This document shows positions 1 to 64,000 of a stretch of 64,000 bases of DNA, piece by piece. The position numbers and the translations under genes were made by a program. Numbering within the stretch: position 1 is the stretch's first letter; each line of letters starts with the position of its first letter. The stretch is taken from positions 11,782,501 to 11,846,500 of the forward strand of contig OZ020517.1 in assembly GCA_963971425.1 (NCBI GenBank), written 5' to 3'. A model generated the notes under the pieces. It worked only from the letters and a program-made list of their open reading frames with translations, had not been told where the DNA came from and made no database searches. Origin of the DNA: Bryoerythrophyllum caledonicum. Lineage: Eukaryota; Streptophyta; Bryopsida; Pottiales; Pottiaceae.

Positions 1-1065
1 GACGTTCCACTTCCTCTTGTTTTCTTAGATCACTGGAGTGAGGCATGCCAACCCTCTGAAGTTGATTCACTTGAGAGATCTCCAACAGAGCTGGCAAGAC
101 TAGTGGGCTCATACTTGCCCCGTGGTTGGGATTTAGTGGCGTATAACATATCTACGGCCATTCCCACGATCCTTGAAGGAGATTTCCAGGGATCTGAGGT
201 TTTCATCATTGACGATTGTACAGACAGAGTTTCATTTCTGTACAATGAATTGTCCGACAATTTCCAAGGACAACTGTTGGTCAGGATTGGTGGACCAAGT
301 ACTGGTTACAACGTCGTACCTGAGACCGAAGAGGTGGTTGGTGGAGTGAGGAATGAAGACGACAATGAGGATGGAGGTGGTTTACATGAGAGATTGCCAC
401 GTTCAGGTACCACTGAAGATTTCTCATCTCGTAGTGGTATAGACGCCGATGAAGATGGAGTGAACCAGTCTCCTCCAAGAGAGAGGATTCCATCAACGCA
501 GCGGGCGGTGGGAGATACTTCAGGAAGGACGTCTGCAACACCTACAGAGAGGATGCAAGATATCGGTGTAGTGGATGTTGGTTTGGCGGCAGGGGCAGGA
601 GGGGGGCGTACATTTGATGGTCGTAGGCTGGAGATGGAGGAAGAAGAATTGGATTCATTGGAATTTTTTTCGGTGCAGAGGAGGATTCCATAGTCTTCGA
701 TGCCTTCTCAATCAGAGCCTGTATCGGAGACACAAGAGACGTTGGAAGGTACTCAGAGTGATACCGGACCAGGTTTGCCTTCCGTTCCAAGATCTAGCGT
801 ATCCGAGGACATCATTGCATTTCAAGGGGCCTTCTCGTTAGAGCGAGAGATGTCCTTCAATGGAGAGGATGGCTTTTTCTACAATGATGATAGGGTAAGG
901 CATATGCGGGAGGGTGTTCCTGGCAATTACCGATATGTTGAGTGTACCTCCATTGGCATCGAAGATGTGGGAGATCGTCCAGTACAAGATCATGAACTGT
1001 CCGCTATGGTAGGTAGCGCCATTGGACACGTGGAGGGAGTCGTTCCGCCAGAAGATGAGCTCTGA
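1..1065 (+). CDS. 3' part of an unrecognised acidic protein, interrupted by an in-frame TAG
   Basis: I do not recognise this protein. The frame is open from base 1, so the gene begins outside the window. It runs to a TAG at 691-693, and the same frame continues from 694 to a TGA at 1063-1065. The first ~100 codons look globular, with Leu-Pro-Arg-Gly-Trp and Ile-Ile-Asp-Asp stretches. After that the product is Glu/Asp/Gly/Ser-rich and looks disordered (about codons 105-215). The part after the TAG is also acidic and keeps similar codon use, so the TAG most simply breaks one coding region. Alternatives are a real stop followed by chance open frame, or a small intron removing the TAG. No signal peptide, membrane segment or catalytic motif is visible. 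Confidence is moderate that this was coding and low for any function. Confidence 0.45.
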
Positions 1066-2544
1066 GGCCTAGAGCTATATACTGTAGTAGAGCATGCACG
1101 CAGTTTAGGTGACAAGTATATTAGTATAATGCAGTTTGAGATGTGTCTATCGTTCGATGGGTGGTATATATTTATATATTGGGTGGTATATATTTATATA
1201 TTGGGTGGTCCATATGATATGTTTGATTTTAGAATTCCTCAGCAATAGTGTGGAATTGCTTTATTATGTATGTTTTTGCATTATAAAATACAGTGAGGTA
1301 CTTTACACTGTCTTAGGAAATTGCAAATATATTTTTGTATCTCTTACACATTGTATTTGTAGTGCAGTACTCTAAAATCCTATAATAACTCATAACACAT
1401 TTATAATCTCTTTGGGCACATGATCATAATTTTGTAGCAGGATTTGCAAACTAGATTAGAAATCATATATTTTCTAAAAAAAGGTAGCGAATGTAAAAAA
1501 TATATTATTGATATAAACATGAAGATGCCAATGTATGACACGACAAACACCCAAAAAATTTGACAAAAAACATACTAAACTTTTGCCAAATTTTGATTTA
1601 AAAAAAAGTTATGAGCAAATAACTTGCGGCTTTCTACCAGCAACCAGTGCACTTGGCTAAGTGCATAATTGCTTAATTGCGTGTTAACACTAGAAACCAT
1701 TATATGTCAAATTTGACTAAAACTTAAAAATGTTGAAAACTTTCACTTTAAATTTTTTATTGGAAATTCATTGTAAATTATAATATAAATGTAAATGTAA
1801 TAATAGACCTTGTCTCTCATAATATATAAGCCTGGTGTTAGTCCAGTAATCTGCAACAATTCTATAGGAGTATATTGGATGAACTCATTTGATGAAACCA
1901 AATGATATTCTACCTCGAGTATAAAGTAAATGACGGGTATCTAAAGGAGATAATTGGTGTCTAAAGTAAGTTGCAATTTCCCTTTCAAATTTGCTTCTAA
2001 GTTTAAAATTGCTTGCACCTTTGTTACAAATAGGGAGTACAATGAGACCAAAGAGCTTTAAAGAAACCAATACCGAGCTCGAGAAGCAAAACGCACCACA
2101 AAGTCAACACTTAGCACTTAGCAAAAGCAATGGGAAGGGAAACCCTTGAAGGCCCATGCTAGTGAACCACAATATTATTCAAACATTTTTTAAAATATGA
2201 AAATATAGTTATTTTCTTTTATATTACCAACACTAATCTACAATTTCAATTTACAAAGGGAGCTCCCTGCAAGGCCTCTATGGGAAATTAACATCCGACG
2301 AGGAAGGCAAAGACAACAACCTTGTTTGACGAGAAAGACCCCTCATTTTCGTTGAGGCCCCCCTTCAAGGAGGCCCCTCCCAAGGAAAACATTGCACGAG
2401 GGATAATATCCGTGAGAATTCGCGAGTCCCACTATCAACAATGTTCCTCCAAGAGAAAATCACCGAAAATGAACGGGCTCAGAACCAAATGTAGTTCTAA
2501 AATTTCTCTACAATTTCCATAAGATTTTGAAATACTGTATGCAT
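1066..2544. other. AT-rich gene-free interval with a short tandem repeat
   Basis: I see no supportable gene. A 22 bp unit rich in TATATATT occurs twice head-to-tail at 1159-1202 and starts a third time at 1203. The rest is AT-rich with A and T runs and only short open frames. Confidence 0.6.
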
Positions 2545-2775
2545 CGCTCTAGTTCAAACACCCCTTGTACGAACCAATCTTTTTTTAAAAACACAGTAGT
2601 TCAGACACAATGGGTATCACCAAGGTATTACATAGATATTACAAGCATATGACCTTGACATTACATGCATATCACCTTAGACAAATATTATAGATTTTCC
2701 AAAAAAAAATCGGACACCCTCCGTTTTGAATTAATTACGTACGAACCCGACCAACGCATAGGGTATGCACAATTA
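2545..2775 (+). repeat. Dispersed repeat family C, copy 1
   Basis: About 230 bp that recurs at 28170-28410 in the same direction and at 61905-62165 inverted. Shared landmarks are a segment of short near-repeats containing TATTACA and ACCTTGA/ACCTTAGACAAAT, followed by a terminal block with GTACGAACCCGACCAACGC. No coding capacity is visible. It is probably a short non-autonomous transposon, but I could not define terminal repeats or a target duplication. Confidence 0.6.
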
Positions 2776-2817
2776 GCCATTTACCCGTGCTAGTATCTGA
2801 AATGATGAAAGGTGCAC

Positions 2818-3075
2818 CAAAACCCCACGCCCACCCCACCCTACCCTAAGCCAAAGCCTAACTCAGTAGCCTCTCCTACCCTACCCTACCCTACCCAGAC
2901 CCTACTATCATCCATATCGACCCCAATATTCATCCATCCACCAAATACCCCATATATTCATCCACAAAACACATCCATCCACGCTTCATGAACTTCATTC
3001 ATCCAAATAACATCATCATCCATCCAAGTTGCATCTTCATCCATCAAAGTAACATATTCATCCATCCATCCCTCA
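2818..3075 (+). repeat. Simple repeats: CCTAC pentamers, then CATC-rich tract
   Basis: Between 2835 and 2900 the sequence holds short runs of the pentamer CCTAC. It is then dominated by ATCC/CATC-type tetramers to about 3075. The tract lies directly upstream of the 14-3-3 gene, so it sits in or near its promoter. The pentamer is one base-class off the usual plant telomere heptamer (CCCTAAA), so I do not call it telomeric. Confidence 0.7.
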
Positions 3076-3255
3076 TTTAGCTCGGTCGTCTCCTTCACCA
3101 AACCTAAAGCTTACATTACTCTCGCTCATGTTCATTCCTCTCCACTCTCGCTCTGCTTTTGCGCTGCTCTTGTCTCGCTCTCGCTCTCGCGCTCCCCCGC
3201 TCGCCCGCCCGCCCGCTCGCCCTTCCTTTTCCTTTTCCTCTCCCCCACCGCCACC

Positions 3256-5176
3256 ATGAGCACGGAGAAGGAGCGCGAGAGCTATGTCTACATGGCCAAG
3301 CTCGCGGAGCAGGCCGAGCGTTACGATGGTGAGTCCCTCGGGAATTGTTCCGCTTCTTTCTTTCGAGTTTTGCTCTGTTTGATTCGTTTGGCCGTCTTCG
3401 GGAGCGGTCTTGTATTTCGTTAGGCTTTTCTGTTGAGTTATGTGGTTTGGGGACCTCTTTAAAATGTTTTTTGGTGGAGTGAGGGAGCCTTTTTTTCTTT
3501 TCTCGCTTTTGTTTTCCGATGTGTTGGGGAGTTTTTTTTTCTTAATTTTTTTTTTTTTTGGCGTTTTCTGAGTGGGGAGGGAGGGGGAAGATCTTTTTGG
3601 GAGCGGTTGTTTGATGGACGGGCGGTTTGGTGTGTTTGATGCAGAGATGGTGGAGTCGATGAAGAAGGTGGCGAGGCTCGATGTGGAGTTGACAGTCGAG
3701 GAGCGCAACCTGTTGTCCGTGGGCTACAAGAACGTGATTGGCGCCCGGAGGGCGTCATGGCGGATCATGTCGTCGATCGAGCAGAAGGAGGAGAGCAAGA
3801 GCAACGAGCAGAACGTGAAGCGCATCAAGGAGTACCGACACAAGGTGGAGGAGGAGCTCGCGAAGATCTGCAATGACATTCTGACGATCATCGACGAGCA
3901 CCTGATTCCGTCGTCCAGCACGGGCGAGTCAACGGTGTTCTACTATAAGATGTACGTCGCGTCCTGGAAGGGGCTTTCATGATGGAGTAGTAGTAGTACT
4001 ACTACTACTACTACCACTACTACTACTGAGTTTTACTGAGTGCCTTCGTCTCGTACTTGTGTTGTTGCAACGTGTGGTGTTGGCATGGAGTCATTCGTTT
4101 GGTTGCACGGTCGTGCACGGTATGGTGTTGATGAGGCTAGTGGTTTGGGACGGCACCAGAAGCAGAATTGGAGGGTTCCATTCGCTGACGGATGTTTACC
4201 AGGATGGTAGGTTCTCTAAATATAGAGATGCTTCGTGAGCGGGAGGATTGAGTAGGAATTTGCGTTGGTCTTATGCATGTGTGACGGTTGGGGATTATCA
4301 GGAAGGGTGATTACTTCCGGTACCTGGCGGAGTTCAAGACCGGGAACGAGAGAAAAGAAGCCGCGGACCAATCTTTGAAGGCGTACCAGGTGTGCATGAG
4401 GTTTGGTTGGTGGGAGTAGCACATGTGGCTAAGTTTGGTGCTGGCATGGGAATCGGCAATGTGGCGTGGTCGTTTGCTTTTGGGTAATGACTAACAGCGC
4501 TAGAATTGGTTTTGGTGCAGTCTGCTTCGAACACCGCAGGGACGGACCTTGCGCCGACGCATCCGATCCGACTTGGGCTGGCGTTGAATTTCTCAGTGTT
4601 TTATTATGAGATATTGAACTCACCTGAGCGGTGAGAATCTTCCTCGTAACAGATGTGACGCAGTTGGCTGAATTGTTTGGACTGTTAGTATGATCGTTGT
4701 GGATTTTAGGGTGGTGGAAGCGGTTACTTACAACATGAGGTTTGGATTTCAGGGCTTGTCATTTGGCGAAACAAGCATTCGACGAGGCTATCGCTGAGCT
4801 GGATACGCTGAGCGAGGAATCTTACAAGGACAGCACATTGATCATGCAGCTGCTGAGAGAAAACCTGACTCTCTGGACTTCGGATCTTCAGGAGGACGCC
4901 GGTGCGTGTTGACGTGTGGGATAGTGAACTGGAGTCCGAGGTTTTTAAGAAAAAAAGTAGTTCTGTAGCGGATGCACTATGGCCGTTTGAGAGTTGGTTA
5001 GTGAGGAACTCGAAAGGTGTTGAAAGGGGACTTATGAATCGCAGAGTACCGAAGGTGCTGAGGCTGACTAAACGGTTGTGGTGGGGTTCTGAATTTTCAT
5101 ATGGTTGATTGCAGGAGACGATCAGGGAAAGGGGGACGAGATGAGGCCTGAGGAGGCAGAGGTACGAGGCCGCTAA
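3256..5176 (+). CDS. 14-3-3 protein (general regulatory factor)
   Basis: Phosphoserine/threonine-binding dimeric adaptor of the cytosol and nucleus. Six exons fit GT-AG rules and keep phase: 3256-3328, 3645-3951, 4302-4389, 4521-4630, 4753-4901 and 5115-5176, giving about 262 residues, a normal family length. The start ATG lies in GCCACCATGA and follows a CT-rich leader (about 3170-3255). Both family signatures are present: [20 protein letters not shown] in exon 2, and [18 protein letters not shown] in exon 5. Exon 3 carries the YRYLAEF-type helix ([10 protein letters not shown]) and exon 4 the [17 protein letters not shown] helix that lines the binding groove. The C-terminal tail is acidic (exon 6), as is usual. 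Only the last residues are uncertain, because a GTACG could also act as a donor at 5162. Single gene, no operon context. The call is secure; the isoform is not assignable. Confidence 0.95.
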
Positions 5177-7021
5177 GCGCAGTGGTTCAGCTCCGTTTTG
5201 TTGCAGGCGGGTCTGTCATTTCTCTGTTAGTGTGCGGGATGGTCGCATTGACTGGGCTGTCTTGTGGATGCAGTGATAATGAGGCGGCGGCTTGTGGCGC
5301 GGATGTGCCGTGTGGAGCTTAGTCGTTGGATGGTGGGCCGAGGGCAAGACGATGTGTGCTTTCGCCCGATGGCAGCTATACCTTTCCCTAGTATGTCGTG
5401 CTTGGAGACGAACTGTCCATAGTGTTTTTGAATAGGATGTGAAATGATAGGAATGCAATATTGAGATGAAAGATGCCTTGAAACACTTATGTTCGGTAAT
5501 ATTCGAGGAAGATGGGCACAGCAGGATAGTGTTTGTTCGGGACTCCTGGCTGTGCGGTTCACCAGTGACATGGTAGTTTTATATATTTGTACCCTTTTTC
5601 CCTGTCCTGATTTTGAAATGTTATTATCTGTGTAAGTTCCTTATCCGATGTCCTATGTGCTGTTTTCTCGTCTTCTTGCCCCCGACGGAGTCATCCCCGG
5701 TTTCCTACTTTCGAAGGTAACTCCCCTGATGTCCTCCTGTTGTGTGAAGCACACAAGGCAACCACTTCAGAATAGATTCAAGATTCAAGAGTTCAGATTC
5801 AAAGCTGTTCGTCATTGAATAAAATAGACATTGATTTCTTATCCGTGTTTAGCACACTATTGTACACAGTGAAGTAATAGGTCGTCTCCGGAAACGGATG
5901 ACCCAACTATGACTCGCGCAAGGAAGAAAGCCATTGTCCCTTGTCAATTCGCAGTGACAGGTTGATGTGCACAAGCATCAAGAGCTTTGACTGGAGTCGT
6001 CATCTGAACAGCTGCGAAGTGCTCCTTTTGCCTTCTACCGATGACATTGGAAGTTTCTTTACGCGACTTCGGACATCCTTCTGCTACGAAAGACGATCAC
6101 CTTTACACTTGAATGAAATATCTGAAACTCTGAACTCTTTTTCAGATTACGGCAACAGGATAAGTAAAGGTGAGCCGAACGTCATACGTCTTCGATTGTC
6201 GATGGCTCGAATTCTGTCCTCCAGATCGTCATGCCAAGAACCGGCTATGGCTGGCATTTTCTCTGCGTCCTTTCCAAATAGTTTGGCTCATCACACTAAG
6301 AATTCACAGTGTTTTTATCGTGCAAGCAAATGCAGAGGTCATGTTACATCTGAAGCTCCGCCGGCTCGGAGATGGAGTCCACTCGCGGATATCAAAAACT
6401 GGATGGTGGCGGATATCAACAACTGTCGGTACATCGCCGGGGGTCAAGTGACAGGTATGCGGTGTACTTTGAGTGTAATAAGACTGGTGTGATGGTGAAT
6501 TATAGGCATACTAGTAGAACCCCCGTCGTAACCGATGGGCTAAGGGCAATCTTGAGTTAAACAAATGTACGTAGATAAAAAATTTAAGTTTTGGATTGGG
6601 AACTTCTTGTAGCGTATTAAGAAAAGAAGCCCAACCCTCTCCATAATCAAAGGAATCCGTGGTATCAATGCTACATTCCCCAGACAATCGCCTCTAAACA
6701 CTTCGGCTTGAAACACATGTGCCGAGCACCAACGTACAATTAATCAAGTGCCATTATATAATCCATTTGATGCATACAGATTTATTGTGAAGAAGCATCA
6801 TGGATGTAATTATTATTTACTATAAATCCATTATTTACTTTAGATATCCCATATTTACTTCATATACCCTATAATTTCATCCAAATAAATTTAATATATA
6901 GAAATCATTATTTTTGAATTGTATTGTAGCACTTATTTTTTAAATATTTGGTGCATAATAGTATTTTGAAACTTAATTTTTTTTTATTATATCCAAGTTC
7001 TAAAGAAAGGGCACATTCAAG
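5177..7021. other. 14-3-3 3' region and gene-free sequence
   Basis: The first few hundred bases are probably the 3'UTR of the 14-3-3 gene. An open frame of 183 codons at 5941-6492 starts with TTG, matches nothing I know and has no splice or codon support, so I do not call it a gene. From 6560 on the sequence becomes strongly AT-rich. Confidence 0.5.
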
Positions 7022-7141
7022 GATTCCTCCAAAGGGCACATATGGAGGATTCTTTCAAAGTACACATCCCAAGAACATAGTGATTCCTCCAAAGGGCACA
7101 TATGGAGGATTCTTTCAAAGTTCACATTCAATTTAAAGGGC
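7022..7141 (+). repeat. 60 bp tandem duplication with internal inverted repeat
   Basis: Two head-to-tail units of 60 bp (7022-7081 and 7082-7141) are nearly identical over their first 40 bases. Each contains TCCTCC and GGAGGA as inverted arms around AAAGGGCACATAT. A perfect 12 bp palindrome, GGTCACGTGACC, follows at about 7171-7182. No gene is visible here. Confidence 0.75.
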
Positions 7142-7363
7142 ACATTTGATTCAAATGGCAAATCCAAAGGTCACGTGACCGAGAGCGGCGGACAGACGGA
7201 CTAACGCCTATTATATAGGCATATATTCTTGCAAGTAAAGTTTGTTTTTCTTGTGCCAGTTTTTTTTAAAACAAATGAGACAAATTATGAGTCATTATTA
7301 TGAGGGTTGTTTGAGGATTGATCTGTTTGGGATTTTAGTGCTGAGGCAAGAGGGTTGACTAAG

Positions 7364-7906
7364 GTGGAGGCACCCAATTCCGATCACTTAAGCCACTTGG
7401 GGACTCAAATGACATTGTATGTCAAAAAAATTTATATTGATAGATGCGGAATTAGGAATGAAACTCAACAAGTATTTTTTCAAATTTTATCTCAAAGATT
7501 TGGAATTGATGTAGAATTTAAAAGCCCAGAAACCATCAGAGCCCATAATCATACTCTAGTGTAGGTGAGATTTGGCGCCTTACTTTGCCCAATGCCAATA
7601 AGTGAGAGCTAGTAAAAGAGATAACACATGCCATGGATAACCAACTCATGTAGGTATCTAATGCCAATGCCGATCAGCCTTGTTCAACTTTTGAGGCAAT
7701 GCCACCAATGAGAGCTTAATTGAGGTGGAGTAACCCTAAATTGCACACTTCATGACCGAATGCCGATAATGACCGGGGTTTTTGGATTTTGAGTTATCAG
7801 TTTTGGGTTGCTTCATGCACCATTTTATGCATTTACCATTTTCATGCATACTCTACTGATCGGAATGATCGGAATTAGGTGGCCAATTGGAATTGGGTGC
7901 CTCTAC
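7364..7906. mobile_element. Probable non-autonomous TIR element (GAGGCACCCAATTCC ends)
   Basis: The left end reads GTGGAGGCACCCAATTCC and the right end is its near-perfect reverse complement, GGAATTGGGTGCCTCTAC, about 540 bp apart. The interior has no convincing coding sequence. I could not define a target-site duplication, so the superfamily is open. Inverted ends of this length are unlikely to arise by chance, but I see no second copy in the window to confirm the boundaries. Confidence 0.6.
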
Positions 7907-9264
7907 ATTGTGCTAATCCATGACCTTGACTAAATTAGCCCTTTCATTCATTAGCCAATGCCTGGTTAGAGCTTTGGTGAGCTCCGATCTTGGGTGAGAC
8001 ATGGTTTGGAGTTTGGCCTTGATTTGGTTGCACATCAATAAGACATGGAATTAGAGACGCGTGTCAATCTGTAGATGCTTTTTGGTACATGTGACATGGA
8101 TTAGAGGTGATTTGGAGGCATTGAAGGTACGGCATAACTGCTGTAGGTTGCTGGAATCCAACTATTCACCCCCCCAAGTGTTGCACCAATATACAAATTT
8201 GGGTGGACCCCGTGTCTTCATGGTGAGGAGGCTAGTGGGGCTTATTTTTTTTATCCTCTTATTTTGGGAGAGAATAGAGGTATTTTGGCAAAATTATGGC
8301 AAATTTTGGACTTGCGGCCCTAGATAATCCTAGGTTGTCTCTAACATGGCACTCTAAACATCAGTTGGGGAATTTTATTTTTAAAGGAGCTTACCTTAAA
8401 AAAAAATAAAAAAATATGGGGCAGATTTTGTCCACTCCCCTACCCCTACCCCTCCCGAGACTATGCCTTGATGCTTGTGGGGGACAAAGAGTTGCAAGAG
8501 CCTTTGTAATAGAATTTGTAACTAAATATTCGTTTAAATTACAATGGGATTATTTGTTTTCTTCTATGTGAAGGTTGGTTGCTCTTAAGCATCCTAGCCA
8601 ATTTTTGTCAGTGAGATAAATATGCAGATTTCGCGATCCCAAAATTTGCAATGTATCATTTACATTCCCAAAGTTTTATACAAAATTACCTCTAGCCAAT
8701 ATCCAAATCTTAATTTCCTATGTCAAAACCTTGATGTTTCTAGTTCTGCTAGTTAGCAAATTGAAAACCACCAATCTCATATTCTTAATTTAGTTGAAAG
8801 GGAGGTGACCAAAAGCAAATTAGTACTTACGAATAATACTACAAATGGGATTGAATCCTTCCAATGTAATTAGTGAGAATTAAAGGGTCGATGTTGGTTT
8901 AAAGACAACGAAATACATGGCACTTGCATTTGTTTAGTAGCAGTCCTTTACTGGTGTGTGGTTGTATAGCTCTTGGTGGTGGAAAGTAATAAGGATGCTT
9001 GTAAAATACATAATTTCTATGTATACTACGTTGAAAATGATGTTTGGTGCATCCACATTATATGATTTGAAAGTGGTATAGTTTTTTTACTTTTGATGAA
9101 AACTTTTACCAAGAAACAACTATATTATTCAAAGAGGTGGATCATTGTAGACATATGGTATTTGGTAAAAATACTCATCAAGGGTAAAAACTTATAGCAT
9201 TTATAAATCAATTAGTGTGGATACACTACACATCATTTTTAGAGAAGTTTGATCCTCCATACTA
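7907..9264. other. Gene-free interval
   Basis: No supportable gene. The sequence is AT-rich with scattered A and T runs. A stretch around 9050-9240 resembles, in the opposite direction, sequence near 34110-34240, and so is probably an old repeat. Confidence 0.5.
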
Positions 9265-10207
9265 TATATATCCCATGATTCAAAAATGGGCATTTTGAAA
9301 GTTTGGTCAGGTTCCTTTGGTGTCAATTTCCAACATTCCTCTTTGAAATTTTTACAGGATAAAGACATAACCAAAACCTCAATGGGAAAACAATTTTTTC
9401 TTAAATCCAACATATAATGAAAAAATTATAGGGTTTTGAATTTTAAATGGGGAGGTCTGGCACTTCGGGCACCTCCAAAAGCTTTTGCTAGGACACTCTA
9501 TTGAATGTGCAATTTTCAATACTAGCAAGCAATACTTTTTCCCTTCATATTGTCAAAAAATAATTCTTGTTTTTAGTGAAAGATAGCATATTAAACCAAG
9601 TCAAACATTTTCACACATTGTCACACATTGCCGGCCAAGGTACGAAAAAAACTTCTTCTTTTCCACATAAAACTTAGAGATCTTCATATTTTTTACTTTT
9701 TTTTTTCTCACAACAATATGTAGTGTAAATATTTTTATTGACCATTTGGATTATCAATATAAAACATATTAATGTCACAAAAAATTAAAATGCAAATTGG
9801 CAATTTTTGAACCTCCACTCCTTGCACAGTTGTTTTGAATATGCTACACCCCTTTCCTTCCTCTAAAATTTGGTGTATAAGGAACTAACATCATGCTCAA
9901 CACGATGGGAATGGATTTAGACCTTGTGTAGTGCAAAAATTTGACACCAAGTGAAGTCGAAGTCTACTGATCCGCGGAACGCAAGGAAGGAAATGAACCA
10001 TTTTTTTGACTTTGAACACAATAATCTTTCAATCCGTGCGGTTAAAGTTTATGAAAATTTGCGAGTTTGTTACTGAATAAGTCATATTTGAGATCCTACA
10101 GTCAAAACTAGAAATCAAAGTTTTTGTTTCCTTCTTTATTCATTGCACTAAAATCCAACAAATTTGAAGTGTTTTTGTTGTGAAACTATCACGGTACTTT
10201 AGGGGAT
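9265..10207 (+). mobile_element. TTAA-type MITE family P, copy 1 (ends decayed)
   Basis: The interior matches the copy at 17486-18437 over about 900 bp. Landmarks are GGGCATTTTGAAAG near 9287, a GGGCACCTCC block near 9470 and TTTAGGGG at about 10198-10205. The terminal TTAA and CCCTAAAGG ends that define the family elsewhere are mutated here, so the limits are approximate. No transposase is encoded. This looks like the oldest of the three copies. Confidence 0.75.
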
Positions 10208-11021
10208 ATGCTATTATTGGCAAGAATGAACACAAAAGAACGAGAGAAAAAAGTGCAGTTCCTACGCAGATGATCAGATTGCATGTATTATCATAGTTCA
10301 ACAGTAGTAGTACTTTACTAGGATTGTGACAATTGTTTCTTCTTCTCAATCAGTGCAATTTGCTACGTGGCTTTTTCTGAAAGCCTCAAAATTGTGGATT
10401 CAGTCTCCCCAAGATCAAGTAGAATTTTCTCATGGCACGTCACATGTTTGACAATTTCAAAGAGTAACTTATTGCTTGAAAGCTGAAAGCGGTCAAGGTA
10501 TTATTTTATGCCGTTTGAAAGTTACTTGGTCAAATCTGTGAGGACTTGTCAGATCTGTACTTATCAAAAAAAAAGCTGCAGGCATTCCCTTGCAACATCT
10601 TGTGGGGTGAGTGCGGGTTGTAACTTAGTTTCATGAGAATCAAATGGGTGCCGGTCAACACACTTCATCCACCACCCCTCACGTACATTTCAGTACGAGA
10701 AACGGTTGTGAGTTAGGCAAGCAGACCCCGGAATTTGGCAATCCAAGGCAAATTCTAGTTTAAATAATTGTTAAAGCTATCATAGACGTGCAGAGCTATC
10801 TAGATTATTATGTTATTCTATTGCATGTGGACCATCAAGCATCGTTAATGTACACTCAAACTCAACCACTTTACCCTTGTCTCTATTGTGAGGTACTTCT
10901 TTGTCATTTGGGATAAAATATTGTGCTAGTATTGGTAGTCAAAAGGAGATCATGTTAGAAAGTAGCAATCTGATAATCACTGGAAATGGAGCCTGAATGA
11001 GTCTCATATTATTTACTTGAC
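10208..11021. other. Gene-free interval
   Basis: No supportable gene or RNA. AT-rich, with short open frames only. Part of it may be the 3' flank of the hAT element that begins at about 11022 on the other strand. Confidence 0.5.
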
Positions 11022-13396
11022 CTAGGTCAAATTTGACACGAAGTCATACATCCTTGCCAAGTGTGGAGAATGTCCCCTCATCATCCACGCTGCCCAACAC
11101 AACACATATGGCAATGTTTGCGAGTTTAAAAAACTCGGACAAGCGGCTAAGCATAAGACTGCTTTGTCCCACCTTCTCCCATAATTTGGTAACCGAATTC
11201 CTATCATGCGGTTCCTCCATCGTTGCATGACAATTGGATTTCATTGCCAACTTGAACAAGTTTTTCTACAGCCCAAGTGACCGGGCATCCAAGAGGGGAT
11301 CCACTTGAACAATCTCAAGTTTGTATTTGGTCCTCCGATTTACATATCTTATCACACAAAAGTGACGTCGTAAGGTCTTCATGTGAAGACCAAAAAACTC
11401 ATCATAGTTCTGTTACAACCAGAAGTGAGGGAAGATTATAGACAAAGCATTCATTACATCAGAATCACAAAAGCGCTTCTCCAACTCGGATATCAGCTTT
11501 TCGGCAGCATCCTTACATTGACCCTTCACCGAGGTAACCTCCCAAGACAAATCAGACGGACTAATAGAGAGATTTTTCCCTGAAACAACACACAACATGT
11601 GTGCAATATAAGTATGCTTGTTTATCTGGAATCCCAAGCTTTCCAAACCGTCGTTTAGATCAACCACCCACTCTTGCACAATGGCGTACAAGTGATCGTC
11701 AATCACATCACAAAACATTTGAAAATGTTGCCAATGGTACGGTGAGTCGGAATTTACGTACATCATGTACAATTCCGCTTGGCAGATCTTCACAACCGCT
11801 ACATAATCACTCACAAACACCTGAGATGACTGAGCAAATTTTATCAAGCTATTCACAGACTCTAGCAATGGCATGATGCATGGTAAAGCAAACAAAGTTG
11901 AGACATCACACAACAAGTCACAATTCAGTTTTGCAGACTACCTAGCGGTTGTCTGCTTTGCTGCTAGGGCAGGCTCTTTCAATGCTGCATCTTCGCACAT
12001 CTTCACTATCATGGTTTTGTATTCTCCCATCACTCGTCTAAGTGGCTCAAGAAGTGATATCCAACGTGTCTTCACGTTTTTGAGCATTCTCAAACCCTCT
12101 GTTTCCACAATATCAGTAAGTTTCTGAAACTCAAGGTGCTTCTTCGAACTGGTAGTGAAGTACACGTACATGGCTTGGCAAAGCGATTCAAGTTTAGCTA
12201 CAATTGGCAAATTGGAGAGCGGCTCCACTGCCAAATTTGTACGATGCGCCATGCAATGCACCCCCACCATGAAAGAAGCGATCTGCTCCTTCAACTGCGT
12301 CGTCACGCCGGATCTAGATCCCTGGAAAATGGAAACACCATTTGTGCCAAAGCACACAAATTTCTCTGCTACTTCTGTTACATCCAGCCTTCCATGGTAA
12401 GTTAAATTAGACACAATAGCTTCCTTCACAACATGAGCACCGTTCCCTTAAACTAGATGTTGTAATGCCAATAACATGCTGCATCTTGTAAATCCAATAA
12501 CCACATAAATATGAACGGAGAGCCAGCTCTCGTGGTCGATAGTGGTTACCTCGTCTGCCGAAACCGAAAAGAAGGAAGCCTCACATGTGGTTTTTTTTGT
12601 GTGCTCAGAAAGTACGTACGTACGCCATGTTGTCCGCCATGCCCCATCCTGTAGTTGTGCTCCAATGCTTGCGAGGGCAGTCAGACACCGCCAACTGCTG
12701 CAACAACATGCTAGACAACTCAAAGTCCGTCATCGGTCGTCCCTGGCTAAGAAGCCAAAACAAAATCCAGAACTACACCAACTTCTTCTTCTTTTCACGA
12801 GTCGCTCCTTCAATCACTTGTTGGGTGACACTCTCCATACCTCCTCTTGCAAAAAATATGCACTCATTTTTTACGTGCTGGCAGGTTGCCAAAAAGTAGT
12901 GATCTCCTTTCTTGATTTTCCCGAAATCGATGAGTGCCTTCCTCCTCCCAGCATGCTTCCAAAGAGAGTGAAGCTTTGGCCGAAGAAGCTTCTCTTGGCC
13001 CTCCACCTCCAAGCAAACCTTGCATCGCACGTGGCAAACACGCCCGTCACGGCCCAGTACCGACTCCGCCCATGGTAGGCGTGCAGTCTCGCTATCTTGA
13101 AAGTGGCAATTGTGTTCATAGCTTTGCCGCCTACGCCGCGCGGCCTCGATCATGGGACTCCCGATGACTGCGTCAAGAACCTGCACATCAGAGTCTAAAC
13201 TGGTGGATGGTTTAACCTTCTTTGTGAGAACAGTCACACGATTTGCAGAAGCAACCTCCTCCGCCTCGGCAGTCTCTAAACCCTCGCTGCACACCTGGAC
13301 TCTCTCTAAGCCTTCTACCATTGTCTCGAAAATATCTCTCAGCACTCTTCCGTCATACCAAAATTTAGACAAACAAAACTGCAGCTTGGGAGCCAT
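11022..13396 (-). pseudogene. hAT-family transposase, broken
   Basis: Read on the minus strand, the product starts MAPKLQFCLSKFWYDGR at 13396. It then shows a BED-like zinc-finger region (a CxxC, then a HAGRRKALIDFGKIKKGDHY stretch), a catalytic core, and a C-terminal dimerisation block near 11050-11150 with EFFKLANIAICVVLGSVDDE. The core includes GVHCMAHRTNLAV and KNVKTRWISLLEPLRR, typical of hAT proteins related to animal ZNF862/KIAA1586-like genes. The coding sequence is split across open segments 13396-12773, 12723-12448, 12429-11938, 11916-11413 and 11259-11044, so several stops and frame changes separate the parts. Reassembled, it would be a near full-length transposase, so decay came after insertion of a complete gene. 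Terminal inverted repeats and the 8 bp duplication were not found. The family call is firm; activity is very unlikely. Confidence 0.85.
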
Positions 13397-14678
13397 GCGG
13401 AAACCCTAAAGACAATTAGAACATGCAATTCAAGAAAACAAAGACCAAGGTTTGGAAACTCCCTGGTTGCGAAGAGATTTATCATCACGATGTTGCCACA
13501 AACGTTGCTGCAACTAACGCCGCCATCACGAACGCCCTCCATCACAATGTCTCGCTGCCACCAGCGAAGCTCCCCCGCTGCTCTTGTCCAATGCGCGCCA
13601 CACTTGCTGCCATCACCGCCGCATCCACAGCAAATCATTGGACTTGGCGATATAAATCCTACATTGTCTCGCTTATGGCGATCTCTGGAAGCAGGGAAGT
13701 GCTTCGATTGGCAACCATAAACTAATCTTGGGTGCACTATTGCTAGCGATGGCGCGCAAAAATACGTAGGATGTGGCGCAAGTTGAACAGGAGAAGGAGG
13801 GGAACAGGCTGCGGAGACACGTCAGGGGTGGCACGCGACGGCGACAAGCAGTGCCACTACGGCGGTGGGACAGGCTTCCATCTAATCAACCCTAAGTCGT
13901 GAGTGGCTATGTGGGACCCCAAAACCATTCATTCTGACTGTGTAAAAATCGCCATATCATTTATCAGGTAAGTTTCTGACAAAAATTTGCCAACAAAAAA
14001 TTTGTTGGTTCCATATAATTCAACCTTAAAATATCCTTGACAATTTCTCACCAAAAACACTTAAAATTTTCTCATTACAGTGCAATGAGTAGATATGTGA
14101 AATAAAATCTTTATTCCATCTCTATACTACTAATAATATGTACTTACAATATTTCATACTATTACACAAGTAGAAAGATTACACTGGTTGAAGTGAAGTT
14201 AAGGCTTTTTTTTCTGGGTGTTTCAAGGATCAACAAACTTCAACTTCTCTTGGTGTGAAATGTTTTCACTACAATAAGTTCTAAATTTTACACCATCATC
14301 ATGCTTGTGATGTTAGTTCCTTGTATAACAATTTCAGAGGCAGAAGAAAAGTGAAGCATTATCAAAATTTTAAGCAATAAATAAAAGTTCAAAAATTGCG
14401 AGAATACATTTTGATTTACAATAAACACATTTTAGTATAGATTGAAATTCCACATGGTCAAAACAAAGGTTCATGTTTCTTTTTGAACTACAAAAGATAA
14501 AATGAGAAAAAATCAAGATCTCTAGTTGTATGAGGAGATTTTTTTTTCTTTTTTTTATAACTTGTCTAAGATTTTGTTTTATTTTAGAAAAATCTAAGCT
14601 AAAAGAACGTTATTCACTGGCATCGAAATCTCTCATTTAATAAAGGGTTGTAGCAAAGGTTTTTGGATGTGCCTTACA
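13397..14678. other. Gene-free interval, GC-richer to 13.9 kb then AT-rich
   Basis: 13397-13920 is GC-richer than its surroundings and probably holds the 5' flank of the hAT element. It has open frames on both strands, but none is recognisable. From 13920 to 14678 the sequence is AT-rich with no gene. Confidence 0.45.
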
Positions 14679-15049
14679 TACCATAGGTGAATCTCTAGTT
14701 TGGCGTTTCTTAATTGGAAAAATGCTTGCCAAATTAAGTGGGAAAATATTTAATGAAATTGCCGAAACTACAGAAACCATATATTCACAGATTTTGTCAC
14801 ATTGGAAGACATCAAAAGGAAGTGGGCCTTGGAAAAGCCTCCATTTGAGGTTGTGCATGCATAGAGGCTTTGGTCGAGAACCCCAAGGTCTTGGATTCAA
14901 GCCCCACGGTTGTCAAATGTGCTAAATACATTAATGTGTGATTTCTTGCCAAAAATTTATATATTTTTATTTTGGATGCCGAATGGCCTTTCCTCACTTT
15001 AATTAATTATTTGGCATGGAGGTGCCAAACTAGAGGTTTACCTATGGTA
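14679..15049. mobile_element. Small TIR element, TA-flanked (CCATAGGT ends)
   Basis: The left end TACCATAGGTGAATCTCTAG is mirrored at the right end, 15022-15049, as CTAGAGGTTTACCTATGGTA, with a further GTTTGGC/GCCAAAC match inside. TA lies at both outer edges, which fits a Stowaway/Tc1-mariner-like target duplication. The 370 bp interior is non-coding. It includes a tRNA-like B-box motif (GGATTCAAGCCCC near 14892), so a SINE fragment may be nested in it. A lone related end occurs near 25138-25160. Confidence 0.65.
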
Positions 15050-15092
15050 CATGCCCCTCAACGGTTTTTCAAAAGATAGCAAAACCTTCTTA

Positions 15093-15584
15093 GAGCATCT
15101 CCAACGGGGCACTAGGCCCTCGGAAAATTGCTCCAATTTGGCGCATGTTGTCACGGAAGACGCCCCACCGCAGCCATAGGAGGCACCATCCCACTCCACG
15201 CCTTCTAACCGGGTTGGCACCCGATCGCTATATCTCCACATTTGGCGAGCCCCCACTAAAGTACTATGTGCCCACCCACAACTTCCATGCGCCCACATGG
15301 CAACGCGGGAGTCGGTGGGGCAAATCTTGCCACGATTTATTGGAGTTACCTTGTGTTTAATTCAATTTACCTCGTGATTTTGTACTAAAGTTACCTCTCA
15401 ATTTACTGAAGTTATGTTGTTTTACTTGAGTTCCGCAAAGTTTACCTAGGTTTTCCGAGCTTGGCTGGCAGATCCATGACCTTGCGGTGAAATGGTCACA
15501 CATGGTACTAATGGCCGGGCTTCCAACGTGGAGGAGTCCGTGGGCATTTATGCCCGGATTGGCATCTCCATGGTAGAGATGCTC
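15093..15584. mobile_element. MITE with GAGCATCTCC ends and TTA duplication
   Basis: The element begins GAGCATCTCCAACG at 15093 and ends GAGATGCTC at 15584. It is flanked by TTA at 15090-15092 and TTA at 15585-15587. A three-base TTA/TAA duplication is the mark of the PIF/Harbinger superfamily, and GAGCATCTCC ends are common in plant MITEs of that kind. The 492 bp interior encodes no transposase. It lies 43 bp from the neighbouring TIR element. Confidence 0.8.
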
Positions 15585-15754
15585 TTACTATAGATTAGAT
15601 GAGAACAAATGTTGTATTTTAAAGTAGCTCTTATCTTCTTGCATCTTCATACAAATTTGAAGAATGGAAATTATAAATTGCGATCAAAGAAACATGCAAT
15701 ACAAAATCACGAGAGTTGTAAGAGTTCACGTTGAGACTTGTAGGATCTCACCTC

Positions 15755-16665
15755 ACTTAGATTTGTTTGCACTTGGATATATGTACAATTGTTTAGGTCC
15801 GTGGGAAGCTGGTACTAAGTCACACATTCGCACCATGAATAGCGGCGAGGAAATAAATGACAATGATGGCATCCGATGTGGTGGATGAAATCATGGCAAG
15901 GATTGTGGAGGTAGACTAAAGATAGCTTGGAGGTAGGAAGCATTTGCTCAATTGCTTGGTACGTCACAGTTCTTTTGAAAATGAACATTTGTACCCTTAG
16001 TATGTACGAGTCACTGAACAATGACAAAGTTGTAGAAAGTATGCAAAAAGTGGCACTTTTGGTATTTATGAAAGTGACTTGGTGTGTATAAATGGTTTCC
16101 TACTATTGTAAAATTGTCAAAGAATGGAACTATTTCTATTTTCCACTATGGAAGCATTTCATTTGATCTAATTTTTGTAGATATAGGAAGTTTCCAAAAG
16201 AAGAAGAAGAAGAACTCCGGCCTCAAAGGGACGAGTGTGAATATAGTGTTTATTCATTCTATTCACTAATCCCATGGCCACCAGACAAAGGATAGTGACT
16301 CTAGAGCTACTTCCCCCTTTTGAATATTCATTCTATTCACTAATCCCATGGCCACCGGACAAAGGATAGTGACTCTAGAGCTACTTCCCCCTTTCGAAGG
16401 TAAACACTTTTTTACACTAAGTGCCTTAAAGACAACCGACATGTCATCCCCCCAAGGGCTTTTTGGGTACCGATACAACGAGGTCTCAAGACCCCCTACC
16501 ATAGTTGGGTGGACTATGGTGGTAGGCACCACGCCGGCATGGGGATTTGAACTCACAACCACCTCACCGGTGTGCCATGACTCAAACCACTACACCAAGA
16601 CCGTGGTGCCTTGGAAGTTTCCATAGATATAGGGAGTTTCCATGGATGTATAACCTCAAATTATG
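15755..16665 (+). repeat. Dispersed repeat family E, copy 1, split by a SINE
   Basis: Sequence at 15755-16196 and 16613-16665 matches 27640-28130 in order and direction. Landmarks are CACTTGGATATAT, GAGGAAATAAATGACAA, AAAAGTGGCACTT and TCCATGGATG. The gap between the two parts is the SINE described next, so this copy was in place before the SINE arrived. Non-coding; class unknown. Confidence 0.7.
16197..16612 (-). mobile_element. tRNA-headed SINE with target-site duplication
   Basis: The element is flanked by the direct repeat GGAAGTTTCCA at 16186-16196 and 16613-16623, which marks target-primed insertion. Its sense strand is minus. The head at 16612-16540 has an A-box-like TGGTGTAGTGG (16597-16581 region) and a B-box-like GAGTTCAAATCCCC (16554-16541), as in tRNA-derived SINEs read by RNA polymerase III. 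The body follows and the tail is a (CTT)n-like tract at about 16197-16215. A stretch of about 74 bp in the 3' half is tandemly duplicated (units starting near 16252 and 16326). Related, mostly truncated copies lie at 16900-17045, 25605-26655, 28845-28890 and 56205-56350. The SINE class is well supported; the partner LINE is unknown. Confidence 0.85.
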
Positions 16666-16899
16666 TACAAATAGACCCTTGGTCCTTTAGGAATCAAGCT
16701 GTGCAACATACTTGTAATACTCACCACCATGACAACAAAAATATCCACACTTAGAAATTTTATCAAGTGAGAAGTTCAAAGTGATTCTCTTATTTGAAGA
16801 ATAACTCCTTGAAATTTTCTTATGAATTACTTACAGGAATCCTTGTAGAAACCTATAATGGCTAGCAAGTGTTGCACGAGTCCTTTGTTCTTGGTTACT
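16624..16899. other. Short interval between SINE copies
   Basis: The first ~40 bases finish repeat family E copy 1. The rest is AT-rich and no gene is visible. Confidence 0.5.
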
Positions 16900-17045
16900 T
16901 GTTACCGGTTACATAGTGTATACCCTTGAGAAGGGAAAGTAGTTTTTACTATTAACTCATGTCTCGTGGCCATTGGCTTAGTGGTGGAACAAACAGAGAC
17001 TTTATTCACGCCGGCCCCCTTTGGAACTAGTGGTCTTCTCTTTTG
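16900..17045 (+). mobile_element. 5'-truncated SINE copy (same family)
   Basis: This matches the 3' half of the SINE family. It has a TAGTGTATACCCTTGAGAAGG block, a GTGGCCATTGG block and the ACTTTATTCACGCCGGCCCC motif that also occurs at about 56310-56330. The tRNA-like head is missing, the usual result of incomplete reverse transcription. No flanking duplication was identified. Confidence 0.65.
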
Positions 17046-17485
17046 GTTAGTAGGTGCTCTATACTTGTACACTATCATCCACCAATCACTTTCCACCAGA
17101 TTGATGATTTTTCAATCTATATTCAAGTATTGATAATAAACTGAAGACCTGAAAAGTTCGACAAAAATGCAAAGGACCACTATTGGTCCTATATGAAAAT
17201 AGGCTCATCTACCTTATTTCCAATTTTTGCAATTAAATTTTGGACTTGTATCCTTAAGAAAAGGGCAAATTTTATTTATGATTAATATCAAAGTGCCCTT
17301 AATCTTTAAGTGATACATTAGCCACAAAGTCTGGATTTTTACTCAATTTGTTTTTGAGTTGTTGCTCATGAAAATGAAATTTACAATTTTGGTATACAAT
17401 TATACAAAGTTGAACCTAAGCCATGCCTTTGACTTTGAGGAAAACTTGCACAACATCCAATGGTTGACAAAATAGATTATGGTGT

Positions 17486-18437
17486 TTAATCCCTAAAGGA
17501 CCAAGTGCCCAAAATGGGCATTTTGAAAGATCCGTCAGGTTCCTATGGTGTCAATTTCCAACATTCTTCTTTGAAATTTTCACTATAGAAAGACATTACC
17601 AAGAGCTTAGTGGGAAAACAATTTTTTCCTATATTGGACATTTGATGAAAAAGTTATAGGGTTTTGAATTTTAAATGGGGTCGGCGGGCACCTCGGGCAC
17701 CTCCAAAAACTTTTGATAGGACACTCTATTGAAAGTGAGATTTTCAGTACTTGCAAGTAATATTATTTCCCTTCATGTTGTCAAAAAAAAGTTCTTGTCT
17801 TTAGTGAAAAATAGCATACCAACCCAAGTCAAACATTTTCACACATTGTCACTCATTGTCGGGCAAGGTACCAAAAAAAAAATTCTTTTCCACATAAAAC
17901 CTAGAGATCTTCATATTTTTCACTTTTTATTTTTTCCACAACAATATGTATTGTAAACCTTCTTATCAACCATTTGGATTATCAATTGAAAACATATTAA
18001 GTTAAAAAAAAATTAAAGTGTGAATTAACGAATTTCGAGCCTCCACTCCTTGCACACTTGTTTTGAATATGCTACACCCCGTCTCTACCTCTAAAAATTG
18101 GTGTGTAAGGAGCTAACATCATGCTTAACAAGATGGTAATAGATTTAGACCTTGTGTAGTGAAATTTTTTGACACCAAGTGAAGTCAAAGTCTGCTGATC
18201 CACTAAACGCAGGGAAGAAAATGAACCATTTGCTTGACTTCAAACACTATAATCTTTCAATCCGTGTGATCAAAGTTTATGAAATTTTGAACATGTATTA
18301 CTAAATAAGCCTTTATTGAGATCCTACGGTCAAAACTAAAAATAAAATTTTTTGTTTCCTTCTTTATTCATTGCACTAGAATCCAACAATTTTGAAGTGT
18401 TTTTGGTGTAAAACTGCCTTGGTCCTTTAGGGGTTAA
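17486..18437 (+). mobile_element. TTAA-type MITE family P, copy 2 (intact ends)
   Basis: The copy is bounded by TTAA at 17486-17489 and 18434-18437. Just inside, the left end reads TCCCTAAAGGACCAAG and the right end is the reverse complement of CCCCTAAAGGACCAAGG. TTAA duplication with CCCT-starting inverted repeats is characteristic of the piggyBac superfamily. The 944 bp interior has no transposase, so this is a non-autonomous derivative. It is the best preserved of three copies in the window. Confidence 0.85.
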
Positions 18438-21299
18438 AGTTTATGTCCCTTGGTAGTGATAATTGTAGATTTTGACAACTTTGCTCTAAAATCTTGCAAA
18501 AAAATTCATGAAGAGAAGGAATTTAGTTCACATGAGCACCATTTTGATAGCTTCATATTAACATAAAACAGGAGAAGAAAACATTATACATGATTATGAC
18601 GTTTTTTAGTTCCTTTCTACCTGATTGAATACAAAAACATCATGATTTGAACCTTATGTGGATCAAAATAAGCAACAATGAGAGTGATCAACAAACAAAT
18701 AACAATGAAAAGTGTCTTCAAGACAAAAATTTAATCCAATTTTTAGTCCAAAATCGTTTCTCAATACTATTTGTATGTTATGTTGTACTTGTAGGTATTT
18801 ATTATTTTTGCATGTATTGTATATAATTGGAATCTGTTCTCAATTATTCATAAAGTTTCGTGACTCAAAAGCATAATCCACTTGTTGCATAGTGTGTATG
18901 CAATGCATGTATAAATTTAAACTTTTGTGTTGAAAATCTGGTTCTACTATTTTGTATCAATAAAAATTATGTTCATCATGAGACAAGTCGTGGTTTCTTA
19001 GGCGCTAAAGGATTAAAGTAGAATCTCAGTTGTTGTGTACAAATCAAAAGCACTTACAAAAATAAGCAATAAGGTTACATAAGTTGTCCTATTACCACCA
19101 AATAAGTATTACATACTTTGAAGGGATGCATAATAAAAAATTCATATTTGGAGAAGAGGCTTAATAATACGTTTTCTAGTGCTTGTAAAATGTATTGCAA
19201 TTGGACTTCAAGTGGGTTTTTCCACAAATTCTGATTGGTTATAAATTTTCAAAGTGTTATTCTATGTTTAATCTAATTGTCTACTAGGTACCTCCATAAG
19301 TGTCAATCAAAAGTAAGGAGTCATGACCAATAGCAAACTCAAATTTGCAAGTGTGAATGATTAAATGAAGTGGGAGTAGGGAAGAAATGGGGTGGGATCA
19401 GGGCGGAATTGGGGTGGAGATGGGATTATTTATAGAGTAGCGGAAGTCAAAAGATGGCACTTATGGGTATGCTTAACTCTTAAAGGACAATTTGTCCCTG
19501 CGAGGGACAAATCGATTTTGGATAGGTTCCTAAAAAATCATTTTTGAAGATAACTTCTTGAAATTTTTAGTGAGAAAAGAAATACCGGTTGACTTTGTGG
19601 GGATTTCTTATTTCTATTTTTGGACTTATAGAATTTTTTTATGGTGCATCAAAAATAAAAAGCTTGTCTCTTTTGGCAATTGGGCAGGATACTACGAAGA
19701 TGAATAGTGCTATTGTAGAATTGACAACTGTTCTCGCATATAGAATGCCATCAATTTGCCATCAATATTGAAAGTTGTCAGATGCATAAACATGTAGGAG
19801 TTGGAATGACAAAAAGAATTGGTTGAAAGGAAATTTTGAGAATTTTGAAAATACAAAGACATTAAAAGTTTTTGCAAGCGATGCTACAAAGGATTTTAAA
19901 CGCAAATGAATTCATATAAAAATTTACTAACTCTAAGGCTATGAAAACTATGTTATGTTTATTCCTTCCACAATTGTCCTCCATGTGAAGTTGGTGTAAT
20001 AGAATAAAGCTAACATTCTTGCAAATGGAAGAGATTTGTTCTAGAAAGTGAGGTATTTGAAATTTGGAGGTGTTGAATGCCCATGCTCTATAGATTCTAC
20101 TATGAAGGCATGAGACAATGCATTTTCTGAAAGAATTGAGAAATTTGAGAATCAAGCGTTATGGATATTTGATTGTTGCAAAGGCTCTACATGATTCTAT
20201 TGGATAGTAAAAAAATATGAAACTATTATGGGAATGATCTCAAAGTGGATGGACAACATTCTTTGTTGAAATATAATTTTTGTATTGCAAGTAGAAGTGA
20301 TTGTTGATGTCATCATGAAATTATTGAATGTAAAAAACGGTACGAGATGTCAAATCATAAAGGGACAATATATGTTTGCTTCATGCTGTAAGGCTTCTGA
20401 CAAAGTTGTCAAGGATGATCAACAAATTGTTTTGACTTATAGACCTGTAGTATATATTATTTATCTACTTCACCATTATATGACAATCTCAATTGTAGAT
20501 AATCTAAATGTTGGAGTGAAAAACTTTGGCTTCATACTTTTTGAACTGAGCAATGGATGGGATATTTGCACAAAGGATTGCACTGCACGATGTTGAGCGG
20601 TTGTAAATGATATCATTTTATCATATTATTGCCTTGCATTATGAATGATAGTTAAGCGTGAATTTTCACACATGATGGATACAGCTGTAGGAAAGGCTAT
20701 AGAAATAATAGTATTTGAATCAAATAAAGGCATGATTTTATTGATACACCAATTGAGAAAAACAATTGTTGGCAAAATTGGTCCATGGGATGGAGGTGAA
20801 TCTTTGAGGAACAAGGTGAGATGAACTTTGATAATGAGGATAGTGACTAGAATATTTTTTCAAATGATGATGAAAATCCGGCAAGGAAGTCATCTAGGAA
20901 TATTGTTGAAAATGAGAGCAAATGGACAATGGAGTGTAGAAAGGAACAAGAGGAAACATGTTGCCAAGACATGATGATGAACAACTCTCAGAAGAAGTTT
21001 GATTGATTGCATCAACACCCAATGTTCGTATCGAGGAATTAAATTCCTATGGATATACGCATTTTTTCTACTCTGGACAAGTGGTTTGATGGTTTGAGTT
21101 GGTACAATTGTAAAGTGGTCCCTATCATAGTTTAGTAGGAAACAATGTCTTACAGACATGTAAAGTCTATTTGACCAAATGATGCAATCTTGAGTGGAAA
21201 CTAACCATTCTTGGCTAAGTCTTTGTTTTTTGCTTACAATTTGTCCTTGGTGTACATTTGCTTGAGTTATAGAACAAATGGCTCTTTGTAAAACACTTA
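18438..21299. other. AT-rich gene-free interval
   Basis: No gene that I can support. Open frames at 19589-19771 and 20285-20596 give proteins with no recognisable motif. Some of 20280-20820 may be strongly decayed coding sequence, because the frames are longer than the AT content would predict, but I cannot name it. Confidence 0.4.
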
Positions 21300-23070
21300 C
21301 TAGCATGTTTTCAACCATTAGCAAATAAGAGTTGGAAGAGTGTGTGGAGAAGAAGTTTGCAAGCTTGAAGGATAAGCTGGAGCAAGAGAAGGAGAAGGAG
21401 AAGGAGAACAAAGTGGAGGTTATCAAGCGTTGAGTGGGAAGGCCCAAACGTGCAATTGATGTTGTGTTGTTGAATAAAATCGTGCAAGAAGACAAGGCAT
21501 ATCCGAAATTAAAGAAGGAAAGAGGCCCTAACAACAATTGGTTTAGTCCATTACTTTAGAGTCCAATACATGCAACAGTTAGGCAGTATAGAAGTATCTC
21601 ATGAGCTTATAAGTATTTAAAACTTGCCTACAAGTCACCAAGGGAAGAACATTGTCCATACAAGGACCTCTGGAGAGGATCCATGTATGGGAAGTAAAAG
21701 AGGAATACAAAAATAATATATATTGTAGAAGGCACCTCCCAGTTAGCTAGAGATCAACAGTCACCTATTCTATCCAGCTATCCAGAGTTGGAAGAAAGTA
21801 TTATAAGGGCTTTGAAGGCACAAAAAGAGGTTGGCCAACCTTTCTTTGCTGGGAATATTAGAACTTTGATACTCTCAATTATAAAGGCAAAACAACCGTG
21901 TCTACTTACCCAAGGAGGAAATGCTTGGAGAGTATCATTGAAATGGATTAGAAGTTTTGTAAAAGACAAACTAAATTGGACATTTAGGAAGGCAACAACT
22001 GCTGCAAGCAAACCTCCAAAGGAATGGGAGTTGCTAGGGTTGCGGATGGCACAAAGGGTGGCTTACCAGGCCAAATGCTATGGCATTTCTTCTTCGCTTG
22101 TTGTGAATTCTGATCAAACAGGGATCCACCTAGTCTCAACATGTGGGACAAGAACTTGGGAAAAGAAGGGCACTAAGCACATAGCTGTAACAAGGATAGA
22201 GGATAAATAAAAAAATGACCGTTATCGCTTCATCATCAGCTAGCTGAGACCTCTTACCTTTCTAGCTTATCTTTAGTGGTAAACCATTATGAAGTTTACC
22301 ACCTCTAAACATCAGAAGAAAGGTTTGTGAAGACGAGGGATGACACATCACAAATATAGAGAACCATTGGTCAAATTTGAACACCTCTAAAGACTTTGAT
22401 AACAAAATTCTAGAGCCTTACAGGAGGAAGCGGATCCAAACACTTGGCTTGGACTCCAACACTCCTTTAGTGTGGTTATTTGATTGTTGGACGTTTCATA
22501 CCAGCACTTCTTTTTCAACATGGATAAAAGACACACACCTTCAAATCAAGTTGATACATGTACTTGCAAATTGCACGAGTGTCTTCCTACTAGCTGATGT
22601 GATACTCCAACATCCTTTTAGGTTTTCTTTCTGTCAAGAATTTGACCAATGGAGTATGATGGAGATTTCAAGGCAATTAGAGACTTCTACCGTGGAGGAC
22701 ACAAAGCTGGACATGCGACGTCACACTTTGAAACCTCAACTTTGTGGTTGGTTGTACAAGACATGGACGCACATTAACAAGAAGACTCTAATAGAAGTAG
22801 GGTGGAAAAAATGCGGCATCTTAAGAGCATTTGATGACATTTTCCAAAGTCAAGCACTATAAGAAAACTTGAATAACCTTCTCTTCAAAGAAGACAAACA
22901 AGGTGAAGACGTTCATGTGAATGACAAGAAAATAGAAGAGATTGAACCAGCAACATCTATAGAAGAGGTTATGTTAGATTCCATTGCACGAGTACCGCAG
23001 CTTGATGAAGACAAGACAACACCGAGCATTTTCTCCCTGAAGAAAATAGTCAGGTTCAAAGTTTCTACAA
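21300..23070 (+). pseudogene. pogo/DDE-superfamily transposase, broken
   Basis: Pieces of one transposase lie in order on the plus strand. First is a Lys/Glu-rich segment ending in VGRPKRAIDVVLLNK (about 21330-21540). Next is a helix-turn-helix-like stretch in 21788-22210 (NAWRVSLKWIRSFVKDKLNW), with the first catalytic-type aspartate in VVNSDQTGIHLV. Then, at 22377-22862, come LVWLFDCWTFHTSTSFSTW with the second Asp and VFLLADVILQHPF with the third. An acidic C-terminal segment follows at 22869-23070. The Asp positions and the DQTG/DCWTFH contexts fit the DDE-1 (pogo/Tigger-like) group. Stops at 22208 and 22860, and frame changes in between, disable it. Its N-terminal limit is unclear, and terminal inverted repeats were not found. 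Confidence 0.75.
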
Positions 23071-24384
23071 TCATCCAAAAGTTTTCAATTTATCTTGTGA
23101 TTTTACATTACATTTATCTTGTGAATTTGAGCTAAATTCTTAAATGTTCAACAATGGTGCAGAAAAGCAAAATATGTATAAAATTATGCAGCTTATTCTA
23201 GAGTTGTGATTCAGCTCTTGAAGTTGCAAGACAACCACGTATCGGAGTAGTTTGATACATCTGCATATGTCAACAGCCTCAGGTTTGAAACTAGCAACAC
23301 CAAAATCTTTAAGATTTAAAAACTTAGAAATAGAGTAAGAAGCCACACACTTGAACCTTCACAAACATAGGTGATACAACACATGTGACTCAGCAAAAGG
23401 CTTAGAATTTAGAATTAGGGCTCCATCCGCGCGCCCGCGTCAGTAGCAGTTAGGTGTGGTCATCCGAGTGCTCACAACACAAGTGCCGAGTAGATTGCCG
23501 CACGATGGATCTCTCCCGGTCAGAGGAGATGTCGTTGGTGCAGCTAATCATCCCTGCGGAGTCGGCGCATGACAATGAGACGTATCTAGCGGAGCTAGAG
23601 ATGCAGCAGTTCAAGGACGTGAGTGCCTCGTCCATAAGACACATAAAACTGGACATATGATTCCAATATATCAAACACATGCTTAGAAACCTCAAACCTC
23701 ATGAAGGAAGCTCACACTCATAAACCTCGCGGTCTTAGAAACCTCACAAAATTAGACAAATTTAACACTAAAAATCCCATGACCTTCGACAGTTGAAACC
23801 TTTCAGATCAAACCCTCAAACTAGAGCTCGTTGCTCACAGATCCTTGCAAAGTATCTCATTAGCTGCCATCGCTCATTTTAGCTATTTGTCCTTGATGCC
23901 AACGCAGAACTTCGGCCTAAGACCGAAAGGCACAAACGCATGCAGATGTGCACACAATCTCCACCGAGCCCCCATGTTCCGCAACAGTTCTCCAAGCAAT
24001 GCATCTCCACCGTCGCTGCAAAAGCCAGAAGTGAGTTCGTTGCCCAATATCCAAACCAAAGTGCATCTTGATGTGTCATGCAGACACATGAGAGCATACG
24101 GACTGCCAAAAAATTAGAGCGGAGGTAGCTTAAAGCGACAGATCACAATGATTTCACGAAGACTTACAGAGAAACACAAACTTTGTAGCCCAGAATTGTA
24201 GGGATTCTCCAATTCTCTGGCACTAGATTTTGGGACAGGACATCGGATTTCAGGAAAAAACAAATTTCAAGATAGGGAGACAAAATCCTAGAAGACAGTC
24301 TCCAGCACCGGATTGAACATGGAGCTTCGGGAACCACTGATCTGTGCTCTCATCTCGGTAGCAAGTTCTGCACTCTCATCTCAA
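23071..24384. other. Gene-free interval
   Basis: No supportable gene. A frame at 23504-23660 (MDLSRSEEMSLVQLIIPAES) looks protein-like but is short and unmatched. 23830-24120 has open frames on both strands that I regard as chance. Confidence 0.4.
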
Positions 24385-24534
24385 GGTTGCAAGTTTCGCT
24401 CCTCAAGTCTCTACAGCAAGCTCCGATCCTCACGTCTCCACAACACTCTCCATTCCTAAGGTTGCAAGTTTTGCTCTTCAAGTCTCTACAGCAAGCTCCG
24501 ATCCTCAGGTCTCCACAACACTCTCCATTCCTAA
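24385..24534 (+). repeat. 75 bp tandem duplication
   Basis: Two units of 75 bp, 24385-24459 and 24460-24534, are nearly identical (start GGTTGCAAGTTT, end CTCCATTCCTAA). The local sequence is rich in CTC and short CTCA-type repeats over 24340-24600. No gene is assigned. Confidence 0.85.
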
Positions 24535-25604
24535 GGTCTCAGACTACACCAAGCTCAGTCGTCTCATCTCCACAGGCCCGTCTCATCTCATCCTTAGATT
24601 GCAGTAAGAGTTTTTGGAACATGGAGTGACAATTCTCAGGACATGAGTCCAAACATGGAGTTCTAGTTTCTGAGACAGGAATAGAACACTATGGAAAGAT
24701 AAGGTTGTTGTGATCCGCCCAAACTCTGATAGGTTGGCAATTCATTGAATCATGGACGACTTTGTTTGAATCATGCATCACTTGGCTGGAGACTCAAGAA
24801 CGTGCGTGCTGTGCTTAGTTTGGTGCAGTATTGTTGCAACGTTGGGAGGCCCAATTCATGGTATTTTTGGGAGACATTAATTTTGCATGCCATGCGGATT
24901 TGTTATTTCCATTATTTTTTAAAATTTGTGTGGTGGACTAGGCTGTATGACTAATGAAGTGTTGTACATGATCTTGGTTTTTGAGAATTTTGACAAATGA
25001 TCTTTCTACAGTTGGTATTTTTGCATTTTCCAACTAAACATTTTTCAACATCCTTTTTATTTCACTGTATTTGGCACTAAAAAAATATATTTCTTGCAAA
25101 TTCAGCTGGTGTTTTCTGAATTATTTTACCCCAGATGAGAGGTTCACCTATGGTAGTTGTTCATGAACTTTGCCATCCTTTTCAACACCAAACAACCATT
25201 TTTTCTACATACGGAAGTCACTACAAACCACACCTCTGACATGCCAAATTGTGAGATATTTATTTTTGGTAAAATGGACGTTATCCATTGTGGTTTTAAG
25301 TCCATCCTATAGCTGTTAATGGAATTTGTGTTGGTTTAAAGACAACCAACCATAGTTGTAGCCACATTTGAATAGCCATGTTGCACCATGACTCTTGGCT
25401 GCCTTTCTCATCTTTGAACTAATAATAGAAATGTAAGGCTACTCTAGGCTTAGTATAAAAACTAAAAATAAAAAACAAAGGGTACACTTGCTGTATTTTG
25501 CCCTCGCTTTACAAGGAACTTGTGTTTGGTGTTCACAAAACTTAAGTTAGAACTATATAACTATGTTAGCAACCTTAAATAACAACACAAACACACACCA
25601 CAAC
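24535..25604. other. Gene-free interval
   Basis: AT-rich, no recognisable gene. A single end related to the CCATAGGT TIR element lies near 25138-25160. Confidence 0.5.
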
Positions 25605-26655
25605 CTTGGTATAACGGTTTGAGTCATGACAAACCAACAACCACCTCATTGGTGTAAGTCCCCATGCCGGCATGGTGCCTACCACCATAGTCCACCCAAG
25701 TATGGTGGGGGATCTTAGGACCTAGATGTATGGATACCCAAAAAGACCTTGGAGGGGGGACATGTTGGTTGTCTTTAACCCCTAAAGGCCCAAGGCATTT
25801 TCAAACCAAAAACACTTCAAAAAAGCTCGCTCTAGTGCAATGAGGTAATCATATCGAAAGATTATAGTGTTTGAAGAAGAGAAAACGGTTCTTTTTCTTC
25901 CCTGCTTTGAGTGGATCTCAGGTAATGTTTTCAGACTTTGACTACACTTGGTGTCAAATTCTTGCACTGCACAAGGTCAAAAAACATTACCATCATGTTA
26001 ATCATGATGTACACCAATTTTTAGAGGTAGAGAAGGGGTGTAGCATATTCAAAACAAATGCACAAGGAGTCGAGGTTCAAAAATTGCCAATTCACGTTTT
26101 TTTTTGTGAACTAAATATGCTTTAGAATGATATTCCAAATGGTCAATAAGAAGGTTTTGACCACATCTTGTAGTAGAAAAATAGAAGGTAAAGAGTATAA
26201 AATCTCTAAGATTTATGTGGAAAAGAAGAAGCCTTTTTGGAACCTTGCCCGACAAAGTGTGACAATGTGTGAAAATGTTTGACTTAGATTATTATGCTAT
26301 TTCCTACTTAAGACAAGAGATTTATTTTTAACAATATGGAAGGAAATAATATTATTTGCTAGTATTGAAAACCTCACATTCAATATATTGTCCTAGCAAA
26401 AGTTTTTGGAGTTGCCCAACGTGCGCGACCTCCCCATTTGAAATTCAAAACCCCATAACTTTTTCATAAAATGTCGGATTTAGGAAAAAATTGAACTCAC
26501 ACAAAGCTTTAGCAATGTCCATCTTAGAAATTTCAAAAAGGAATGTTATAAATTGACACCATAGGAACCTACCCAAGTCCCCCAAGGTGACTCTTGGGCA
26601 TTTAGGGATTAAGGCACTCAGTGTAGTAAAGTGTTTACCCTCAAAAGGATGAAGT
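25605..26655 (+). mobile_element. SINE copy split by a TTAA-type MITE
   Basis: The head at 25605-25774 matches the tRNA-like part and first body segment of the SINE at 16197-16612, here on the plus strand (CCTTGGTATAACGGTTTGAG, then CCCCATGCCGGCATGGTGCC). The body resumes at 26613-26655 with GGCACTCAGTGTAGTAAAGTG. Between them lies MITE P copy 3. The unbroken SINE has TCTTTAAGGCAC at this junction, so the insertion went into its TTAA. The 3' tail is not recognisable beyond 26655. Confidence 0.8.
25775..26612 (-). mobile_element. TTAA-type MITE family P, copy 3 (inside a SINE)
   Basis: Bounded by TTAA at 25775-25778 and 26609-26612. The left end is CCCCTAAAGGCCCAAGG and the right end is the reverse complement of TCCCTAAATGCCCAAGAG. 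It is inverted relative to copies 1 and 2 and shares their interior. The 830 bp core is non-coding. The empty target site is preserved in the other SINE copy (16197-16612), so TTAA duplication is seen directly. This makes a piggyBac-type origin likely. Confidence 0.88.
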
Positions 26656-27639
26656 ACATTAAAAATGATGTTTAGTGCAGTGTACACTACTTGCAAATCC
26701 ATACACCAATTGCAAACAGGGCATTTTGTGACATAACCATACACTAAATGCCAACCACTACACTATTTGCCAATTCTAGTAAAGGTTGCAAAATGTTTTT
26801 TCACTTGTGCACATTTAGTGTATTAATAGTAGAAGTAAAAAAAAGTCCTAAAGTCGAGAGCTATCAGAGTATCTTATCAACAATCTTCTGAAGAGCATTA
26901 CTCACTCAAATTTTATCCGAATTGGGCACATGAGGTATTTCTTTGCATCCATATTTTTTGAAGATGTCAGAAAATACTTCACATGCCCAATTTGGAAAAA
27001 AATCGAGTGGGGTATGGCCATTTGAAAGTTGCAAATGAGGAGAAGCATGGGCTAAGCATCAATATGAAATTAGAGTTTCTTATTGTAAACTAACACTAAT
27101 TGTCAACTTATTCACAAAGAGTGTACTAGGATAAGTACACTATTTGTACCACTACACTAAACATCATTTTTAATGTGGTTCTATTGCACTACCCTATGTT
27201 CCGTGGCCATAGGCCGGTCTCCATCGGAGACCGAAGTTCTTCTTCTAACAACACAAACTTCAAAGGCCTATATCTCACTTATGATAAACAGAAAGCTAAT
27301 ACTATTTATCAACCTTGACAAATTTTTGAAGTCAAAGAAAAGTTACATATGTACATATATTATAAGGTTTCTCCACCTCCAACTCGTTTTGACATCTATT
27401 GCTATCTACCTCACTATATAGCATACTCTAAATTATAACTTGTTTACGTTTAGAGTGAATTGCATTGTGAAGTAAGCAATAGTAAATGTCAAGCCATACC
27501 TAATACCGTAGTTAGTGCAGTGGTAACCACCTTTGAAAAGGAAAAACTAGAGGTCATACTATACTGCATCCAGCTAAGTTCCTAGTAAAAAAAGGTAGCT
27601 AAGATGAATAATTAAAAGCTTTTTAGAACTGAGGGTTTG
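26656..27639. other. Gene-free interval
   Basis: AT-rich with no supportable gene. The sequence CACTACACTAAACATCATTTTTAATG near 27150 recalls sequence near 9220 and 26670, so old repeats are likely. Confidence 0.45.
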
Positions 27640-28130
27640 TTCACACTTGGATATATATACAACCGTTTATGTTGGTGGAAGGGTGGTACAAAGTCATGCA
27701 TTTGCACGAGGAATAGTGATGAGGAAATAAATGACAAGGATTGTGGAGGTAGGTTGGAGGTACAATAGTGACTGGAGGTAGTGGCTGGAGGCTGATTGGA
27801 GGTAGTGACTGGAGGGTGATTGGAGGTAGACTGGAAGTAAACCGGAGGAGGCTTGGAGGTAGGAAGTATTTGCCCAATTGCTCGGTACTTCACAATTCTT
27901 TTGAAATGAACATGTGAACTCTTAATATCTACAATTCATCGCAATAATGATGAAGGTATGGTAAGTATGCAAAAAGTGGCACTTCAACTATTTGTAAAGT
28001 GACTAGATGCATAAACACAAACTCCTCCTGTTGTAAATCTCAAGTGCTTGTCAACAAATGAAACTATTTTCTATTCCCTAGTATAAAAGAATTTCATTTT
28101 CTCTCGTTCATGCAGAAATAGAGAATCTCC
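27640..28130 (+). repeat. Dispersed repeat family E, copy 2, with minisatellite expansion
   Basis: This matches 15755-16196 in order and direction and continues, without a SINE, through TCCATGGATGG. Between about 27740 and 27860 it carries several imperfect repeats of a GGAGGTAGTGACTGGAGG-like unit, where copy 1 has only one or two, so the internal array expanded in this copy. Non-coding. Confidence 0.7.
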
Positions 28131-28169
28131 ATGGATGGATAAACCTCCATGCACTGTGAACACCATACG

Positions 28170-28410
28170 CATCGGTTGGGTTCGGGCACTCCCTATGGAA
28201 CTAATTATTTTGTCCAATCCACAGTGGTTCAGACACAACGAGTATCCCCTAGGTGTTACATGAATATTTCCTAGATATTACATTGGTATGACCTTGATAT
28301 TACACAGGTAGCACCTTAGACAAATCCTCTACATTTTCCAAAATTTTGGACAACCTCCATCTTGAGTTAATTATATACAAACCCAACCAACCACTACGTA
28401 GGGTAGACCC
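28170..28410 (+). repeat. Dispersed repeat family C, copy 2
   Basis: This matches 2545-2775: GTGGTTCAGACACAACG, then repeated TATTACA segments, ACCTTAGACAAAT, and AACCCAACCAACC. Non-coding. Confidence 0.6.
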
Positions 28411-29257
28411 TAATTCTAGTAATAAAAAATGAGAAATGAGGTGGAAACTCTTGACAAATAATTTCTGTAAAAGGTGGAGATACTTGCCGGCGATTCCCTC
28501 CCAATCCACAAGCTGGAGGGAGGGAGCCACAGGATGCGGTGACATGCTCGCCCACTCAAGCATCCTCCACTTGCACACAATCCTCCCAAAGCCTTCAATT
28601 CCCTTGCAAAAACCTCACCGCGCTTCAACCGACCCCAATTCCCTCTCCAACTTCAGTGAACTCTCTTCTGGTGCGTTGAATTCCATCTATTGTTGTTGAA
28701 TTCGTCACTGAATGAGTTGGTTAGAATTAGCTGGTTTTTTTTCCTTTTTCCTTTTGGATTTGGATGTGATAGTTTTGATTGAATGTGTTAGTCCACAGTA
28801 GAGGTTGACGTGAATAGAGTGTCTCTTCCACCACTAAATCAATGCCCACCGGACAAAGGATTAGTAGTATGGAACTACTTCCTCACAGTAAGCTTGTTGT
28901 GGGAGGGGCAATTGGTGTACATTTGGAAGGCCCTGGTTATGAGCCATAACCTCTTTCCTCTGGGGAGATAGGTTATATCCATAATCAGGGGCCTGAAACG
29001 AAGGGCAACATGACCTTCTCCTTCCTTACCATGGCAGCTATGGGCTACATTGTAGTGTTGATGAACGTGGGTGGTTTTCCTTGCAGGTACATGAATTGGG
29101 TGTGGAAGCTAATCTTCTAGTAATTCGTCGAAACGACAGGTCTTCAGTAGCACCAATGATTTTTTAGGGTTCGGGGTTTATGGTCCATGAGCACTGGCAA
29201 TATATTTCTCCAAGTGTAGGAGAGAGAGAGAGAGAGTCCGTCTAGAGGCGGGTAAGC
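28411..29257. other. Upstream region of the thioredoxin-like gene
   Basis: No gene called. 28845-28890 is a fragment of the SINE family (CACCGGACAAAGGATTAGTA, minus sense). A short (GA)n tract at about 29219-29236 lies directly before the start codon and is probably in the 5'UTR. GA tracts in plant leaders are common. Confidence 0.55.
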
Positions 29258-30734
<1,477 letters not shown>

Positions 30735-31573
30735 CAGTTGCTTCGGTGCATATATCTCAACAATGGGAGAATATGCAAGCGTACTTCTTGTTGCCTTGTA
30801 TCGTTATCTGTAAAATGGATGATCGGTTAGCCCATTGTGAGCTGCTGCTGTGTATTCTAGGTGTTTCTGCTAGACCGCGAAAGCCCTCTCATCTAGCCTA
30901 CTGTATTTCTGTACAACTATTCTATAAATATGTTCTTTTTTCGCAAGTTCTGAACAGGACCGTATGTTCACCGTTTCAACCCAGGTGGTCTTATTCAGAT
31001 TCGGTGCTGGAAAAGATGTGATAGTTTTCTGCCTTACTCACGCTGCATCTCCTTGTTCATGCTGATCTGTAGAGATCTGTAGAACGTCTCCTTCAACGGA
31101 GACGATGCAGCTCACAAAATGGGAGACTAACACATCTGGATTTTCCTGTAAACCTTATCTTGGCAACAAGGCCTCCATTCCCTCCACCCATCAGATCCAC
31201 ATCAATCGTCAGTAGGTTGAGTCCAGAAAAGAACTCGAGGGAAAATGGCCGAAAGGTCTTTACAAAACTTCAGAACACCCAATGATGTACAGAGAGCTCT
31301 GACATTGGTCAACGATTCACCCCAAAACATGCAGATCAGAGGTTCCCATGGAAACGTGCCATAGCTATATACATAGATTAAATCAAAACATGTTATAGCT
31401 ATATACGTGTCATATCAAGCACAACAATACCTCGCAGGATGATGATGTGCCATGTAGGTGACCTAGCCGTAGAGTGTACAGAAACACACAGGAAAACCAG
31501 CGATTGAAAACATGCTCTTGGAAACACCTCAAGAGACTTCGGAACTGTCGATTCTTATCCCGGTGATGAGGAA
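30735..31573. other. Intergenic, two convergent 3' ends
   Basis: This holds the 3'UTRs of the thioredoxin-like gene (plus) and the RING gene (minus). No separate gene is seen. Confidence 0.6.
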
Positions 31574-32839
31574 TTACTTCTCCACAACGAGATCGACCCT
31601 GCAAATCGGGCAGGCAGTTCCGGAGCAGGAAAGCCATGACTCCACACAATCGGCGTGGAAGATGTGCCCGCACGAGGTTGTGTGCGTCTTCGCGCGGTCT
31701 TTCGTTGCCTCAAATTTCTGGAAACAGATCGAGCAGGACTCGTCAAGCGGAATCGCCACATTCGGGGCATCTTTAGCCACGGTGGGGACTTTCTTGGCCA
31801 CCACGAGCAGATTCTCCCACTTCACCATGTTCTTGGTTTGCTTGAAATACTCGTACTTGGTGGAGGCTTTGTACCAAGGGCTGACGATATCACGGTTGAC
31901 ATTGGAGCTCTGTTTTTCCACAGCTGGGTAGTCGTCCTCCTTGGGCGATCCGGTGAAGCAATCCGCAAGCAGGGCGGTGACTCGATGCGATAGCCCGTGC
32001 GAGGATTTAGTGGCCTCCACTTTGCGGCCCTCGTACATCCAAAGGCAGTCTGTGAAGGAGCACGTCTTTACTTGCACGCTTTCTTTGCAAACAGGGCATT
32101 CAGCTTTCTCCGTCACGAGGTTCACGGCCGTGTAGCCCTTCTTGCAGACCACTCGCGATCGCGACTGTCCCGCCACACAGGCCTTGTTCGTGCACTTGCC
32201 CTCGAGGTTCAATCCTTTCCCGACGATGCGCCAGACAGGAGCGGTCTTCGACCATGGCAGCACCTTCAACGCGCTTTTATTCTGCAAGTCCGAGAATTCA
32301 ATCTTCGCAGTCGGTACATCCATGGCGCCGCCGCCGCGCAGTCGCGTCAAGAGCTGCACATTACTATCCCGCTCCACGCCGTAATCGCGAAGAGTCTTGG
32401 TGATCGGCTCGATGTCCGCGAAATGCTTGCCTTGGTAAAGAAACCTCTGGTCCTCGACCGGGATTTTCTCCAACGCATGCACCTCCGCCTTGAGGTCCTT
32501 CACAGTGCTACTATCCAGCGGTATGTCCACCATCACCGAATTCCCCGTCAGCGATCTCACGAAGAAGACATTCTCCCCGGTCGTCGTGTGCACGGAAAAC
32601 CGAGGGCACGAACCTTCTTCCAGATCCAAAATCAGAGTCGACAGCTGCCTGTCCTTCCTCAAACGCATGCCGCGATATGCAATGTACGCCACTCGTAATC
32701 CCGTCTGCGCTGACACCACCCGCTCAAGGTCTCCAACCGTCGACTCTGCCGACCAACTCCCATACGAAATATCCAAGAACCCCTTGAACTTCTTCTGGTC
32801 GGCATCAATCTGCGAGAAGCGTAGTGCCGGAGCCTCCAT
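31574..32839 (-). CDS. Protein with two ubiquitin-like domains and a C-terminal RING-H2 finger
   Basis: A single-exon gene of 421 residues, starting at the ATG at 32839 (MEAPALRFSQ); the frame extends nine codons further, but only to a TTG. The order is as follows. Residues ~5-85 are a divergent ubiquitin-like fold. Residues ~88-170 are a clear second ubiquitin-like domain (VFFVRSLTG... KIPVEDQRFLYQGKHF), ending LLTRLRGGG. A Cys-rich middle follows (CTNKAC, CKKGY, ECPVCK, TCSFTDC, ~215-275), probably zinc-binding. A C3H2C3 RING (CSIC ... SCGHIFHADC ... CPIC) occupies ~371-416. RING-H2 proteins are usually E3 ubiquitin ligases; that function is inferred. The lack of introns and GC-rich sequence contrast with its neighbours, so a retroposed or transferred origin is possible but unproved. 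I know no plant gene name for this architecture. Confidence 0.88.
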   Translation of the reverse strand: MEAPALRFSQIDADQKKFKGFLDISYGSWSAESTVGDLERVVSAQTGLRVAYIAYRGMRLRKDRQLSTLILDLEEGSCPRFSVHTTTGENVFFVRSLTGNSVMVDIPLDSSTVKDLKAEVHALEKIPVEDQRFLYQGKHFADIEPITKTLRDYGVERDSNVQLLTRLRGGGAMDVPTAKIEFSDLQNKSALKVLPWSKTAPVWRIVGKGLNLEGKCTNKACVAGQSRSRVVCKKGYTAVNLVTEKAECPVCKESVQVKTCSFTDCLWMYEGRKVEATKSSHGLSHRVTALLADCFTGSPKEDDYPAVEKQSSNVNRDIVSPWYKASTKYEYFKQTKNMVKWENLLVVAKKVPTVAKDAPNVAIPLDESCSICFQKFEATKDRAKTHTTSCGHIFHADCVESWLSCSGTACPICRVDLVVEK

Positions 32840-34321
32840 TGTGTCCCGAACTCTGCAGTTCACCAAGAAAGTTCACCCGACCATTAAAAAATCACCTAAC
32901 GACATGCACGGCACTCACAACCTTCAGTCTTTCATAGATTCCCTTCATTAACACGATCGTTCCAGGAAAACAGCAACTCGTTCCTCAAAACAGTCTTCTG
33001 TCGTGAGGAGTGACACAAGAAGATGCAAAACACGTCTCCAGAACAAAGACTTTCGCAAAATCACTCACACATCCTCATTCTAAGCAAACAGCGCTAACAA
33101 CACAGAATCGCGTCTCAAAACGATCAAAAATTACAGACGGAAATGCCTGCAACCTTCGGAACTAGTCCACCTTGACAAACTTACAAACACACGCTAGCTC
33201 CTCCTCAAGAACGCACACAATTTCCTTCTCTGCGACCAAAACTCCCTACAATACTCCGAAGGGAGACAACTCCACAGCAACATATTCAGGCTCCTAACAA
33301 CCTCCACTCGCAAGAAATCACATAACGAGATGCAGAAACGGCGCCAAGACTGTTCACAAACAATTATGCTCCTCCTAAACAAACAACGTCAACAACATAT
33401 CGTCTCTCAACACGGCCAGTCTCTCGAACGTGCAACCTTCACAGACACTCTTCTCGCAACAATTTGCTCCTCCTAATTGCACGATCGCTCCACCAAAAAA
33501 CAACAACGTCACCGCATTCCTCGAATCGACGATCAAGAAAGTACTTACCTCAAAGAAACGGACGCAACTCTACCAGCAAGCTCTCCTCCCGCAAACCTCC
33601 ACACACTAGTATGTGCTCCTCCAAAAGCAAACGACGACAACAATGCGTGACGCCAACAATAAATGGACTATACTTAATTTGTGCATCGAAGTCACCGAAT
33701 GTCGATGATAATGAAGGGAGCCACGTACCCGCCGGGGGTACTCGGGCGATACTGAGGCGGTTATGACTGCATGTAGGATTGGTACACGGGGTGCTACTAG
33801 TCTGGTACTTGGGTGAGGGTGTCTGTATGTGGAATTGGTATACTGTAGGTGTGGCCCAGAAAGCTACGGTCCGTGTGCCAGTCATGGGCCGCGATCGCGC
33901 CGTTGATTGGGCTTCTTGGAAGACCGACTACAGTCGGCAGGACTTGGTTCCCGCGGGGATAGGGGAAGGGCGGCCATGGGTCCCGCGGGTGTGGGAGAAG
34001 GGTGACGTCAGATTGGGTAATATGAGTTAGTTAGTTTTATCTGCTATGGTAATATTGGTCGTGGATGTCTTGGGAAAGCTCGATTATCATAGTCTGGTAA
34101 TATTTTGTAGGAATACTACACTAAAATTGGTATTTAGTGTTGTTCATAGAAAATGACTTGTAAATGCTATAAGTTTTTACTCTTGATGAATATATTTACC
34201 AACTCTGTTTACAATGATCCCCTTCTTTGAATAGTATATATAGTTGTGCAACTAGATGGGGTGATAAAAAAATAGGTAGGGATTAGGGAGGTTAGGGAGG
34301 TTAGGGAGGTTACAGGCAAGT
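32840..34321. other. Upstream region of the RING gene and gene-free sequence
   Basis: 32840-33660 is AC-rich on the plus strand with several similar segments (AACAAACGTCAACAACA-type), probably leader and promoter. A CTGCAG just before the start codon could be a 3' splice site of a 5'UTR intron. 33660-34100 has open frames but no recognised product. A GGTTAGGGA motif repeats three times near 34280-34310. Confidence 0.45.
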
Positions 34322-34480
34322 AAAGGTTATAAGTTAGCATATGTTACAGGGTAGCGGATGTTACATGTCAGTAGGGGTCATAAGTCAACAAAGGTTATAA
34401 GTTAGCATATGCTATAGGGTAGTGAATGTTACATGTTAGTAGAGGTCATAAGTCAACAAAAGTTATAAGTTTCTAGCCGT
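34322..34480 (+). repeat. 68 bp tandem repeat
   Basis: Units start at 34322, 34390 and (partial) 34458. Each begins AAAGGTTATAAGTTAGCATA or close to it and contains TTACATGT and GGTCATAAGTCAAC. The theme GGTTATAAGTTAG also appears in the MITE D ends and, on the other strand, at 59340-59460. The array probably grew from a fragment of that family. Confidence 0.8.
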
Positions 34481-34804
34481 AGTTAAAAATTAGGTGATTG
34501 TAACTTGTCGGAAGGATGAGCGTAATTGGAAGGACCAAGCTTTGGCAAGAAAACTAATTGTGGAGTTAGAAGATGAACTTTGGTTCCTTTAGAATAAGAT
34601 TATGAGATAGTGTTCATTTGCTCCATTTAAAGCCTATTTGTACCCCAAAAAAACCATGGACTCGGCCTCAAAAACCCAAGTAGTATCTTATCCTAGATGA
34701 AAGCATTGTAGGTGAGGTTTCAAATGAGTTATTAGGATAATGAAATGCAAACGCTATGTTTTGATCCAAAGACGAGGGGCCATGATCCATAGCAATGATA
34801 ATAA

Positions 34805-35275
34805 TACACTTATCCCCTCATAAGTTATACCTCTCACAAGTTAGAATTCCACTATCTTATAACCTCAGATAACTATAACTTCAACTAACTTCTAACACAC
34901 CTCATTGATATGTCTCAACCATTTTCACCTTCATGATGCGCTACAAAGGTAAGGAATATGGTTGTTGATGTCATGACGTGCTATGGCTAGTCATTTGATT
35001 CTCTAAAGCCCTATGGCGTGACAACATGTGCTCACATGGCCTAACACGTTGCTGCTAACATGGGGTAAAATGGCGCATTATGTATAGTTGTTGCGGGTGA
35101 TGTGGCGCTTTAAGTAGCACTGGGGAGTAGTGTGGTGCTTCAGATGCTCTAAAATTGGGCTAAAATTATCAAGCCCTCTATCAAACTCATCACTAACTTC
35201 TAACCTCTACTCAGTTCTTACCACCTCCATCCACCAATGCCAGATTTGGCTACTACTTATGGGAGGGATGAGAGT
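34805..35275 (+). mobile_element. MITE family D, copy 1
   Basis: About 470 bp with inverted ends: the left end is ACACTTATCCCCTCATAAGT and the right end includes ACTTATGGGAGGGATGAG. It is inverted relative to the copy at 40856-41330 and alignable along its length (ACATGTGCTCACATGGCCTA and AAGCCCTCTATCAAACTCATC blocks). Non-coding. The target duplication is not clear, so the superfamily is open. Confidence 0.75.
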
Positions 35276-36312
35276 TCAAATTATAAAAAAAAATAAAAAA
35301 ATGGAAAAGCCTCAACACTTTAATTTCTATTTTCCAAACACATAATATGACGTAAGCAGAAACACGTGTGAAGGTCCCAGTGGGCCAAAACCAGGAAGGC
35401 GCCGCTGGAATCGTATCTGAAATCTCGGATGAGAACGAGAGAGGGACAGGGGAACAGCGAAGGGGAACTCTCGCGTGCGAACAGGGGAGGCAGAACCCTC
35501 GGGTGGGAACTCGCAGATGGGAACAGGGACAAGGGGAACTCGAGGAGGGAAGGGAGCCTGAGAACAGGTTCAGCGTGGGAGAACTTTCGGGGAACACAGG
35601 GAACCCTTCGTCTAGGACATATCCACAAGTGGAGGCCGGAGGTCCGGTCAAAGCCCAGCCCTTTAGCAAAAACTCAGAACAAGTTAAGCTCACTTCGTCG
35701 CCATCAACTTATCACCATCTCCGAACTGAAGCTACTGTCGCAAAAGCATTCGTCGACATTGGACCACAACCGTGTCTACGCTACTAGTTCTCTCGCAACC
35801 CGTGACGAAAACCTTTTTTCTAACTTTACCGAGCTAGTTTCAGTTTCTGTGGCTGTCTCCTCTCGCTTGTGAGCGCACCAGACAGAGATGGATGTCCTCG
35901 TGAGCCCGTGATGACAATGGCACTGACGCAGCTGGGTTATGGTTCCGGAGTAGTCTGGGTTGGAGGCTTGGAATCTCAACCAATTCTTGTCTAGAATCAC
36001 ACGTGAGTTTCAGGGCTTGGGGAGGAGGTTTTGAGAATCACGTACTATCTGGATTTGTGAGCCTGAGGCAGGCAACGAAGCAGTGGTTTCGGAATTTTGA
36101 TACGAAAGTTGTGGCTTTTTTTATGTGCGGGAGTTGGAATCTGGTTTGAAGAGGTGTGGGTTTTTCGGGAGGTGTTTGCAATGGCTTGAGTCTTCACGGA
36201 GCTCCGCGGTTTGGTGGTGAGGAATGGGAGCAGGGAAGGGAGAGGATGTGTAGTTTCAGTAGGTGAGCGAGGTGCCGAGGGGTTGCTGCTGCAGTGGGAT
36301 AAGCGGGGCGAG
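35276..36312. other. Upstream region and leader of the TerC gene
   Basis: 35350-36312 is GC-richer and purine-rich (GGGAACAGGGA-type segments), with open frames on both strands that I regard as chance. It probably holds the promoter and a long 5'UTR of the TerC gene. A start upstream of 36313 is possible, because the frame is open to 36211, but no ATG precedes it. Confidence 0.5.
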
Positions 36313-39300
36313 ATGGCTGCCGCCATGTGCTGCAATCATGCTCTCCGAGCGCTGTCTGTCGACTTCTTCGCACAACAACAACGGCTGCGGCGGCGTTGCG
36401 GTAATTTGACGACACGACGATTCCAGGGCGTGCCAGGACGAGTGATTCCAGCGGTCAGTCTTTCGATGTTTCTGAGTGTGCCGGTTAGGGATGCAATCCT
36501 AGAATGCAACAGAGAATATGTTAGTATTTCAACCCTGGGGCTTTGATTTTGAGCTTCAACCTAATCTGCGAACTCAGTACCTGCAAAATTATGGCTCTTG
36601 ACATCATTTTTGTTGATCTCTTTTGATAGGCAACCATAATGTGGAGTGGAGAGTTACAAGGCTTGGATGCTACTACCCTTTTTGGGGCACCACTAGTGAA
36701 TTCTTGAAAAGTTTGTATCTAAACCCAATGTATTGGTGCAGGATGCTGCTGCTGCTGCGGTGGCTTTCAGGAATGGCTGTAGTTTATGGAGGCAGCAGCC
36801 GCTGGGTAATCACTTCGTTCTTGTACTGTTTTTGTGATACCAAATTTTTGTTTTTCGTCTTCAACTTCGTGTATAATTTTTTGTCTCTTGGGACAGGCTT
36901 GGCTGGATCAGGGAAGCTGAGAAGGGGGTTGCAGATCTTGTGCTTGCGAGATTCTTCCCGAGAAGAAGCTACAACATCAGGTATGTGTGTGTGTGTCTCT
37001 AGAATCTGAAGTCTTTATGTTGGAATGCTTGCACCATGAGTAAAAATGACAATACGCCACCAGATTCATGTGCTCAATTGCCAGATAGTTTGAGGTATTC
37101 TGGCTGTCGCAATATTAGTAAATGATATTCTCGTTGAGTTTCTACCTTTCCTGATTCTAGAACCTCTCACTAATAAAGGAAGGACCAACTTATCTTTCGT
37201 GAAGTTATATATATTTTTCTTCAGTAATCTTTTTGAACAACAAACTGCATCAAAAATCAATTTAAATTGTCGCAAGGAGATGAGGCTAAAACCAACGTTT
37301 TTTTTTTTTTTTTTTTTTTCCTTTGCTCAGTGTCAGCGGAGGATGAAGAAACCAATGGACGAGGAGGCCCTTCCAAGACTAAGCACAGCTCCGGGGAACT
37401 GAACGGCAACGGCCACGCGAGTGCTCGCGAGAACAACCTGCCTCAAAACGTGATCATCGAAGTGGCACAAAACACCACCGAAGTGTTGGCTGAGACTCTG
37501 GAAGTGGCCGCCGCGGCCGTCTCCGTGGTCGGAGAACTCGACCCTGTCATGCCCTCTGAGGACAACGACAACGTTGCAATTGTGGAGCAAGACGCAGCTG
37601 TGCGAACCGTCGTCCTTTGGGTAAGATCTTTATATTCATGCCATCTCATGTTCACTTTCTTGTCATAGTATGTGTCAAAAGACCAAGAAACAAACCACGT
37701 ATGAAAAAAACTGAGAAAAAAATGCACTTCATGAGTCCACCAGCTCTTCATAGCTATTAAAAGTGAGGAAAGAGGCCGTATCTTATTGAAAATTTGGGTG
37801 ACTTAACAAAGGACTCATATACTCAGGAAAAACGTAGGGAAAAACTCAGGAAAAACGTAGGGAGAAACACAAAAGACGTGGAAAAGAACTCGATCACACT
37901 ATTATGAGTCTATTTTCACCCTGTAATGGCGGGCCCATGTACATCTTTTTAAGGATTCATTGGTGTGAATGTGCAGGTTAGCGCTGCAGTTGCATTTGGA
38001 ACGCTATTGTTCTTTAATCAGGGCAGTGGCAAGGCATCCGAGTTTTTTGCAGGGTAAGATTATAATTGCTATTGAATAAGCTTGTTTGATTATTACGATG
38101 TCAACCAGCATCTGAGTATGTTTTTTCCTTCCATGTGCAGGTATTTGTTGGAGCAGAGTCTGTCTGTTGATAATCTGTTTGTCTTTGTCGTTATATTCAA
38201 CTACTTCAAAACCCCCGTCGAATACCAGGTCCGCTTTTCACCAGAACTTGAAGTTTAAGACCGACTTTTTCGATTGAGCCATGTTGCTGACCAACCTCAT
38301 CCACTGTGCTTTATGACAGAGCCGAGTTCTTACTTACGGAATTGCTGGAGCTGTTTTCTTCCGGGCTTTTATGATAACACTTGGCGCAGCTACACTTCAG
38401 GTACTGAAAGTTCTTTCATTGCTTGCAACCACTCAAAAAAAAGCCTGTTATTGCAGTACAATCTAACTTGCATGATGTGTTTTGTTGCAGAGATTCGAGG
38501 CTATCAACTTATTTTTCGCCTCCATTCTCTTATTCTCAGCATACAAGGTCAGTCTCAAAGCCCTTCTTTTTATTGAGTAACATTCAAGGCCAGGCTCAAA
38601 GCTCTTCCTTTTTTGAAGATTTTCATAGGTAACTGATTTAGGAGTGATTTTTCATGTGTGTGCAGTTATTTGTAGACTCGGAAGATGATGAGGAGGATCT
38701 ATCCGACAATTTCATCGTCAATCTCTGCAAGAGATTTATACCTGTAACCAGTATGTTGTTCTCCAGACGCATGCTTCATCTACACTAAACATCCTACTTA
38801 ACCAGGAGCAAATTTTCTCTAACTTGGGTGCACTTTTTTTGACAGCAACCTATGATGGACATAATTTTTTCACTATCGAAGATGGCTTAAAAAAGGTAAG
38901 TCCATGTTTCAGGTCTGTTTGTGTTCTAAATCTTGCTACTTACCAAACTTAACCTATTTAATACCACTTTTTTTTTCAGGCAACACCCTTGCTACTCACT
39001 CTTGCTGTTGTGGAGCTGAGTGATGTTGCTTTCGCTGTAAGTTAATTTTCTCACCCCATTTATAACGTTTGCTTCTGTAAGGTCATTTGTTTACTTTTCT
39101 CGTCTTCTTTATGATTTCTTTTAATGAGTTTCGGACCTGTTTTTTGGACAGGTTGATTCTATTCCGGCAGTTTTTGGGGTGACTAGGGACCCCCTCATTG
39201 TCTTTTCATCCAACATGTTCGCCATTCTAGGTTCGTTTTCATTACTTTCTTGCAGGAATGTCTTTTTTTCATGAGACGTTCTGAACCTGACTTCTCTTTT

Positions 39301-40366
39301 GGGGTACAGGACTCAGGTCTTTATACACTTTAATATCAGGGAGTATGGCTGAGTTGGAGTATTTGCAGGTAAGAAATCTACTTTGACTCAGAAGGTGTAA
39401 ATTTAGGCTCCATGTTATTGACTACCGAACTTAACCAAAACTTGAAAAATTTGTTCCACAGTTTCTAAAAAACCAAGTAACTCATTTTTATTTTTCTGCA
39501 CTTTATAGACTTCATAATCCCTTATTTTTAATAATAGTACTCCAGATTCCCTTCAATTTTTGTAGGGCGTTGAACTGTCCGAATGTTAAAAATAAATAGT
39601 TCCAACACCCATTGTTGTCGATCCCACCTTTTTATTGGATTTATGCGGTGTCCAATTTTTACTGACTTTTCCTGATTTTTTGCAGCCATGTGTGGCCGCT
39701 GTACTAGGTTTCATCGGATGCAAGATGGTTTTGGAATACTTTGGTGAGCCTAACTTTCTTGCCACGTGTATTAGAGTTTTTCGTAAAATTTCAGCACAAG
39801 ATGAAAGTGAGGTTGGAAATTTACAAAATTGGGTTTTGAGGTTTGAAGGCAGCGAAAACTAGTCCTATTCTCTCAAGCCTTAAAGAAAACTAAGCATCAG
39901 ATATTTCAAAGAGCATAAATTTTGTGGTAACCCAATGCAACATAAGGTTCTCTCATAGCTTGTCATGATTTCCTCCTAGCTAAGTTTGTGTTCTTCCAAG
40001 GCAAGAAGAAACCAACTACAATTTATACCAAGCATACTTGATATGCTACAATATTAGGCCAAAAAAAGAGGTAAGAAAACTCTAGATAGTAACTATCACA
40101 TGTTAGCCCTTTAACGCCTAACTTGACAGCAATGCTCTTTTGTCAATTTGTAGCCAAAAAAAAGAAGCTAGCAGGGAAATTGTTTAATCAAGAGGGCCTC
40201 GTCGCCTTTTAAGGATTAAGTTGTTTTAAAAATATCACATGATTCTTCAGGTTTCCATATCTCGACGGAGCTTTCTCTTGGAGTGGTAGCAATGTGCCTG
40301 GGTTTGGGAGTAGGGCTAAGCATTCTTGCACCCAGCAAAGATGAAGACGAAGAAGAGGAAACGTGA
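36313..40366 (+). CDS. Chloroplast TerC-family membrane protein
   Basis: Thylakoid integral membrane protein; the Arabidopsis homologue is needed for thylakoid biogenesis and membrane protein insertion. Fifteen phase-consistent exons: 36313-36453, 36742-36805, 36897-36980, 37331-37620, 37977-38053, 38141-38228, 38320-38400, 38491-38547, 38666-38750, 38846-38895, 38980-39036, 39152-39230, 39310-39368, 39686-39743 and 40251-40366, about 461 residues. Residues 1-~190 are transit peptide and an Ala/Glu-rich stromal-type linker. From ~191 the TerC domain follows: [74 protein letters not shown] and [20 protein letters not shown], with acidic residues inside membrane spans, a family hallmark. The protein ends in a DEDEEEE tail. 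The N-terminal part (exons 2-4) is weakly conserved, and there my model is less certain. The identity is secure. Confidence 0.93.
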
Positions 40367-40855
40367 AGCTCTCTAGACCAACTGATTTTTATTATACAAA
40401 CATGAGGATCTTTTCCTCACTACACTAATTGATTCTTGTTATACATGCAGACATGAGGAAACTCTTTGTGTGATGAGCCTTAAGAATGTAGGATTTTTAT
40501 CTTGACCAATGGTATCTTTTTTTCCTCTTTTAAATTGCTGTACAAGTCATGATAGTGGTGGTGGTAGGTTTTTGAAGTTTGAGAATGGGAGACACTCAAC
40601 AGACCTTTCCAGCTTCAACACAGACAAACCTAGTCACTTCTGCAGGTATTGTAATGCATCAGGGACTGAATTTATTGGGTTCTATTTCACTTGTTTTATT
40701 TTTATTTTAAAGAAGCTTGCACCCCGGAGTTTCCACATGTTGGTTAGAGATATCTCCAAAGTAGCTGGAAGTTTGGCTGTGAGTTTGATTAGGCTTAATG
40801 ATGTTTGTTGTTCCTCACATGGTAAGGTTGTGGCGTGGATGAACAATTCCATACA
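40367..40855. other. 3' region of the TerC gene
   Basis: Probable 3'UTR and flank. An open frame at 40509-40880 overlaps it but has no recognisable motif and runs into the MITE. I do not call it a gene. Confidence 0.55.
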
Positions 40856-41330
40856 TACACTCATTCCTCCCATTAGTTAAAGCCAAGTCTGGTGTTGGTG
40901 GATGGAGGTGGTAAGAACTTAGTAGAGGTTAAAAGTTAGTGATGAGTTTAGTAGAGAGCTTGATTATTCAGCCCAATTTTACTGCATCTCAAGCACCACA
41001 CTATCCCTTGGCACTACCTAAAACGTCACATCACCTGCTATAGCTCTACATAAAGCTCCATTCTACCCCATGTTGGCAGCAATATGTCAGGCCATGTGAG
41101 CATATGTTGCCACAACACAGGACTTGAGAGAATCATCTGACCAATCATTGTGTGCCCTCACATCAACAACCACATTCCTTGCTTAGATAGCGCGCCATGA
41201 AGCTAAGAATGGTTGAGAATACTTTCAGTGAGCAGTAGCTAAAAGACAGTCCAAGTTATAGTTAGTTGAGGTTATAAGTTAGTGGCATTATAACTTATGA
41301 GAAGAATAACTTATGGGAGGGATGAGTGTA
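40856..41330 (-). mobile_element. MITE family D, copy 2
   Basis: About 475 bp, inverted relative to copy 1 at 34805-35275. The left end reads ACACTCATTCCTCCCATTAG and the right end AACTTATGGGAGGGATGAGT. It lies just 3' of the TerC gene. Partial relatives occur at about 56785-56840 and, inside an intron of the senescence gene, about 59210-59535. Confidence 0.75.
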
Positions 41331-42689
41331 GATTGAAACTTCATTTTAGTATGACAATTTAATCAATGTAAGAATACTTCCCAAAATATTGCAAATTGAC
41401 TGTGGAGCTATCTAGACCGTTGTAATGAAAAGATTGTGGATCAATCAGAAGGACCAGGGGTGTGCTATTGTAAAAAATAAAACAAAACCAGTCGAGGTTC
41501 TCTAACATGTTTATTTGCTAGATTTTTCATGAAGCCAGTTTGGTACTAAAGAATTTCACACTATCGCTGGTGCAAATGTGTCCACCTAAGATGGTTGAAA
41601 GAATATAATTGTAAATGTTTATAATACTATATTTGATTACTGTTAAAAGCATTAAACATGGAAGAGCTTGGTTGTCTCTAAACTTTAGTTAGGAGTAGTT
41701 CTAGCCACCTTTGAGAAGGGAGAGAGAGAGGATGTTGTACCATGATTCTTAGCCATCATCTTCTTCTTTGAACTCATTATACAAGTTTATAGAAATTTAA
41801 GAATGGTTTTTACTACACCAAACAATGAATATAGTGAATGGCATCCATTCTTTGCCACCTCACCACCAAATATCTTCCATTTCTAGTCGCTTGCTACCAT
41901 TTCACCGCCATTGGCCAGCACCTCTCCATACTCCACAATAATGATGTGTCAACAACTTTGAAACATCCCACACTATTATTTGAGGAACATGATTTGATGT
42001 GGATTGAGAATTGAGATGGACTAGTGTAATTTGCATGTACTGGAATTAGTGTAGGTATCACGGCTTTTTTTTGGGCGATTTGGAGCGAAATGGCAAAAAA
42101 GAAGAAGAAAAGTAATATTCCCCCGAAAGTGGGAAAATTATAATTTTAAATCGCCAAAATTGCATTGATGGTTGTCTCCATATCGCCATATTGCTACTAC
42201 AGTAAACACTGAATATAGTGTAGAGGGATTATTGATGTAGATCACCCAACATAGTTTGCTTCTATGGAGTTGGGGCGCACGATGAGAGAAGAGTAGCTCC
42301 GTGAAACCTGGTGAGGAGGGGTTTCTGGGTGTTAGGCACAGATGCAACACACACAACAATGAGGGTTGTTGGGCTCATTGTAAATCCCTGTGTGTATTTC
42401 TTTGCTGCTGAAAGGTATACTGATGGTGTGTAGAGTGTTGAGGGATTGCAAATCTTAGATCTATTGATACAAAGAATGTAGGAGGTTGCAACAAGCTAGT
42501 ACTAGTTTGGGAGAGTAGATCTGTGGCGGGGCTCGGTGTTGCCCCAGATCTAGATCTAGAGGTTGCAGCCCCATATCATCTCTTAGTCATTTAGATCTAG
42601 ATCTAGGATACCATGACACCACAGTAATACCACACCCACCCCCCTCCCCAACTAGGATACTAGCAATATCATGAAGACAATCTACTGCC
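41331..42689. other. Gene-free interval
   Basis: No supportable gene. Near 42530-42610 the hexamer-like AGATCTAGATCT recurs around a GC-rich patch. The LINE probably begins soon after 42660, but I could not fix its 5' end. Confidence 0.45.
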
Positions 42690-43059
42690 TATACGAGACA
42701 GGACTATGTCAATACTCAAGACGACTTCACCAAGGACACCACACAACAAAATCAGATAAGTTCTCTTACAAATCACAGTCTTCAATGTATTATGTTAGAG
42801 AATGCAAGTTAGGCGCCTCTTACAAAATGCATCTTGAAAAGTTTCACGTTAGAAAATTTGAGCTCGAATCACACGCATTAGGGAATGCAGTAGAAGTAAG
42901 GATGATCACTAACCCTCTAGACTCGGAAAAGTACAGCAACCACCTACTTACATCCGCAGGTACAACAACTACCTACTTAGAAACATGACAAGAACCACTA
43001 ACCCTGCAGACAGACAAAGCTTGACGGAGCGATGACCCGGCATTACACATGAAACACAG

Positions 43060-43990
43060 GCGGTACACTTACCAACAACAAGACACGAAAGGACAAACCC
43101 GCTCATACAAATTCCGCAGAAGCAAGGACCCGGCTACAGGCAGGAAACGCACAAGGGATACACACAATCAGTACGCTCGGAGAGAACAAGTACAATCAAG
43201 TCAGACACACAAGACTCAAGCAAGCGAAGAATTGACAACATCCAAGAGGAACACTCCACAGCAGTATGCAAGGAACACAGAGAAGGACTCAAGCCCTGCC
43301 TCAGCCCTACACTACAGCGTAGCGACGTCATATCGTCGACTCAACATATCGCCGGCTCCACAGGACATTGTCTGCTTACACCAGCAAGACAGACAGGGAC
43401 ATGTACACACATACAGAGCCCGAAGGAGCGTGGACACGGGTACAGGCAAGAAATACATGAGGGATAGACACAAAAGGTATGCCCGGAGAGAACAAGCACA
43501 ATCAAGACAGACACACAAGACTCAAGCAAGAGAAGACTCGACAACAATAACGAGGTACACTCCACAACAGTGCACAAGGAGCATACAGGAGCACTCAAGC
43601 CCTACCTCTGCCACAGAAGCCCTCCACCACAACATATCGACGTCACATTGCCGACTCGGCATATTAACGGCTCGCCATAGCACTGCCTGCTCGCACCAGC
43701 AAGATAGGCAAGGAGAGGGACACTCAGACAAAACACGGAGGAGCGAGGACTCGGCAACAGGCTGGAAACACATGAGGGATATATACAAACAGTACGCTCT
43801 GAGAAAACAAATACAATCAAGACAGACACACAAGACTCGAGCAAACGAAGATTCGACAACACTCAAGAGACACACTCTACAACACTGTACAAGGAACATA
43901 CAGGAGCACTCAAAGCCTGCCTTAGCTACAGCAGCTCCCCTCTACAACATATCGACGGCTTGACATATCATCGGCTCCTCACGGCATTAC
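43060..43990 (+). repeat. Three ~310 bp tandem units at the LINE 5' end
   Basis: The landmark CAGACACACAAGACTC recurs at about 43202, 43507 and 43820 (spacing 305-313 bp), with CACCAGCAAGAC/TAG, AAGGAACAC/CATACA and AACATATCG in the same order in each unit. Units run about 43060-43370, 43371-43680 and 43681-43990. An open frame (43049-43963) runs through all three and gives a Gln/Thr/Arg-rich product that repeats KTHKT...QYAR blocks. In some LINEs, tandem 5' monomers act as promoters; here either a promoter or a coding role is possible. Confidence 0.8.
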
Positions 43991-44024
43991 TTGCTCACAC
44001 CAGCTCTCGCCTACTTTTGCCTGC

Positions 44025-44951
44025 TTGACATACAAACCCTACGAAGGGCTGATCGCCGCACACTACCCGCCAACACCAACGTCCATGACCAAGTCGCACC
44101 AAACTCCACCGTGGTCTCAACAGAAGCCCGACGCCCTGCATCAAACAGCGCAAAAGGTAAGTACACTAAACCTCAAAATAATCCCTTGTTGCATCATGAA
44201 TGCAATTCTTATGACCACAGGAGCCTCTGAGATAGCCCAAACAAAAGATCAGCACTCAACCTTCAAGATAGGCCACAGCACCAACAACAAAAAATCGCAA
44301 CATGGGTGCAGGAGCCCCCTCCACAAGAATTCACGAAAAGATACATCCGCGAAACTCATGAGCCCAAGATCTGCAAAGCAAAAGGGATGCCACCAGCGGC
44401 AAAGAAGCAAAAACAAGAGGACTGGAGAACTCACAAAGAAGAGCGTCGCCCTCCAGGTAAGTACTCCTCAACCCTATCGAGATCTCTCCCACACTCTGAC
44501 AAACGTATTCAACTTGTTAACAGATGAAACAGATGCAAGAAACAGAAGAAAGGCGGATCCAAAATATAATGGTATGAAGAAAGGAGAAGAACACATAAGG
44601 AAGATCAAAGGACAAAAACAACAACAACACAACAGCAACATACAGGCCAACGCACAGCAGCAAAGAATCACAAAGCGGCGAAGGCACGTACGCTTAAACC
44701 ATCCAAAACTCACACTAAAATGTTGTGTGTCTTGCCAGGATCTAGTGCCAACAACTAACGAAGTTTTAGAAGGGAAGCGTACCAAACATGTCAGCTACCA
44801 CCTGAAATCACGACCCCAACAGAGCTCCCACCAACGGCTACCAAGAAACCCTAATCGCCACCAAGACAACAATACATCCCAAGTAAAGATCCATCAGCCG
44901 CCACATCGAAATCACAACCGACATATTCCAATCGGACGACTTCCAAGATAG
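44025..44951 (+). CDS. Basic 308-codon frame of the LINE 5' region, with intron-like segments
   Basis: I do not recognise the product. It is rich in Lys, Arg, Gln and His (for example KRRRHVRLNHPKLTLK) and has two cysteines in CCVSC, so a nucleic-acid-binding role could be guessed but is not shown. Two segments inside look like introns: 44157-44220 (AAAAG|GTAAGTAC ... CCACAG) and 44457-44523 (CTCCAG|GTAAGTAC ... GTTAACAG), 64 and 67 nt long, with donors exactly 300 nt apart. If spliced, the reading frame differs from the one given. The start is uncertain: the first codon is ATG, but the frame could join upstream exons. Confidence 0.4.
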   Translation: MTYKPYEGLIAAHYPPTPTSMTKSHQTPPWSQQKPDALHQTAQKVSTLNLKIIPCCIMNAILMTTGASEIAQTKDQHSTFKIGHSTNNKKSQHGCRSPLHKNSRKDTSAKLMSPRSAKQKGCHQRQRSKNKRTGELTKKSVALQVSTPQPYRDLSHTLTNVFNLLTDETDARNRRKADPKYNGMKKGEEHIRKIKGQKQQQHNSNIQANAQQQRITKRRRHVRLNHPKLTLKCCVSCQDLVPTTNEVLEGKRTKHVSYHLKSRPQQSSHQRLPRNPNRHQDNNTSQVKIHQPPHRNHNRHIPIGRLPR

Positions 44952-45040
44952 CTCACAGAAGAAAAACCTAATCGCTCTCAACGACAACAGGAGAATCGTA
45001 CATCACCAACCAGGACATCCAACACACCCCTCCTAAAAAC

Positions 45041-45486
45041 AAGGTACAAAAACCACCCTCACCTTCAAAGGAAATCCTCTTTCGCTTGTGACTCTCGCCG
45101 CACCCCTACTCCCTGCAAGTGCAACAACATTCTCCAGAGGAGCATCCCTGCCCTCAGTCGCTGCAAAGGAGGAGATACCAACACCCCGGAGCAGCCGCCC
45201 CAGCAGGCAACCTGTACGAGATCGGGGACGCAGACGAGCCCTCATACCGATCGCAGGGAACAACAACTGCGAGGACGGACGCAGACACGCCCATATACGC
45301 CAAGCGACCACAAGGGACAACAACCGCAAGGACGAAGGTGACCGCCTCCATTGCCAGCAACCACGGTCAACATTAGTGAAGACTCGGCAGTCCCATCTCC
45401 CATCTCTCTGCCTCTTTTACTGCAAATACTAATTAGATCTGTATGCCCTAACATCGTTACTAACGACGTCTACCTCTCTTTTACAG
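45041..45486 (+). other. Possible intron of the LINE 5' region
   Basis: The 3' end is very strong: a perfect TACTAAC branch sequence (near 45459) followed by a pyrimidine-rich stretch and TTTTACAG ending at 45486. A candidate donor is AACAAG|GTACAA near 45041, which is weak, so the 5' limit is uncertain. Confidence 0.35.
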
Positions 45487-46232
45487 GTACCAACAGGTGG
45501 TGCCATCACACACGAACTAGCCGAAGCACACGACTCTCGAAGCACGACATTGAAGCAGACAGACAAGACACGGAACCCCTACACAGAGTTCGAGTCAAGA
45601 CCCAAACCCCGGAGCCGCAAGAAGTCGGGATAAAAGGAGATCTTGCAGCCAGAACAGACACATCGAACCCAGACACAAGGCCCGGAGCAGCAAGGAGGCG
45701 AAGCCACCGGAGACCCCACAGCACAAGAATTCATGCCCAAGTTCCGGAGCAGCAAGGAGGCAAAGCTAACAGAGACTCCACAGCCCACACAGGAAACCAA
45801 CCCAGGAGGAAGAGGACCAACAAAGCAAAACAACACTCTCCTCAATAGGCTACAGGTTTGAGACCACAACAACCCTTCGTCGCCACAGGTCCGTGGTTAG
45901 CACTCAAATCCGTAGTAAGTGTTACCTTTCTCCCCCCTCATTTTCCAGTCTACTATGAAGACTGTTTAAAATGTAAACATTCAACAATCTGTATAAACTT
46001 TGGCTACTCAAGGTGTGACCCCAATTTGAAGGGCACGCCTCACTACGGTTGGGTTGTTTGGTCTTCTCACACAATTAAAAGTCCTAGAGTCCTGTTTACA
46101 TTGCATGTGGATGTCTTGTCTTCAACAAGCCTACAAAGTAAGTTGTGGGAAGAAGGCAAGCTCCAAAATCGTAAAACTTTAGCAACGTCTTTGAAACAAC
46201 CTACTACCATTTGGTTTTATCTTTGTATCAAC

Positions 46233-47885
46233 ATGTCTTGCTCACAAAATCTTTTTGCGTCATTAAAGGTGGTGGAAATGACTGATTTGGTTGAGGTCCA
46301 GGATGGAGGAAGTCCCCCTCCAAAACGTAGTCATGTTGAAATGGGAAACACGCCAATCCACAAGAAAGTGAAGGCAACAAGCTTGTCTACACTTAAATAT
46401 TGGCTAGGTTTCAAGTCCATGAACACTATTGTAATTAATTCTGGCATGCCTAAAATACCTCTTCTTTCAATAGAAGAATTGATTGAGGGTGGAATGACCA
46501 AAGAGGAGGCAGAACAATGCTTCATAGCAATTCCCTCCTTTCCATATGTACTTCAAGAAGAATGGCCCTCAAAAAGAGCCGATGGAAAAATGGGAAACCA
46601 TTTCAACTTAACCCAACTTCCAAGTGAAGTTGAGGTTGATGAGAGTGGTTTTGCCCTTGATTACCACATCTCCATACATTTTGAGATTGGTAATCAAATA
46701 CTCCCTAGGGATAGCATTCATGGGATGGTCGTGGAACGACTAAATGAAATGAACATTCTCACAGGGGATGTCTTGGGGGAACCAATTGCAATCATGTGCT
46801 ATCACAAAAGCACGACTTGGAGTGGAAGCATTAAAATCCACCTCAAACACCCCGAACTTGATGGACGAAGTCTTTTGCAAGGGAAAAGACCCTTCATCCT
46901 AAAATTGGATGAAGGGATCTCGCACTTGGGAAAAGTATGTAAATCATACGATTCCCTAGCCCTTGCGAATCTTCTCTCCATCAAAATTACAGGTGAAAAC
47001 CTAGTGGAAAAAGAGTGGTTTACTCTTCACCACCAAATTGTGGAGGATAGCTTTGCAAGAGGGTTTGACTTTGAACTAACGGATGTTCAAAACAAGAAAG
47101 AACATGATTTTGCTTGGGTGAAAGCACCATCACCAGATCAGGCGCAGAAAATCAAGGTTCACAAAGTGGCTTTTTTGAATGAAATATTTGAGCCAAGTTT
47201 TGCCAGCAAAGGCAAAATTGGGGAAGAGGAGATTGCAAAAAAGAACGCTTTGATTCTAATTGCAAAAAACCTCAACAAAACCAAAAAAATAGAAATGCTT
47301 GAAGAAGGGATCAAGGGTATCTTTGGAAAGGGAAATGTTGTGGGGATGTACTTCAAGCTTGAGAAAGGGAAACATGTAGGTGTTTACAATGTCCAATGCT
47401 TGAATGCTGCGGTATATAAAAAACATGTGAAAACAACCACCAAAATGTATGGAAAATATGTTGAATTCATTGCGCATCCAAAAAGTCTAGACGAGAGCAA
47501 TGCACCCTCTCAAGAAACATTGATTAAACTAGGGTTTAATGATGTGAATACCGTAGTTGCAAATGCGGTAGTCGCTATGGAAAATGGTCCAAACAAAGGT
47601 CTTAACCAAGAGGACCTAAATAAAGTAGTAGAAGTTGCAGTCAACAAAGGATCAATGAGCACCATTGACGAGATCCGGAAAGAAATGAACATCATGAAGG
47701 GAGAGATCGTACAAGAAGCCCGGCTATACGTAGACACCGTACAAGCAGCAATGACGAGGACACTTAGAGGAGAGATGAAAAGCTTAAGAGCAAACCTCAT
47801 CGAAACAATAATGGACGCAGAAGAGGAGGCCAGCCGAAGACAGCTAAAGGCCATCGAAACCCCATGGACACGTCAAACTAATTAA
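46233..47885 (+). CDS. LINE ORF1 protein with RRM-like region
   Basis: Nucleic-acid-binding chaperone-type protein of a non-LTR element (inferred). The frame is open from 45858 but with a TTG; the first ATG is at 46233 and another at 46278, giving about 550 or 535 residues to TAA at 47885. The middle region is unmatched. Near the C-terminal third an RRM-like segment is visible: a beta strand ALILIAKNLNKTKK, a helix, FGKGNVVGMYFKL and a GVYNVQCLNAAVYKKHV strand. The last ~120 residues are charged and helix-forming (EIRKEMNIMKGEIVQEA ... MDAEEEASRR), possibly a coiled coil for oligomerisation. The frame is undamaged, unlike ORF2. Base composition here is ordinary (20 G in 46261-46320), while flanking LINE DNA is G-poor. 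Confidence 0.7.
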   Translation: MSCSQNLFASLKVVEMTDLVEVQDGGSPPPKRSHVEMGNTPIHKKVKATSLSTLKYWLGFKSMNTIVINSGMPKIPLLSIEELIEGGMTKEEAEQCFIAIPSFPYVLQEEWPSKRADGKMGNHFNLTQLPSEVEVDESGFALDYHISIHFEIGNQILPRDSIHGMVVERLNEMNILTGDVLGEPIAIMCYHKSTTWSGSIKIHLKHPELDGRSLLQGKRPFILKLDEGISHLGKVCKSYDSLALANLLSIKITGENLVEKEWFTLHHQIVEDSFARGFDFELTDVQNKKEHDFAWVKAPSPDQAQKIKVHKVAFLNEIFEPSFASKGKIGEEEIAKKNALILIAKNLNKTKKIEMLEEGIKGIFGKGNVVGMYFKLEKGKHVGVYNVQCLNAAVYKKHVKTTTKMYGKYVEFIAHPKSLDESNAPSQETLIKLGFNDVNTVVANAVVAMENGPNKGLNQEDLNKVVEVAVNKGSMSTIDEIRKEMNIMKGEIVQEARLYVDTVQAAMTRTLRGEMKSLRANLIETIMDAEEEASRRQLKAIETPWTRQTN

Positions 47886-47979
47886 GACCCCCAACGCGAT
47901 AAATACTATAATACTTATAATATATAAAAATATTTACAATACTAAAAAAAACAACAACAAAAATACAAAAATAATAATA

Positions 47980-48010
<31 letters not shown>

Positions 48011-48439
48011 TTTAAAAAAAATAAAAGACAAAACTACCTTAAACAACACATGCTCTTTAAAAGAAATACGAAAAACAACAAAACTCATACTAACAATATA
48101 TTTAAAAATAACAGAAATAATAGCAAAGACAAAGCTCACCTTAAAAACAAAAATAAAAATAAATACAAAAATGTTTGCAAACAAAAGAATACTTTGACAA
48201 AGAAAATTTTACACTAAAAAAAAAATTATAAAAAAAATAAAAATTTAAAGAATAATAAAATTCTAACAAAAATAATAATTATAATAAATAAAAAATATAT
48301 TATTATCATTATTAAAATTAAAACTAAAAATAAAACTAAACAAAAAATCAGAAGTAAATACAACATATCGAAAACAAACAAACTTAACAGAAGAATAACA
48401 TCAACAAAAAATAAGTATACAAGGAAAATAACAAAAAAA
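47886..48439 (+). other. AT-rich spacer between ORF1 and ORF2
   Basis: Almost entirely A and T with (AAT)n at about 47970-48010 and many A runs. No ORF is supportable on either strand, although ORF2's frame stays open for some distance upstream of 48440 without an ATG. Confidence 0.65.
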
Positions 48440-48751
48440 TTGGAAACTAGACTCACCACTCTAAACCAACACTATAAACAAATTACCAAGAGACCAACAG
48501 ATATAAAAACCAAACAAACATACAAACATACTTCTATAAAGGCCACCTTAAACCAACAAACTAAAACCAGATACAAACACTACAATAAATTCCCCAAAAC
48601 CAATCTTTTTACCCCCAAATACACAATAGAGAAACCTATATTTTCACTCAAAAACCTCTCACTCTTAATTACAAACATTAAAAACACACCAAAACCAAAA
48701 TACCAAACATATGAACTAGCCAAAATACATAAAGTCCACACCATACCTTTA

Positions 48752-48802
48752 ATGCTAAAAAGAGACACAGAACCAAACCCACGACATATACCAAATTTAC
48801 TA
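48752..48802 (+). other. Decayed second 2A-like motif in LINE ORF2
   Basis: The encoded MLKRDTEPNPRHIPNLL lines up with LLLSGDIETNPGPMPNIL (49007 on): D-x-E-x-N-P is kept, but the critical Gly-Pro is Arg-His, so skipping is not expected. The DNA just before both motifs reads ACCATAC. A 258 bp internal duplication is likely. Confidence 0.5.
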
Positions 48803-49006
48803 ACAAAACTCCCAACAAACATTAAACAAACCAATACACAATGCATAAAAAATACCCCCAAACGCCATACACATTGGACAAACAAAATCATACACATATA
48901 CACAAATAAAAATATCAAAACCAAAAACAAACACACAAAAAAATACAAAAAAAACACATGCAAACCAATAAAACAACGTTCTAAACCTTTACACTACAAA
49001 ACCATA

Positions 49007-49045
49007 CTATTACTAAGTGGGGATATAGAAACAAACCCGGGACCC
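49007..49045 (+). other. 2A-like ribosome-skipping motif in LINE ORF2
   Basis: The codons give LLLSGDIETNPGP, a full match to the 2A core D-x-E-x-N-P-G-P, preceded by the usual hydrophobic run and Ser-Gly. In known 2A peptides the ribosome skips the bond between the last Gly and Pro, here at 49042/49043, releasing the upstream product. An ATG follows directly at 49046. Skipping would separate a ~201-residue basic leader from the enzyme part. Function is inferred from the motif alone. Confidence 0.8.
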
Positions 49046-52000
49046 ATGCCCAATATACTAAAAAGACACCCACCAACACACAAGAAAAATGCCAAAATGT
49101 ACTTCATACCAAACACCATAAAACTACAACCGGAATACACACACATCGCCAAAACATTCGCACCTTTGTTAAAATCCACACATACACTACACCAATTACA
49201 TAACGTAACATACCCCAATATTGCCCAATACATACAACAAAAAAATACACTCCCACCAACGCACATATTATACTCCCTAATAGTCACCATACACCCAAAC
49301 ATAGTCGAATGTAACCGTATTCTAAGCCTACCAAACCCAAACATAACCACATGGACCAACAATTTATTAAACACCCTGTCAAACTTACAAAATCCACCTG
49401 GAAGACATATCCATATCCCACACCCTCATACAAAATTTCTTGAAGACAATCTAAATATCATAAAATATGGGGACTCAATACACAAAGAATTATACGACTT
49501 CTTACATAGGCAAAACATACCACCTTCAAACCGCACAATAAAACAAAAATTTCCTTACCTCCCTAATGACCTAATTAATGAATCACTAAAATGCTTTGAC
49601 CCCATCCCAGAATATATCCACCCACCCCCCCCACCCCCTCACCTCCCTCCACAAAACCAACACATCAACTCAACCAACAACAATACATATATAATTACAT
49701 GGAATGCCTCATCACTAAACACGGCACTCCCTAGCTTACAAACCTTGGTCACAAATACTAACACACCTCCAGCCATCATAGCTATACAAGAAACAAAACT
49801 ATCGGCCACAAAATCGACAAAATACATACAAAACATATTTCAAGACTATAAACTTATCTTTAGTAACACACATGCATTAACAAGATGCATCCAACAACGC
49901 AGACCATACACACCGCACCGAGGCGGCCTCCTTACACTAATTCATAAAAAATATGCTTTCCCGGGCAACATTATAAAGATTCCTACCCCTATGCACATAT
50001 CTCCTTACCTTCAAATAATTAAAATCGCCAATCAACCACTACAATCATGGTTAATCTTTCACATATATATGCCATCCCACCCTGAAGATATCAGATTTAC
50101 TACAGACATTCAAAACAACATTACATCACAAATAAATAACTACCCGAACCACAACTACATGTTATGTGGAGACTTCAATAGAGATATTGCTTTGATTGGC
50201 CGTCAAAACGGAAACCATAACACTCCCTTACAAACCATAGACTATCAATGGCGCCAATTTATAGAAAACCTAAACTTCACTTACAGAAACACTGATACAC
50301 AATACTCCAGACAAGGTGGATACAATTATAATGACTAAAGCCTAATTGACGGCTTTTATATAAATTCAAACAATAACACACAATACACTTCTACCACAAA
50401 CAAAGACACTATCCTCAACTCATACCACTCTCCTATACAACTCCACATACCAAACAACATACTAATTAATCGTACCCCTATAACCACAAACAAGGATACC
50501 ATACGAGTACTGAACCCCATCCCAAAAGATAACTTAGAAAAATTCTATACAATATTTTTTGAAAAAAACTCTATTCAAATTGACTCTCTAACAAACATCA
50601 TGGAAAATAATAACCAACTCTCTCAAACACAATGGCACGAAACATGCCAATCCCTCGACCTACTCATCAAAGACATCTCAGACACTCTAGAAAAAACTTG
50701 TAAAGCCCTGCCAATACCAAAAATGACAAACCGAACATCACAACAAGGTGGTTATTTACCCCGCAAACTCTCAAAAATATGGAAACAACATCTAGCTACA
50801 TATCATATAATACGGAAAACCATTAGAATAGTAAAAAATAACCCACAATGGCGTGACCACCCCATATGTAATGAATTATTGAACCTACAACACACCCGAA
50901 TTCCTGCCCCACCACCCACAGGCCTACCCCATGATATATGGATAAAAGACATTGCCCTTATCGCAAAAAATGCCAATATACAAGCCCGAAAAATAACTAC
51001 AAAATACTCCCAAGATAATATTAAAAAGGCCATCTCAAAGTATAGACAAATGTTACAATGTACAAAATTAGCCCCAGAAAAATAAATAGAAAAGTGTTTT
51101 AAAAAACCGATTCCCCACCTCTAGATTGCATCATGGACCAAAATAACAACATTCTAACTAGTCCAGAAGACATCTCAAACGAAATATTTAACCAACAGAC
51201 AAAAAATAATAGACCCATGGTACCTACTTGTAACTACCAACCACAACACTTAACAGAATGCACATGTACAATTCGCCAATATCCATGGCACGACCTAGAC
51301 GGCTTTATATTAGAAAAAAGAGGCGAACCTGAAACCCCATTACACACATACTTTAATGAAGCCATATACGATACATGCCTCCATAACCTTGGAAATAACA
51401 AAGCCCCAGGGCCAGACCGAATACCAAATTCAATACTAAAAAACATGCCCCCAAGATTTCACAAACTCCTCTTTCTCTTCTTCACCCACTGTTATAAACA
51501 AAAACAAATACCAAACTCATGGAAAAAAAGCGCAACAATCTTACTATACAAAAAAGGAGACCCCGCAATACTACCGAACCATAGACCAATCGCATTAGCC
51601 AACACAATATATAAACTCTACACTAGTACACTAACCTCTATACTTTCCTCATATGGAGAAAAATTTCGTATCTTACATGATAGTCAAGAAGGATTTAGAG
51701 CAGAAAGAAGCACCGCCAGACAAATACAAACTATAATAGCGGCACTTGAAGACGCACGCTTCACAAATCAAGATATATATATTTTATACGTTGACTTCAA
51801 AAACGCCTTTGGCTCTATTGATCACGCTCGGCTACTAGCTATAATGAAGGACATTGAATATCCAAATGATGCAATCACACTAGTCGGAAACATTTATTCC
51901 CAAACATCTACATACTACATAGGAGAGCACTTTGGAAAGACTAAGCCTATACCCATCCATAGAGGTACTATACAAGGAGATACCCTTAGTCCATACTTAT

Positions 52001-55000
52001 TCATCATATTCCTAGAACTACTACTTAGATGGCTAGAGCGAGGCAATAATGGATACACCTTTGGTACATCGCAAACTACCATAAATTCTGCCGCCTACGC
52101 CGATGACCTAGCTATCATAACCAACACAATAAAACCATTACAAACACAAATTGGCAAAATCGAAAGATACTGTAAATGGACTGGCATGGACGTAGGCGTC
52201 CCAAAATGCGCTGCCACTGGATGTCCAAATAAATCCAAAACAAATCCAACTACCTTTAAAGCTCTAATGCAAGCCTCGAACATCAACTACCGAGGCCAAC
52301 CAATCCCTATATTACACCAAAATGAATCATACACATACCTAGGCATAAACCTTGTTCCCTTTCTAAAATGGAAAATCCAAATACACTCCACGACCTCAAA
52401 ACTTATCAAACAATGTAAAGAATTAACAACATGTCCGGCCACCATGAAACAAAAAATTAAAATGGTTGACACCGTATTACGCCCAGGTATAGCATATAGC
52501 TTCTACGCTGTACCATACTCTATGCCAGCTATCAAAAAACTCGACAAAAAAATAACAGCCATACAAAAAACCATATGTGGCATGCCAAAATGCATGTCCA
52601 ACGCACTAACCCAACTCCCACACAACCTATTCGGGCTCGAAGCTTTCTCCCTAAAAAACGCATACCTCAGATGCATAGGGGAACAATTACAAAACGCCTT
52701 AAATGACATAGGTAGGCTTGGAAAAATATACACCGGGCTAACCCAATACATACTTGCCCAATTTGAAGGGGCTAAAAATATTCCGAGAATTAAAAAAACG
52801 AACTGTGTAAGATCACCAATAACCCGTGCACTATTCCTATTAAAACATGTAGCCAAAACTCACCTAAAAAGCACACTACCAAAGTTCCTCTACAACCACT
52901 CACCATTAGAAATAATATGGCAGCAAGAAACAAGAAACCACAACACACTCAACGACCAACTCTCCCAAAAACTACTACAAAAACTCCTATCAAAAAACAT
53001 CCTCGAACTAAAACAAATCACTCTACCAAACGGCACACACATCATGAATAACGAGGACTTCAAAACCTTTCACTTCACCCCATCCAAACTAATCAAAAGC
53101 GCCCTAAAAGTTGCTAAACAACTTTTTTGCCACCCAACATATCAACCTACAACCACAAGTGATATCCTTTATAACACACAACAATACTCATATACACTCC
53201 GAGACCCATTTATAACCACCAATAACAACACCCTCCCAAGAATTACCATACCACCAATACATCCTCCCACCCCCCACACCAACATTACCCCCGCCCCCCA
53301 ACGTACATCACTAAAGACCCCACCACATACCCTATTAATAACATTATACGACACAAACATATACAACATACAAACACCAACGGAATACAAAATACATATA
53401 TAAAATATCTATGCCAATGGCAGCACAACAATTACATTTTCAATAAATGGCTCCCTCAAAGAAACCTCTTTCCAAGACACGACTGCAGTACCTCCACATA
53501 TAACATAGTAAAACTAAAAGAATATTATCAAAAAATAAAACATAAATTTTTTGCGGAAATCATTCAAGCCCATCACCCCCAAGAACAAATACAAGGCTCA
53601 AGATCCGTAACCCCACCTATAAACATCCCACTACTAAACATCTATACAAAGGAATGTAATCCCGAAAAAGATATCATCACAACCTCAAACACAATTAAAA
53701 TAGAAAACAACCAAGCTCATCTATATGAAGCAAATGGCCGACATTTACACACAATCCCCACTGACAGACTTCAATGGCTATGGAATCAATACAACATGAT
53801 ACTGCAAACCCCTATAAATATTGAACCAATAACCCAATCATTCGAAACTGAACTAATTTGGCTATACCAAAAATATAAATACCGCATCCCAAAACATAAT
53901 CCCCTCAAAAACACACAATACACAATACCCACACCTATCTTAGACACATTAATTGCATCCTTCAACATCGAACAATCATACTTCTCCTCCCCCTCACATG
54001 CCCTACCAAATTAAAAAAAATCTACTCACCCTTTGAAAGAGATAAAGTATTTGGATCATTGGGAAAAGCCTTTGACTATAAATGGACCGGTAAAGGCATA
54101 GCTCACCCCCACAACGAGGAGGAAACCCAACAAGCATTACACTGGGTTAGACTTGCTGCTAAAAATGACCCACATCACTCATCTACACTCATTATCACAC
54201 CGGACAAAAATTGGTACCAAAACGATAACCCACAATCAAGTCCATTTGCAGACTCGCACATCATTGTAATATTTGAAGCAGACTCAATTGCATACGAAGA
54301 ACCTACTATTCCACCTGAGCAAAAAAAACCCAGAATTGAACCCTCTACAATACAAATAATATGCATCCACCACCTCAACCACACCCTAGGCACCCCAGCA
54401 CAATTTGCCGAACTTATCACCATAGCAAAAACCCTCAACATAAACCGGATATACACAAAAATGGCCCCACCAACACCTACACATACACTAGTCAACAAAA
54501 ACAAAAAATGGCCAAAACTAAATTACAACAACAACACACTAGACTACACCCTACCTCTCCCACCCCTCTCGGACTACCAAACTAACACCACACCTAAATT
54601 TGACCCCAAATATAGCTACTTCACAGATGGCTCCTTCAAACCACCAAAACAAATTAATCCACGTAATTGGCGTCGAGAAAAAGCTGGTTACGACATATTT
54701 AATCCTGTGAAAGAAATCAAATTAGCCAAAAGACTACATGGACTACAAAATATTCTTAGAGCAGAACTCATGGCCATCCACAAAACACTAGAAATTATTA
54801 CAACAAAATACAATAATGAACCAGTACACATATTTACAGATTGCATAAACGCACTATACCTACTAAACACCCAAATAACGCATCCCACCCTCCACAATAG
54901 CCACCCTGACAAAATCATATTAAAATCTATGATCCAAATGATACTCAAACGAAGACAAATTACAAACATTCACAAAGTTCGAGCCCACGCCAATATAGGT

Positions 55001-56204
55001 GGTAACGAACAAGCGGATAAACTAGCAAAGGAGGGACGAGAAAATCACACAAAAATGCCAAAGACCCACACAAACACGCCCTCGCCACCCCATACTATTT
55101 CCAAAAAGAAGATTGGCCCTCCAAAGAAGACACCCCTGATAAAGGCCCAATTAGATTCTTGAGTAAATACCTCGAAAAACAAGACCTATATAACAACCTT
55201 GACACAATCTCAAACAATTTTCCCAACATAGAAAAATGGACTAATAATAAAGACATAGATAATGAACTCTCCACAAACTTCTGGAAAAATCCCATCATCA
55301 TTGATTCACAAATAACATGCATTATCAAATTCCGTACCGGACAATACATGGGAAATGCCAGAAAACAACTCTTCTTCGGAATAGAAAGATTCCCATCCAT
55401 AACATGCCCAATATGCACTTCCATGGATCCTGACACATGGCTACATGTCCTACTTAAATGTCAGAACCATCACATACACGCCTTGATCGTTAAAAGACAT
55501 AACAAAGCCGTATGGGAAATCCGCAAATTAATAACCTCCCACCACAAATCGAGATGCTTTATCCTTATGAATGCCGGCACCTTTAACAATAACCCACAAG
55601 AAAACACGGTATCACCATGGCTACTTCCATGTACATGTGTAACTCAAAGATGTCACTGTAATGCTAGACTTAAACCGGATATATTATGCGTTAGAGGCCT
55701 ACCATACAATGACCCCCCACCTAACCACATAAACCAAGATTACACCATCCAATTCATCGAATTCACATATTGTAATGATAGATTCTCCCCGGAAACAATT
55801 GAAAATAAAACCAATAAATACCAACCCCTTATTGATGACATCACTGCCCTCGGGTGGAATGTGGACCCCCTTATTGTAATCACTGCTGGTGCTCGAGCCA
55901 CCACCTTTATACCATCTATAAAAATCCTGGAAGATACCTTCAAAATTCCTATTGACACAATCAAAAATACGTTCAAGAATATTAACATCATTGCCATACA
56001 ACATGCTATGTCCATCCTTCTACATAAATGCAAAATTGAAAACAACCAAACCCTCCCCGTTACACATGATCCCCCATAAAAACTCTTCTCCACTTTACCT
56101 ATAAAACCACCACCAAAACACACCTCCCTCACCACCTTCTCCCCTCCCCTTACCCTCCCCCTCTCTCCCCCCCCTTGGGGCCTATGGATTGGTTCTGAGG
56201 TTTT

Positions 56205-56350
56205 TTTTGGCTACTTGTAACATAGTGTGTACCCTCGAAAAAGGGAAGTAGTTCCAGCTCACTAATTCCCTGTCCGGTGGACTTGGTCTTAGTAGTGGAA
56301 CGAACGGACACTTTATTCACGCCGGCCCCCCTCCAGAGACTGGCGTTCTT
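56205..56350 (+). mobile_element. 5'-truncated SINE copy (same family)
   Basis: Matches 16900-17045: TACTTGTAACATAGTGTGTA, CCCTGTCCGGTGGAC, and ACTTTATTCACGCCGGCCCC followed by a TTCTTCTTCTTCTT tail. It directly follows the LINE's pyrimidine-rich 3' end, so one element may have landed in the tail of the other. Confidence 0.7.
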
Positions 56351-57234
56351 CTTCTTCTTGTAGATCACCCACACTAATTTCCATCAAAGCATGTGCATGC
56401 CAAGTTCTGATTGGGTATTTGTTCTCAAGCAAGTGTGTGTCAATCAACAATTGCATGTAAATTTTCAATTAGTGTAGGAAATTTCAAATAGTCTAGTCTA
56501 CACTATATTCACGGAACGGTGTAGTGAACAGCAGGGACTCCATCCTTTTGCCGAAACGGATGTACAAATCTATGTTTATGGATTCCCCAAAAAAGATATT
56601 TCTGGAGAAAATTTGATTTTGTATGGTTTTCGGGAGAAACTTTGTGTCGCCACATGTGTGGTCTCCAAAAAACTTGTGTCACCACCACTCTAGCTAAAAC
56701 CGTGAAACAAAAAAAAGCCTTGATAGGTATCTTGAAATAGTCTGGTCCTCACTATATGCAGTGTTTGGTGTTCTCGAAATGATAGAAGTTAGTGGCATTA
56801 TGACTTATGGTAGGTATAACTTGTGGGAGGGATGAGTGTAGTAGGGTTTCACCTCAATCCATGCCATCGACCAGGTCAGCCATCTGAACGGTGATGCTAA
56901 TGGATTGTAAGGAATATACTCCAACCAGGAGTTTTGGATTGCAACCCCAGAATAGTCCCTGCTCGATATTCGTGAAGATCAGGCCGTATATCATGAAGAC
57001 CAATAACTCTGAAAGGACAGAGTGTCACCAAAATCACGTACTATGAACCTCCAATTTGTACCCACATCTGCAAACGTTAGCAGGTTAAGACTTCGGCAGC
57101 AAATTTTACCAATCAAGGCTTGTCAAAATTACTATACATGTTAACCAACAAACAACTTAAATGTCTAATCAAACTCACAGCCAAGTTCTTGGAGATATCT
57201 TTATTATGTCATGATAACAGAAATTAAATTGGGC
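56351..57234. other. Gene-free interval with MITE D remnant
   Basis: 56785-56840 resembles one end of MITE family D (ATAACTTGTGGGAGGGATGA). No supportable gene. Confidence 0.5.
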
Positions 57235-57793
57235 TCACCAAAGCTTTCTCCTGATCGAAGTGCTTGCAATCGGTCTGGTAATCTGGTCAACAAACAATGA
57301 AGTGAAAGGAGATCGTTCATTATTTGTGGCCTTCTCAATTCTGAAGCTCTACAAAGGTCAAAAAGCACTGCAATCGTGTCGGTTCCGTCAACTGAAAGAT
57401 CTCAACTGTCAGAAATGCTACCAGTTTCAATTACACAGTTTCGGAACAGATGATTGAACGGGCTTTTTACCTTCTAGATTCTCTCTTAAAAGCCGCCATC
57501 ATTATTGCCTCTCCCTGCTCACTTTTAGATACTACAGATTCCTGCAAACGAGAGTATATACTAAAGATCATCAGTTGAACTGTTAGGTTTATTAAGTCCC
57601 ATCAACGCCCCAAACTCTGAACCTAAGGCCCCCAGGTTTGGGCGAGTAGTAGTAAGAAGATCAACTAGCATATGTCTACAGAAGAAATAACTCATGTACC
57701 TCACAATTTGCTTGGAGACCTTGCTTATCTATTGGTAGCATAGTCTCGTGCTTCTCGATTGGAGATGGTTTCGTGGATAAACGTAACAACCGC
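57235..57793 (-). CDS. Three phase-compatible putative exons downstream of the senescence gene
   Basis: On the minus strand, 57793-57700 (after TGTACAG, before GTACAT), 57541-57471 (after TTTGCAG, before GTAAAAAG) and 57340-57235 (after GCTTCAG, ending TGA) join in one open frame: a leading single base, phase 0, then phase 2/1. The product would be ~90 residues, for example RLLRLSTKPSPIEKHETM, then ESVVSKSEQGEAIMMAAFKR. They lie in line with the senescence gene, so they could be an alternative C-terminus or a spliced 3'UTR. A good donor joining them to 57850 is missing. I do not recognise the sequence. Confidence 0.35.
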
Positions 57794-57849
57794 CTGTACA
57801 TGATTATCTATAAAGAATGAGTGGGAGATATCATGTGGATCTATAATAT

Positions 57850-60800
57850 CTAGTAGAACTTGTAGCCCTTGCCATCAACAACCGTGTTCGCTGCCGCTCT
57901 GATCGTTCCAATGGTCGTAGGCTTAAAATTCAGTGGATCCCAGGCGCTACGCACCTTGGTTACCGTCCACGCCGTGGAAAACAAATGCCCCGCGGTCGAC
58001 AAAGTGGTTCCCGTCACTTCTCCTGCCTCATCACCATATCTACAGCAAAAACCAACGACTACTTCAGCAAACAACCACGCCAAAATTCCCGGTTATCTAT
58101 AAAGTCTTACCGGAAGAGGAAAAGTGGTCAGGTTAGAAAATTTGAAGGTTCAGACTAGACTGATGCTCTCTTTTGAAGAGAAGATCAGCTATGCCAGGGA
58201 GCATTAATCTCATGGTCACTCAAAGCAACATAAAATTCTCTCATAACTGGTCTTCACTAGTTGATGTTCTCTATATCTAAATTTGTACTCCCGAAACCAA
58301 AAGGGAATTATCTATTGTATTTACACATTATTGCGCTACAATATTAGGCCACGAAGAGAGGTTAAAAAACACGTGATAGAGGCTTCAGACTCTATGCAAC
58401 ATGAAGTTATCCCGTAGCAAGTCTTCATTGTTCATGAACTTCCTTAGTCGCTTAGTCCTAGGTTTTGTGCCTACCAGGGAACCGGCTACATTAATCATAG
58501 GATACAATATTAGGCCAAAAAGAGAAGTTAGAGGGAGAGGCTAACTGTAAAAAAACTCGAAGTTCTCCTACAGTTGGTCTTTCACTCTTTGTGAGATTTC
58601 TTTGTCTCGCAGTCCTAGGTTTGTGCTCCCTCGTGCCGAGAGGGAACCAGCTCCACTACAATCTCAGACCAGAAAGAGAGGCAGACTTTACGAATAGCAC
58701 AATTACCTGTGAGCTACAACGTCCTTTGTGAACGCGGAGGCCGTCTTCAGCACATCCTTGCCTGTCTTCTCCACCGCGTCGAACACTTTCGCTGCAAGCA
58801 AGCAATCACCACAGAAACTCATCAAAACGTCGTGCTGAAACCTAAAATTCAGCATGAAAGAAATGGACATGGTCTCTAGTCGACAAGTCAAACCGCAAAT
58901 TTGAGTGCATCTTGTGCACATCAGTAGGGAAGAAAAATGGCAACGTATTAACCCCTTAGAGATTGGCAGCGATTGCGCAAGCTTGTGGTACATAATGTCG
59001 AGATGAAGAGCTCTTTCGTTATCATTGCGCTTGGGGCAATGACGCAGTTAGTGAGGTTACACCGAGACGCGTCAATTGCTGGTTGAAAACTATTTCCAAC
59101 CCCCCTGCGGTGCTCGCAAGAGCGCCCCAGAATTTCTGAAAGGTTGGCCTTAGGCTCCAACCTCCAATTCAATGAATAGAAAACCGGACAGAAAGAATCT
59201 AGTATGCCTCAATCAGGGCACACTGTTGAGTAGATGATCTACTTCAATAAACAACTTATACTGTTCTTCATATAAGTTACATAAACAGGCATGTCCTTCA
59301 TATAAGTTATATAATCAAGCTAGATATAATTGCCGCTACGTTATTACCTCCGCTAACCAAAACGTTCACTGATTGATAACCTTTGCTGACGAGTAACCTC
59401 TGTTGATGTAAAACCTTTGCTACTTTATAACCGCTGATGTGTAACCTCTGCTAAGTCTTAACCCCTACAAAGTTTTTACCAACCCAACCACCGGCGCCAT
59501 ACTCAGCTATAACTTATTCGACGAATGAGTGTATTGACTGTAGTGTACTAAATTTCTAATGCAATTTATCCACCAATGCATGCAAATAAATAATGTACCA
59601 GAAGTGCAATCGAACGACGTTTGATTTGGGCCAAGAAAGAAAAGAAACATACCGAAAGAATCCATGGAAACCATAGCGACTTCGCCAGGCACCAACTGAA
59701 AGATCCTTCTGCCAGCCTCCGATCGCATCAGAGCGCCTGTGAAGAAGCCCGCCACTTTGATGACGCCGTTCAGCATCAGACTCGCCACTTGCTCCGTGGC
59801 TATGGACAAGTTCTTAACCCTGACCAAGCACAGAGCTCTCGCATTTTGTTAGAAAACTTTCTTCGGGAAGGAAATCGGACACGGCTCTCGCACCTTGTTA
59901 GTATTCTCTCTTCCGAGAAGAAATCAGACAATCTAAACAAGCTATGGACAAGCTCATAATCCTAAATAAACACACGGTTCTTCTTATTTTGTTAGCAATC
60001 TTTCTTCCGGGAAGAAATCAAACAACCAAAAAAGTTCTGAACAAGCTCCTAACTCTAAATAAACGCACGGCACTCAGATTTTGCTAGAAATCTTTCTACC
60101 GGAAATAAAAAATCAGACAGCAAGCTAATTAATGAAAACTTCGGAGAAACTGAAATCAGATAACCTAAACAAGTCATGGACATGTTTCTAATTCTAAACA
60201 CACAGCGCTAGCATCTTGTTAGTGATCTCTCTTCCGAAAATCAGACAGCAAGCTAATTGATAAAATCTTCAGAGGAATTGAAGCCACTACCTCTTCAAGT
60301 TGTTGAGAGTCGTCGGGCTAATTGTGCTCGGCTTCCTCGGATTAGGATCGACTTTCTCCTTCACGTACACGCTGCCGTTCTCGAGCTTTGACACAGTTGT
60401 GTCGCGCAACCAGAAGAGGCCTCGGATCAAGTGCCCGGTGCCAGCCGCTAGGGTTTTGGCGACGTCGCTATTGTAGTCGTTTACGTTCGGCGCCATGACC
60501 TCCCAGAACTCCGAGCCTTCCTTCTGCTTCGTGACCTCCAGTTTGTTAATGGTGACGAGGTTTCGCTGCGCGTCCATCGGAGTATAAACCATGCGGCTAT
60601 GGCCGTAAGGTTCCGCGCGGACCAGCTGCGGATTCGAGAATTCGCTGTATTGGTTTAGCACCGCGTCGAGCTCGCGCAGGTGCTCCTCCTGTCCTAGCGC
60701 GGGGAACGTCACTCCATAGCTCAGGACGCTATGGCACCGCGCGGTGTCCGTGTCCATTTCATCGACAGGACGCGGAACGCGGATTGTGAAGAAGTAATGG

Positions 60801-61417
60801 CTGGAGTCCAGCTTCACGGCGGGCTCGTCTTTCGTCAGCGGCCACCGCAAATTGTCTCCGACTCGCACGAACGTGACGATCCCGTTCCCAGCCTCCTCAA
60901 TCAGCACCACCTCAAACTCGCCTTCTCCGAGCAGCGGGCTCTCCTGGTCGTCAACCAGGTGCACCTGCGCGCCGCGCAGGCTCACCAGCACCTCCTCCGT
61001 CGCCTCGGTCACCTCCGCATCCGCTGCATACGACGGCTCCACCTCCGCGCTCGCCATGCTGTAATTGTAAGTGCGCAACCGATTCTCCGACTCGCCGCCA
61101 TAGCCAAACTCGTTGTACCGCGACGGCTCCTCCACATACCGGCTCAGCTGCTCCGCGTAAGTGCTGCACCGGTCGTACGCCGGCGCGAACGCCGCCGGCT
61201 CATACTCCCGGAATCGATCAAACGGCGGAGGCGAGTCCGAGCCCGCCTCCGAATTGGAGCTCCGCGGCGCCTCGTCGTCCCGGCGCTCATACTCCGCCGT
61301 GACGGGCATTGGGAAGCTCTCGTATCCTGCTGCCGAATTGCCATACTCGTAACCATGTCCATGGCTGTACCTGTCGCGATTATCCTCGAACAGGTTGCTG
61401 CCGCTGAACCAGTCCAT
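57850..61417 (-). CDS. Senescence/dehydration-associated protein (ERD7 type)
   Basis: Plant lipid-droplet or membrane-associated stress protein with a senescence domain. Known relatives respond to drought, cold and senescence and bind membrane lipids. Four exons on the minus strand keep phase: 61417-60291, 59819-59653, 58791-58707 and 58039-57850, about 522 residues. Residues 1-~160 are Tyr/Glu/Ser-rich and probably disordered (MDWFSGSNLFEDNRDRYSHG). Residues ~160-235 form the family's beta-rich N-terminal domain (VLVSLRGAQVHLV ... LRWPLTKDEPAVKLDSSHYF). From ~370 the helical senescence domain follows: ATEQVASLMLNGVIKVAGFF, RSEAGRRIFQLVPGEVAMVS, KVFDAVEKTGKDVLKTASAF and EVTGTTLSTAGHLFSTAWTV. 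The last exon ends at TAG; a longer C-terminus is discussed in the entry for 57235-57793. Intron 2 (58792-59652) holds a MITE D-like remnant. Confidence 0.93.
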
Positions 61418-61904
61418 CGCAGCTCCAAAAACGCCAACAATTCACATACAATCACAACGAGCGAACACGGTACTCCATGAGCGAGGAGATGAAGTAGCGA
61501 TCCCTATCCACCTGATGGGAAGCGCTCGAAGCGGCGCCAAATGGCGATCGGCGACTGTTGATGGCATCGACACAACCTTTTCACCAGTATTATTGTCGAA
61601 GCACAGATTCCACGACACGGCACTTATTCCGCCGCGAGCTAGCGGCCGAGATAGCGAGCGCTGTAAAGGGTGGCCGTAAATTTGACGAGTTCAAGGGGGA
61701 GAGGCCTGCCAAACTTGGTGCCCGGGATCGGGTTCCAGGTGGTGGTGCATCCCGACGCGCGGACCAAGTCATTTCGTCGCGTCTGCTCCCTTTCAATAAT
61801 GACCGTAGAACCCCCCACAACAGTTCGTGCACTCCCTTTTCAATTTTGGGCGGTTCCTATGGTGTCTATTTTGCTCATGTTTTTGACATTTTTCTACCAA
61901 GATG
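61418..61904. promoter_or_regulatory. Probable promoter and leader of the senescence gene
   Basis: The 490 bp before the start codon are GC-richer than the sequence beyond and end at repeat C copy 3. Open frames here on both strands look like chance. I cannot place a TATA box with confidence. Confidence 0.35.
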
Positions 61905-62165
61905 CAGCATATCCTATGCGTTGGTCGGGTTCGTACATAATTAATTCAAAATGGAGGGTGTTCAAAGTTTTTGGAAAATATAAAATATTTGTCTAAGGTA
62001 ATACCCATGCCAAGGTCATACCCTTGTAATACCTAGGCGAGACTTATGTAATACCTAGGCAATTTTTATGTAATCCTAGGTGATACCCATTGTGTCCAAA
62101 CCATTGTGTTAAAAAAGTATTAGATGGTTCGTATAGGGGGTGTTCAAACTAGACCACTACGTACG
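61905..62165 (-). repeat. Dispersed repeat family C, copy 3 (inverted)
   Basis: This matches 2545-2775 in the opposite direction: GCGTTGGTCGGGTTCGTAC at the left, TTGTCTAAGG, repeated TGTAATACCTAGG segments, and a right end with GGTTCGTATAGGGGGTG and GTTCAAACTAG. Non-coding. Confidence 0.65.
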
Positions 62166-64000
62166 GTAAACTAGCTTCATGATTTTTTAATTTTTTCTTT
62201 CGTATTGGACTTCTAGAGAGAAGTTATGCTATTAATTGAATTGTGATCCATATTTAATTTATTTTTTTAAATTACAAATTTTTATTTTATTACTATATTT
62301 AAGATTCTTGCTAATTTCAAAAAATGTGCATCAAAAAGAAGATCTTGAATGCAACAAATACCTCATAATTGGTGGAAGACATAATGTATACCAAGATGAA
62401 TCAATGACATTGTTGATGATATGATGGAAGATAAACATGGTGTTGTCTAATATAAGAGATGTGGTCCAACTTTCATGGTTGAAGTAGAAGTATAAATCAT
62501 TTTTGGGAGAATATTATAAATTTAATGTGAAGATTTCAATATAATGAATCCTTCATCTTTGCTCACGGTTGTGTATACATTGCATAAAGAACATGCTACC
62601 AAAAGTAATAAATCTATTTCAGAGTTTTAAAACTTGACTCCAAATTATGCATTTTGGGAATTGTTTACAAGTGGACTTGTTCAAGTTGAAGAATTTGAAT
62701 GGTGGTTAGTCAATTTCCAATGGAATGGTTGAAACCTAGAAAATATCATCATTTGCAAACATTCCAAAATTGTTTGAGATTAGTTTTCTATTATATCATA
62801 TCTTCTATAGGGAACATGTGATTATGGTATCCTTGGGTCTCAAGCGATTCATAATGATGGAGTTTCATTGTTTACAAATAGAGTCCTTGCCGTCTCCCAT
62901 GGAGCACAGCTAGTTCCCAATTAAACCTTTAACTTTGGATGCTAAATTGGGCATCAATGCCTAACCACAAGGTTATCTGATCAAACCACTTGTAGAAAAA
63001 AAAACCATGGCCAGATTTGAAATCTGTTCAGTAAGATTGCTGGTGTTGAGTGCATTATGCGCTCCGCAAATTTTGAGCCCAATCAGCCGGTTCATCATAG
63101 AAGAGCGAGCACATGTATACTTGGATTAGCGTAGAATATGTGCTCGCCAATCTTTTGCAACAAGAATCAAGCGCGTGTCATTTCTTTCAATCGTTTTGGA
63201 TGACGGATTCCATTTGGCACACACCTTGACGCATGAGTACGCACGGGGATTACGTGACAATAATGCATGATGTGGCTCTCTATTGACTGGAATGGCAAGG
63301 CTAAGGTTTAGATGAACCCGGGTGGTTGAACCTTGCTCGCTGGAGGTCTATCTTGTTTCAGTCATCAAGGATAAAGTTTTACGCTAACTATTGAATCTCA
63401 ACTATCAATTATTGAAGCTAATCTAATATCGTTGCATTTTAGTTCTAATCCAATATAAAGAGTTTGGCCCACATCAATGGTAAGAGGATTGCCCACATCA
63501 ATGGTATGAGTATTGTCCACATCAACAATGAAAAACCAAATTGACACAAACTCATAGCTAATACACATTCACTGTCCTTCGCGGAGGAAGAAGCCGGAAC
63601 CCTGAGCTTGAAACAACATTCCATCTATGATGGGAATGCCCAACATGTATCCGAGTGCCCACACATGGTTCATCTAAATTTGCCAAAAGTCTTCAACCGT
63701 GACAGGTTGACTCCCTTAATCACATCGTCCACATGGCTCTTCATAAGCATGGCCACTGTTGCCCACGAAGGCCATTGTTGTCTCCATTGCTAGTATCACA
63801 ATTTGTGCAGAAAAGTTCAGCAAATCTCTACAACATGCATAATAGAGACACTTGTATGATAAGTTCCCATCTCAATAACCGAGCACGATGGCTACAAATA
63901 AAAAACTATATCGGGAAATGAACTATATTTCTTTCACAATTTTGCCCTTGTCCTCTGACATCTATCCCACATAGATTGAAGGCCTTCTAATGCCTAACTC
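62166..64000. other. AT-rich gene-free interval with small repeats
   Basis: No supportable gene. Two small structures are visible. The first is a perfect inverted repeat, GCGAGCACAT at 63105-63114 and ATGTGCTCGC at 63138-63147 (23 nt loop). The second is a 24 bp unit repeated nearly three times from 63467 (GCCCACATCAATGGTA-type). Confidence 0.55.

Follow-up and report, generated by a model that had tools for sequence, protein, structure and literature searches.

The 64,000-nucleotide stretch of DNA analysed here (the window) holds a non-LTR retrotransposon about 14.1 kb long, at about 42,280-56,359 on the forward (+) strand, which very likely represents one element family carrying both an AP endonuclease (APE) and a restriction-like endonuclease (RLE), that is, a dual-nuclease architecture. 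It carries an ORF1, is flanked by a target-site duplication of 13 bp and ends in a short tail of (TTC)n; its ORF2 is made up, in this order, of a 2A peptide, the APE, a reverse transcriptase (RT), a PCIF1-like domain, RNase H, a CCHC knuckle and the RLE. The copy in the window is decayed; the family to which it belongs, whose elements are large (about 14.1 kb), was probably active recently. All features given below lie on the same strand.

Extent, ends and copies of the element

An earlier note on this DNA had given the element as 48,440-56,079. These limits are too narrow: the element also includes ORF1 (45,849-47,885), begins with a 5' region at about 42,280 and ends at about 56,359. The 5' copy of the target-site duplication, TGTAGATCACCCA (42,236-42,248), is an exact 13-base match to the 3' copy at 56,359-56,371, and duplications of 11-13 bp flank four of four other copies tested. 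The first T of the 5' duplication may be common to the tail. Thirty-one bases further on, the conserved motif of the 5' end, GATGAGAGAAGAGTAGCTCCGTGAAACCTGGTGAGGAG, opens the 5' region (42,280-45,848), which was delimited from the boundary in the copies and from the window sequence. Eight of the ten upstream regions examined have a common, sharply defined 5' boundary with a motif resembling this one; of the remaining two, one is truncated at the 5' end and the other passes into N. Tandem units of 315 bp were found by TRF at 43,121-43,957 in this region, the first 1.7 kb of which is unmatched in most of the upstream regions of the ten copies.

The other end is equally regular. The 3' UTR (56,080-56,359) closes with (TTC)n of 2-9 units, a TTC run is present in 30 of 30 copies, window included, and the match to the window ends at 56,352-56,364 in all 29 other copies examined. 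A double change was seen in only one of 35 pairs when the 3' UTR was inspected for covariation, and we therefore make no structural claim for it. The 30 junctions yield no clear insertion-site consensus, with G as the first base in 14 of them.

Recent activity of the family is indicated by the pair L027 and L028, two copies with 99.7% identity across 2,976 bases. The window ORF2, for its part, is no longer one intact frame: it has an in-frame TAA at 50,336-50,338 and four frame changes, at about 51,086-51,103 and within 53,226-53,403, 53,900-54,014 and 55,021-55,162. A copy split into several frames in this way could also be a chimaera of one LINE inserted in another, whose two nucleases would not be of one protein. 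This we consider extremely improbable, because six other places of the genome have ORF1 and the C-terminal part in the same orientation and at a matching distance from each other, and because frames of 2,355 codons or more, enough to reach from the 2A peptide to the end, stand open at 30 of the 148 scored places by a count made by eye (the best 148 of 8,823 loose candidates in the genome). Ten copies have frames of 3,365 codons or more. For the part from RNase H to the RLE a chimaera is ruled out by copy L028, where a single frame of 992 codons covers both. The frame breaks, like ORF1, the 2A peptide, the PCIF1-like domain and the true ends, were absent from the earlier note.

The two endonuclease regions and the enzymes between them

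The APE domain (49,685-50,440) is interrupted by the TAA at 50,336. Its motif series, which had been reported to stand before the RT, was found in full at the places given: TWNASS, IQETK and GDFNRD lie in 48,440-50,338, and SLIDGF and SYHSP lie past the TAA in an unchanged frame. In Pfam, Exo_endo_phos matches at E 2.6e-5 and 1.1e-5, the former scoring 24.6 bits where the cut-off is 24.5, and ExoIII chains of the PDB match the first 41 residues at E 0.002. The RT follows at 51,370-52,611 (RVT_1, 6.3e-28 in Pfam). Searched against the PDB, it scores 119 bits with the R2 chains 9nl2, 9nl3 and 9dou, 75-76 with L1 (human L1 75) and 68 with R2Bm. The R2 types 9nl2 and R2Tg are closer to this RT than L1 is, while R2Bm falls below human L1. 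Eight of the 150 RT matches, those that were examined, read to us as Gypsy elements. RNase H is located at 54,614-55,037 (PF00075, 2.6e-14), and its catalytic D-E-D-H-D residues are kept in 25, 27, 23, 27 and 28 of 30 copies.

Beyond RNase H lies the region on which the dual-nuclease reading turns. The CCHC knuckle (55,405-55,461), recognized by its motif, the conservation of its Cys and His residues and an alignment to R2, is followed by KRHNK as in R2; the RLE proper, with KPD, E and KxNKY, occupies 55,627-55,940. The CCHC, KPDI, FIEFTY and KTNKY of the earlier note are all there, and CPICx9HVLLKC, KRHNK, KPDI, FIEFTY and KTNKY fall together within 55,159-56,079. The order C-C-H-C, RHN, KPD, E, KxNKY is that of R2. 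Among 30 copies the Cys and His of the knuckle are kept in 28-30, and the K, P, D, E, K, K and Y of the RLE in 28, 28, 29, 26, 28, 29 and 29. A relative 57% identical retains the E, K and NKY, and the relative in L031 has KTD instead of KPD. Selection acts on the whole half of ORF2 from the PCIF1-like domain to the RLE: dN/dS is 0.144 in the PCIF1-like core and, pooled, 0.146 in RNase H, 0.121 in the knuckle and 0.158 in the RLE, which is thus under purifying selection like that of RNase H.

Could the C-terminus instead be a CCHC domain unrelated to the PD-(D/E)xK fold, the KPD...E...KY being coincidental and the element a LINE with a single endonuclease? The similarity searches leave some room for such a reading. 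Compared with the PDB, the C-terminus found no R2 chain by single-sequence phmmer (two chance matches at E 0.6) and no match by profile search, and no Pfam family matched it. With an HMM built from the knuckle-RLE part of three R2 chains, the family did not stand out from shuffles, 23 of 20,000 scoring above the window protein and 15 above L028, and the diverged relative was missed. Single-sequence AlphaFold models had a mean pLDDT of 35.5 and 41.2 and gave only the strand-strand-helix order. The HMM-HMM comparison with R2 that the earlier note had proposed came out on both sides: the family profile aligned with three solved R2 chains in hhalign colinearly over 93 columns from the knuckle to NKY, with 29% identity and a pairwise E of 0.0057, at a probability of 6.5%, which dropped to 0.25% with R2Bm alone. 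Coincidence is nevertheless hard to reconcile with this colinearity, with the catalytic letters kept across copies, or with the shuffles, in which R2-derived patterns, composed after both sequences had been seen, occurred 176 and 5 times in 2,000,000 for the two halves and never in 2,000,000 for both in order. We hold an unrelated domain to be decidedly improbable. Scans of viral contigs for relatives, one with the RT and one with the RLE profile, returned 2 and 40 pattern matches, none of them confirmed.

The spacing of the nuclease motifs had been a reason for caution in the earlier note, where a gap of 26 residues from PD to E was given. The length is correct (12 residues in R2Bm and R2Tg), and from RHN to KPD there are 56 residues against 30-31 in R2. 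The gap need not count against a nuclease: the anchors on either side, among them RHN and KxNKY, are present, and copies matching the RLE pattern have the same PD-to-E spacing as the window, so the long gap looks like a loop insertion. Judged by motif, colinearity and selection, and with no significant family match, the C-terminal segment is probably an R2-type RLE. The earlier proposal, that of a LINE which like Dualen/RandI has an APE together with an R2-type nuclease, has therefore held as to the dual layout, with the RLE probable and short of proof.

Translation, the PCIF1-like domain and the proposed working of the element

ORF1 (45,849-47,885) is terminated by a stop and is constrained at the protein level from about 46,300. 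At least 40 matches to it were found in the genome, some of which are pieces of one copy. Over 46,500-47,882 its pN/pS is 0.18 and 0.16 in frame, compared with 1.1-1.6 in the other frames. In the window copy, the A-rich spacer that follows (47,886-49,006) has no stop in the ORF2 frame from 48,218 onwards; the profile of variable sites is flat and a clear codon signal is lacking: pN/pS in three stretches is 0.63, 0.66 and 0.82 in the ORF2 frame and 0.68-1.21 in the others. Constraint on ORF2 begins at 49,007-49,045, a stretch that appears to be a ribosome-skipping 2A (StopGo) peptide, LLLSGDIETNPGP, as predicted from the motif. From 49,013 to 49,385, pN/pS is 0.216 in the ORF2 frame versus 1.3 and 1.9 in the other two. 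The 2A motif, D(V/I)ExNPGP in the relevant passages of PMC12846837 and PMC4981915, is found in the window and most copies, and its NPGP is exact in seven of ten copies, window included. On natural use of StopGo by plant viruses, the passage in PMC12846837 speaks of no evidence, though StopGo works in plants.

The PCIF1-like domain is frameshifted in the window, and its limits there (53,805-54,260) were transferred from copy L028, in which PF12237 matches at 5.3e-13 with 49.4 bits against a curated cut-off of 31.1. The window's own half reaches only 0.035. PF12237 also matches three of the five members of profile A4, the other two being without the N-terminal half, and PCIF1 in the PDB (6irx) matches at E 0.0018, or at 0.41 with profile A4. 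With PCIF1/CAPAM (6irx, 6irv) the element shares, besides the score over the cut-off, aligned SSPxxC and FGSxG blocks. The catalytic motif of PCIF1 is NPPF, and both PCIF1 chains aligned have ANPPF where the element, by contrast, has AHPHN: the H, P, H and N are kept in 29, 27, 28 and 29 of 30 rows, in one of which this stretch is unread. Since this replacement is kept in nearly all copies, cap methylation is unlikely, and the methyltransferase-fold domain is probably catalytically dead.

How might these parts work together? ORF2 would be translated apart from ORF1, through initiation within the A-rich spacer or through reinitiation, and the 2A peptide would free the ORF2 protein from its leader. 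One nuclease would then nick the first strand; the APE is favoured, because the insertion sites have no common sequence. The (TTC)n end of the RNA would be used in target-primed reverse transcription, and the C-terminal CCHC-RLE module, placed as in R2, would cut the second strand or resolve a branched intermediate. This division of labour between the two nucleases is put forward tentatively and may well prove otherwise. The ORF1 stop at 47,880-47,885, present in all ten copies read, window included, counts against our best explanation on one point, the route of translation to the 2A peptide. The same stop is at odds with a single ORF1-2A-ORF2 frame as a general rule. It also makes less likely a bolder picture, which we regard as improbable: an active plant lineage of dual-nuclease LINEs in which some copies would make the ORF1 and ORF2 proteins from a single frame exceeding 3,300 codons and divided by a natural 2A peptide, a captured, dead cap-methyltransferase fold would bind the capped 5' end of the element's own RNA and so favour full-length copies, and the nucleases would cut the two target strands.

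A further possibility is that both nuclease regions are present and one of them works, either the RLE, cutting as in R2 beside a vestigial APE, or the reverse. The window APE, the copy in which this domain was read, has the stop and ends its motif series in SYH, where SDH is usual, and its Pfam score barely exceeds the cut-off; the lack of a junction consensus, in turn, would agree with an element in which the APE leads and the RLE is a vestige. We think a single working nuclease rather unlikely, as selection on the RLE and knuckle is as strong as on RNase H, and the frames at the 30 places mentioned above are long enough to include the APE.

Comparison with known systems

R2 (R2Bm and R2Tg; 8gh6, 9dou, 9nl2, 9nl3) resembles the element in having the RT followed, in the same order, by CCHC, RHN, KPD, an acidic residue and KxxKY. 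The differences lie in the two longer spacings of the element and in its target: R2 is site-specific, whereas the element's junctions are without clear consensus. R2 is not known to have an APE or RNase H. Nor is an RLE known in the 2A-bearing LINEs of trypanosomes and sea urchins, from which the element differs by its second nuclease. What it has in common with them is a 2A peptide and an AP endonuclease in one LINE, the trypanosome and sea urchin elements being of the APE type according to the passages concerned in PMC4981915.

With Dualen/RandI the element shares both the APE and the RLE, in company with an RT and RNase H, as well as the position of RNase H after the RT. These non-LTR retrotransposons, reportedly treated by Kojima and Fujiwara in 2005, have an RT that branches between the early (R2-like) and late (L1-like) clades; they are also said, in the 2005 abstract, to encode a cysteine protease, which may not define the clade. 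No protease is among the Pfam matches of ORF1, the window ORF2 pieces and L028. Dualen/RandI figures as the one described group with both nucleases in the passages on it in PMC4640811 and PMC3636483. A simple 3' repeat other than A is a further likeness: green-algal RandI has (ATT)n or (CTATTT)n in eight of eight families (PMC3747384, Table 3), and the element has (TTC)n. Set against the descriptions of Dualen, the element differs in having a 2A peptide and, placed between RT and RNase H, a PCIF1-like domain, as well as in the long A-rich spacer, its 14-kb length and the (TTC)n itself; neither the PCIF1-like insert nor the 2A peptide would have been expected in it. It differs, too, in its host, which is probably a plant; the land-plant affinity suggested in the earlier note is plausible, though short of proof. 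There is a good likelihood that the family works like Dualen/RandI, a likeness drawn through descriptions, with membership unproven. Dualen has been used to argue that APE elements arose when an APE replaced the RLE (in the part of PMC4640811 on this question). With another dual-nuclease family, one both abundant and recently active, this view of replacement would become testable, as would the question of which of the two nucleases makes the first nick and which the second cut, and the combination of domains in the element could help explain how, as in the case argued from Dualen, one cutting enzyme is exchanged for another.

Extent, copies and mobility of the element

The stretch 48,440-56,079 had been read in an earlier note as a plant LINE that seems to have both an AP endonuclease (APE) and an R2-type nuclease. 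Pfam finds the APE (2.6e-5), the reverse transcriptase (RT; 6.3e-28) and RNase H (2.6e-14) there in that order, but the stretch is the ORF2 portion of a bigger element. The window copy is decayed, having one stop inside the APE and four frame changes. Across 48001-56000 base composition differs strongly between the strands, with A and C enriched on the coding strand (GC skew -0.59 to -0.37, AT skew +0.28 to +0.42).

When the 437 Mb host genome was searched for copies, the final 1.7 kb as a DNA query gave at least 59 matches from the best 40 candidates scored, and ORF1 (45,858-47,885) gave at least 40, some of them fragments of a single copy. ORF1 belongs to the element because it recurs together with the 3' part, correctly spaced and oriented, at no fewer than six locations outside the window. 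At 10 of the best 148 places scored a reading frame stays open for 3,365-3,764 codons, a length with room for both ORF1 and ORF2.

Homology at the 3' end stops at window 56,352-56,364 in all 29 other fetched 3' ends, and (TTC)n of 2-9 units closes all 30 copies, window counted. At the 5' end, eight of ten fetched upstream regions have a sharp boundary and a common motif, the remaining two being 5'-truncated in one case and running into N in the other. The motif has its counterpart in the window at ~42,280; the first 1.7 kb of the window element, with its 315-bp tandem units, has hardly any match to the 5' regions of the fetched copies. The target-site duplication TGTAGATCACCCA bounds the window copy at 42,236 and 56,359, and strings of 11-13 bases are common to both ends in all four other copies tested; extra bases separate the duplication from the 5' end motif in two of these four, as in the window copy. 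The 30 3' junctions compared have no common target, bar a mild G excess at the first base (14/30). Two of the copies, L027 and L028, share 99.7% identity across 2,976 bases, and the family has therefore moved recently.

Just 3' of the element, 56359-56525 is itself a repeat, since it recurs in two loci fetched from the same genome, L016 (96%) and L023 (81%). The neighbourhood also holds a U4 spliceosomal RNA (59021-59161, forward strand, 105 bits) 2.7 kb 3' of the element and, at 60,290-61,441, a gene whose Senescence domain (PF06911) is suggestive of a plant host and nothing narrower. On the reverse strand, 31577-32872 holds a gene whose single protein product combines a ubiquitin domain with a RING finger at the C-terminus.

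The 2A junction and the PCIF1-like domain

Protein-level constraint begins at the 2A peptide LLLSGDIETNPGP (49,007-49,045, forward strand). On its 3' side pN/pS is 0.216 in frame versus 1.3-1.9 out of frame; from ORF1 to 2A the values for three stretches are 0.63, 0.66 and 0.82 in the ORF2 frame and 0.68-1.21 in the remaining frames, and the profile of variable sites is flat. NPGP is exact in seven of ten copies, the other three reading NPGS, NPRP and NPGL. A single ORF1-2A-ORF2 frame is disfavoured in ten copies, window counted, because the ORF1 stop at 47,880-47,885 is present in every one of them. A second, 2A-like stretch without NPGP, LMLKRDTEPNPRH, lies 5' of 2A at 48749-48787; its counterpart in two further fetched loci (L040 and L041) reads DIEPNP, and it may be a degenerate duplicate. 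2A peptides are described in trypanosome and sea urchin LINEs and at protein N-termini (PMC4981915), and no mention of a plant LINE with 2A was found in the portions covered of the literature on 2A-like sequences, non-LTR elements and plants.

In an intact copy, the region separating RT from RNase H matches PF12237 at 49.4 bits (47.9 in a separate run; cut-off 31.1); the window copy's own frameshifted half reaches just E 0.035. Searched against the PDB, a single-copy query found PCIF1 at 0.0018 and 0.011; a five-member profile placed it at 0.41, below cysteine desulfurase (0.33). The domain is maintained and its methyltransferase activity has probably been lost, since the dN/dS of its core is 0.144 and AHPHN stands at the site aligned with ANPPF of PCIF1. 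AHPHN is kept in nearly all 29 readable copies. We infer that the domain could bind RNA or the RNA cap. Among the matches listed, no title or abstract opening on PCIF1 mentions such a domain in a LINE, and novelty is not implied.

The dN/dS, pooled across pairs among 30 copies, is 0.253 in the 504 residues preceding RNase H, 0.146 in RNase H, 0.121 in the knuckle, 0.158 in the core of the restriction-like endonuclease (RLE), 0.152 in the linker and 0.206 in the tail. The real constraint is probably stronger, because dead copies inflate these values.

The probable C-terminal nuclease beside Dualen and R2

Dualen is described as the group carrying both nucleases (PMC4640811, PMC3636483). RandI is placed under green algae, where all eight families have non-A 3' repeats (PMC3747384); Dualen is present in Chlamydomonas relatives (PMC8226300), and cryptophytes have LINE/Dualen annotations (PMC12747079). 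No land-plant Dualen/RandI is named in the titles, abstract openings and passages covered, most subscription journals and Repbase lying outside their scope, and we claim no plant priority; the word Dualen is absent among the matches listed for bryophytes. In the PDB the RT comes nearest to R2 chains of the 9nl2 type and the R2Tg type, at 119 bits, ahead of L1 (75-76) and R2Bm (68), scores which are compatible with an intermediate position without demonstrating one.

For the C-terminus, PDB and Pfam searches and AlphaFold prediction gave nothing usable. With an R2 HMM, 23 of 20,000 shuffles outscored the window protein and 15 of 20,000 outscored L028, and the search did not recover a diverged relative of the window C-terminus (L031:174-881, forward strand, 57% identity). 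This relative lies beside another copy, so the host genome has at least one second lineage of the module. It is worth considering what such searches can detect: the R2Bm RLE alone misses both of the remaining R2 types when the PDB is searched at E up to 10, which shows that sequence searches lack power for a domain of this kind; those types are recovered once the knuckle is added. The R2Bm knuckle-RLE query also matches an archaeal protein, PDB 2eo0 (E 0.042), described as a Holliday-junction resolving enzyme (PMC3636483).

The C-terminal motifs reported in the earlier note (CCHC knuckle, KPDI, FIEFTY and KTNKY) are present in the window copy, together with KRHNK. H[IV]xxxC, RHN, KPD[IL] and a hydrophobic-acid-hydrophobic triplet are common to the window and three R2 PDB chains, and KxxKY to the window and the two chains long enough to include that region. 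In 2,000,000 shuffles the half patterns arose 176 and 5 times and both in order never (2e-10 expected if independent), counts that serve as a guide rather than a clean test, the patterns having been composed after the sequences were seen. A nine-member family profile gave a single 93-column alignment with the three R2 chains, from knuckle to NKY (E 0.0057, probability 6.5%); against R2Bm alone, the alignment was limited to the KxNKY end. The proposed nuclease has R2-like motifs in order, an alignment with R2 and a signature of purifying selection, although the R2 HMM, PDB, Pfam and AlphaFold gave weak results or nothing. The unusually long PD-to-E gap, the original ground for doubt, is real: the element has 26 residues and R2Bm and R2Tg have 12, and RHN-to-KPD spans 56 as against 30-31 in R2. 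On balance, the C-terminal domain is probably an RLE of the R2 type.
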